DNA from: Chrysomallon squamiferum
Taxonomy: Eukaryota > Mollusca > Gastropoda > Neomphalida > Peltospiridae
Reading direction: 5' to 3'
NCBI GenBank assembly: GCA_012295275.1
Contig: CM022669.1
Location: forward strand, 14,446,172-14,510,171
DNA length: 64,000 nt
The notes under the pieces were generated by a model, which worked only from the letters and a program-made list of their open reading frames with translations, had not been told where the DNA came from and did no database searches. Of the stretch, positions 1 to 64,000 are shown one piece after another. The position numbers were made by a program, and so were the translations under genes. How positions within the stretch are numbered: position 1 is the stretch's first letter; the number at the start of each line of letters is the position of its first letter.

Positions 1-1957
1 TCAACATATTCAAAGACGCAAGAGGAGCAGCTTTTTATCTTTATTATTTTACATTTTTGACATCATCTGTTTGGAATGGGAAAATATGCTATTTTATTGT
101 AATAACCACTATTAATGCATGTATGCATGTTTATTTGTATTAGAGAAATTAATACCTTGATGATAAATTCAAAGAAAAAACATTTAATAAAAATATATAT
201 TTTCATGCTTTCCTTTGTTCCTGCTTAGCATATCCTTTATGCTATTGATAAATTTTACATTTCATACTGCAAAAAGTTCCTGAAATATAGCTACAAATGT
301 TAATTGTTCAGTATAAACAGTCTAAATTTGATCAAGCAAATCTTTCTGTGACCATCCAGGACCCTATTAAGGATTTTTTCCTTCAAATACTATACCCCAT
401 TGTTCAACTTGATACTTGTGTCTATATGTTTCTGTCACTCCTTAAGGAAATGATAATGTGTTTTGGCAGTTTAATTGCCTTGTTAATCTTTTTTCAAAAA
501 AATGTTAAAAATCACTAATTTTGATAATTCGACAATAATTTGGCAACTTGTTGTATTATGCATTCTTTGACCCAGGAACCAGTAAAATATATTGTTATTA
601 ATTGAAAAAGTTTTCCTCGTTCAACTTGAAGATAATGGAACAATTAAGTATCAAGTATCATGTGATAGCATCAACAGTTTATTTGTTGATCCAGGAAGCT
701 TTTCAAAAAGAAAAATCAGTCTATCTATCTACAGACAGAGAGATAGATAAATACATAGTAATGGAAAGGTTTTTCTACAGCAAAACTGATATTATTCGGC
801 TCAAAGGTGACAATACATTTCCTCTAATCAAAATACTCCATGCTCTATCAGCCCGTTCATCTTAAAAGTCAGAGCAGAAAAGCTCTTGAGATGTTATTTC
901 TAGTGCTGAAATCATGCCATTATGACCAGGAGGAAAACAACTCCATCATCCGTTTACACTGAACAATGTGACCAGAGTATCGACCGTCCAGATCACTTAG
1001 CATAATCTGTTTACACACAATGAAATGTGATTTGCACAGATTCACAGACAAAATGAAAATCTCCTCTCCGAGGTACTTGGCTACTTAATGCAGACCAATT
1101 GAACGACTTGTTACAGTGGGAAAATGACTTGTTCAGACAGCTAGCTTCATGGATACCTCAGTAGAATGTCTGAAAAAACGAAAATGAAAATTTAGTTTGG
1201 CCCCCTCTGCCCCCACCCCAAAAAAACCCCAGAGATAACTTTCTAAAACAAAAATATATTTGAAGTGGAGAAATACATAGGTTTAATGTTATTTTAAATA
1301 CCTAAAATGTTCCACATTTGACCGTTTTCATACTAATTAATATTCCAGTGTTTTATTATTATTATTATTATTATTATGATTATTATTATTTATTTTTTTT
1401 GACGTGCCTACACATATTACATTATAAAATAATATTTAAGTACATTTTAGAATTGCTGGAATAAATAATTTTTACACTAACTAATATTACAGTATTTTTG
1501 GTACTTAACACACACGTACAGTTATTACATTATGAAATTACATTTAACCATTCATTTTTAAAATCGATGGAATATATAATTTTCATGCCAATTAACATTC
1601 CAATACACTTACGTTATGAATGCGTTATGTCTGCATTTTGTCATCAAAGGAAATGTGTATTGTGAAAATAAAAGTTAACCAGCAGCATGTGAATGGAATG
1701 TCTTATTAACAAGCTGCAGCATGCTGAGTACTGCATACTTTTATATTTATTTATTTATTTTTTTAATTTTAATAAAATTTTAATTTATTATATTATCATC
1801 ATTGTTTTTTTATTTTTTTTTTTTTTTACCCTTAAATTGCATTACACAGTGTTTGCTGGCAGTTAGGAGAATGTCTGTTTGGTGTTGTTGTTGTTGTTGT
1901 TGTTGTTGTTATGAGCTTTGATTCACCTAACAGAATGTCTATTATTGGCTTTGCTAG
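1..1957 (+). other. Flippase intron upstream of exon A
   Basis: I found no coding exon of the flippase here; the exon encoding M1 must lie further left. Most of it is AT-rich with short ATT runs near 1356-1390, poly-T and a GTT array near 1880-1910. About 602-1190 is more complex than its surroundings, with an 87-codon open frame that resembles no protein I know. Confidence 0.6.
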
Positions 1958-2056
1958 CTCATCCCGGCCGTTTCATCACTAAGTTACTATACCACGGTGA
2001 TACCTTTGGTCTTTGTGCTGTCCATTTCGGCCGTCAAGGAAGCAGTTGATGACTTC
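1958..2056 (+). CDS. ATP8B: Flippase alternative exon A (M1-M2 loop and M2)
   Basis: This exon is 99 nt, phase 0-0. The acceptor is TTTGCTAG and the donor GTAAGT. It encodes 33 residues beginning [17 protein letters not shown] and ending KEAVDDF. In the family this stretch runs from the end of M1 through the exoplasmic M1-M2 turn and M2 to the acidic pair before the A domain. It joins in frame to the exon at 6373, which starts QRH. It is a homologous alternative to exon B 1.8 kb downstream, with about 20 of 33 residues identical. It carries no stop or frameshift and both splice sites look usable, so I see no sign that it is dead. Confidence 0.85.
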
Positions 2057-4520
2057 GTAAGTCAGCTGCCCTAAACAGAGGCAATCTCATCTAACAACAC
2101 CGGCGAGGCTTTGAGCTGTGTGTTCATATCGCTTCTGTGTTAATCGCAAAAACACAACCAAAAAAAAAAAATCTCTCAAGTTTGACAAATGTTTAAAATA
2201 TGCATGAAGAAGTAAAAGTAAAAACTGCATGAGTGTTTTTTTTTATTTTTTTTTATTACCATTATTATTACTGGTTTTTATTATTATTATTATTATTATT
2301 GTACATGTATGTACTAATTTCAAAGCATGATGGTTTGTCTTAAAGTGACTGTAATGTCCAAAGTTGTGTTTGAAAAATTGGTTATGATGTTTAAACAAGT
2401 ATGCACAGATATTTGTCAAACATTTAGAGATTTTAATAGCACTGTGCTTTCTGTGTTGCATATTTATTTTGTGTTGCAGTATTCATAGTCTGCTGTTATC
2501 AATATCTGCATATGCACATGGTTTATAATGGATTATGTATACCTACTAGAAATAATCTTAATAAGTTTTATTTATATATAACTGATGTTTAAGCATAAAT
2601 AGTACAAAATTAATGCATAATAATTAAATAATTAAATAAACCACTATAATTATTTGTAACCAGTAATTTTTTTTTATTTTTTTTTTTATTATTATTATTT
2701 AAATAAATATATCGCAGAAATATTTGATAATGGACCCAATAAATTCTGAAGCATTTTTATAAATATTATAAAATTTATGCTTATCCTGATAAAATTTAGC
2801 ATGAGAAATGAGAGTCAGGGTATTTTTTTTTTTCACAAGTGAATAATAAACAAATCCATAACCATGGAATATGCACAAGCCTGATAACTTCAGTAACATA
2901 ACTCTGACACACAGCTAAAGTTAATGATGTATTCAGCAAACCAGTTATCAACTGTTACATTGTCACGAAAGGTGAAAACAAAACAAAAATTTATCATCAT
3001 GATATGAAACAGTGATAGCCCAAGCTTTGAATGTCAGATTAATTTTAGCTTTGTTATGCTTTTGAACGATATTGCTGTGTCTTTTGCATCACTTTCTTTC
3101 AGGTAATATTGTGACACTCTGAAAGCCATTATTATTTATTTTTCTGTTCTGTTTTTCATTAACATTTGTGCTTTTATTTATTTAGTTTGACTTTTTCACA
3201 GTATTTAGCCTCTACGCATTATTTTTGCTTGATTTTTTAATTTTCTTTTAATCCACAGATTATGCATCTTTTTTTGCTTTGATCATTAATTTTACTTTAA
3301 TTATTATTTTAATTTAATTTTGTTTTTAATTATCCACCATCGCAAGTTAATTAGAAGCAGGTGAAATCTGACATAGCTTCAGTTTCACAATTTGCTATTA
3401 GTCAAAACGTCTACACCTAAAATTTAAATTAATTGGCTGAATCAAAAATTACATTTTTGAAAATAATACAAAAAAATATTTTTAGATTTTTAGATTTTAA
3501 AATTATTATTTTTAACTTAACTTAACTTACAATGGTGGATAATAAAAAAAAAAACCTATTATACACTGAACTTTACAAAAATGTATTTTTTAATTGTACT
3601 CAGTTTTATTAAACTAACAACAAGTTTATAGTTTTTCAGATTTTCAAAATTAACATTTTTATTACCAAATTTATTTTTCTTTCAGTTTTTCAATTTTTTT
3701 TTTTTTCTCTGTCTTTTTATTCCTTTCTACTTACTCACCCAACTGAGTAGTACAATAAAAAGTACATATTGTATGGTTGACTGTGTAATTAAATCTTCCG
3801 CATTGCCTCACTTTATGATTTCACCTGACGATAAATTTCCGTTTTGCTTGTTGCCGATGGTTACAGCTGATGCCCGTCATTTCTTCTTTGACTCCCCTTA
3901 CCACAGTGATTCCACTTGTTGCTGTGCTAACTGTAACGGCAATAAAGGATGCAGTCGATGATATTGTGAGTTACTTTTACTACAAGACAAATTTTTAAAT
4001 TTTGTGGGTATTTTTTGCGATTATTATTAAAAAAAATAAAATTTGGTAATTTTTCAATCGTGTTCAGTTAAGAAAAATGACGTAAGAGTCCAATTTTTAT
4101 TTATTTTTATTATTTATTTATTTATTTATTTATTATTGTTGTTGTTATTATTATTGTCATCATCATCTTCTATTTTCTCTTTTTATTACAATCAACAGTT
4201 GGTCTTGTGGTTTATTTTTTATTTTCTATTTATTTTTCTATTTTGACAGTAAGATTTTTAAGATTGATATCTTGAATATTTCAATTTTTATTTTTTCTAA
4301 AACAATTTTTTTATATATTTTTATAAATGAACTGGGTATGAGGGACTTGCTTAACAATTCAAACTATTTGGTAATTTTATTTTTTCATTAGTGATCCTTT
4401 GGGACTTTACTTATTTTTTATTGATTTTTATCTTGTTAATGATTGTTTATTAATTTTTTATGATTTGGGTATTTGGGATTAACAGTTATTGGAATTATGT
4501 AGTGCATTAATAACTTAAAC

Positions 4521-4587
<67 letters not shown>

Positions 4588-4721
4588 AATAATTATTAAT
4601 TTATTTTCATCTTTTTTTACTGGTTTCAGTTTTTATAATTTACTTGTTTATCAACTCATTTATTATTTTGTTCTTCCATTTTAATTATTATTTTAAAACT
4701 TTTACTTTTTATTTCTATTAT

Positions 4722-4756
<35 letters not shown>

Positions 4757-5001
4757 CCTCTTAATGACCTGGACTCATGAGGTTTAAAAAAAATTGGGGC
4801 ATTTTTTTTTTCTTTCTTTCTTTTTAACTTAAATTTGGAATTTTTATAAAAAATTTAAAAGGAAAATGATTTTAAAAAAACATTAAAAACTGCATCAGGA
4901 GACCTAATATCCATTTTCATCTTTTCTTGGTTATGGAATTTCCTGGTTTCTGCAACATCAACTGAAGGCAAATTACACAGTTTTCAGTTTTGTTTTTAAA
5001 A

Positions 5002-5041
<40 letters not shown>

Positions 5042-8000
5042 AAACTGATTTAAAACCTACTAACTTTTCTTCACTTTTTTTATACACTGGATTTTAGAGG
5101 GATTAAAGTTTGGTTTTATTTAAAATAAAATAAATATTAGATAATCTGCACCACTTTATATAGATGTATAGTTCTTTATATATATATATATTTATTTTTA
5201 AAACTATTTCATATACATGTTATTGTTTAAATTTTCATTATCTAATATTGACAATTAATATTTATTACATCTAGTATTTCTAATGGTAAGCATTTTATGT
5301 TGAGAAGTAAATATTTTTGGTTAAGTTGCAATTTCAGTATGTTTCAAATATTATATTATGCAATTTAGAAATAAATGAAAATAAATAAATATTTATTTTG
5401 CTATTTCAAATTTAAAGTCATATCACAATAATGAGTAAATGATAATTTCATATTTCTTGTTCATATAATTTTTCTTTCAGTATTTGAAATTATTAATTCA
5501 TGTTTTTATTTTGCATTTCAAGTTATTGTTTATCATTTTAAACTTTATGTGTATAATTGTTTTGATGTTGTCTACTTCATTTTTGCATTATTTACTTAAT
5601 TTAAATTACAAATATTTAAATCATTTTCTCTAAAATTTAATGAAGTCTTAGCATTAACCATTTTCATTTAGTTTGTGGCATTATAGATATAACAATTTTA
5701 GGTCAATGGCATTATAAATATTAAAATAATTTTAATGCAGCAGTAATTAATTTTACTTTTTTTTTATGAAATTGCCTCAAGTAAGAATTGTTAAAACAAG
5801 GTGTGAAAAATGTTTGTAAGTCCTCAGGTAGATTTTGATTGAGTGTGCGGCAGTGTTTAACACTGATTAGGACAGAAAGTGCCATTGAGATCCTAGTACA
5901 TCAATCAGGAAATAAGGGGTAGAGCCAGTAAACAGTAAATTTTAGTAGTTTCACAGTTTGTGACTAACAAATAACAGATTAAACCAAATTAAAGTATAAT
6001 TTTTACATTCAGACCATTGCATCATAATTATTCAAAATAAAAAAGTACGCACCTGCATGCACTCACACATTCACATTTTGAAGTGTAATCTTTAAATATA
6101 AAAAAGTATAAATAAAAATATAATATCCCACATCAAACAAACATAGCATTTCAGATTCAAAAATAGTGCAGTTTAAAAGGTAATTTTCTAAATTTAATAA
6201 CATCATCTACATACATTTTTCACACTTGTAATTTATATATTATTGAGATATTGGTTCTGTTAATCAGAAATATTTACAAAGTTAAACAGCCACTTTTATG
6301 TAATGAAAGATCGTGTAGCACTTTCTACTGTAAATTAATTTGACACCTTTTTTTTTCATTTCAATACAACAGCAAAGACACAGGAGTGATGATCTGGTTA
6401 ACAACCGGAAGTCTGACGTACTCAGAGACGGCAAACTGGTCTCAGAACGCTGGCACACTGTCATTGTCGGCGACATAATTCGGCTCAAAAACAATGATTT
6501 TATTGCAGTAAGTATCTGTTATTTTTAACTCAAAACAAAAATAAAAATCTTTCCTTTCTGAGTTTTATTGCAATAAATATTTGTTGTTTTTGATGACGTG
6601 AAAAAAAAAAAAAAAAAAAAAAAATTATTTTTTCTGGTTTATCTGGTTGAATGCTGCTGCCTTATAAATCATTCAGTAAAGATTCCTGGTTGATTTCTAT
6701 TTCACTCCTTGACTGTATAAATATGGATTAAAAATACATTAATTCTTAAATAAAATATCTTTCTGAATTACCCGGTTGAATGGTTAACCGTATAATTAAA
6801 TTATAGTTTGTAAATATGCTCAGAAAATGATTGAGCAATATGTTTTTTATTACTTTTTTTTTTTTTTAGTCATTGAAAACAGGTTACCTGTTGAGTTGTT
6901 TTTTCTTCTCAACTCTATAAATATTGATTAAAAATGCATTACTTAAATAAAATACCTTTGTCACTTATCCACTTGAATGGTGCCTTATAATTAGATTATA
7001 GTTTGAAAATGTGCTCAGAACATTATAAGTAATACTTTTTTTTTTCTTTCCAATCATTCAAAACATATTATTTGTTGATTTTTTTTTTCTCCTTGACTTT
7101 ATAAAATATGGATTAAAAATACATTACTTCTTAAATAAAATACCTTTTTTTTTTTTTTCTCCCTCCACATATTAATAAATTATTTATTGACTTCATTTGA
7201 CAGATGATGTGCATACTGAAAAATAAAATCAATACTTAATACATCAGACTGGTCTATGACAAATTTTACAAAATTGTTCTGCAGCACACAAACTCTGGTT
7301 AAAATAGTTGTGGTTGTTTTTATCAAACATTATTAACAAGTTGTTGTGCATGTTACTGAAGTGATGCATCTGTTGATAATTATATATAAATACACACTGA
7401 AATGATTAACTGACAAATCTTAAATTTGTACACCATAATCCTGACAGAACTGTTGTTTTTTTTAGTGTACAATGGTGATAATATGTTGTTATCAAAGATG
7501 TCATTTTGCTTAAAGAAAAACAGTTTTGTTGTTCAGTTATAAATAAACAAACTACAGGAAAGTAGTCTGTTGACAACCACTAAATCTCTCTGCATCAAAA
7601 CTCATCTGGATTATTGTTGTTTTTCTGCTTTCCAGCATTATTATTATTAAGTTGTTTGTTGCCTTCTTATGACTAACACAATTATTACTGAAGGGGTGTA
7701 TATTTTGACCATTGTAACTAAACATGTAGTAGATGAAACACACTAATCAAACTGATCTGTTGACAAATCATTTAAAACTGGCCTGTACTAAAAATCAGTC
7801 AAGGCTGTTGTTTTTGTTTTTCTCCACTTCCCAGCATTGTTAATGTATTCTTTGTTATCAGTTTTGCTCGACACTTCGCACATACTGTGTGTGTTCGTGT
7901 GTGTGTCTTACTAATCAGGCTGCTGCTTGACAAGGAGATGTGTCAGCCACGTTTAGCTGTGCAATCACAAAATGCAATCATTTGTTACTGCATCCTGTGA

Positions 8001-11000
8001 TTTCATTTCCCTCTGCCATGATTAGAAAATGGAAAAACATCCTGAGAAGAACAACTCCTGCATGTACTGATGTAGAGATAACCAGTATTTCACGTTCTCT
8101 GAAATAGTGTGTGCATGTTCTTATCCAGCTTTTACTGTTTACTGACCTTAATTTATATATATATATATATTTATATATATTTTTTTTTTGAATAGGGACA
8201 AAGCTTGTTTACATGTTCTTTGTTTCTTAATACAGATAGTTGTTTTGTTTTAAAATTGGTGGGATAGAGGTAGTTTTTTAATGTCTTAAACTTAAAGTGA
8301 AAATTGTTGTTGATTGGTCATTCATTACGTCTTTTTAGAATCAGGACAGGACTATTAACCTGAAAAATTGTTCTTATTCATTTTCTTTTTAAATATTTTA
8401 AAATCTGGCCAGGACTATTAACCTGAATAAGTGTTCTTAAATTATTCATTATCTTTTTAAATATTTAAAAATCAGGACAGGACTGTTAATTACAAATAAT
8501 CAGTATTGATCTTTTTTTTTTTTTTTTTTTTTTTAATTTATCTTGACTAGGTCTTACAGGATTTGTTTAGTTTGTCCACTCTCCAAAGACATCTGTTACA
8601 GCTATTGATCATCTATTCTGCATCTTTTGTTGTTCTATTTATTGCATTTAGAGTGAACTAGTTTTAAGACTTGTTTTTCAGATATGATATGTCAATACCC
8701 TTAATCGGGGTTTATTTGTTTATTTTTAATTAAAACAAGTAGAAGCAATAGTAGCACTGTTTTTATTTATTTATTTATTATTGTTGTTGTTTGTTTATTT
8801 TTTTTTTTTTTTATTTTTTCATTTATTTAAAACAGGAAAGCTACAAGATTAGTATGTTTGTTTCAAAATACTTTCAACACCTCAATTATTTGTTATTTTT
8901 CATTTAATTCTTCTTTCTTTCTTTCTTTTTGAAAACTAACTAAATAAAATAAATAAAAAGTTAAAATTGAAAGCAACATCAACAAAAATGTGAACAGAAT
9001 TAGTTATTAAAGTCTTGTTTAATTTGTTTATCCATCAGCTCAATTAACAGATGCAATGTTATTGAATTATTATTTGTTTTTCATTTTTTATCATTTTGTT
9101 TTCTATTTTCTTTTTTTTTCTTTTTTCTACTGTGTTATCTATTTCTAAATGTAATTATAACTTTCTGATTATTCATTCATTGTTAGAATCTTTTTAATAT
9201 TAAAAAAGAAAAATACAAATACAGAATTAGTCCTGTGACACCTTTTCAATGATTTTTTTTTCTATTCTGTAATGTTTTTAATTATCTATCTATCTATCTG
9301 TATATCTGCTTGTTTTGTTTGTTTTTATTTTATTTATTTTATTTTAATTTTAATTTAATTTTATTTTATTTTAATTTTGTTTTAGTTTATTTTATAATTT
9401 AATTTAATTTTATTTTTTAATTATTTACTTTATTTTATTTTATTTTATTTTATTTACTAATTTATATGCATACTAATTAATTAATTTTTATTTGTATCAT
9501 GCCTTCATTTTATTATTTTTTATTCATTCATTTATTTATTTATTCATTCATTTACATATTCATTCCGTCATTTAATTTATCTATGTATTTATAAAATCAG
9601 ACAGAAGCCAGATTTGCACATCTGTATTATTTTTACATTCACCATGACAGAACTAATTTTACAAGTCAGATGAAAAGAGGATATTTTTGTTTGAAACATA
9701 AGTAGTGTATTTGCATAAAGATTCAAGGACTGTTACATGAAAATGAAAATAAGTAAGAAAGAACACTGCATGTTAATGAGTTCAGATTATGGAAATAATT
9801 AGTATTTAAAAACAGAAAAATGATTATCTTGTATAACATCAAAATGATTAATCAGGTCTAAATAATAGTAGTATGTGAAAATGATTACAAGAAAATATGA
9901 AAATAATTAGTTTCAGAACATGAACCCTGTGATGATTGTAAACATAAAAAACAATTATGATTGTAAACATAAAAAACAATTATGATTGTTAATATGAAAC
10001 AATTTCTGGTTGTAAACATGAAAATAATATTAACAGAATTTTAAAACAATTTAAAAAAAACAACAGAATCTGCAGTATAAACTTTAATGAAGCTATTTTT
10101 TACTGGAAACCAGCACCAGAATTATCATTAATTTCTGTTTGTTATTCTCAAAGGATTTTATAAATTAATTATAAATATTATGTTTTATGTCTTTAATGAT
10201 ATTAAAATGCTACATGTGTTTTTGTGCACCTGTCTACATGCATGCATGCAAGATGTTGTTCTGTGTTGAACGACTTTAATTGTTGTAAGTGGGATTTTAT
10301 TTCTTTCATAGGCATTTTATTAAACCTCTTGTTTTATTGTGCATATAGAATGCCTGCACATTCACTCATATCCATACATAATTATATGCATATAGATATA
10401 CAAAAGCAATCACATTCAGACATACATACATACATACATATATATATATATTTTTTTTTTTTTACTTTAAAAAAAAAAAATTTAAAACCAGAATGTAAAT
10501 ATTTTCAGTTAACTGTATTAATTCTTCATTCGTATAAACATGGCAACATTTCAGAGTGTGATCTGTTTTGATTAATTTCAAGTTACTTCATTAGTCTGTT
10601 GACTCTTGGTAAAACCAAGACGTTTCATTATTAACGATGATTTAAGTCTGTTTGAGCTGACGTTGCCAAGAATTTCTTCTCTTTTTAAACAAGTTAAATT
10701 GTTTTTCTCTATTGTGCAGTTTATTGTTTCTGAAAGCCTACTGCTTGTTTGTTTTTCATTACATTTTCTTCAACTGGCTAGAAAAAAAATATATTGTTTA
10801 TTTGAATGGAAAAAAAAAAGCCTCTTACTTTTTTCTTTTTTTTTTTTCTTTGTTTAATTTGAACACAAATATAACAGGGAAGTCATTTTTCTTCTTCTTC
10901 TTTTTCTTTTCTCTTCATTTATTTGTGGAAAATTGTCAGGTGAAAGCTATTTTTGAGGTTTAGGAGCAGGGAAGAGGATTTTTTTTTTGTGATTTATTTA

Positions 11001-11322
11001 TCATCCGAAGGTTAGGATGCCTGTTTCAGTATAACCAAAAGTACAGCCATCTGTTGCGTAATTTCACTGTGTTGTGTAGACTTTGTTGTTGAAGAAACCA
11101 CTCGGATATTTTCCTTCATACAGTTCTGGCATTCATGTCACAAAGTTCCAGCAGAAAACAAAGTAATCAACTCAATCTAAGGGCAGATCTTTGGCTTGTT
11201 GACAGGGGGTGGTGGTGTCTGTATATATTTTTTTTTTTTTTTTTTTTTTTTTAATTTTATTAAAAGAAAATGACCTGTAATTTTACATTATATTTGGTAT
11301 ACTGTTAAAATTTAATATTATA

Positions 11323-11353
<31 letters not shown>

Positions 11354-14300
11354 AATCCTTGAAATTAAATGTTATTAAGCAGGACAAGGAGACCTGTAAG
11401 AGCTCTCTTGATAGACCTGCCGCTGAAATCTGTGTGAGAGAATTGATTTCCTTCAGCTCAAAGGATCTCTGACAAATAAAAGCAGCACTGTTCTGCAACC
11501 TGCTTCTCGAACATCACAATGAAAATCAGAGAAACAACAAAAGCTGTGGCCATGTTTCCGCACAGTGTTATCAATGCAAGACCTTGTTTATTTCACTCCC
11601 AGGAGACCCCTGGGTTCATTAATCAATTAGGCAGACCAATAACATTATTTTATATCAAGTGAAGTCAGCTACATCAGAAGCAGCCAATGTGGAGATGTAT
11701 CCACTGTGCATGACAGTTTCCATCAAACGTTGTCATTGTCATTCCTGAGTCATGTTTGATGCTTTGATTTGTTACTCTGATTGATCTCTAAATGAAATTA
11801 CAATGACATTTAATTTAGATTATTGACGTAATCATAATAAATAAATTTGTGATCTCATTCAGGAATGAATAATATCTCATTATCTTAGTCTCTGTTGAGG
11901 TTTTTTTTTTTTTTTTTTTGGGTTAATCCTGCTAACCCATAAAGATCTCTCTATCCATTTGGCTGATCATATGTAGATTTAGCATTTGATTTAACTACTG
12001 AACTATTTCTTAATATCTGTCTGACTAAATCTTGAATGATGGAGCATAAAATGTTTAGATTTATATCTGTGTTCATTTGTCTGGAGTTCTGTAGATTTGG
12101 TCTTTCCTTAAAGATTGTCTTGTGTTTGACTTCCCAGTTTGTTCAGATAAAAGATAGCAGTGAAAAATTTAGATTTTCTTTAAATAAAAGTAGACTTAAT
12201 TTCTTCTTTAAATATTTACATCAAACTGCCTAATTCATCGATATAAAATATATCTCTGTGCCTTTGATTTTGAGGGTATTTTTAAGCATTTTGAATATAA
12301 TTCTTCTTCCTGATATAGTGTATCATATATGTATGATGGTTTTAAATTTATTTTTCCATTTGAAAACAAAAATATGTAGACCAACAGTTGAAGCCAAAAG
12401 TACAGGACCATCTGAATAATTTCAATTAAAATAAAAACAACAACCAAGAACTATTCCCTGGACAGTTCTTCTTATTCAACAACATGTACAAATATTACTT
12501 GATATGTGGGGTAAAAAACAAAACAAAAGGACTTGAGCATTAAAATTCTGGTTGTAGGAGGAAATAACTCAATAATACATTTTTTTTATTAGCCTTTGTG
12601 TAGCTAATAAAAAAAATGTATTATTGAGTTATTTCCTCTTACAACCAGTGTTTCTCAACTAACCATGGGAAATGTATAATATGTCAGGTTTTTTTTTTGT
12701 TGTTTTTTGTTTTTTTCTTCTTCTCACTTTGTATATTTGAATCTAAAAGGCCCTTTGCTCTTTTTATTAGAAAGAAAACAGAGCATCTTTCTTTTTCTTC
12801 TGAAGACAACAGAGTCAATAATATAAAAATTAAACAGACTATGTTCATTCATAACAAAAATAGAACCGTTGAAATGAAACCAGGGATTCTCACTTATATT
12901 CTGAAGAGACAGTTTGGTCAGGTCTCAGTATTACTTGGTGACAGTTCACAGTTTTTTTGTCACTTATCAAGTAAATTACCTTTGTTGTGTTTTTTAGGCA
13001 GATCTGTTTCTACTGTCCACCAGTGAACCTAACAGCTTGTGTTACATTGAAACAGCTGAACTGGATGGGTAAGTGATTTTTAACAGACTACCAGCATGTT
13101 AGATTATATATTACTTAATCTGTAAAATCTTAAAATGTTTTAGCAAGGCTGGAGTTAAATTGTAAACTTTGTTTTAATTTATTTTGTTTAAATTTAATTA
13201 TTAAGAAATGATTTCTATGTATAATAATAATAATAATAATAATAATTTATTTTAATTACATTTATTTCCTTGTATATGATATTTCTTTTCAATTTTCTTT
13301 TTTAGTTAATATTTTTTATATTTTTAATTGCATTGCCAGTGAAACCAACTTGAAAGTAAAACAAGCAATACCAGAAACAGCCAAAATGGGAGACAACCAT
13401 GAAGAAATGAGTTTGTTTAATGGTATACTCGCAATTTAATACCTTTCAGCTGTCTTCATTTTAAAAAAGTGGAAGTGATGATTTTAAAATTGTTTTGCAA
13501 AACAGAATCATTTAGTCTAAACATGATTCTGATTATAATGAAAACCTTGCATTCAGAAATTACTCTAAGAATCATTTCATTATTACCATGTTAAGAAATT
13601 CATAAATGTATATATTTAGTAATGTCAGATGTTTCTGAAAGAGTAATATTAAGTAATAACAAGTTACATTTTATGCTTTGGTGTAAAATATGTGACCTTA
13701 TGTATTCATGTGTCTGTGTGTGTGTGATCCTGGTATGTCTGTATGTTTTATATTTTACATGGATCAATCAATGCACATGTACAACTGAGTTGGTTTATGA
13801 ATTTGTGTGTTTGTATGCGTGAGAAACTATTATTAACGTTACATATTTTGTATTAACTGAACACTTAATTAAACGTAACGGTATTTCACATTACAGCTGA
13901 GATCGTCTGCGAAGCCCCCAACAACAGACTGAACAAGTTTGAAGGGAAAATGACGTGGCGAGGCAAGACATACGCAATCGACAACGACAAGATTCTTCTC
14001 CGTGGCTGCGTGCTGCGCAACACGCAGTGGTGTTACGGTCTCGTGATATTCGCCGGGCTCGACACCAAGCTGATGATGAACAGCGGGAAAACCACTTTCA
14101 AACGCACACACATTGATCGCCTTATGAACCTTCTGATCATTGGGGTTAGTCTTTTTTATATATATATATAACTTTATATATTTTTCTTTTTGTTTCAGAG
14201 TTAATCTTTTGTCGATAATGTGATCCATTTTGATTATGATTTTAATTTTTTTTTTTTTTTCCAGTTTATTAAATAACAGTGTTACAGTATTATAGAAAAT

Positions 14301-15113
14301 AAAGTATGTAATCGTTTTTTAAGATGCTAAAGAGATTTTTCATATATTTTTTTTTTTTTTTTTTTTTTTTTACATTTTATGGTAATTCAATAATAGTAAT
14401 AAACATCACTGGATTGTTAAAACTCATGTCAACTAGTATATGTTAATTTTCCGTTGATACACTTAACATCATACCATCATGTTAGCATCAGAAATGTTTT
14501 GATACAATTTATAAATACCACATTTAACATTTATTTTTTTTTTTCTTCACGATTTTCAGATTTTTCTCTTTCTTCTAAGTATGTGCCTAATCTGTACCAT
14601 AGCCTGTGGTATATGGGAGTCGTACACTGGCAGTAACTTTCAGATTTACCTTCCTTGGGAGGACTTTCTGAATCAGGACACAGAAAGAGGTTCAGCAACC
14701 ATTGCTGCGCTTGTGTTTCTGTCCTACATCATCATTCTGAACACTGTTGTGCCTATATCACTCTATGTGAGGTGAGCACATTCAAAGCTTTGCCACAATG
14801 TGATATTTCCACATTCTGTACTTTGTCATTATGTGAGGTTAGCCTTGTCGCATAGCACGAAGTGAAGATATAATTAGAGTTTTCTGATATTTTTCATTTT
14901 CTGGAATCTCGATAATTGGTCTGATATCTGTAAAAATAATTGTCATCTTAATTCTTCCTGAATTCTCTTTTGTCTCTCTTTCATTGTTTAAAATATTATT
15001 ATTATTATTATTATTAATTTATTTTTTGGGGTTTGTTCAGAACTATTTGCTGTCAACCACATGACAAATACAGTTAATTAAATATTTCCCATTTTAACAA
15101 ATTATTATTAATA

Positions 15114-15172
<59 letters not shown>

Positions 15173-17996
15173 CGTACTTTCAGGTTTCTATATTACAATA
15201 TTTATTTACTGTTTTCAGTGTTGAAATAATCCGTCTCGTGAACAGTTACTGGATCAACTGGGATGTCAAGATGTACTATGAGAAGAAAGACATGCCAGCC
15301 AAAGCTAGGACAACTACACTGAATGAAGAGCTTGGACAAATAGAGTACATCTTCTCTGACAAAACAGGAACACTGACTCAGGTAAAACACAATTACTACT
15401 GTACACACCTGTAGGTAGTTATGCAAACAGGTATCATTTATTAAAACACCTGTAATCAACATGTTGATAATAAAATGTAATGTCAGACACATAAAGACCT
15501 ATCAAGGTATATTTATTATGTTGAATGGAGATCTTTTAACATGAAATAGCGATTTAAATCTATAGATGGATTTCGTTTTTTAATTTAAATTTAATGCAGA
15601 TGTGGGTTTTTTGTGATTATTTAAACATAGCTGTGTTTGTTTATTTAAACATAATATATATTGTTTTGTGTTAGTTTACACATAATATAGCTAATTTATA
15701 AATTTATTTAAATATATAGCTGTAATAGGTTTGGTATTAATTTAACAAAGCATAGCTAATATTTCAGTAATTATTTAAACATAAATCTGGTTGGGGTGCT
15801 GTTGATTTATTATAACAATTAGTGTAGTTATATTGGTTTGTGTTTATACAAACAGAACTAAATTTCTTCTGTTTAAACATAATACATCAATTTGTAAATA
15901 TAATGCTTTTATTTGGGTATATTTATTTACAGTTTTTGTAACATCAGAAACACAGACATTCTGTATTTAAATTTCAGGATTTAAATTTCTCAGTGTCAGT
16001 GAAAATCTTTTCAGTGCGCATTTGAACTGTAGTAAAATCATGTTGCAAACAGGCATGAAATCTGTGTAACATGTGCTATTTACACACTTTATTGAATGCC
16101 TTGTTAGACAATATAGCATTTGAATATTAATCTCTATTGGTTATTTTGTCTTCCTTTGTAATTTACCATGAGTGTGTGTGGGGGTGGGAGTGGGAGTGGG
16201 AGTGGGGGTGTGTGTGGGTGTGGGTGTGTGTGTGGGTGGGTGTGTGTGGGTGTGTGGGTGGGTGTGTGTGTGTGTGAGATAATGAGTGAGATAGCAGGAA
16301 AGAGAATTTTTAGAAGTAAAATGAACAGTGGGTTTATGTAAGAAATGTGTTAATGTTTGTGTGTATAGCTGTGCATGTATATGCATGTATATGTATGTAT
16401 ATAATTTATATAATATGAAGATCTTGTTATCTTTGATCATAGTAAAGGAAGCCAAACTTGTCAACAGCTGCAGGCATAACTATCCATTAAACCTTTTAAA
16501 TAAGAAAGTAAAAAATTAAGATTTATTACCTTTGCCTTGACCTACTTTTTGTAACACATTTGTGGGTGCCAGATATCTGTGCTTTTTATGTGAAAAGATT
16601 AATATAATTTTAACAAAATATGAATGATCAGAAATATAAAAACAATAATAATAATTACAGCAGCAACAGCAGCAGTAGTAGTAGTAGTAGTAGTAGTAGC
16701 GTTACAGTAGTAGTAGTAGTAGTTTCTTAAGGCATTAGTAATAATATTTTTTTATTTATTATCACTACTACTATTACTTATTCCACTACTACAGCAACTA
16801 CTACTGATACTACTGCCACCACCTTGCATTAACAACCACTATTACTAGTTCTGATTAGTACCAATACTGCTATCTGTGCTTTTATCAGAATCTGTTAAGA
16901 TTTAATAACTGAACCAATACTTATTGTCATGTCACTTTTTTATAATAAATATAATATTAAAATTTATTTCAGAAATATCTTTTTATCCTTTTATTTTATT
17001 TTTTTTTTTTTTTAGCTTTTATTGACTATTACCTAGATCACTATAAATTGCTTCTCACAAATAAGAAAGCACTTTTCTTGTCATAGATAAAATACTTTGT
17101 GTAGTACTGTTGGAACTGGAAATAACAAAAACGGACTGAATTGTGTGTGTGTGTGTGTGTGTCTGTGTCTGTTATTATTAATTTTAATCCTCTGGCTTGC
17201 AGACATACACATTATAAAACAAATCTTATAAGAAATCATGATACTGGAACTTGCTCATGTTGTTTTCAGAATATAATGACATTCAACAAAGCATCTGTAG
17301 GTGGTAAAGCCTATGGGGATCCAGTTGATGAGGACGGCAATATTCTTGACTTCAGAGTGAGTAAACTTGTACTAAGACATTATTATTATCATTATTATTA
17401 TTATTATTATTATTATGACAATCTCTGTTAATGGATTAAGGATTGATTAATTTATATTTTATAAACTGTTTTCATTCTATTGTTGAATGGGGTTTTTTTT
17501 TTCATTATTTCTTTCTCTTGATGTATTTATTTGTTGTTTTTATTTATGCATTTTAATTTTTTTTTTTATATTTATGTATTCATTGTTATATTTTTTTTTT
17601 TTTTTTTGTAATAATCCTTTTATTACTAGATATACTGATTAATGTAATGTTTTAATGAAAAAAAATGTTTGTGGGTAGTAATTTTATATATTACAAATAA
17701 TATAAATATAACTTTTATTATTTATTTTTTCATATAGATAATAGAGTTGTAGTGATTTTGTTGTAAAGATTATGACAAAAATAGATGAATCTTAGACATA
17801 ATCAATAAGTCTTTTTAGAAGTGGATAATTGAATTTTATTTATCATGAAAAATAAAGAACCAGTGAAAAGAGATTTTTTTTTTTTAAGTACACAAACTTA
17901 CATTTTTGTTATATTTTAATTTTCAGTACTGATAATAAATTCAGAATTTAAAAAAATAATTTAAGTTTAATTTTTTATAAAGACTGAAAATGTAAA

Positions 17997-18087
<91 letters not shown>

Positions 18088-18746
18088 GTTTTGTCCATTA
18101 CTGGATACAAAATTACTACAGTAAAAAAAGAAATAATAATTATATAAATAAATAAAATTAAAATAATTTTCTTTTTTTTTTCTCTCTATATATAAAACTA
18201 TCAATTATCAATCTTGTCAACTTATTTATTATTTAACACATTATGAAAATGTGAGATCTCTTTTCTTTTCACAGTGCATGTCGAACATAGATTTTTCTGT
18301 CAACAATCCTTACAGTGAAGACACTTTTATGTTCTATGACCCCAGACTGCTTACTGAGGTGAATGCAGGAAACCCAGATGCAAAAAGGTTTTTTAAAATT
18401 CTTGCCCTCTGTCATACTGTTATGCCAGAGAAAAAAGAAAATGGTAAGTAATTAATTTATGTATGTTTTATATTAAAGTGTTTCATTTTTTGTGTGATAA
18501 AACTATATAAAATAATTTTTTAAATAAAGTTTATCATTGGTTAAATGATAATTGTAGTTCTAATTAAGTATAACTTTTCACAGGTATAATTTTCCTCTTT
18601 TTTATATTTTTTCTTTAATTTTTTATTAGAAACAAAGTAATATAGATATTTGTATCATATAATTAAGAAATATAGATTAAATTTAGTATTGAATATAGAT
18701 AGATAGATAGAGAGCATGATTTCCAGATAGATAATAGATAGACAGA

Positions 18747-18780
<34 letters not shown>

Positions 18781-20339
18781 TAGATAGATAGATAGATAGA
18801 TAAATCAACAAAGAAAGACACAACATATATAGACTAGTCAGTATTTAAACTTCAATATAAAAGATAAACATACCTTGAAAGAAGCTTTATTTAAACTGGC
18901 TTAAAAGAAACAGGTGAAATAATTTTTGGTGGATGTGGAAAATAAGTTTTTAATGTTTGTGTAAATAAAAATAAGTTTATAATGTTTGTTGTTGTTGTTT
19001 TCACAGGTAAGTTAGAGTACCAGGCTCAGTCACCTGATGAAGGGGCTCTTGTGTCAGCAGCTAGAAATTTCGGATTTGTTTTCAAGGTAACTTTTTTTTA
19101 TTTTAAAACTTTAAAAAATACATATTTACAACAACAACCAAAAAAATTAAATAATATATATATATATAAAAATGAAAAAATAAAAATAAAAAATAACATA
19201 AATAATAAAAATAAAAATTAAATATAGTTTCAAAATCGAGATAATAGTTCATCTTAAAAACAAAATAATGTTTTAAAATGTTTTAATAATTTATTGAATC
19301 ACCATTCTTAGAAATTACCTGTGTGTAAAACAGTTAATATTCACAACACTGAAAGCAACTTACATATATAATCTATAAATATCAGTTTACAAATTTTATA
19401 TTTTTATTATTTATAATTTTTTTTTAAATTTATTTATTGCTAATCCATTATTTTATTCATTTATATAAGAGAATTTTATTCTTTTAATATTGATTTATAC
19501 TTTTTCAATACATTTCTGGCTTAATTATTATATTTCGTTATTAATATTTAATTTCTTTATTAATGAAAAAGAATACTGATATATTTTTTCAGTAATAACA
19601 GAAATATGTTTCATTTTATTTATCCTTTTATTTACTTATTTGTTTTTTTTTGTTTTAAATTTAAATTTTTTTTTTTTTTTTTTTTTAATGTTGCTGTAAA
19701 TTAGTTTAAGTTACAATATTATTTTATTTCAGTCTCGAACTCCAGACACTATAACAATTGAAAGTAGAGGCAAAGAGAAAGTGTACGATGTTTTGTGCAT
19801 TCTTGATTTTAACAATGTCCGTAAGCGTATGTCTGTAAGTATTTTTTTATTTAATACATTACTTAGTTGTATAGGGATCATATTTCTAACTGATTTCAAA
19901 ACATAGATGGTTGGTTCATGAATGTATGAAGTCTTGTTCAGTAAAGTTTATTGAAATTTTCAATAAAATAAAAATACATAACAGTCGAAAGGATGAAATA
20001 TTAAATTTATTTTCTTGTTAATGGAACTTTAAAATAACAAAAAGATAATCACCAGACTTTTCTTATGTATTGTAGGGTGGTTGTTTTTTTTTTTTTTTTT
20101 TTAAATCTTTCATTTTTAAACAAAATTTTTAGTTATTATTATTATTTTTATATTTTTTATTTTATTATGTTATTAGGTTTTTTCTTTCTATATATAAAAA
20201 TGTTATTTTAATATTTTTTTAAATTATTTTTTATGTTATATTGTTGATATTTTGGTCAGAAATAGGTTTTTATTATTAATTTGTTTCCTATATCATTTTT
20301 TTTTTTTTTTTTTTTTTTTTTAATGTTGTTGTTGAATTT

Positions 20340-20437
<98 letters not shown>

Positions 20438-23400
20438 TTTTATAAATAATTAAATTTAAAATGAATCAACAGGTGATAGTGAGAAGGAAAAACAAAATCA
20501 GATTATACTGCAAGGGAGCCGACTCTGTTATCTTTGAACGTTTGGATCCCAGCTGTAATGAACTGGAAGAACTCACCATGCATCATTTGAATGTATGTGT
20601 GTCGGCTGTATTTTCTACATTTTGTAATTTTAGTGTTTTAGGTTTGATTTGTACTGTCACTAAACTGTAGCCGAATTCTTTATGTGCTTTAAAAATATTT
20701 ATAAGTTCAGTCTGTTTTGATAAAGAAAGAATTGCTAAAGGTTATTGAATAATTCATGAAAATAATTACACTATGAAGTATAATTTTGAAAAGTTATTAA
20801 ACTTTGAATTTTATTAATGTTCTTTACCATTATAACATAATTACCTGGATGTGTGTGTATATATATATATATATATATGTGCTGTTGAGTTTTTATTATA
20901 CAAATAAATAAGATCACTAATAAAATTAAAAGTTTAATAACTTTTCAAAATTATACTTTATAACGTAATTATTTTGATGAATTAGTCAATAACTTTTTGC
21001 AATTCTTTCTTATCAATATGGACTGAATTTATATATAAATATAATGTGTATGTCTACAAGCCAGAGGATTAAAATTAATAATAACACACACAGACACACA
21101 CACACACACAATTCAGTCTGTTTTGTTATTTCCAATTCCAACAGTACTGCACAAAGTATTTTATCTATGACAAGAAAAGTGCTTTCTTATTTGTGAGAAG
21201 CAATTTATAGTGATCTAGGTAATAGTCAATAAAAGCTAAAAAAAAAAAAAAAAAAAAAAAAAAATAAGGATAAAAAGATATTTCTGAAATAAATTTTAAT
21301 GTTATATTTATTATAAAAAAGTATATATATATTTGTGTGTGTGTGTGTGTGTGTCATAAATGTTTGATTTGTATCTACCATTACAACATAATTACCTGGA
21401 TGTGTATTTTTGATTTTTAGGAGTTCGCACAAGAAGGTCTCAGAACATTGTGCCTTGCCTATAAAGACATTAAACCAGCTGAATTTGAGACATGGAAAAT
21501 GAAACATCATCTAGCTAGGTTAGTGGTGGGGTTTTTGCAAAATACTGGCCTGACTGCATTTCTTAGCAAAACAGTTTCTTAATTTTATTCATCAATAGTC
21601 AAATTCTTAATTTTATTTATCAAATGTAAGAGTCTTAGTTTTTTTATTCATCAGTTGTCAAATTCTTAATTTTATTTATCAGAAAACAACAGCGGATTGT
21701 CATACTTATTTACCACAGTTAGTGATAGGGATCATTTAACATTAACAGTTTCCTGCATTTTTATTATTTCTCTGAATATCTGAGATTATATTTTTTCTAG
21801 CAAATAAATAAAAATATGTCGACAAGTTTTTTTTACATTTTTATTATTTTTATTATTTTCTATTATGCAGTCAGTGTTTTTCAATATTTTCATAAATATT
21901 CTGAAATATTTTTAGCATTACCAAGATAAACAACATAATAAATCTGTTACTTTCTAACACTGAATCAGTGGGGCTTCAGATTTGTTATGAATATTTTGAA
22001 ATATTTTTAGCATTAACCTGCATGTCCAACGATAACTCTAAACATTTTTTTATTAATTTCTGTAAATGCAGTAAACTGTCAGTGGATTTATAAGTATTTT
22101 TAGGAATATTTCTATGTGTTTTAGTATTACTCTGGAAAACCGTGATGATCAGTTGGATACTTTGTATGAAGAGATAGAGAAAAACCTTATTCTGGTTGGA
22201 GCCACTGCAATAGAGGACAGACTTCAAGATGGCGTTCCAGAAACTATTGCTAATCTGTCACTGGCTGGAATCAAGATTTGGGTGTTAACCGGTGATAAAC
22301 AAGGTTAATACTGCATTTTAAAGACACATCCAAAATCTACAATAGTATATTTAAAATGTGACTTTATCCTTAATTCATTGCTGTGTTCTTGAATTATATC
22401 CTGCTTGTAATTATTTTTAATATTATCCCATTCTTTAATTATCTTTATCATTATTTTACATCTTAGTTATCTTGAATAATAATGTACCTTGTGACCTTGT
22501 TTTTAGTTATTGCTATCTTTCTGAATCTAGTTATTTTGAATTTCATCTTCTCTGTATTTATCTTGACTATTATCTCACCTATATTATCTTGAATTTTAAC
22601 CTGTCTGTAACTGTAATCATCTTGAATTTCTTCCTATCTGTATTTATCTTGAATTTGTATTTTACCTGTTTTTATATATCGTGAATAGTGTTTATCTTAT
22701 ATGCATCTTAGTCATTTTTTAAATATTATAAAAGTTAAAAGTGACAAAGATGTAGTTTTTCCTTTTATCTTCTTATTTATAAGTGTGTGTGTGTCTGTTT
22801 GTGTGTGTGTGTGTGTGCATCAATTATTCCTGCTCATTGCTAACAGTAATGAAATTTTATTGTATAGGAACTGCTGGTTACTACTAATAATGAAATTTTA
22901 TTGAATAGGAACTGCTGGTTACTACTAACAATGAAATTTTATTGAATAGGAACTGCTGGTTACTTCTAATGATGAAATGTTATTGTATAGAAACTGCTGG
23001 TTACTTCTAATGATGAAATTGTATTGTATAGGAACTGCTGGTTACTACTAATAATGAAATTTTATTGAATAGGAACTGCTGGTTACTACTAATAATGAAA
23101 TGTTATTGTATAGAAACTGCTGGTTACTTCTAATGATGAAATGTTATTGTATAGAAACTGCTGGTTACTACTACTAATGATGAAATTGTGTTAATACAGA
23201 AACTGCTATCAACATCGGCTACTCCTGCCGACTGCTAACTGAGGACATTGAGGAGTTGTTTATCATTGATGCTGAAACAATGGAGGATGTTGAAGAACAG
23301 CTGGTGTCTGCTCTAAAACTAGTAGAGAACTACAAAAGCAGCAACTCAGACAGTAATGTTATGTGCAATGGTGACGCTCATTTTAATTCTGCGGACGGTG

Positions 23401-25510
23401 TTACTGTTAGCTGTGAAGAAAATCCGGAGTATGCCCTTGTTGTCAATGGTCATAGTCTGGTGAGTGTTGACAAATATTTTTATTTGTATAATAGTGTTCA
23501 TTTTTCTGGTTTTTAATAATTATTATTTTTTTTTTTTTTTTCTTTTTTTTTTTTTTTTTGTAACTCATTTGTTATTTTTACTTGTGTGATAGTGATAAGT
23601 TTTTGATTTATTTATTTTTCTATTTTCTATTTTTGTAGAACTCGTATGTTATTTTTTTATATATAATACTAAAGTGATTTTTTGGATTTTTTTATTATTA
23701 TTAATTTTTTTATTTGTATAATTGTATTATTTTTTGTTTCTGTTTATTTTTTCTTTATAACTCATTTCTTATTTTTATTTGAATAACTGTTATTATTTAT
23801 TTTTTATGTTTATATTTTCTTTGCAATTCTTTTATTTTTACTTGTATAATGGTGTTATTTTTATTTATTTCTGTTTATTTGTTTGATAACTCATTTGTTA
23901 TTTTCATTTCTATAATACTTTTTTATAAAATATTTAATGTTTGACCTTTTAATCAAAAAAATCATTTTATTAGTAAATCATATTTTCAAATGAATATAAG
24001 TAATTTTTAAAATCATAAATATTGAAATTTTATTCAATGCATTTTAAAATTCTAATGAATCTGTTGCATTTTTGAATGAAAGAAAAAAGTGACTTGAACA
24101 AATAATTAATATATATATATGTGTATTTTTTAACAGGCGTATGCTCTGAAGCCCGAATTGGAAGGTTTGCTTGTTCAGCTAGGGACAGTTTGCAGGTCTG
24201 TGATCTGTTGCCGGGTAACGCCACTGCAGAAGGCTCTTGTTGTCAACATCATCAAGAAACACAAGAAATCCATCACATTAGCAATAGGAGACGGTGCCAA
24301 TGATGTCAGCATGATTAAAGGTATATCACAGTTTTTTTTTTTTTTATTTATTATTATTTTTTTTTTCCTTGATGAAGTTTTCTCAGTGGAGTATCAATAA
24401 TTCTTAATTCTGATCACTTTACACCAATTTAGTCATGTATATAGATCTCTTGCACTGATAATTTTATATTTTCTCCACTGGCCTATTTCCCGTTCCTGCA
24501 TGAGCTGCAAGACTTTCAATATGCTTTCCTACCCATGGGAAAGCTACACATAAAATATTTCTTTTTTTTTACTGTAAATGAGAAATGAAGGTAGTTTCTA
24601 CTAAAGACATTATTTCATTCATTTTGATGAAACAGGCAACAGAGAAAATTTTATTCATTGGCTAATATTACACATTATAAATATCTGTTACTTCACAAAC
24701 TTGGAGCATGTATCTCGTATTATTTCCCACTTTAACTGCTGTGAAATTAAGATGCAAAATGGAATAAATCGGACAAATATGCAACTGATATATAACTACA
24801 GTAATTTTAATAAATGATTTTTTTTTTTTTTTTTTTACCAGTCATGCATATAACATGGGTAGTCATTTTTATAAATTAAAAATGTGTGTGTTTGTTATTT
24901 CAGCGGCGCACATTGGGGTGGGTATCAGTGGGCAGGAGGGTATGCAGGCTGTCCTGGCCAGCGACTACGCACTTGCACAGTTCCGATACCTCGAACGTCT
25001 TCTTCTTGTCCACGGCAGGTGGTCTTATTTCAGAATGTGCAAATTTTTGAGATACTTTTTCTACAAGAATTTCGCTTTTACCTTGTGCCATTTTTGGTAT
25101 GCCTTTTTCTGTGGATTTTCTGCCCAGGTAAGATGTATTTCTTTTTTAATTAAAAAAAAAAAATGACTGTGAATAAAATGAACATGTTGTATATGATTGT
25201 AGTGTGGCAGATTTTGTTTTTTGTTATTGTTATTGCTGCTGCTGCAGTAAGTATGGTTATTATTACGTGTTAATTAATTTATAATACAGAATAAATTATT
25301 GCTAGAAAGTGATGTAAGCCAAATGTGTTTATGTATTGTATTTTTTTTTTTTTTTCTTTTTTTTTTTTTTCTTATACAAGAAATTTTAAAGTTCATTATA
25401 TTTCTGTTGCAGCCTTTGTTTGATCCAGATTTGTTTTTTATTTTGTACAAAATTTAAATAAAAGTATATTTTATTATTATTAAGATTATTGATTATTATT
25501 ATTATTTATA

Positions 25511-25554
<44 letters not shown>

Positions 25555-26729
25555 TTCATCATTATTAAATTTAATGGTTTTTAAATTATTATTACTATTA
25601 TTAATTAAGTAAATAATAATAATGATAATAATAATTTTTATTAATATTCATATTCATATTATTATTATTATTATTAAACATAAAATATTTCTATCTGACA
25701 CTTGTCTGCTCCATCATAACATTTGTCAAGTCTTCATTATTATAGAGTTTTTTTTTAAATTTTAAATATGTAAATGCTAGTGTTAATTCTTTTTCAGACT
25801 TTGTATGATCCATTCTTCATTTCTTTGTACAATGTCTTCTACACATCATTACCTGTCCTTGTCCTAGGAATATTTGACCAGGTAACTGCATTGTTATATA
25901 TAATATCTCAACAAAAAACAAAATCATACAAATTTAAAAATAGAAAAGAAATAATGAATGTATAATTACGACATTTATTTTATTTTACATTTCATTTTTC
26001 TTTTTTTCTTTTTTTTTTTGAGGGGGAGCTATTTCTGTAAACAACATATTCTCTTTGTACAGCATAAACAACAGATATATTTCATTTATAACTTTCAATC
26101 TTCAAATTTAAAAAAAAAAAATGTTCTTGTTATTTATTTCAGGATGTAGACGAAGATCATTCTCTCCGATATCCAAAACTGTACACACCAGGCATGTACG
26201 ATGACCTGTTCAACAAGAAAAAGTTTCTCTTCAGTGTTGGTGAAGGTATCATAACCTCATTAATTTTATTTTTCATTCCTTACTGGACTTTCCTCAGTGG
26301 TGTAGGCTCATCTGGTATGGGAGAAGATGATCTGCAGTCGTTTGGTACCTACGTAGCAGCTATTCTTGTGGTCTCTGTCAATTTGAGGGTAAGAGATGTT
26401 CCTTAAAGCATTTCACCCAAAACATCCGTATTAAACTTGTTACTTTCATATTGTATTTTGCTGTTTCTGTATTAAGTTTATTATTGTCATGTTAAACTTA
26501 TTATCGTTATGTTGAGAGTATTGTTTTCATACTGCATTTCGTTATTTCTATATTATATTTTATTATTTCCATGTTAAGCTTATTTCCATATTGTTATTCT
26601 CATGATCTTTGAAAAGTGAATTTTGGTTTAAGATAAAAAAAAAATAGAATAAAAATTAACAAATAAACTTTTGAATGATGATAATTAAATTTGAAGTGTA
26701 ATAAGTGTATAGTAAAACCATATTATACA

Positions 26730-26766
<37 letters not shown>

Positions 26767-27507
26767 AGACATACACACACACCAGAACACAACAAAACTC
26801 AAAAAAAACCACCAAAATATACATATTCAAACAAAATTACCCCAAAAAACTGTTACAAATCAAGTCATTTATTTTTATTTATTTATTTATTTCTATTTTA
26901 TCTTTTAATTCCGTAACATTTTTTTTAAAACTTTTTAAAATCTTTTTAAACTTCCTGTCTTTCACAGTGTGCCCTCGACACCTCGTACTGGACAGGCTTC
27001 AACCACTTCGTGATATGGGGAAGTATAATCTACTACTTCTGCTTCATCCTTGCCTTCTACTCCAACGGGCTGAGCTACTCCTACGCAGGAGTTGCCTTCG
27101 CCGTCTTCTCCTCCAGCAGCTTCTGGCTCTGCCTCCTGTTGACCTGCACCATGCTCATCGTCCCCGTCGTCGCCTACAGGTTCTACAAGACCAACATCAC
27201 CGCCTCTCTGTCCGACAGGGTCCGGCTGAGGCAGAGGCTGAAGAAGCTGAAGTCGCGCTCGAAGGACGCTCACCTCAACCGGCAGTCGATGGTGAGGCAC
27301 AGCACTCGCTCGATGCGATCGGGCTACGCGTTTTCTCACCAAGAGGGCTTCGGCCAGCTCATCACGAGCGGACTGAACATGCGGCAGAGGCATGAAGAGC
27401 GAAGCAAGGAGCCCGTGAAGCTGACGAAAGTGATCAGACACAGTCACGAGGACGTTGTGTTTTCGCCGAATTCGCAGGAGAAGGCATTGTTTGTAGAGAA
27501 ATTGTGA
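1958..27507 (+). CDS. ATP8B: P4-ATPase phospholipid flippase, ATP8B type (5'-partial)
   Basis: This is a P4-ATPase, a membrane pump that moves phospholipids from the outer to the cytosolic leaflet and normally works with a CDC50 subunit. Exons, all GT-AG and phase-consistent: 1958-2056 or 3867-3965, 6373-6507, 12998-13068, 13340-13422, 13897-14144, 14560-14771, 15219-15381, 17270-17356, 18275-18443, 19007-19086, 19733-19834, 20473-20592, 21421-21518, 22125-22303, 23200-23459, 24137-24320, 24904-25127, 25798-25881, 26143-26388, 26968-27507 (TGA). With one alternative exon they give 1127 codons. Visible motifs in order are DGET, PISL, DKTGTLT, KGAD, TGDKQETA and [10 protein letters not shown]. 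The roughly 100 N-terminal residues expected for the family, including M1, are missing, so their exons lie left of the window. Wording such as [14 protein letters not shown] and CRVTPLQKA fits ATP8B rather than ATP8A, ATP9, ATP10 or ATP11; the exact paralogue (ATP8B1/2/4-like) cannot be settled here. Confidence 0.95.
2057..3866 (+). other. Intron between alternative exons A and B
   Basis: The first 100 nt or so after the exon A donor (about 2057-2155) are non-repetitive and fairly GC-rich for this locus, then the intron becomes AT-rich with ATT and poly-T runs. No coding signal was recognised. At 1.8 kb it is too long for simple steric blocking between the two exons' splice sites. Confidence 0.6.
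2201..2231 (+). promoter_or_regulatory. Two UGCAUG (RBFOX-type) motifs downstream of exon A
   Basis: TGCATG occurs at 2201-2206 and again at 2226-2231, 145-175 nt past the exon A donor. UGCAUG is the binding motif of RBFOX splicing factors, which in animals usually promote inclusion of an exon when bound in the intron just downstream. Two copies 25 nt apart at this position are suggestive. The motif also occurs elsewhere in the window (near 115 and 10240), so chance is not excluded. Confidence 0.4.
3867..3965 (+). CDS. ATP8B: Flippase alternative exon B (M1-M2 loop and M2)
   Basis: This exon is 99 nt, phase 0-0. The acceptor is GGTTACAG and the donor GTGAGT. It encodes [17 protein letters not shown] and, after the M2 core, ends KDAVDDI. 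Length, phase and alignment are the same as in exon A, with differences concentrated in the M1-M2 turn (SYYTT against TPLTT) and as conservative changes in M2. Including both exons would give two consecutive M2 helices, and including neither would delete M2; both outcomes keep the frame but should wreck the topology. Mutually exclusive use is therefore the sensible reading, though the sequence alone cannot prove it. Confidence 0.85.
3966..6372 (+). other. Intron after exon B
   Basis: AT-rich, with poly-T blocks at 4526-4586 and about 4722-4756 and an (AT)n run near 5007-5035. A short more complex stretch lies at about 5810-5935. I searched by eye for a third copy of the alternative exon and found none. 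Confidence 0.6.
4526..4586 (+). repeat. 61-nt poly-T tract
   Basis: An uninterrupted run of 61 T inside a flippase intron. Its length in the assembly is probably unreliable. Confidence 0.9.
6373..14144 (+). CDS. ATP8B: Flippase exons coding the actuator (A) domain
   Basis: Four exons (6373-6507, 12998-13068, 13340-13422, 13897-14144) code the cytosolic actuator domain between M2 and M3. The first reads [17 protein letters not shown], then the [14 protein letters not shown] strand. The second continues [11 protein letters not shown] and ends inside the DGET dephosphorylation loop, so DG and ET lie on either side of the 13068/13340 junction, with the glycine codon split 2+1. The long fourth exon holds [21 protein letters not shown] and ends LLIIG at the start of M3. 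It is clearly less AT-rich than its surroundings. The 6.5-kb intron 6508-12997 is the largest complete one in the gene. Confidence 0.93.
6634..7148 (+). repeat. Diverged tandem repeat, period about 195 bp
   Basis: Each unit has a core like GGTTGAATGGT, then TATAATTAAATTATAGTTTG, a CTCAGAA stretch, a T-run, and TATAAATATGGATTAAAAAT followed by CTTAAATAAAATACCTTT. One partial copy (about 6634-6765) and two fuller ones (about 6766-6961 and 6962-7148) can be aligned by eye. Confidence 0.65.
8341..8490 (+). repeat. Tandem repeat of about 65 bp, three copies
   Basis: The phrase TCAGGACAGGACTATTAACC or a close variant starts near 8341, 8404 and 8471. The first two copies are each followed by GTTCTTA and a stretch ending CTTTTTAAATATTT. 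Confidence 0.7.
11380..11760 (+). other. Non-repetitive intronic segment of unusual composition
   Basis: About 380 bp with balanced base composition and almost no homopolymers, in the middle of a very AT-rich intron. It includes the inverted repeat CCCAGG-AGACC-CCTGGG near 11598 and a TAAT-containing stretch. I see no long reading frame or splice-bounded exon. It could be a conserved enhancer or an old inserted fragment. Confidence 0.4.
12548..12648. repeat. Near-perfect palindrome, 46-bp arms and 9-bp loop
   Basis: Arm 12548-12593 starts CTGGTTGTAGG and ends TTATTAGC. Arm 12603-12648 is its reverse complement with one mismatch. The 9-nt loop lies at 12594-12602. In the flippase pre-mRNA it would fold into a long hairpin. 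It resembles a small foldback element, and no flanking target duplication was identified. Confidence 0.9.
14560..15381 (+). CDS. ATP8B: Flippase exons coding M3-M4 and the phosphorylation site
   Basis: Exon 14560-14771 encodes M3 ([19 protein letters not shown]), an exoplasmic loop with LPWEDF, and M4 with the P4-type PISL motif (VVPISLYV). The serine codon after it is split AG/T across the intron. Exon 15219-15381 encodes [15 protein letters not shown] and ends in [11 protein letters not shown], whose aspartate is the residue phosphorylated in the transport cycle. Donors are GTGAGC and GTAAAA. A (TC)26 array ends about 50 nt before the 15219 acceptor. Confidence 0.94.
15117..15168 (+). repeat. 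(TC)26 microsatellite
   Basis: An uninterrupted TC dinucleotide array ending 50 nt before the exon acceptor at 15219. It may extend the polypyrimidine context of that intron end. Its complement occurs as a long AG array at about 18000-18083 in the same transcript. Confidence 0.95.
16180..16276 (+). repeat. G-rich GT satellite with G-quadruplex motif
   Basis: At 16180-16208 five runs of three or more G are separated by 1-3 nt (pattern G5-T-G3-AGT-G3-AGT-G3-AGT-G5). More G3 runs in GTGTGGG units follow to about 16265. The G-rich strand is the sense strand of the flippase gene, so the motif would be present in the pre-mRNA. Confidence 0.85.
16934..17215 (+). repeat. Long inverted repeat, left arm
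   Basis: About 282 bp whose reverse complement is found at 21041-21322. Shared landmarks are the stretch around CTCACAAATAAGAAAGCAC, the paired text ATAAAATACTTTGTG, a TG/CA microsatellite and AGGATAAAAAG. Outside the microsatellite and poly-T/A parts, mismatches are few. The arm ends about 55 nt before the exon at 17270. Confidence 0.9.
17270..23459 (+). CDS. ATP8B: Flippase exons coding the nucleotide-binding domain
   Basis: Exons 17270-17356, 18275-18443, 19007-19086, 19733-19834, 20473-20592, 21421-21518, 22125-22303 and 23200-23459 code the N domain and the return into the P domain. Landmarks are [99 protein letters not shown] and [11 protein letters not shown]. The last exon opens [13 protein letters not shown]. 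It carries a Ser/Asn-rich stretch ([17 protein letters not shown]) in a region that varies in length across the family. All junction phases agree. Confidence 0.93.
18000..18083 (+). repeat. (AG)n microsatellite, about 83 bp
   Basis: An uninterrupted AG array in the intron before the exon at 18275. It is complementary to the TC array at 15117-15168. Confidence 0.95.
18695..18803 (+). repeat. GATA/GACA microsatellite
   Basis: Interrupted runs of GATA with a short GACA block, in the intron 18444-19006. Confidence 0.9.
20696..21036. repeat. Imperfect palindrome, arms about 120 bp
   Basis: Arm 20696-20818 (with TAAGTTCAGTCTGTTTTGAT and AAAGTTATTAAACTT) pairs with 20917-21036 (with AGTTTAATAACTTTT and ATGGACTGAATTTAT). 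The arms are visibly diverged and the spacer is about 98 bp, including an (AT)n run. It abuts the right arm of the long inverted repeat, so this intron is a patchwork of inverted duplications. Confidence 0.8.
21041..21322 (-). repeat. Long inverted repeat, right arm
   Basis: Reverse complement of 16934-17215, lying about 100 nt before the exon at 21421. A 30-nt phrase (TACCATTATAACATAATTAC, continuing CTGGATGTGT) occurs near 20827 and again near 21376, either side of the arm. This suggests the segment arrived by a duplication or insertion that copied the flank. Confidence 0.9.
22861..23191 (+). repeat. 41-bp minisatellite copying a 3' splice site
   Basis: Eight units start at 22861, 22902, 22943, 22984, 23025, 23066, 23107 and 23148 (the last is 44 bp), preceded by a partial unit. 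Each has TATAG or AATAG followed by GAACTGCTGGTTACT or AAACTGCTGGTTACT. The true exon at 23200 begins after TACAG with AAACTGCTATCAAC. The units therefore look like tandem copies of the exon's own acceptor region. Splicing at any of them would put a TAA in frame within a few codons. Confidence 0.92.
24137..27507 (+). CDS. ATP8B: Flippase exons coding the P-domain hinge, M5-M10 and C tail
   Basis: Exon 24137-24320 has [20 protein letters not shown] and the hinge [11 protein letters not shown]. Exon 24904-25127 has [20 protein letters not shown], then [20 protein letters not shown] (M5) and the start of M6. Exons 25798-25881, 26143-26388 and 26968-27507 complete the membrane domain, including [19 protein letters not shown] and [13 protein letters not shown]. 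The protein ends in a basic, Ser/Arg-rich cytosolic tail of roughly 100 residues finishing [16 protein letters not shown]. In several P4-ATPases this tail is regulatory. The terminal exon is the most GC-rich coding stretch in the window. Confidence 0.94.
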
Positions 27508-28843
27508 GACGAAAAATGGTGTTTTTTATTTTTTTGTTTTATTTTTTTTAATTATTTTTTTTTCTTCACAGAAAATTTGTACATTAAACAGTCTTAACAA
27601 CAATTCCATTTAAAAAAACCACTGTCATGTATATTTAAAAATATATATATATGTGTGTGTCTGTAAAGTATATTTTATTTTTCATAAAGCCATAAAAAAC
27701 ATAGTCTTTAATCGTAAATTCATTCTTATTCATAAAATCCATTTGTATGAAAATTAAATTCGGTTGATATCGTTTAAAGATTTTAAACCATAAAGCCATA
27801 AAAAACATAGTCTTTAATTGTAAATTCATTCTTATTCATAAAATCCATTTGTATGAAAATTAAATTCAGTTGATATCGTTTAAAGATTTCAAACCATAAA
27901 GCCATAAAAAACATAGTCTTTAATTGTAAATTCAGTTGATATCGTTTAAAAGATTTCAAACCATAAAGCCATGATACCTAATGACTGTTGTGTGTAACTG
28001 GTACGTTTATAATTCATGTTAAACAAAACTTAGTAAATCTTTTCAAACCAAACCCTTTCATGATATGAATAGTTTATAAAACATTATATACTAAACACTG
28101 AAATGGGTATAATAAGTGTACTAAAACAACAAAAATCGTTGTAACATTAGTATTTATTGTAATAATTAAAGATACATTGTTTACAAATTGTGTAATCAAA
28201 AGACTGATAATAATAGTTTCACGTGTGTTACCTGAATATCCTCTTTTCCTCAAGGGAAAATAAAAAGTAATTAAATCATATAATTAAAGGTAATAATAAA
28301 TGTATTTTTGAAAATATTACTGTATCCATATTCATGTACGTTTTCTCATGTTCTTTATTAATAACAAATTTAATAATGAATTAAAATCTATCACAAACCC
28401 ATTAATTGTGTTCTTTCCAAAATAAAACAACCCCAAAAACACCCAAAAACCCAAACTAAAACATTGTGTTTAATGAAAAATATCATGCTTTAGATTTTAA
28501 ATCAGTTTATTTTTTCTATTTTTTTTTTTTTTCTATTTCTTTTTCAATTTGAAATACAGAAACAGAAATGTTGTAATGCCTTATCAGTTGTGTACATATA
28601 TATATAATTTAAATCTGTATATAGAAATGGCTTCATTTTTAAACCTAATGGTATTTTATGAAGCCTATGATTGTGTCATATATTTGATGAAATTTCGAAA
28701 TGATATTTTGTACTAAACATGCATATAACTGTGATTTTTGTTTGTTGTTGTTTTGTAAAAAGAAAATCATGATCTTTTGTGAGGAAGCATAATTCATGAC
28801 ATTTGTTTAAAAACAATAATTGTAATATTGGAAATCTTTTATG

Positions 28844-28881
<38 letters not shown>

Positions 28882-28961
28882 TGTATGTATATAAAATATA
28901 CATATATTGATAACAAATGATGTTGTAATGGATTGCACAGTTGTTGGAATCTGTAAATAAA
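27508..28961 (+). other. Flippase 3' UTR with 106-bp tandem repeat and candidate poly(A) signal
   Basis: Follows the TGA at 27505-27507. Units beginning CATAAAGCCATAAAAAACAT start at 27683, 27789 and 27895 (period 106). The third lacks about 40 bp internally and a stub starts at 27962. AATAAA at 28956-28961, after a T-rich stretch, is a reasonable distal poly(A) signal, although many other AATAAA occur in such AT-rich DNA. Confidence 0.55.
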
Positions 28962-29189
28962 TTTTAGACAAAAAAAAAATAAAAAAATGAAAAAAAAAAA
29001 TGAAACGATTTTTTTTTTAACCAGGAATTTTCCAAAAACTGAAAGGTAAAATTTATGAAACTTTTTTTCCCTATTTTTAAATTAATTTGTCATCAAGTTT
29101 ATTTATTTATTTGTTCGTTTATTTATTTATTTTTACAATGTTATATTTATTATTTATTATTATTGTTATTTTATTTATTATTATTATTA

Positions 29190-29250
<61 letters not shown>

Positions 29251-29279
29251 TTATTTTTATTACAATTATTTTATTATTA

Positions 29280-29323
<44 letters not shown>

Positions 29324-30656
29324 TTATCATTATGACTATTATTATTATTATTATGACTATTATTACTATTTTATTCAGTTGAATGTGTTGACAGTAGAAA
29401 AAGCTTTACTTATATAAGCCACCGCTCACATATCATTCCGCTGCTATTCGACAATTCTGTTTTTTTAGTTTTTAATAATTTTTAATTTTTTTTTTTTTTT
29501 TGGCTTCATCAACCATTAAAAACCTTACTTACAACTTTTTATAGACAAAAACAACTTAAGGCAAAAATTACCTTTAAACCATATTTTTAAAAACTACCTA
29601 CAAATATCGTTAATAAATTGAGTTACATATCTAGGTACTAATTTGTTTATTTTATTAGTATTATTATTTCTTTTCTCTTTTTTTTTCTTCTTTTTATTTC
29701 TTTATTTCAATTTTTTTCTTTAATACGGGTCCCAATTACATTTATGTAGGTATAATTGTTAGGAATTTTTGCCAGTTTATACCTGGCCTGTTACCATATC
29801 AGAATTGTTATATATTATACATTTATTTATAATGTTCTGCTTTATTATTGGTTATGCATATATATTTTTTTTTCTTCGTATAAATTTTACTTACCTTTAG
29901 GAATTTATATTTTGTTATTCAACTGCTGTAAATATTGACAGTTTATGAATTTCTTCTATTATTTTGTTCATTTTAATTATTTCTTTATTTACAGTGTTTT
30001 ATTGTTGTTATTATTTTTATTATTATTGTTATTATTATTATTCAATATTCACTCAAAACCTAAAATATTTATTAAATTGTGATATTTTCGGAAACTTTTT
30101 AATGAAAAATGTAATTAAAAAATATATAGAAACGGAAATAAAATAATGCTGAGTTATTATTACTTAATAAATAAACTGTAAAAAAAAAAAAAATATATGA
30201 AAGCATCATTTTATCAATTTACAATTAATCCAGAAATTACTCTTGTACTCAGTAATTAAAACTTTGAGCATTTATGCATCACTGATTTTAACAACAACAA
30301 ATTTCTGATGAAGAGATGTTTTACACAAATGTTTTATTTTATGTAGAGGAATTAATAAAAAAAAAAAAAAAATTCAGTTGCAGATCATTTTGGTATGTTG
30401 ATAAGTACATTTCACTTTGAGTAATAACAATTTAAAAATATATGTATTTGAATAGGAACAAGTGCCATTTAAGAAAATCATGAATATTGGTTTATCTTGT
30501 AAACAACAGTTTCTATGTTGAAACATTTGGTTTATTTTCAACTAAACTTTTCACCAAATTTAATTTTTCTGCTGTTGGTGTTTCAGTTGTCAATCAAATT
30601 AAGCCATAGAAACAGGTCATTTCCAGTAATCAAACCAAATATTCTCATGATTATAA

Positions 30657-30707
<51 letters not shown>

Positions 30708-30929
30708 TACTATTATTTTTATTATTATTATTACTAATATTATTACTATTATGTTATATTTATTTATTTTCATTATATATTTTTCATTTATTATTATTAT
30801 TATTATTTATTTATTTATTTTTGTTTGTTATTATTTCCATTGTATTTTTTCAGTTTTTATTGACATTATTAATATTATTTGTTATTTTTATTTATTATTA
30901 TTTTCATTGTATTTATTATTATTATTAAA

Positions 30930-30979
<50 letters not shown>

Positions 30980-33308
30980 GTTATTCTGATGGTGTAAAAT
31001 AAATCAATAAAGTTTATTCTGTTATTTCATGTTATTAAAAAAAGCCAGGCAATATCTCCATCAGTGTTGTATCAAAATATGTGTATGACATTCCTACTGA
31101 CCGATAATGTGATTATTCTGTTAAAAAAACAAATTATATGTATATGGGTGAATTAAAATTAATATAAATGTTGTGTTTGAAGTCAAAATCATTGAATGTT
31201 GTAAAGATATTTATGTTTTTGGGATGTTTTTTTCAATTTTTTGTTACATAGGTATAAGTAATCATGAAGGTTTATTTCTGTTATTATTATTGTTATTATT
31301 ATTACTATTATTATTATCATTATTAACATTATTATTCTTTTTCCTTCTTTTTATGTTTTTATTTATTTATTTATTCATTTATTTATTTATTTATGTTACC
31401 TTTATTTTTATTTTATATAAACATATTGACATTTTGTTAATTTTTTTGTATTATGCTGAAATAGCAATATTTTAAATGATAATTATTTTATGAGGGACTG
31501 GTTGATTTAGTTAGATTCTTACAAAGGTTACAGTACAAATGTATTGTTATTAAGACATTTATAAAACTTTTAACTTTACATATTTCCCCTTACTTTTAAT
31601 ATTGATAAACCAGAAAAACATTAAAGAAAATTATGTAAAAAGAGATATACTTCATTGGTCAAAATCAGTTTTGTCTTCACCATTTGCTTTTTAGATTAGT
31701 TAGAACTTAACATTCTGTCTTGTAAATAATAATTTAAAATTAAACCTGAAAATAATTACTTAAAGTTATATTTGAAACTTAAAATTGAATTTTGAAAATA
31801 ATAACTTGAAATTAAAATTGAAAATAATGATATAAAAATGATTCTTGTAAATAAAATTCGAAACATTATTTGTCTTATAAATATTAACTTAAAATAATAC
31901 TTTAAATTAAAATCAGGAATATTTTCACATTTTATTCCATTTTTCTGTTTATGTGTTGTTATTTAATTTTTTTTTTTTATTTTTTTTTTTGTAAAGATAT
32001 TTATCTATGAAAAGTTTTATTTTATTTTATTCAGGATTTTTTTAATTAATTTTGTTTCTTATTCTCTCCGTCCATTGTATCATGGCTATTTAAAATGAGT
32101 AACAACCACAAAAAATACATATATTTTAATAAACTTCTAAATTATTTTTACAAATGTAAATTGTTTATAAACTAATGAGGTGTTTAGCACAATAGTGAAA
32201 AAAGTAAAATATATATTTTATCAAATTACAAAATACAGATTTTAATGTTTTTAAATGTTATTTATAGTGATGAATTTTTTATTTATTTATTTATATATAT
32301 ATATTTTTTAATTATGATTATTATTAATTATTAATTATTTAAAATAACAAACTAATTTAAAATTAAAAGGTCATTCATTAAAATGGATTTTGCATAGTCT
32401 TTAGACATCAAGACAATTTTTTTTTTTTATTGGAATACTCAGACACATTTTTGGAGACCAAGAAAAAACCTCTGAATTTGGTAATATTAGTCATTTATAT
32501 ATAGAGATATTATATTTAGAAAATAATTTCTTTCAGTGAAAATGTAACAGAAGAAAGGTTATGTTTCTAATCTTTATATATATAATAATTCCATAGAAAT
32601 AAGTTATTATTGTTTTAATTGTTACTATTATTATTGTTTTTTATTTTATATTTTTTTATTTCAAATTACATTTTTCAAAATGTATAATACATAAAAATTA
32701 TAAGGTAAATATTTTATTATTGTACCCAAGCTATGTATAATATATGCAAGAAATTTGAATGTAAGAGATTTGTAATTCTAGAAAAGAAACCAGATTGAAG
32801 AACTGATATAATTGATCATACTTCTATTGCCATTCCATCCATAAGGTTTGCCCTCCATTGTTCACTCTTTTGTAAGTTCATATATTATTCGCTGTCATAA
32901 CTGAATTTTTTTTCCCATACTGAAAGTTATTACCTTCTTTTTCTAATTTAATTTTTTTAATTTTTTTTTTTCAGAAGTGCTATATTTTGATCATAGTATC
33001 ATATTATTAAATACCATATCATATATTAAAATCTTTTAAAAAAAATAAAATAAAATTTAATATAAATTAAATTGTTTGAACAGTATATTATTTTCATATT
33101 GTGTGTCATTGTAATCGATTTCTTTTCAAGTTTTTTTTTATTTATTTTTTTCTTTTGTTTATATATATATATATGAATTTGTAAAACTGTTACAGCCTTT
33201 ATTATAATAATTATAATGATCTTTATTTCAATAATAGAAAAACAATGATTATAAACCAACCTAATACTGAATAGCTCTTTTCCAAAATGGAATGGGAGGG
33301 TTGCTGGG

Positions 33309-33339
<31 letters not shown>

Positions 33340-33691
33340 TTTTTTTCTTTTGTATTTATTTATGTACTAATAAACCAATCTTGACTTTTCACAGTTATGT
33401 TAACATACTTAATGTTTGTGTTCATTTGAAACCATAATATAATTTACTTTCTTAACCTTGTCACTAGTATATTGTTACCATTATTACTACTCATATCAAT
33501 TATGATCATCATATCTGTCACAAGTAAACTGTTTATTCTTGTTATTTTAGATAAAAGAATGACATTACCAAATTGTTCTTGTTTGTTTTTTGTATAACTT
33601 GAGTTTTGTTATGAATTTATTTTATTCATTTTAATTGTTTTATTTATTTATTTATTTATTTATTTACTTATGTATTTTATTATTATTATTA

Positions 33692-33722
<31 letters not shown>

Positions 33723-34260
33723 AAACGAAACACCAATTCATATTTTGTATTTTTCAATATTACAAAATTTAATGAAAATATTTTATGATCTCCTTTTTTT
33801 TTCTCTTCTTTTTTTTTTCTTTATTTTCTTCTGATGTGGTGTTTTTTCAGATGTCAGTCAAATTAAACCATGCAAATAGATCATTTCAAACTAAACATTC
33901 AGACAGATAAAAAATAAAATAAAAATAATAATAATAATAATTAATAAATAAATAAATAAATAAAAACAAAATAATAAATAATGAAAGAATATTTGTTTTA
34001 TGTTTATCATTCACTATAAAAAGTTAATAACAGAGAAAACTAACATTTATTAACAAGCATCAGTGGATTTATTTTTTTTAATTTTATTATTTATTGAAAT
34101 TTAATCTCCCACATGTTAACTAAAACACATAAAAGTTTCCTGGGTGTAATATTTTTGGTTTAGCCATAATATAGATTTAAAAAATGCATACCTGCATGGA
34201 TGATTGATTCAATGCATAACAATGTACATTTTCTACATGTATACTCTTCTCCAAGTCCAA
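28962..34260. other. AT-rich intergenic DNA with ATT arrays
   Basis: Long (ATT)n or (TTA)n arrays lie at about 29165-29350, 30655-30710 and 30925-30980, with many shorter ones. The long reading frames across them are low-complexity Tyr/Leu/Ile translation, not genes. The plus strand is T-rich up to about 33850, then switches to A-rich runs. No gene seen. Confidence 0.7.
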
Positions 34261-35190
34261 AAACTCATCTTTGGAGATAAAAACTCATCTGACATGTCTG
34301 AAGGAATGCCTGAAAGATATGAAAAGATGTCAAATGGCATGACATGTTCTACACAATCAGACTCAAAGGGTTAACAGGAAGTGATGCTTCAGGCTTGTCG
34401 GGAACTTGAAATCACCATTGACCACATGACAATTAGAAGTTTAAGGCAAAGAAGTTTCTTCATCTGCATTTCTTTGACAATCTGAAGCTTTCAAGTTGGG
34501 CACAATGTTTTCTTCGTAAAACTTCGTAAGTCATTTTATCATGTCATGTGGCCTTCCCAATGATTTTGAACAAGGTTCCAGTCAACTACAGTACATCCCA
34601 GTCTGAATTTAGACTTCATCAAGTGATGTACTGTAAATGTATTTGTACACCTAGTCTTTGGCACAGAGCATATGAACAAGGTCTACCTTCACCTTGATAA
34701 ACCGATTTATACTTGAAAAATTTGGAACTTTTTTTGCATCAATGACCAGTGAGGCAATCACAGATTTCTGCATCAAGAATATTCCAGGCATTCACTTTTT
34801 CAACATCACACCAGATCACATATTAGCAAAGCATTAGTTGTAACTACAAGGGAGGTTTCAAGTGGCCAAAGGAACACAGCAGTTTCACCGGTTAGGTCCA
34901 TTATCTAAATCAAAGCTACATGCCTACTAGATGAGCCTGCAGAGTGACCCACCAGAACTACTATCTGTCCAGGATTCTGAGGATGGGCTGGGCTAGTTGA
35001 GGACATTTCAGAAGAGCACAGCGACTTCTTCATTCATTTCACTGCACCCTCACAGACCTTCTAAGTTATTTCACTGGCCAAACAAAGAAGACACTTGTTG
35101 GATTAGTGAAAGTGTCATTGATACACCTGCTATTTCATCTTCTGAACTGAGTAAAATGGATGTGCATTTTTTAAATCTATATTGTATCTA
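34261..35190 (+). pseudogene. Decayed coding relic, probably transposon-derived
   Basis: About 930 bp with much more balanced composition than its flanks. Fragments of protein-like sequence appear in several plus frames, interrupted by stops and shifts: for example HFFNITPDH near 34795 and FHWPNKEDTCWISESVI near 35066. A phrase of the form WPxxEDxCWV is familiar to me from uncharacterised, repeat-associated proteins in invertebrates and fish; this is memory of a pattern, not a search result. No intact frame, splice sites or terminal repeats were identified. Confidence 0.4.
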
Positions 35191-37141
35191 AACCCAGGAA
35201 ACTTTTATATGTTTTAGTTAATCTGAGACGGTCGGGTTTAAAAAAAAAAAATTGGGTGGGGGGGTGATTTCACATGGAATGACCCAATGCTATTTTGTCT
35301 GAGGAAAATTGCATTTGAGAAAAATACAATACTGATATTTTGTCTGAGGTTCTGTTGTACTAACCTTCATCACATTACTCAAATGTGTAAAATTATTAAA
35401 CCCCAAAACCCAAATAATTTTTAAAAAAGGAAAAAAGAAAACAACAAAGACCAGATTCTCATTCATTTTTACTCTTGTATCATTACCAAAAACACAAATG
35501 TTTCATACACTGATTACAAATTATAGCATTTCCAGATAGATAATTTTTACTCCAAGATACACATTTTTTAATCAGAAAACAATTGCAAAGTGGACAAGAA
35601 GTAAATTTCTCAACAAATTTGATATTCAGTGATATGTAGTGTATATTCTTGAAATTCACCAAACAATTAAACTTCTAAAAAAAAAAATTATTTATGATTA
35701 TTTGCTGCCATGTTACTTGAAGATAAATTTTGCTTTGCATGTTTAATGCTTTGTTGTATTTTTTATTGTCACAAATCCATCATGTAAATAAACGTTTTTG
35801 CTTGCAAAATCAGAAACAATGAAAAAAAAAAAAGTGTGAAAATTTTAAACATTTAAAAGAAATGATGATTTCAGTAAGAAAATTTACTTTTCACTTAGAT
35901 AACAAAATATCTGTGGAATGTTTCTAATTGCATGAATTTTATGTGTTTTACTACTTGATGCTAATAAAATGAACTTATTTAAATAATCTTTTTCTTGATG
36001 TAATATTTAAAAAATTATTTGAGCCAAAGAACAATTTGAAAACACCAACCATATTTAAAGTATAAACTTAAAGAGAAAACAGACTGAAGTTTGGCTGATT
36101 TTTTTCCACACACACATATTATTATTTATTTTTAAATTATTTTGTTTGTTTTATTAAAAAAAACAACAAAAAAAAAAAAAAAAAAAATGTTATTTTATAT
36201 AAAGAAAACAAAAGCATTGAAATATTTTACTAAAAATGTCACAAATTTTTAATTTGTATCTAAAAAATGATGTGATAAATCCTGTATAAAATCTACTATT
36301 AATCTCCAAGCATATGTCAAGTTTTAATTTTATTATTACTGAAGTATACAGAAATAATATATAAATATATACTTATTTTCTACTAAAGATGCACTTTAAA
36401 TTTGTATTTATCTATTCAGACAGTTAGCAATATTTCAAGAGATGTAGAATGCACAAATATACATACTGTTACACAAAATATATATATATATATACACATA
36501 TACACAGTGGTACCTTGACTTACGAGTTTAATTCATTCCATGGCTGAGCTCATAACTCAATTTGCTCGTATATCAAATCAATTTTCGCAGATGAAATTAA
36601 CTGAAATACCATTAATCCGTTCCACCCCCCAAAAACAACCCCCTTTTTTTGTAACATGTTTTTAAATAAGAAATATGTATTTATAAATGACAAATATTGT
36701 ATAAAAATAAACATTATAAAAGAGAATGTAAAAAAATAAACTGGTTTTGTAAAGTGAACAGTGTTAGGGTTTCTCCATCTTTTCATGGACAGAGGTCTGC
36801 AGCTTAGAAATTATTTTAACACTTTTTGCTGGAGTTACAGCCTTTATCAACTCCTTCTGCTTCAGTATGGTACATATCGTAGAAGTACTATACTTGTACT
36901 GCCTAGCCAAGTTGACACCTCTCTATTTAATGAGTTAATTCAATGGACATCATCCACTTCTTCTCAGCACTGTCCTTTGCACTCATTTTCTAAAGATCCA
37001 TGATTGTGAATCAATGGAAATTTGGCAAAAAACTGCACAAAATGTGAGAACAACACAACACAACAGAGATGCTCTTAACTCAGATTTTGGCTCGTAAATC
37101 AGAAACTTGTAAGGTGGGGCACTTGTAAGTCAAGGTAAGAC

Positions 37142-37172
<31 letters not shown>

Positions 37173-40100
37173 GACATGCACACACATGTATAATTGTGAA
37201 AATGTCTCAGACAGGCACAGACTTTGAATAAATAAAATAACAAGGCAGTTATGGCTAATTTTACAATAATAAATTTATGTGATATATATATATTTTCCAA
37301 GTGTAAAATACATCTGATAATACAAGAGATGTTACGAGAGAGAATAAAAATAGTGTAGATACATGTATTTAAATATCATTTTTCACGGTGGAAATAACTG
37401 CAATGTAAAACTGAAATTACATAAAAAATATGTAAAATATCACACACTGAATATTAGATAATACTAAATAAACATGATGATTATTCAGTAAGACTAGATA
37501 CATATATATATTTAAAAAAATGTTTAAATCTTCTGAGTTTTTGGGTTCGCCCGATTCACTGAGTTAAATGAAGAAATGTTTTAGAGTTAACTGACATCTT
37601 TGTTAATAATTTTACAAGTTTATATTAAAAAAATAAAGTAGAACAGTGTAAATATAATAGAAACATATAAAAGTATCCATGTTTTGTTTTTATAAAGAAG
37701 ATTTAATTACTTGTAAACTTCAACTATCAAAAACTGTTAAAATACAATCCTGAACAATTAAGGTGGAACTATAAAAATAAAACGTAAAAAAATATAAAAA
37801 TTATATTATTTAATTTTTATTGCTTATTAATTAAAAAAAAAAAGTATATTATTTAATTATGGCTGGAACTTGTGTGAACAACCACATGACTATGCTGATA
37901 TAATTAACCACACTTAATAATAAATAATAATTAAACAAAATGGCTCAGTAAAAATGTTTTAGATTTAATGTTTCAGAAGTAACCAGGCAATGCATGATTT
38001 CGAAATTTCCACGTAAATGCTCCTCTATCAAATAACTAGTTGAACAACATATGTTGAAGTTAATGGACAGCATATTTTTGTTTGTAAATACACTGAACGC
38101 ATTAAATATTTATTAAACATTTTCTAAATATTTTTAAAAATAAATATGTGTATGTCGTTCGCTGCCCAGTTATCTATGAGTCACTTAAAATGTAAATGTA
38201 AAATCTCCATTGATTGAAGGATACAAGTCTAAAATATTTCAGTTCCAAATCATGAAAAATTGGTCACTTGTCCTTCATGCAAACTGAACTGAAGAGTATT
38301 TCTGATAGATATTAAATAATCTTTTTTGTCATAATTTATACTATAAAATGTAAATACTTGTCTGTATATTTAAAACATTATTTTGAAGCAATCGGAACAA
38401 AATCTGAATATAAATAGAATAATTTACTTTCAACTAACAGTTAAAAATTATTAGTAATGATTATAGATGTGAAAAAAGAAAGAAAATGAAACAGAAAGAA
38501 AGAGGGAGAGAGAATGAGAGAGAAAAACATTCAATTATTATGATTCGATAAACAAACAGAAATGCCTGAATATAAATAATTTGGATGCTGATTATGTTTA
38601 AATATGTAGTTTACATAAATACTGATTTGGAAAAAATTATGAAATCAAAACAAAAATCAAGAATAATTTATTTTGTTAATTACTCTTGATCCAGTGACCC
38701 AAAAAAAAAAAAAAAAGTATCAATATTTGAAAATGATCCGATACTGATTAAATGTAATTTTTACATTTTTATATCAATGTTTTTAAAATGAGAAAATTAC
38801 CTGAATAAAAATTGCTGATTTAACATTCTATTTTATAAATTATATCTATACATGATTCATATATTATAAAAAAAATGTAATAATAATAATAATAATATCA
38901 TAAATTATCTAATTAAAATGCAAAAGATGTGTTAAAAGTAAATAAAAAAAAATCCATTAATCTTTGGACAATTATATTTAATTATATTAAGAATAATTTT
39001 TGACTATCTTTAAAATATCTAGTTTTTATTTTTGTTTTTCTAAGAAAAACTAATTTCATAAATTAGAATAAAGAGTACATTTTCACGTAACATAGGAACA
39101 CTGTTAAAAACAATTATTTATAAAGTTAAAACAAAAGACTGTTTCAAGATGTGCATGTAGGTTCCAGATACAAATCACTTACTAATCAATCACAATTAGT
39201 AAAATCAGGAATGAACTATAAACTGACTAGTTTCAATATTACAATATTACGTACACAAATTACAATAATTTTCATCACAAGATTTATACATTCCAAAAAA
39301 GCAGTCATAAATAAGCTATAAAATCTTTCATGTAATTAAACAATATTCAATCAGTTATAAATGTGATTTTATAAATATATAAAAAAAAAAAAAAAAAAAA
39401 AAATACTAAGCACAAGTATAATATGATCTGCTTCAGTTCCTAGCATTGGAACCAAATCCAGGTGAAAATAAAGTAAGAGTAGTCTGCCTTGCACTAGCTT
39501 GAACCTGTCAAGTGACTGTCAAAATAAACACCATACACATATACACTGACAATTGCACGTACAAGTTTAACAATAACAGTTTGATGTAAATATATCCTGT
39601 GCAAGTTGCTCTTGAATAGGACTTTACATCTTTACTGTCTCTCCCGTTTTTTTTTTTCTTTTCTTTTTTGATTATTGTTGTTTTTGTATTTTGGGTTCTG
39701 TCGTTGTTATTTCTGTTTTTGTTGGGTTTTTTGGCTTATTAAAATAATCTAGCTTTCATCAGTATAAACTTCAAAAGAAAATAACTGCCACTTGAGTGTT
39801 TCACTTTCATTTCTTGCATGATATAAATCAGCATCACAATAATTTTATAAATTTTTATTTTCCCCGTCACTCAACTATTCAGAATGTTAAAGAAACTAGA
39901 ATAGATAAATTAACATCTGATGGGCACACAAAGCAGATTTTTCCAGTTGGCAATGTCTGAGAAAGCTATTGGTGCAGAAAAAAAAGTATTCCAAGATTTT
40001 CTTGTTTAAATTTACTGTGAGAAAATGTGAGATACCTTGCCAAGGTTTCTTGAAAACAATTATTAAAAATATAACAAAATAATAAAAAAAGTAAATGTAA

Positions 40101-40641
40101 ATCAGTCTGAAATGAAACAGAAGTAATTTTTTTTTTTCAACAAAAAGTAAATAAAAATATATCTGCAGTCATTCAAACAAAAAAAAAAGAACAAAGAAAA
40201 GAAACAACCACAAAACCAATTAAATAACTAATTAAATAAATAAATAATTAAATTAAATAATTTCAACAAATGATATAGGGTGAAAAAAAAAAAATAATAA
40301 TAATATATATTACAAATAAATCAGTTTAAAAAAAAAGAGAAAACACACACATACACAAAAAATAATAACCAAATACAGACTTTAAAAAAAAATAATAATA
40401 ATATTTTTTTTTTTTTTTAAATTCATAAATTAATCACATTAAATTAAGAAATAATTAAAAATCAAAAACAAAAACAAAAGAAAAAAGATTATTATTTTCT
40501 CTAACAATCATTTAAAAAAGAAACAGAACCAGAAAAAAAAAAGCTTTAAAAAAAATAATAATAAAAAATAAAACCAGAGACATGAAACAAACAGAACACA
40601 AACTAATACAGAGCACTGGGAAGTATCATCGCTAGTGGTTG
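35191..40641 (-). other. Region downstream of PGPEP1 (probable long 3' UTR plus intergenic)
   Basis: No coding exon was recognised on either strand. From about 35.3 kb the plus strand is A-rich (T-rich on the PGPEP1 sense strand), most strongly at 37.5-40.6 kb. That would fit a long 3' UTR or downstream transcription of the minus-strand gene. A Tigger remnant lies at 36505-37143. Confidence 0.45.
36505..37143 (-). mobile_element. Pogo/Tigger DNA transposon remnant
   Basis: The left end is CAGTGGTACCTTGACTTACG; the right end, read inward, is CAGTCTTACCTTGACTTACA. These terminal inverted repeats match those of the copy at 45067-45792. The minus strand carries a broken N-terminal transposase frame (SAKDSAEKK, then [21 protein letters not shown]) with stops, typical of the Tigger helix-turn-helix (CENP-B-like) DNA-binding part. 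The catalytic domain is missing, so the element is 639 bp and non-autonomous. Confidence 0.85.
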
Positions 40642-41211
40642 TCACGACAACTGTTGCAGCATTGCCAAAATGGCACAACGGATACCTTCTGCCAGTTCTT
40701 CAGCACTGTATGGATTGTTTAAAGGTGGAACGTGAATAAAAGCAGTTCGGCACCGGTCAATGTGCAGAGATAGATAGTAAGAGAAATCACATAGGTACCT
40801 AAAATACACACACACAGTTAAAATGTTTCATTTACTTCCAACAGTATTTTTGTTTGTTTTGTATATGGATAATATTGGCCAAAGATAATGAACTGCAGAA
40901 TTAAGATGTTCTTGTAAATTAAGATTGAAAATAAAGGTATGTATCAGTTTCCAGTTCCAGATATTTCAAAACATTTTCTATTTTATTAATCTGGCTGCCA
41001 AAGACTACTGCAACAATATGGCAGAATGTGGATGACGTATTTAAGCCATTATCATCACTGATCCACTGTACAGTTTAAGGCAGTATATGTATAAATAAAG
41101 GAATATAAGCATCATTTTAATCATGATAATAAAATACAACAGTGTTAATTTTTATTAAAAAAATGAAATTAAAGTTTAATCATTTTATAAAAACTAAAAT
41201 CTTTGAACAAA

Positions 41212-41242
<31 letters not shown>

Positions 41243-41981
41243 TCTGTTCTATTGTAGACAAATTGATGGGCTTTCTTGTCCAGCGACACTCACCTTCCTG
41301 GGTCATGTGACACAACAGCCTTGACCTTTAATCCAGCATTATTGACTTCAGCGCAGACGTACTTCATGTCTATCTGGGAGACGAGGCAGTCCTCTGCCCC
41401 CTCCACACAGCACTGGGACATGGGCTGGTCACCACACACATCTGTTTTGTCATAACCATTGTTGTGTGCCTGCTGCTCCAGAGTCAGTTCTGTGGCCAAC
41501 CCCGACACGCCCACATGAACTACTAGCTAAAATAGCGAAAAATTTTTTTAAAAATAATGCGTAAGTTAAAATATAGCTTCGATATATAGCGTAAGTACTA
41601 GGTAAATGAAAAATAGTCCAAAAAATAAAGAGATTAGAAAAATAATAATATTGTAAGTTAAAATGTAGCTTTGTCACTTACTACCAGCTAATTTTGTGAA
41701 AATAAATATAAAGAATAAAGAGATTGGAAAAATAGTAATAGGTACTATTAGATAAAAGAATGAAAATAATTGATTTAAAAAAAACTGAAAGATATAGAAG
41801 AATAAATAAGAATAATAATAACAATATTAACAGCAGTAAATTGCAGTGGAAAAATAAACAGAAACAGATATACAGGCTTTTTTCAGTTACTTCACTTTCT
41901 GCAATAATATTATTTAATTCATAATAATAACTTTAGTGTTTGCAATAACAGCAGCAGTAGTAGTAACAGCAACAGAAATAA

Positions 41982-42065
<84 letters not shown>

Positions 42066-43070
42066 TTAGAAAATTAACAATACACTAGTTAACAAAAAAT
42101 CGTTATCTTCTATACTAAAGGAAGCTAAATTAGTGAAAAGAAAGTTTGAAGATACAGAAATTAGAAACAAAACAAAACTATGAATTAATATATATCTTCA
42201 GTATCTACACTGATCTAAATCAGTGAAAAAATAAAAATAAAGAAAGAAAAGTAAAAATTAAAGAAGTCAGTAAAATATTAATGTACAAGTTAAAATCTCT
42301 CCAGTAAACACTTTGTTCTTGTTACGAAAGTAAAACACACACACACACACACAGACACACAAAGAGATATCACCAAAGATTATAAAGTAATATCCAGTTA
42401 AAATATTTAATAAATATTAACACAAACCACAGGATGGTGCTGTTTCCAGAAAGATGGCACAATGCTCTTCACCTGGTTGTACTTGACGGGAATCTCTTCA
42501 ATGATCAAGTCAATGTCCTCACCAAGTCCTAGCTTCTTTAACTCTTGAACTGCAACCCAGCTTGCGTTCACTTTATGATTGGCAAATGGACCAAACCCTG
42601 TAAGTGTAGAATATATATAGAATATAAAGAGCCAAAAGTAACATTCTTAGTAACTGCAGTAGTAGCATTGTTAAGTAACAATGTGTTTATTTATACGTGT
42701 ATGGGCAGTAAACAAAAGTTCTTGTTGGTTTCATCTATTTATTTCCCAATCCTGCCTGTATCCAATAATTCAAAGAAAAATTAATGAATGTTTTTCAGAA
42801 GGATTAATCATGTAATCTACCCAAGCTGTTGTTGTGTTGTTGGTTTTTTTGTGTTTTTTTTTTTTTCTTTTCTGTTCCTGTTGTTTTGGGGTTTGTGTCT
42901 TTTTTCTTCATTAAAATTAATATATATATGCGTGTGTGTGTGTGTGTGTGGATGTATATATATATACATATACATACATACATACATACATACATACAAA
43001 CATACATACATACATATATATTGTTTAATGTCCTACCTGTTACCAAGACGGTTCTGTTTGTTTCTGGCAT
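40642..43070 (-). CDS. PGPEP1: Pyroglutamyl-peptidase I
   Basis: This is a cytosolic cysteine peptidase (family C15) that removes N-terminal pyroglutamate from peptides. Coding exons on the minus strand, in transcript order: 43070-43037, 42597-42431, 41526-41294, 40798-40642 (TGA). All junctions are GT-AG and the total is 196 residues, against about 209 in human. The start MPETNRTVLVTGFGPF matches the family's N-terminal VTGFGPF. Then come NASWVAVQEL, LVVHVGVSGLATELTLE, SQCCVEG, RYLCDFSYYLSL and AFIHVPPLNNPYS. By position the catalytic triad is Glu84, Cys148 and His167, all present. The first coding exon is only 34 nt. The gene is divergent from REXO2, 657 bp away. Confidence 0.95.
41986..42062 (+). 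repeat. (GA)n microsatellite in a PGPEP1 intron
   Basis: An uninterrupted GA array of about 77 bp within the PGPEP1 intron 41527-42430. Confidence 0.95.
42920..43022 (+). repeat. Compound TA/GT/ACAT microsatellite in PGPEP1 intron 1
   Basis: TA, GT and CATA repeats in a row. The minus-strand frame starting at 43070 reads from the first exon through the donor into this array and gives spurious VCMYVCMY-type protein. Confidence 0.9.
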
Positions 43071-43727
43071 TTCTCAAATTTGAACGAATATCTTCAGATC
43101 TGTAACAATGGGGAAAAAAAATCAAATTACAAAAATTTTTTAAAAAAAATATCATTATTATTAGTACCATTTTTAATGGCCACATTTAATTTTAACTTAT
43201 TTATTTATAATAGTTTCCCCGTAGGCTACGTTTACGCAATGCCAGTGGCATACTTTGTTTTTGTCTCTTTTTTTTAGTTAAAAACTATAGAATCGAATTG
43301 TACTTCCTTATTAAGATCCAGCATAATAATTATGCTTTTAAACTAATCGTTAATCATGTAACTAATTAAGATATTTAACATTACGTGAACAACTAAAATA
43401 AACCTACATATCGACTGCCAATAACAAGTTTCTTTTCGGATATTTCCTTCAACTTCAAGATAAATTACTTATAAACAGTGTTTATGCCGTTAACAGAAAA
43501 TAATAAATACGCCAAAAAAGAAATGAACGAATTTTGACTGTCAGTAAGCCACAATATAACACAATAGGTTCTTTGTTGTGTTTCAAAACGCAACAGTTGG
43601 AAACGAAATTAAAACTATGTCGGATATATGTCCGAATATCATTGAACAGCAAAACAGAGTTATCTTATCTTGAGAAAAGCTTGTTACTTTTATATGAACA
43701 AATCCTGCAAATTCTTCAAATTGTGAC
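43071..43727. promoter_or_regulatory. Divergent PGPEP1/REXO2 promoter region
   Basis: A 657-bp interval between the start codons of two head-to-head genes. It must hold both 5' UTRs and probably a shared promoter. A non-repetitive stretch at about 43200-43727 is less AT-rich than the flanks. It has short inverted repeats (around CGTAGGCTACG at 43220 and TCGGATATATGTCCGA at 43620). No clear TATA box or CpG island is visible. Confidence 0.55.
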
Positions 43728-45031
43728 ATGCTGAGTATTTTAAGAAGAGTGACAGCAGTCGATCAACCAAGAAAATTAATTTCTTCAGTTTTATGTGCTA
43801 AATTTTGCCAAGAGAACACTGATGATATGGACAAATTTAAACGAGTTGTCTGGATAGACTGTGAGGTTAGAAATATAACTACATAAGATACTCCGTGTAA
43901 AAAAGGATGCAACAATTTAAAGCGCGCATTTAAAACAACTACATAGTCAATGTTATAACGTAAAATAATTATCGTAAATATACTATTATGAACTTACGTA
44001 TCAATATTTTTCTGTTATTTAAGTGATTAAATAGCTAGAAACTTTATTATAACTATAACTTAACTGTGTGATCAGGAATGGTATTTTAATCACAACTGCT
44101 TTCTTTAGTTGTGCATAAACAGCAGCTAATTATTAAAATGTTAGCTTGGTAACAGACTAATCACCTGATCACTCATCTGATTACAGTTATTGGGTGATTT
44201 CCCATTCCAGCCTATGCTCCAGTATCATTATTATTAAAAGATACTGTTTGTTGACTACAAGTTATATAAAGTTGTATGTAAAAGACACCTTAATGCTAGT
44301 TCAGATGAGTGGCCAAAGATTGGATCTGAAGCAAATGATCTGCAAACCATGCACCAACAAAATGCTGAATTTGTAAATTAACCAAAAAGCCATTAAACCC
44401 AGACATTTAATAATCTATAAAATTATAATGACTGGTATAATTACTTGTTTTAACTGTAGTGAAACTACATTCCCAGTAATAATGATCTTTGGCTTTAGTA
44501 TAGGCTGGGTTCTGGTGTCCAAAGAGTTAATATTTCTGGAGTTCTTTATGAAGTTAACTATTTTTTTAAATTATTTTTTTGTTATTTTTTATTTTTTCAA
44601 GATGACTGGTTTGGACAAAGATGTTGATCATTTGCTGGAGGTAGCTTGTCTCATTACAGATGGTGAACTAAAAGTTGTGGCTGAGGTAAATACTGATACG
44701 TTCAAAAAGTGTTTTTAGAATTATATAGAATGCTTTCTTAAATATATGTAGATAGAATAGTATGGTTAAATATTTTAAATTGGTACTCCAAATTACTTAT
44801 TTTATTATTTTTATTTATGATTTAATCATCATTGTATTTTATACTATTATTATTATTAGAAGTATTATTAGTATTATTATTATTATTATTTATTTTTTTT
44901 TCTTTATTTATTTTTTTCTTACTGTTTTTATTTCATTTATTTATGGGTTTTTTAAAGTACACATTTAAGTTCTTGGATACTGATCTTAACATCAAATTAA
45001 TTTAAAACAGAGAATATATATTTATATATAT

Positions 45032-45066
<35 letters not shown>

Positions 45067-47650
45067 CAGTGGTACCTCGACTTACAAGTGCCCCAACTTA
45101 TAAGTTTTTCGAGTTACAAGAAGTCACCTTGTCAGTTTTTTGCTTTGAGTTGCAAGCAAAAAATCCGAGTTACGAGCAAGCTTCAGATAAGCTGCCAGTA
45201 GTATTTGGTGTAGCGAACAACATAACATCCGGCCAGCATCCTGCATCTCACTCGTTTACTTCACATGGTTACCTCGCTGCTGAAGCATCTCTGTTGTGTT
45301 TACGTTTTGTGCAGTACTTTGCCAAATTACTTTTTTTCTGGTCATGGATCCTAAGAAAGTGAGTGCAAAGGACAGTGCTGAGAAGAAGAAGTGGAAGATG
45401 TCCATTGAGTGAAAGCTTGAATTCATGGAAAAACAGAAAAAAATGAGTGAGGTGTGCATATAGTCAACTTGGCTAGGCAGTACTTCTACGAAATGTACCA
45501 TACTGAAGCAGAAGGAGTCAAGAAATGCTGTAACTCCAGCTAAAGGCATTAAAATAATTTGTCTGATCTCCAAGATAAATACACTTTACAAAACCAATAT
45601 ATTTTGATACAATATTTGTCATTTATAAATACATTTTTCTTATTTAAAAACATGTTACAAAAAAAGGGGGACTGGAACGGATTAATGGTATTTCAATTAA
45701 TTTCAGTTGGGAAAATTGATTTGATATATAAGCAAATTGAGATACGAGCTTGATCACAGAATGAATTAAACTCATAAATCAAGGTACCACTGTATATATA
45801 TATATATATATAATTTTTTTTTAATATATCACTTAAAAAGAATGTTCACAAAACAAATTGATCACTGTATAGATTACAAAGTACTGTATCTTCAATTTCA
45901 TGTTTTAGTACCATAACGTTAGCAGAACATTCAAAATATATTTGATTTCAAAAAGTTCATTTTTAGAGTTGTTACATTCTGCACTGCAGGGACCAGACAT
46001 TGTTATTCACCAGTCTAAAGAAATACTGGAGGCAATGGGAGATTGGTGCAAAGAACACCATGGGCAGGTTTGTTTTATCTCAGCTCAAAGAAAACTGAGT
46101 AATATTCCTGTTTTCTTCAAAAGAATGATTTTTTAAAAGAAATTTTCATTCTCCTAATATCAGTGTATTATTATATTCCATAAATAATGTTATTATTATT
46201 TTTATTATTTAAAAAAAAAAAAATGTATAATATTTTTTCAATAGATTTTTTATATTTTTAATAAAATATATTTTCTCCATCATCCATTTTCGTTAGTATT
46301 TTTAAACTTCGTTTATATCTATTGTTGAGTTTGTTATTTATATTGTCTGAGCAATTTGCCATGGATGTTTGAAATACGAAAACAATGCATGTCTCTTTTA
46401 ATCTTATCATTTTCAGGGAAATAAATTTGGTGACATTACTGATTTGTCAAATTTTGTTCTTATTTTTTTTTTTTTTTCTCAGTCAGGTTTAACTAGTGCT
46501 GTTACAGCCAGCAAAATTAGTTTGGCTGATGCTGAATCTAAACTACTCAAATTTGTTCAGCAGTACACACCTAAAAAAGCTTGTCCCCTGGCAGGAAATT
46601 CAGTGCATACTGATCGAGAGTTCCTGGTGAAGTACATGCCACACTTCGTTGAACATCTACATTACCGCATCATTGACGTGAGCACAATAAAAGAACTTTG
46701 TCGGTATGTAAAAGATAATTGTGGAAATATAAATATGATGGGGTTTTTCTTTTTCCAGTAATTGTTAGATTTTCCAGCAGTTGGTTCTGCCTTGAAAGAA
46801 AATGTCTGTGCCTGTTCTTACTCTGTGTTCAGCCTAGCTCATGTTTTGTTGTTGGGGTTCTGATTGTTTTCAGGCAACTTTATGAAATGACGTTCTTGAC
46901 CGTGAAATACTGATATGAAATTTCATTACAAAATAAATATAATATTTACAAAAATAAGTAAATAAATGTGAATAAATAAAAATAAAGTTCATTCAGTTCA
47001 AAAATTGGAATTCTAGCTTTTTTTTGATTCTTGAGTTTATTTTAAATGTTAATTTTGATTTTGAAACGTCGGAAGTAGATATTATGTGAGTTGTCTATGT
47101 ATTTTATTGCAGTAATTTAATTTATCTTGAACTGTTTATCTTTTGCTTTAAATTTTCTTGTTTAATTTTAAGTCGGTGGTATCCTGATGATTTTAGAGAA
47201 CAACCACAGAAAATAATGACACACAGGTAAGCTATATCTCACTCTAAAAGGACCTGATGGCTGTGAACAAAAAATTAAATGAACGTGACATGTTAACTAA
47301 TTTTTCTGGGAATAGTAATCTACTTTTTTTTCTTCTTCCTAATGTCAATGTAAGAGAGGAACTTGATAAAACTGCAAAAATTTATCTCAGTTCCCTGAGA
47401 TTGCAGGCCTAAGTACTATAATCTCTGTCACCACTGTCTTCTTGCTCTAAGATGTGGCAGTTAATACATTTGCTTTTTGTTTTAATTTGTCTCAAATATA
47501 GTAAAAGTCAATTTGGATCATATGTATTTCATTTACATGGTTGTTATTCAGGTTATTTTATTTTACATTTTATTTTTTAGGGCTCTGGATGACATCAAAG
47601 AAAGTTTAGCAGAGCTTAAATACTACAGAAGTAAAATTTTCAAGCAGTAA
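43728..47650 (+). CDS. REXO2: Oligoribonuclease (DEDDh 3'-5' exonuclease)
   Basis: REXO2 degrades 2-5 nt RNA fragments to mononucleotides in mitochondria and cytosol. Exons: 43728-43865, 44602-44685, 45990-46067, 46483-46703, 47173-47226, 47581-47650 (TAA); all GT-AG and in phase, 214 residues. The DEDDh motifs are visible: WIDCEMTGLD (Asp44, Glu46), [15 protein letters not shown] (Asp144) and [11 protein letters not shown] (His191, Asp196). The N-terminus [20 protein letters not shown] is basic and lacks acidic residues apart from one Asp, as in mitochondrial targeting sequences. An internal ATG at 43827 (Met34) just before the fold could give a cytosolic form. Residue 45 is Cys where human has Leu, next to but not in the metal site. 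A Tigger remnant sits in the third intron-exon interval (44686-45989). Confidence 0.96.
45067..45792 (+). mobile_element. Pogo/Tigger DNA transposon remnant in a REXO2 intron
   Basis: Starts CAGTGGTACCTCGACTTACA and ends in the inverted copy CAAGGTACCACTG, flanked on both sides by TA, the target duplication of this superfamily. Internally the plus strand has [20 protein letters not shown] then a stop, and further on broken text ending TPAKGIKII: the N-terminal part of a Tigger transposase. The rest is deleted (726 bp in all). It is the sister of the copy at 36505-37143, in the opposite orientation. Confidence 0.9.
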
Positions 47651-48103
47651 TATGTCAAAAGAAAACTCATTTAAAACTCACGGAAGTGTGCTAATTAATG
47701 TGAACTCACAGTCTGGGATCAAAGTTTTATTTTGCAAATTCATGACTTGTTAACCTAACATAAAGCTTAAAATATTTATATCAAGATGCAATCGCGTGCA
47801 TGAGTGTTATTTAGCTATTAACTATTTTTTCATTGCTTTTTTTTAAAATTTTAATTGTACTTTTTATTCACATTAATACAGATGTTTACTGTAATTATTT
47901 AACAAGGTTAAAAATATCACTATATTGATCTAGATATTCCAGATTTTACAAGTTCCTACTATATGTTACATTTCAGTATTTGCATTTTGCATTTACATAT
48001 TAAAGGGCATTACCTTACTTTTAAATAATCATATTTGTTCTTCCATTAGATCTGATAATATAAATAGTCTTTCTGTAGCAGCTGTATTTTATTTTATTAG
48101 TGA

Positions 48104-48109
48104 AATAAA
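48104..48109 (+). terminator. Candidate REXO2 poly(A) signal
   Basis: AATAAA 454 nt after the stop, followed within 10-70 nt by GT/T-rich sequence (GGTGTGTCACTTGACTG, then TTGGGTTGTTG and a GT array) of the kind expected downstream of a cleavage site. Confidence 0.55.
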
Positions 48110-51100
48110 TATATCGGTGTGTCACTTGACTGTTTATTTTTGGGTTGTTGTATTTTTAATAATGTTATTTTTTTTTTGTGTGTGTGTGTGTGACTGACTG
48201 GCTGAAATATAACCATAAATTTATGTGAGCTTTTAATAAAAACATTTTCCATTTATTACTTTCATATACCAAAAATTTAATACACAACAGTAATTTTATC
48301 TTATGAGTATACTGTTTTTATAATAATTAACTGTAATCTGATACAAACTCAACCTTATGTTCTTAATAGCTGATAAATTATTTATTTGAAAAATTAAATA
48401 ATTACAAAGCTTTTTAAAAATCAAATTAAAAATTATAATTACCTTGTATTTTCACATTTTCAAATTATATGATGATTTGGCATTTTCAAATTTGTTTTTA
48501 CCAGTTTTTAATTTACTTATCAGTTTTTGATTGCTGTACCTGTGTGATCCAACTGGAACTAAAAGGAACAAAAAGTTTATAGATGAAAGTCTAATTTTTT
48601 CTTCTTTTTTTGTTTTTTGTTTGGTAGTGATAATATATGTAGGCAACTACTGTTTAAAAATGTTTTTCATAAGTTTCTATGTGGCCTTTTTTTTATTATT
48701 ACAAGCTGTGTTTTGAAAATAAATAAATAAGCAAGATGAAAAAAAAAGCACCTAATAAAACAAGTTTTTAAAAATTTTATTTCTTTTTTTATTGTTGTAG
48801 ATTTCTCATTCCAGTTTAAGTTACATAATTTAACAACTTAATTAAGAAATAATAATTAAAATTAAAGGTACATGTAAGTTAAATTTAAAACAACAGATAA
48901 AAACATAAAATTAGCTTTGATTTTTATGTTCTGCAGAAAAAAAAAACCAAAAACCTGTGTTTGTGTGTGTGTCTTTACTCACAGTCTCAAATCTAAAATG
49001 ATACTGGTTTTATGGCCGTTAATCAACAAATTAAAGTTTATTCTCTGAATTATATATTTAAAAAAGTTTTTTTTCAAAGTTATCGTTTTAAGGAAATAAT
49101 TTAATTTGAAATTTACACATATTCCTTTATTTTTCAAAAACAAATATATATTTTAGTGTATAAATATATATATATGTATATTTGAATTTATCTACTGTTA
49201 ATCAGAAACCTCAATTAAACTTCAGTTGGAATATAACAATACTTTAACTCTGGACTCTATAAACAAATGTTTGATAAAAATAAGGAAAATAACCAAAATA
49301 TAAAATTCCAGCCAGTATACATCTGCCTGTGATAAAATGAAACAATAAATAACAATTATAGAGATACATGTGTAAAAATACACTTTACCCAAAAGATATT
49401 TTAGCTGCACCGTTATTTGTATTTTCTTTTTTGTTTTATTATCATTATTTTTGAATATTATATTTTATTCTTCTTTAGTTTAGTTTGTAATTTGAAAATA
49501 AGAGACAAAGCAAATTGAAAACAAAATTTAACATACATTAATTTGAGAAACCTGAACCAAATTTCAATGATTACAAAATATTTCATTTACAATTATTTTT
49601 TATTATACTATTATTATTACTGTGTTAGGTTCAATGTTTTATTAAAATTAGAGAAATTTTTTAAATAATTGTCCTGGAAATATTACAAACAATTTCATGT
49701 TTTGGTAAAAACCAAGAGCTGACTAATCAAAAATTAAAACATTTTAAGTGAATTTAAATTAAAAATGAAACATCTGTAAGTCTTTCATATTCTATGTCAA
49801 ATTTAACTTGCATTTCTGTTCACAAAATTTTTGAATATTCCAAATTTTCAAAATATCAACAATTAAAGCTAAAACTTTAACAATATTCTACAAAAATTAT
49901 TTAAAAAAAAAAAAAAAATAATAATATTTGAACGTTTTAGATCTGTAATAATTACAGTAACTTCTGAAGTATCATTGCTAGAGAATTTTACAATGATGAT
50001 TAACATACAGGTTAAAAGAAACTACACTGGTTTTCCAATAACAAATTAACATACATAATTATTATACTTGTTAACAGATAACAACAATGCATTTACATGT
50101 GAAATGATATTAAAAATAATACTGCTAACTAAACACAACAAATATTAGATATAAAATTATACAATCTGTACAAAATCTACAAAATGATTTATTTAAAATT
50201 AGGGAGTAAAATGCTTTGGTATACATTCTTTTAAAATAAATTACAATTTCCTCTTATTTTTATATATATTTCTTTTCTTCTATACATATGTAAAATGAAA
50301 ATTGTTTTTGCCAAATAAATTAGTCCTGTGTAACTTATAATTTGTGTCACATGTGCATACACACACATGTACATACGTGTGTATGCATTCGTTATAATAC
50401 TTATTTTCCCCTTTTGTAAATAGAATAAAATTTTCTGTTGTTTGTAAATGCCATTTAATCTTATTTTCAAAACAATATCAGCAGAATTAATTTTAATACT
50501 CATTATTAAAAAGTTAAAATGTATTTTATTAAACACTGATATACTAAATGTACTGAGAAATTAAAAAAAAAAAAAAATACTTTTTATCTTAATGCACTCA
50601 GATCAATATATTTGTTGTTTTATAAAAAAAAAAAAAAAAAATCGGTGAGAAAATATAATAAAAACAAAACAGTTAACAAACCAAAAATGATATTTACACT
50701 TTTCTTTTCATGTTGTTGAAAAAGTTGAAAATGTTTAATATTACTATTTCATCAAATAACATGAAACACATTATTTTCTTTCCCCACTCCCCTAAACATT
50801 TTTGTGCTTTCTTTGGTGCATTAGAATAAAATTAAGGTAATACTTTTCGTATCTTAGCGCGCAGTGCTCTCCCTTTATTAATTTCACAAAAGTTGAGTAA
50901 AAGCATAGTTCTTGTATCAGTCTCAGTATTAATTTTGTTTGTAATTTTTTATTTATTTGGAAGCCCTTTAAACAACCAAAGAATTCTACACATTCCCAGG
51001 AACTAAAAATACCTGAAGCTTTATTAAAAGTAATTTTAAAAATTAGTGTTTAACAAGATAAAATATAATTCAGGTCTTCAACATACATGAAATTATAAAT

Positions 51101-54100
51101 AAGTTTGATAAAAGAAAGAAAAACAAAAATTGCATTTATGGTATATTCTTCCAGTGGGAAAAAAAAAAGAAAAAGATGGAAGCGCCATGAAAACTGGAAT
51201 AAACATTAGTGAACGTTTTAATAGGAATCTTCAGCTAAAAACATGATTTAGAAAAACCCAGTTAAAATAGCACTATATGTTAATACTAATTGTACATAAA
51301 ACAGTTCCAATATGTACAAATAATTCACAATACAAGATACTTAATTGTCTTAGAAATTTCTGAATAATAATAATAATAATAAATAAATAAATAAATAAGG
51401 GAAAGAAAAAAGAAAAAATATATGTCCAATAAAATAATTAATTGTAACTATAACTACTTTTAAATATAACAATAAAGAAATGGAATAATTTGTAGTTTTT
51501 GATATTAACTGAATCAAATCACAAGAATAATAATTAAAATAATATTCAGATTTTTTTATATTTCAAAATTTAATAAACCTCCAAATAAGACTTTCTTAAT
51601 GTTTTAACAAACCATTCATGTTGTTAATTTCCTTTAAAGTTTTAAATTCTTTTTGTAGTTTTAATTTTTTAATTATTATTGATATATATATATATATTTA
51701 AATTGTTTTTAAAAGATAACAGTAATGGTTCTTTTTAACAAATCTATTTTTGCATGATTAGAAAATATCAGCAATGAAGTTGAAAAAAATCTACAAGAAA
51801 CCCAAATATTTTAAGCTCTTTTGCATAATAATCATTATATGAATCTTTGCTATCCCCAAAATTAAACTATCTGGCAATTTCACAAAACACAAGAATGAAT
51901 ATCTATTTTATCAAAACATAATAAAATTTCAACATTATTCATCTCTAGGGCAAAAATAAGAGAAAGAACAATAAAATAAAATTGGTTATATAGCTTTAAA
52001 AACAAATCAAGAAATAAGGCAACACTTATTTGAGAAATGATAAACAAAAAAACCAACTTAATATTTGTTAATGCACAAGCAAACACACAAAAAAAATGGA
52101 CTAACAAAAGTATGTACATACATACAGTATATACATTACATACATCCAAAACACATAAACGTACATAAGACACACACACACACACACACACACACACATT
52201 AATATGAACTGAGTAGTGTCTGTAATCAACTGTCCTCTTGTATATAATTTGATACATATATTTTTAATGCCCGTTTCTTTTTTCTAATTACATGAATATC
52301 TGATATTTAAGATGGTTTTCTTACTAAATGAAACAAATTCATAATACTAATTATCAAAAACAATACTTAAGAATAAGATACTAACATTACATCTTAATAA
52401 ATGAAAACATTTTACTGTCACGCACAAGTTCTGTTCTTCTGGATTGCTGTATATTTGTATTTAAGTTAACTGGAAACAGATCAACGAAATTAAAATATAT
52501 CTCAATGACCTTTAGATGTGGAAGGAAGTTAAAACTAAACTGTTTCAATGTTAAAAGCAACTCAAATCTTATTTAACATTCCATCATTTAACTTTTTGGA
52601 CCTAATAAATCTAAGTAACAAAAAACCCTCAAAGTAGTCACTCCAAACAATGAAAGCAGGATTCTGTGAAGTAGATGGAAGGACGGAAAGATGGACGGAC
52701 ATTCCTGTGTGTCAAGCCTGTCTTAGAAGACCACTCACTTTTAAATGTTTCTTTAATGAAAATGTATTTGTAGTAAAAATAATGAATTATTAAAAGTCAA
52801 TCATGAATTTAAAACAAGCTAACATTTACAGGAGGTGAAAAACACCCATCTTGGACATACAGTAAAGGAGAGAGGGCTTTTTTTTCTGCCTGAAGACTTG
52901 ATGTTAAGGTATAAATCACATATTTGCAGTGCAATGGAAAAAAACACTAAAAATTCGTATTCTGCTACTTTTGGAAAGGTGAAATTGCTAATGATTATGG
53001 GTTTATCAATCACCATTACAATATTATTGTCGAAAACAATGGATCATTCATTTGCAAAGAGACTAACAGCTCAGACAAACCCTAGTTAACTCCTAAGATG
53101 TCTGTATTTCAATTTAAAAAACAAAAAAAAATATTTTTTCTTTCCATTGCATCACAGATAAGCACAATCCAAAGCACTATTTTACACGACATATTGAAGA
53201 AATACTTAACATCTTTACCAGTGAGGTAAATAAGGTGATTTAACAATAAAACCTTTTAAGTATTGTAAAACAGACACTACCCAGAAACAGATTGTCAATT
53301 CTATAATAATTTAATGTACTGCACAATCTCTGAAAGAAAAAAAACCCAATCAGTTTAAGATACTCAAAAGATGACATTTTCACAAAGAATGCATCAAAGG
53401 AAAAATTAATATTTTTGTTGAAGTTGGATTTGTTGTGTGAAAGGTCTACTTCAGTAGTCTTTCTTTAATTTAATGAATAAATGTTTAATCAGTCATCCTA
53501 AATGTAAACCAATGTACATGTCGATGGTACACATGAGCTCATAATAAAACAAACAAAAAAGATTAAAATCCACACAAATTTGAGATGATGTATTAAAAAC
53601 AGTTTTAGGAATGAAACTCGTCCAAAATGCGGTAACCGTCTGTTTTGAATGTCTGTTTGGAAAAACCATTTAACGTCGAAAACAAAACAAAACACCACTG
53701 AACACTGCCATTGTCACAGCACCAAGAATGCATAGATTTTGTGTTTCTGATTTACATACAGTAATAATAAACACACACACACACACACAGGTTAAACAAT
53801 CACAAAAGTTAAGTACATTTACAATCATAAAAATTTGTATAAAGAGTAAGTATTTAAATCTGTAGAACTAGATAAAATGATAAATCATGAAATACAACAA
53901 AAAATAATTAAAAAAAAACAAACAAAACAATCTCCTAATTAAATTTGTTTAATAAATATATAAATAAAATAAAATAAAATAAAATAAAAAAAAATCATCA
54001 GTTTTAACTGTATAAAATAGAACCAAAAAATAAAATGTTTATACATATGTCTGATGATATGATGGTGTAAGTTTTTATAATCATTTAAAAACACTGAAAT

Positions 54101-54465
54101 AAAACAAAAAAATTTAAATAATAATAATAATAATTAAAATTTTAACTGAAAACCTAAAAGAATACAAAGGAATGTTTTCAAAAATAGCATTAAATTATTA
54201 ACGTTTGATAAAAAAAAATAATGGAAACAAAATTCCGAATGTCTGTGATATTCAGTTAATTATTCTTTATATAAATTACTGCATCCTTGCAATTGTTGGT
54301 AAAACTGAATGCTTAAAAATAAAGATATATCCATGTAAAAATAAAATAATATAATCTGTATTATTGCTGAATTATTTTGTGAAATACTTCACCAAACAGA
54401 AGAAAAAACCCTGAAATATTCATTTTTTTTTCTTTTTTTTTTTACCTAATACAGATTTCAAAAAA

Positions 54466-54501
<36 letters not shown>

Positions 54502-54742
54502 AAAAAAAGACAATCATTATTACTTTCAGTACTTAGCAGTAACTGCCACTGAACTAGAAAACAAAATAAACAACAAAGTAACAATGATACTTATAAAATT
54601 ACCATTAACAATCACATAATACTTATTAAACTCCTTCTAGTATAGAGAATATCAATTAAAATGATTCAGCAGATATTATTATTTCATTATGTTTAATGTG
54701 CTTTATTTTCTTTTTCACTTATGTAAAAACTGCTTTCTTTTT

Positions 54743-54785
<43 letters not shown>

Positions 54786-57700
54786 TATAACTGCATTTTT
54801 CTATAAACAAAAACAATCTATCATAATATTCTATTAAGGCACAATGCAGCAGTGAAGGAACATCATACTTCCAATGACCATGAAATATTACTACAAGCGG
54901 AGAATAAGCAAATGCTGAGTAGCTTACAATCATTCCCTATTCAAATACTATGATGGTTTTCATCTAGCAAAATTTCACCATTGTGTTTATGGTTAAATGA
55001 CTAGTCAACATTTTAGCTTGGAAAAAAAAAAAAATATATATACATATATACACACATACATATAATAATAAATAAAACAAATGTAGCTAGATAAAACTTT
55101 TTAAAAATAAATTTAGATTAAAACTTCAATTTCTTTAAAAATAATATTAAAAAAAAAACACACACACCAAAAGGTTTAATGTTATCATTAAAAAGTAAAA
55201 TTAAAGCACAAACAGTACAATTTCTAAATGTACAGTATATAATTACATCGCAGATCTTTTTCTGCGTCTTTCTTATATGAGCTTTGTAAATGGCAACAAT
55301 GCATCTATAAATCTGTTTTGACATTAAGGAAGAAACAGATAAACATTTTGTGATCATAGTCCAAATAAAGCTTTAGGTTTTAATGTTTTTTATAAATGAC
55401 AAATAAAACTGTATGGTATACACAAGACAATATGTTCCTAAGTATGACTAGTCAATCCGATATTCATTTACTTTCTGTAGTACACAATGATGAAAAACAC
55501 TTATAAAAAAAAATATAAGAAAAAAAAGAAACATTGATGTCTAATCTCATCTTAAACGCAATAACAAAAATGTATAAATGTGTCATGGTGAGTTGACAAG
55601 ATTAATTTTTACTAATTCAAAATGATTTATGACACATCAAGACATTTAAAAACATTATTGAATACTTATCAGTCATTAATGTCGTGTAAGCATTCATTTA
55701 AAAAAAATTATCAGACATTGATTAAATACGAAGCTATTGCTTTAATCTCATTTCACAGAACTCAAGTATGAACATAAAACAATATTCTGATAAATGATAA
55801 AAGCAATTTCACTGTTTCTTTTGACATTCCTTTCTGTTTTCAAAATTCGCACGAAATACACCAACACACAAAATATTCTGCTGAGCAGGGCAGTATTTTC
55901 AATCTTGTTAGAAATTAATTTTCTTCAATAACACTTTGATTCTTTTGCTCTATTATCCCTTCAGCTAAAATGCAGAAAACTTTTTTCATGAAGTTTCTAT
56001 TAAATAGCACTGACTCCATTATTGTTCCCTTTAGGTGAAATAAGCAAAACACAAAAAATATTCTTCAACCGAACATGGAAAGTTTTCCATTTGCTCTTTG
56101 TAACAAAGCTATTCAATGTTAATAAGATTGTATTCCATATTTTTTTTTTTTTTTTTTTTCATCTACAGAATCATGAGAATGACATACTCTGAGAAAAATT
56201 TTCAAAACACAATATCCTTATTTCTCTGGCAGTTCTAGGGAAAAAACACATTTAGTAATAACCTAGATCTTGTTTATTTAATCATTTTCACTAAACTGCA
56301 GTATGAATCTGTGATGTTTTCTGATAAACATCAGTAAGAAATGGAATGCTGGGAACAGACAGCTGATGACGTTATAACCATGGTCAACAACATAAATATT
56401 AAATGGTCCTTCATTCTGTTATGTAAAACAGTTTCAACATAAATGTCCGAATTCTTACTTCCTTTGTCTTTTTTCCCTTTGTCTTTGTTGCTTTTTCCGT
56501 TTTTATATTCCATTTTTCTTTCTCCTTCTTTAAATCACATGGCTTCACATTCTGAATTTGGACACAATGATAACAATTTGTATTCCTCTGTTGTGAGAGA
56601 TGTTGTTACAGGAATGATGAACATGTATGAACAATTTACTGAATTTCTCAAACTGTTTAGCCTGGAATAGCTTTTCATCACATACAAAAAGTAATTAATT
56701 TAAAAAAAAATTTTAAAAATAAAAATGAGTATTAACTGATATGCAACATTATATGTTTAACTCAGAGAAAATATAAAGGCAAAAAAAAAAAAATTATAAT
56801 AAATATAATAATAATTACATAATTATAACAGCATATGTGTTACATAAATGTATATTAACAATACTGTGAAAATATAAAAAATAAGAATAATAATAATAAC
56901 GAATAACATTAATGTAAAAAAAAAAAAGAAAAAAGAAAAGGATTAAATGACCAGTAACAATTCTTAATCAACTGTACATTAACTAAATATAGAATGATTA
57001 TCTTCTCTCTCTCTCATTTTTTTAATTCTTTTTTCTCACTGCCTTGTTTGAAAGCATTTTTAATGTGTAAAAATAAATGGTTTCAAGAAAACATTTGTTT
57101 ACAACTTTAATTTAATAATAATGATACCATTAACCTGTCTATGTCATATTAAACACTTTAACCTCTGAAAAACAGTAAATGACTAAAATCAGAAATAACT
57201 GAATGAACCATATTTATCAATACTCAGTGAGCATTACCTTAATTAATAATATTTTAAATAATAACAGTAATAATAGAATAAAATTTAATAAGAAAAGATG
57301 AATTTTCAAAAATAAAATGACAATATGAAGAATTATCTATACAGCCAAACAAGCAGGAGGTTTTTTTTGTTATCATTTGTTCAAATGAGGCAAAAAACCT
57401 CAGTAGTACTATAATAATTAATCATGAAACCACAAATAGCACCATGTTGTAATAATGATATGCCATAAAAAAAAAAAGCCTTACAATAAGCAATCAGATA
57501 CCACACAACAAAACTGTGAACATGATTATTATCAAACAAATGCAAAAAGTTTCAACAAAGGAAACATTTTCTGATTACATTCAACTGCACAACACATATA
57601 TAGCTACCTTTACAAACATTTTATATACCATTAAAATACTGCTTCAATTAATGAACAGTTCTGTGTAAATTAAAATGTTTGTCTCGTGCCTCAACTGTTT

Positions 57701-60297
57701 AAAATATAATACTTAAAGTTTTATTTATTTTTTTTTTTTTAAATATTAAAATAAAGAATTACGTTTACATTTTATCAACCATTCTGATATGTGAATATAA
57801 CAATGATTAACAAGTTCAATTCTGAAGTTATCACCAAATGTTTAGACTGAATTTCACCATTCCTTCTGTTGGTGAGAACTGATTTAAATTCATTTTCAAA
57901 CCAACTTTAAAATTTTGCATAGGAACATTTATAAAAACATCTGAACAGAACAAAGACCAGTTGAAGTCACAAGATCACTAAAAAAAAGACGAAAACAAAA
58001 TCATACAAACCTTAAAAATGAAAACCTACATTTTAAAACATCACTTATTCAGTGGAATGCATGACAAGTGAAAAAAAACACTAAAGGTTATTTACATGAC
58101 AAAACTAAGCTTGCACTGTCTGTAACAAACCAATACACCAGCTTAAATGAATATTTCTTTGGAAAATATTTGTAAATATAATCAACCAACAAAATCCAGT
58201 TTACTATCCTCGGAAACACTCTGGCCACTACGCACAACAGTAACAAATTAATCATTTACTATTCTCTCCAAAACAAATGGTATCAGTAAACATTTCTTTC
58301 TACAGCCCAGTTTGTTTTGTCCTTGGAATAACGAGTTAGTAGGTAACACTCAATGTAAGCACAAACAAAAATGAAAGAAACAGTGCAAATACTATAATGA
58401 ACAATGTAAAAGGAAGATATTTTAAGTGCTAAAATCAGAAAAGTATCACTATTATCAGTATTAAAAAAGAAATAAAAATGTTAGACATGATAAATGAACT
58501 AAATACTGAACTAAACAAGTGAAATAAAGATGATCATTTTACACCATTATTTACATGACATTACAATGTATTAGAAACCTATTGCACATGGACAAAACTC
58601 AATTTGTTGATATTACAAGCACAAACACAATTACCAAAAAAAAAAGTATATATATATATACATCACATATTTTTATACATATAAAAATATACATTACACA
58701 AAAATTAATGAAATAACATTATAAACTGCAAATAAAAGCATAATTAAAAACATCTACATAATGGCACTTTATGACAAAAAGTAATAGCAACAATGGATTC
58801 ATTCTGTACAAATAATGATAATGACAAATTCTTTGCAGTTTTATCAGTAATCACCAAAATATCATAACTGGTATTTGTAAATGAAAACTAAGAAAATTAG
58901 GCAATTATAAATTAAATAGCCAGATTCTTATCCTTTTATTATTATTATTAATATCTTATTTTGAAATTAATTTAAACTGAAGATTGGAAATTTTTCTTCT
59001 TTTTTTTTTCTTTTCATCAAGTTAAGGAAATAATTATACATGAAGTATTACATATCTATAGAAAACTAAATTATATCAAGATGCATGACAAAATAATTAT
59101 TAAAAAATGCATGTTTTGTCGTCTTTATCTTCATGACACAAACAAGCAAGGATAAAAATCTATGACTTTTATTTTATAATGGCCATAGCATATAATTAGT
59201 AAACAGATAATGTCATACAAATATATACCTGATACAGTATATAAAGATATTAACTGTGAAACAACATAATAATCTTACTTTAAAATGTTATGAATGAAAC
59301 TGTAAAATTAAGTGAACATGAAGGTATGTGCAAAATGTTAAAAAAAAACAAAATCTTTTTTTTTTTGTTTTTTTAATTTTTTTGAAAATAAAAACAAAGG
59401 ATGTTTGATGTTTGTGACAAAATGCAAAGTACACTTTATGGTTATTATAATTCAAATATCAATGTGTACCAATAAAATAACCTAACTGATGATGTGCTAA
59501 TTAATTAAAAGAAAATGAAAACTTGTAAACTTTAACATCAGCAGAATACTAAATTACATAATGCCAAAGGCAAAACTCCATTCTAAGGAATTAAAAAAAA
59601 AAAACTGTAAATATTAAGTCACATACACCAAAATAAAATGCTGCTTTTTCAAAAACAAAATAAACATGTTGATCTTTTAATCTTATCAGAGCTGAAATGA
59701 ATGAAAAATGTTTAGTGCAGTATTCCTTTTACTGGTCAAATTCCAATCACAGCTAAGATTGCTGCTAATCCTCATCTGTTATTGGGTGAACAGCAGTTTC
59801 TTAGTAACAGATCTGAAATCGTAATTAAAAATATAAAATGTGGGTATATAAAACAGAATTATGTGGTGGTAATGGTAACTCCTGATGACAGGAAATATCT
59901 TCAAGGTCATGATTGCCCTATTATTGCACAAATTATTCCAATGAACTCTGCAATGAAACAGCCTTGTAACAACGGCAAGAAAAAAAAACCAACAACTGTA
60001 TGTTCCATAAAAAACCCACTGAGCACCAGAAAAACATTACTCAGTCATTTCTGATGTAGTTTATAAACAAATTCTTTTGTATGAAAGCCTTTTATTAAAA
60101 GATTTTTCTTCCTTTTTTAAATTTTTTTTTTCTTCTTCTTTTTTTTTTTGGAAAAGCTTCATGAATTCACAGTGAGTGTGTATAAATGAGTATCTTCTGT
60201 GAAACCAGCAGCAATTCTTGATGATAATTTTATAAAAATCTAAAATCAGCTGCGACGACGGGAAAAAAACGAAGAGATGAAAACGTAGAAAAATCAA
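48110..60297 (-). other. 12-kb non-coding stretch, probably EDC3 3' UTR plus intergenic
   Basis: No conserved exon was recognised on either strand. The longer frames (for example near 52835-53089, 56331-56513 and 59782-60054) are unlike any family I know and have no splice context. From about 49 kb the plus strand is A-rich, that is T-rich in the EDC3 sense direction, right up to the EDC3 stop. This agrees with a long 3' UTR, but no cleavage site can be chosen among the many AATAAA. Poly-T near 54747-54781 and CA arrays near 52170 and 53770 are the main repeats. Confidence 0.5.
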
Positions 60298-63200
60298 TCA
60301 CCTCTGATGAAGAGCGATAACAAACTTGTGACTGAACGGAGACACGTAATGCACTCCGGCTTCAGTGAACACTTTCTTGGGCAGGCCCAGGTCACAGAGG
60401 TAGATTTGACTTTGTGTCTTCATGCTGAGCGGCAGACACACGGCCAGGCTCCACTTGGCTTCGATCACAGAGCCCTCGCTCGGTGGATCAATGGCAATTA
60501 CTGGAGCTTTTTTGTTATTTGTCCATTTGATGAGAGACTTGTACCAGGTCTGGTCCATGAAGTGGGAATGTTCGTGACTGTCCAAAGCATTTACAATCAT
60601 GTCTACTGGGCCAGCAGGCAGTTCTGTCAGAAAACATAGTAAGTTAAGTTAAAGCTTAAGGCAAACTAAGAAAAAAAAAAAAAAAATTCCTGAGTGATCA
60701 TAAAAAGTAAGTTTAGATGATATGCAATTCATATAAATACCAAATATAAAATAAACAAGATTGACTTTTGTAACCAGAGATGATTTCAGAATAAAATAAC
60801 AAACCTACTAAACATCAATTAAGACAACTTTTAGTAAATTATATTATGCTAATTAATTAATTAAAAAGCACTTAAAAAAAAAACACTCCCAGAACAACAT
60901 AAAAATTTAACCTACACGAGTATGAAACTATTCATAAACCATTTCATAAAATTAAGGGCAAGATATATCAGGACCACGGAGAGGGTTTATTTATCATGTT
61001 GTTATGATAAATATCAACTTGGTAATAAAATACATTAAATAATATTGTTTTTTTTTTTTTATATTCAAAATCGCAGCTCTTACCTTTAGTACTAGATGTT
61101 CTTTTTCCATCACAGAGATCATACAGTTCGAGTTCTTTCTCCACCTCTGGGTTCATCTTGACAAAATTTGGCACGTAAACAATCGTTTTAACATTGTGGT
61201 TGCTGAGATGGCGACTGCAGCTGATTCCCTCGGCACCCTGCACGTTAGGACCACACAGCACTACGACAGTGGGCAGCTGATGGTCATTCTGAGGATTCAG
61301 TCTGGACAAGAGAAATTTTAACAGTTAATTCAATTTCTGAGACAGTTCTTAAGCTGTTAATTAATAGGAAACTGAAGAAGATTAGTGGAACAAATGATGA
61401 AAAATAATCAGAAGTTCATGATTATGTAATAGCTTTTTGCAAAGAAAACATGAAGACCCACCCCAAAAAGAAAAAACTGAAATGATTTTTGTCGTATTTA
61501 AGTTTGTTCTGTTTTTGTTGCAAGGAGTTCAGTTTATTTTACATAGCTTTTATTTATTATTTTCATTAGATTTAATTTCAAAAATCCACTGAGTTTTCAA
61601 ACTATTTTACCATAAACATTCATTATAATAAATTGTATTTCAGGTGAACTAATAAAAATAAAAAACACATGACTGCAGATTAATGAAAAGTACAAAGTAG
61701 AGCCTATTATATAGTAATATTTTACCTTTCTTCCTTTTCTTAATTTAAAAACCAGAACAATAACACAGAAATATATCAATAAAAAATTAATGTGCCCACC
61801 TGCTACTGCCACCAAGGAGCTGCAAAACCATTTCACTGGCAGACCTACCAACCATTTCTATGTGACGATCCAGAGAATATCCATAGCCTTCAGCTATTGA
61901 AAACACCTTCGTTCTTAAACTGTACGTTATCGAGGGAACAACGAGTCCTGCATCTTTTGAACAAAGACCAGTTAAAAGTGTTAGTCACAAATGAATAATG
62001 TAAAAAAAACTGACACCTACAATTCTCATACAAAAGAAGAAATATATAAAAGTAAGAAATGTTTAAAAAATTAAGACAAAATGTAATTCAAGATAGAAAA
62101 TTCTAATAAAATCTTCACCATCTGTCAGTTTTTGTTACCGAAAAGTATCAAATATCTACTTTAGTTTTATTATTTGCAAAATAAATTATGTTGTTAAAAA
62201 GTGTACATCTTTTTTCTCTTTGTTTCTGGCATTTATATACGTTTACAATTTATTAAAAGTGAAATTTTGATTTTTGTCAATAAATATGTAAGTGAAGCAA
62301 AAATGGAAGGAGATTGAAATTATATAATGAATATCAATCTTGTCATTAATCGATAAAAATAATAATAAAAGTACAAATGTAAACAAAATTTCACAAAAAC
62401 TAATTATAATATATGTATTTTTTTAAACAAATAATAAGAAAAACAAAAAATAATAAACCTTCAAAAACAAAGAAAAATGTTTTTGCATAAAGGTAAGAAA
62501 AACTAAATCGTGTATTATAAGATAGTATAACAATTATTTGATCAATCCTTTCATTGCCATGCAACATACCTGTAACATACTCAATGCCAGCTGAGGTTGG
62601 CACCTTAATCTGTTTAAGAACTGCAGGCTTTGTTTTCAGAACATTCTCGTCACACCGATACTTAACAGCTTTCTTCTCAACAGTCTTAAAAACATCCGGC
62701 CCACCATTTTCAATCTCTTCAAACACAGCCCTCTTGTCGAAGAGAGCCAGATTTTTCTCAAAGTCAAATTCCTTTGTCAAGAAAGATTCAACAGGGGCAC
62801 TGAAACAGTCTTCACGCTGAGCGCTTTTCCGCCCATTGGAATCTATTTTCCTCGGGGTAGTTGCCTTGCGTGCTTTTGATTCGGAAACTGAAATGGATTC
62901 AGAGCATATTTGACACAAAGTAAATTATGACCAACTCCGTAGTAGTTAGGCATTTTTTTTTTACTGTTTCTTTCTAAAGATATGATTGATATTTAATATA
63001 TAAAAAAAAAAATAATAGTAATTTAATAATTTTATTTATATTAAAACGTTTTAAATAGTTCAAAAAACAAAAAAAAAACATTTATTCTGATATATACCAT
63101 CAAAACATTATTAAAGTTATTTTAAAAAGCTGTTCTGAATACAGTGGAGATTTCAAATTTGTTTCTGTTGTTTATTAAAAATTTTACAAATATTTTTCAA

Positions 63201-63563
63201 AGAAAATACAACCACTTACAAGACTGTGCCCTTTTATTTTGATCACAATCTTTCGGCGGAGTCTGTCGGGCATTCCTGCTGCCATTATTGTAATGACAGT
63301 CGTAAGACACGTCTCTGGTTGGAGTCAGCCTGTTCACATAGCCATTGTTACCACAGTAACCATTGTTACCGCAGTAACCATTGTGTTGCTGGGTGTACGA
63401 ACCAACAAGAACAGGCTGCACCACTTTCACTGGCGATCGACAGCCAGGGTTCATCGACTTCTCAGCCTCTTTTGATAATTTGGATGGAGTTTTGGGTTTG
63501 TTCACAAATTCATGTGCATTGCTGCTTGGCTGAATAATTTTTAAGTCTCGAATGTCTTGAGCA
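60298..63563 (-). CDS. EDC3: Enhancer of mRNA-decapping protein 3 (5'-partial)
   Basis: EDC3 is a P-body scaffold that binds the DCP1/DCP2 decapping enzyme and the helicase DDX6. Minus-strand exons in transcript order: 63563-63220, 62887-62570, 61953-61800, 61301-61084, 60623-60298 (TGA); GT-AG and phase-consistent, about 453 codons. The first visible exon begins AQDIRDLKIIQ, the end of the LSm domain. A Ser/Pro/Asn-rich linker with an NGYCGN repeat follows. The next exon has the FDF motif EFDFEKNLALFDKRAVFEE, which binds DDX6. The remainder, from AGLVVPSITYSL through VVLCGPNVQGAEGISCSRHL to SPFSHKFVIALHQR, is the YjeF_N (Rossmann-like) domain used for dimerisation. The LSm exon(s) lie beyond the right edge: 63564-64000 contains none. 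Confidence 0.95.
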
Positions 63564-64000
63564 CTGCGAAAATAAATAGCACATGCTTTAATTTATTAAA
63601 TGAAAAGATATTCATGTTACCATGACAATGATGCTCTCATTATGTTTATACAACAGTCATTTTCCATTATATCTTAACTCTTCTCAGTCATAAAATACGA
63701 TACAGAATTAAGTTTGAACTAAAAATCACATTATAAGATATTTATAATATTTACTCAGTCATGGAAACCATTTATTGAACTTAAAAATTATCCTATTTTT
63801 TACTGAAAGCAAAAGATTATATGACTGTTTTTCGAATAATGATTGTCAGAGTTTAGATTAAAATAAAATGCAGATATTTATGAAATATAAATGGTCGTAA
63901 CATATATTCTGCAATAAGTAATGATTTCATTTTAAGATGCGAGTTTAAAAGGAACACTGTCACTCCTAAGAAATAATAAAATATTAACTATGGATTGTTA
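63564..64000 (-). other. Start of an EDC3 intron
   Basis: AT-rich sequence upstream of the 63563 acceptor. No LSm-coding exon or other gene was seen to the window edge. Confidence 0.7.

Follow-up and report, generated by a model that had tools for sequence, protein, structure and literature searches.

A probable pair of alternative exons for the M1-M2 loop and M2 in a predicted ATP8B-class lipid flippase gene of Chrysomallon squamiferum, with counterparts predicted in other molluscs

Can a single mollusc gene make two lipid flippases that differ in part of the path by which the lipid enters? The question is raised by a stretch of 64,000 nucleotides from Chrysomallon squamiferum (hereinafter, the window; 26.5% G+C), in which an earlier note had pointed to two neighbouring exons, here named A and B, as alternative versions of the M1-M2 loop and M2 of an ATP8B-class pump. 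The analysis of the window and of homologous proteins showed the pair to be genuine and functional in appearance, with a broader occurrence than the note had recognized.

Exons A and B are both 99 nt long, of phase 0-0 and free of stops, as the note had read them, and have GT-AG splice sites (ctttgctag/CTC...TTC/gtaagt for A and ggttacag/CTG...ATT/gtgagt for B). Their products share exactly 20 of 33 residues, the approximate figure given before, and differ at the other 13; at the nucleotide level, 63 of 99 bases are identical, that is, 22, 28, and 13 (each out of 33) at codon positions 1, 2, and 3, respectively. An ungapped six-frame scan of the entire window gave A and B a mutual score of 102, versus 41 and 39 for the next-best places matching A and B, respectively; thus, a chance likeness of the two exons is excluded. 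The same scan yielded no third copy of the cassette (the 33-residue segment encoded by either exon) in the 64 kb. A and B are therefore homologous neighbouring exons of compatible length and phase, which is one of the features expected of mutually exclusive tandem exons. The Nei-Gojobori comparison of the two gave pS 0.70, pN 0.24, dN 0.29, and a dS of about 1.96, which is near saturation; both copies look selected, since the resulting dN/dS is about 0.15. The same codon is used at 6 of the 20 identical residues, and the G+C fraction is 0.485 in exon A and 0.444 in exon B, with 0.26 and 0.21 in the introns that follow them.

As for the gene harboring the pair, the joined gene model bore out that either exon joins in frame to the exon starting at 6373; from there, 19 shared exons encode 1094 residues with no internal stop, all 18 introns among them are GT-AG, and each exon was matched only once in the window by tblastn with a protein from Gigantopelta aegis (P0003). 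Most of an ATP8B-class lipid flippase gene thus lies on the forward strand (Table 1); a tblastn search of the window with Gigantopelta residues 1-69 returned no match at E <= 1 for the upstream M1 exon.

Table 1. Exons of the predicted flippase gene in the window.
Feature	Position	Strand	Remarks
Alternative exon A (M1-M2 loop + M2)	1958..2056	+	99 nt, phase 0-0; 9 further gastropod records carry an A-type cassette
Alternative exon B (M1-M2 loop + M2)	3867..3965	+	99 nt, phase 0-0; all 33 residues as in Gigantopelta aegis isoform X1
First shared exon downstream of the cassette, A-domain start	6373..6507	+	phase 0, AG/GTAAGT; tblastn with P0003
Shared exon, A domain	12998..13068	+	gene model; 100% to Gigantopelta P0003 residues 148-171
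Shared exon completing the DGETNLK motif	13340..13422	+	gene model + tblastn
Shared exon, A domain to M3 start	13897..14144	+	gene model + tblastn
Shared exon, M3-M4 with PISL motif	14560..14771	+	gene model + tblastn
Shared exon with DKTGT phosphorylation site	15219..15381	+	gene model + tblastn
Shared exon	17270..17356	+	gene model + tblastn
Shared exon	18275..18443	+	gene model + tblastn
Shared exon	19007..19086	+	gene model + tblastn
Shared exon	19733..19834	+	gene model + tblastn
Shared exon (CKGADSV)	20473..20592	+	gene model + tblastn
Shared exon	21421..21518	+	gene model + tblastn
Shared exon	22125..22303	+	gene model + tblastn
Shared exon	23200..23459	+	gene model + tblastn
Shared exon with GDGANDV	24137..24320	+	gene model + tblastn
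Shared exon	24904..25127	+	gene model + tblastn
Shared exon	25798..25881	+	gene model + tblastn
Shared exon	26143..26388	+	gene model + tblastn
Last coding exon, C-terminal tail	26968..27507	+	stop 27505-27507; gene model + tblastn

The joined frame matches PhoLip_ATPase_C (PF16212) at 290 bits and includes the DKTGT, DGET, and GDGANDV motifs, as well as the P(I/V)S(L/M) motif of M4 (VPISLYVS); the general E1-E2_ATPase model scores 22.9, under its cut-off of 28.1. Among solved structures, the Gigantopelta ortholog matches human ATP8B1 best (1247 bits, compared to 921 for ATP8A1, 851 for Drs2, and 683 for ATP11C). These data support the assignment of the gene to the ATP8B class of P4-ATPases, already proposed in the note, with lipid flipping, together with a CDC50 subunit, as its predicted activity.

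A stretch of the intron preceding exon 25798-25881 (25413-25450, after an AG) resembles the start of that exon, with 28 of 37 aligned columns identical and a 3-nt gap, and encodes 14 residues followed by a stop. It is possibly a decayed duplicated exon, an identification that is not secure: the score was equalled by 2 of 1000 intron shuffles, and a reverse-strand control over the whole gene gave similar scores.

We put at about three chances in four the reading according to which the M1-M2 loop/M2 exon was duplicated in tandem within one intact-looking ATP8B-class gene, whose splicing gives two flippases. The upstream M1 exon would be joined to either A or B and then to 6373, and the two enzymes would be distinguished by 13 of the 33 cassette residues, in the lipid entry gate. 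One mRNA would normally carry only A or only B, since with both included a second M2 would be inserted and the membrane topology disturbed.

To compare the cassette with those of other organisms, 245 proteins were considered, namely the two window peptides and 243 homologs (the best 120 of 7986, the best 120 of 1026, and 34 of 34 matches). Among the matches listed, the closest protein is "ATPase ID-like isoform X1" of Gigantopelta aegis. Over the 1092 columns of the shared part its identity is 84%, yet its B-type cassette equals window B at 33 of 33 residues, which supports the reading above. The most informative case is that of Littorina saxatilis, whose isoforms X1 and X2, both of 1256 residues, are identical except for 15 positions, all within residues 71-102 and so inside the cassette (70-102); the A type is carried by X2 and the B type by X1. 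At the annotation level, these isoforms show alternative use of the cassettes, which is hence likely. Regarding the earlier statement that one gene makes two pumps, alternative use has thus gained ground from the annotated Littorina isoforms, while exclusive use and a change in lipid choice are what we infer. In Pomacea canaliculata isoform X3 (P0013), about 13 extra residues (TRCHESTSSGILQ) lie after residue 104, between an A-type cassette and the next shared exon, and perhaps represent another small alternative exon at this junction.

The location of the cassette was checked on solved structures. The ungapped alignment of P0003 with human ATP8B1 (chain 8ox7_A, 1251 residues) places cassette positions 1-33 at residues 132-164; the cassette starts right after the M1 glutamine, which falls on residue 131, and its position 13 falls on Thr144, in agreement with the claim that it comprises the M1-M2 loop and M2. 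In the alignment with ATP11C (chain 6lkn_A), positions 12, 13, and 31 correspond to residues 90, 91, and 109. According to the accessible text of PMC12723151, the PS headgroup is hydrogen-bonded in ATP11C by Gln79, Thr90, and Ser91, the last being equivalent to ATP8B1 Thr144, whose rotamer differs between the PS- and PC-occluded forms; the substitution Q79E (Q84E in ATP11A) gains PC use, and Glu114 of ATP11A, an exit-site position, is also linked to PC flipping. From the Q79/Q84 offset, we take position 31 to be the probable equivalent of this E114. The cassette therefore holds two headgroup contacts, and window A and window B do not differ at Thr143, at Thr144, or at position 31 with its acidic residue; any effect on lipid choice would thus come from the neighbouring residues. 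The swap might change how the gate closes around the headgroup, with the Thr144-equivalent contact kept and its neighbours changed, and thereby which lipids are taken or how fast, a consequence to which we would give about even odds.

The literature on the gate, as far as the accessible text of each paper goes, points in more than one direction. The choline cavity is described as wide and formed by TM1 and TM2; the occlusion-site side chains are virtually identical with PC, PS, and PI, and wide specificity is traced to W390, which keeps TM1-2 away from TM3-4 (PMC10657443). Since those side chains do not change with the lipid and W390 falls outside the cassette, the reading in terms of lipid choice is weakened. 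The exoplasmic part of TM1-2 is part of the entry gate in one model; in another its role is only indirect, and Drs2 simulations place selection deeper (PMC11460456).

Which residues distinguish the two types was examined on a set of 48 cassettes from 42 chosen homologs (out of 243), the window, and the Pinctada and Argonauta proteins carrying both cassettes in tandem. Haliotis rubra P0006 and Biomphalaria P0044 (their genera being already represented), the Littorina tandem model (with the same cassettes as X2 and X1), Bulinus P0055 (which has no cassette), and unnamed records were left out; the Nucella cassette (32 residues, truncated at its start) was then dropped, leaving 47 rows. The 10 A and 10 B gastropod cassettes, window included, are separated at positions 2 (I in A; M/L/V in B), 4 (A/P; V), 9 (S/E/N/A; T), 23 (I; V/L), and 28 (E; D). 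Position 19 also separates them (F; A/V), though not absolutely, as Nucella is B-like at the five positions above and has F at 19. The choice of these positions is partly circular, because the A and B labels were given by resemblance, and the Littorina isoforms provide an independent anchor.

The contrast between SYYTT and TPLTT at the turn, which the note had singled out, turned out not to be general: the turn does not separate the two sets, whereas positions 2, 4, 9, 23, and 28 do. The other nine gastropod A cassettes read NPVAT, NPIAT, EPVAT, EPTAT, or APIAT, with P at position 10 as in B. All 47 cassettes have Thr at position 13; at position 12, 9 of the 10 gastropod A cassettes have Ala, and window A has Thr. 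Outside the gastropods, the YTT-like cassettes of bivalves resemble both window cassettes to nearly the same degree (20.4 of 33 for A and 20.0 for B), and the TPLTT-like ones are nearer window B (24.7) than A (22.2), so that the A/B correspondence between gastropods and bivalves appears weaker than that within gastropods.

These residues bear on the strongest alternative, to which we give somewhat less than an even chance, namely that the cassettes, each employed in other tissues or stages, serve regulation, folding, CDC50 pairing, or trafficking and not the choice of lipid. It is consistent with the position of several of the consistent A/B differences (19, 23, and 28) in the body and at the cytosolic end of M2, with the suggestion that M2 may relay an allosteric signal to the A domain (accessible text of PMC10657443 and PMC11460456), and with the identity of the known headgroup-touching residues in the window. 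On the other hand, position 12 corresponds to ATP11C Thr90, a hydrogen-bond donor to the headgroup, and its replacement by Ala in most gastropod A cassettes, window A excepted, points to headgroup handling in those species.

A further possibility is that only one exon is spliced in and the other is an unused relic. A splice-site matrix was built from the other introns of the gene, these being scored by leave-one-out. Acceptors score 3.6 (A) and 6.2 (B), against a constitutive mean of 5.9 (sd 4.9, n = 19), and donors 3.8 (A) and 6.4 (B), against 7.7 (sd 2.2, n = 18). The donor of exon A is thus weak, below all but one of the 18 constitutive donors, and the other sites of the pair are ordinary. 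The lower scores of exon A are what a relic might show; however, the mostly synonymous divergence, the A-type cassettes recorded in nine other gastropod proteins, and the existence of a Littorina isoform of each type make this explanation very improbable.

Even less probable is the routine inclusion of both exons, giving a protein with a duplicated loop and M2. A pattern search over the first 700 residues of the 245 proteins found three with both cassettes in tandem, from Littorina (P0012), Pinctada imbricata (P0022), and Argonauta hians (P0043), which at face value argue against exclusive use. These are automatic models, the Argonauta record being named "isoform X1" by NCBI and the other two only "hypothetical protein", and we take them for model errors, although no other records bear directly on co-inclusion; tandem pairs are found in 3 of the 245 proteins searched, and an extra membrane span would displace the later domains. 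The TPLTT-like cassette comes second in all three, the same order as in the window. The pair is accordingly predicted, from these models, in a gastropod, a bivalve, and a cephalopod, and so would not be private to the Chrysomallon gene.

The least probable explanation is that the assembly merged A and B from two paralogous genes: in Babylonia, A- and B-type proteins, 78% identical, lie on contigs of different length, and there the two types may be divided between paralogs, but the tandem order in single predicted proteins of three genera, the identity of the Littorina isoforms outside the cassette, and the single occurrence of each shared exon in the window all contradict a merger.

The distribution of the types was also compared with a tree computed on the shared portion of the protein (32 rows, built by a quick method with no shuffled control; bivalve YTT-like cassettes labelled A and TPLTT-like ones B). 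The recorded type requires 10 changes among 29 labelled proteins, one of which is forced by the two identical Littorina rows; for instance, Biomphalaria, of type A, clusters with the B-type Physella and Lymnaea, and Ostrea, with PWYTT, clusters with Saccostrea and Crassostrea, which have TPLTT. Such a number would be expected if only one isoform out of two enters the databases. Most simply, both cassettes are present in these genomes and one of them is recorded; cassette loss in some lines would look the same.

Concerning the age of the duplication, the A cassette was found in the lineage near Gigantopelta, in the caenogastropods Littorina, Pomacea, and Babylonia, and in heterobranchs (Aplysia, Biomphalaria, and others). 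Since it is common to these lineages, the pair most likely predates their split, as judged from the protein records. Dating from a cassette tree was tried and set aside, 33 columns being too few: only 9 of 41 inner branches of the 47-row tree are well supported; AU tests reject neither an all-gastropod clade (p 0.29) nor an all-bivalve clade (p 0.28); and even a private origin in the lineage of the window is not rejected (p 0.077). Gastropod A cassettes form one side of a branch in the 47-row tree (support 29/90) and are not one clade in a 36-row mollusc tree, where forcing them into one clade has a cost of 3.1 log units (p 0.39); in the latter tree, a branch with support of only 68/65 sets apart the TPLTT-like cassettes of gastropods, bivalves, and cephalopods. 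That the order is the same in three classes speaks for an older single origin, although it is not proof of it.

A broader scenario may also be depicted, which we consider rather unlikely. The pair would be an ancient splice switch for lipid choice in mollusc ATP8B, pre-dating the split of gastropods, bivalves, and cephalopods and possibly that of the main bilaterian lines; a (W/Y)YTT-like form would then have become fixed in vertebrates and a TPxTT-like one in arthropods. The pump with cassette A would have another lipid preference, having lost the headgroup-bonding Thr at position 12 in most of the gastropods compared.

Returning to the tandem duplication with alternative splicing, how could the choice between A and B be controlled? 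Because the exon length, 99 nt, is divisible by three, the frame is kept whether both exons are included or skipped, and decay triggered by a frame shift cannot enforce the choice; the intron between A and B, of 1810 nt, is too long for steric exclusion, and there is no GT-AG incompatibility between the two exons. As for RNA pairing, nothing convincing was found among 25 of the 222 inverted repeats of at least 15 nt in the region 1700-6400, mostly AT-rich. The most distinctive hairpin listed, a 33-nt inverted repeat (3318-3350 with 3522-3554, 88%), is located within the intron separating A and B and does not on its own account for any choice. The remaining option is a putative regulation by splicing factors.

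To our knowledge, no alternative M1-M2 cassette is known in human ATP8B1, ATP8B2, or ATP8B4, which belong to the same protein class and to the first of which the B cassette aligns gap-free. A search of the open-access literature (titles and starts of abstracts, with subscription papers mostly outside it) retrieved, among the records listed, no description of a flippase whose lipid path is switched by splicing; within this scope, the statement of the earlier note that none was known for ATP8B holds. The nearest precedent, by analogy and according to the accessible text of PMC7434440, would be coq-2, whose mutually exclusive exons 6a and 6e occur in helminths, annelids, and molluscs. Also there, tandem homologous exons are involved, the swap remodels the substrate site of a membrane enzyme and switches its substrate, and one form resembles the general animal sequence; coq-2 is a different gene, its splicing was checked with RNA data, and taking out either exon altered the product in C. 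elegans, whereas the A/B switch is a prediction from sequence. The same text cites mrp-1 (Yue et al. 2017), a membrane transporter gene with mutually exclusive exons of equal length, likewise in helminths, annelids, and molluscs; unlike A and B, these concern mitochondrial vitamin B12 uptake and are said to have arisen independently in each lineage. The ATP11A Q84E and ATP11C Q79E changes resemble the present case in that one M1-gate residue, a Gln aligning just before the cassette, changes lipid choice, and differ from it in being point mutations rather than a natural splice choice (accessible text of PMC12723151). Lipid choice by P4-ATPases has so far been argued from point mutants and structures; a natural enzyme pair differing only in 13 to 15 gate residues, in several molluscs, would be a ready-made experiment on it.

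Other features lie in the window outside the flippase gene. On the reverse strand, ORF pieces at 60301-60648 and 62403-62924 match YjeF_N (PF03853) and the FDF domain (PF09532), presumably as in an EDC3-like mRNA-decapping gene. On the forward strand, an ORF piece at 46402-46758 matches the RNase_T exonuclease family (PF00929) and is, we assume, part of a REXO2-type oligoribonuclease; its supposed start, at 44377-44715, has no Pfam match. Lastly, two ORFs at 36553-36810 (reverse strand) and 45553-45750 (forward strand) encode similar peptides, which suggests a dispersed repeat.
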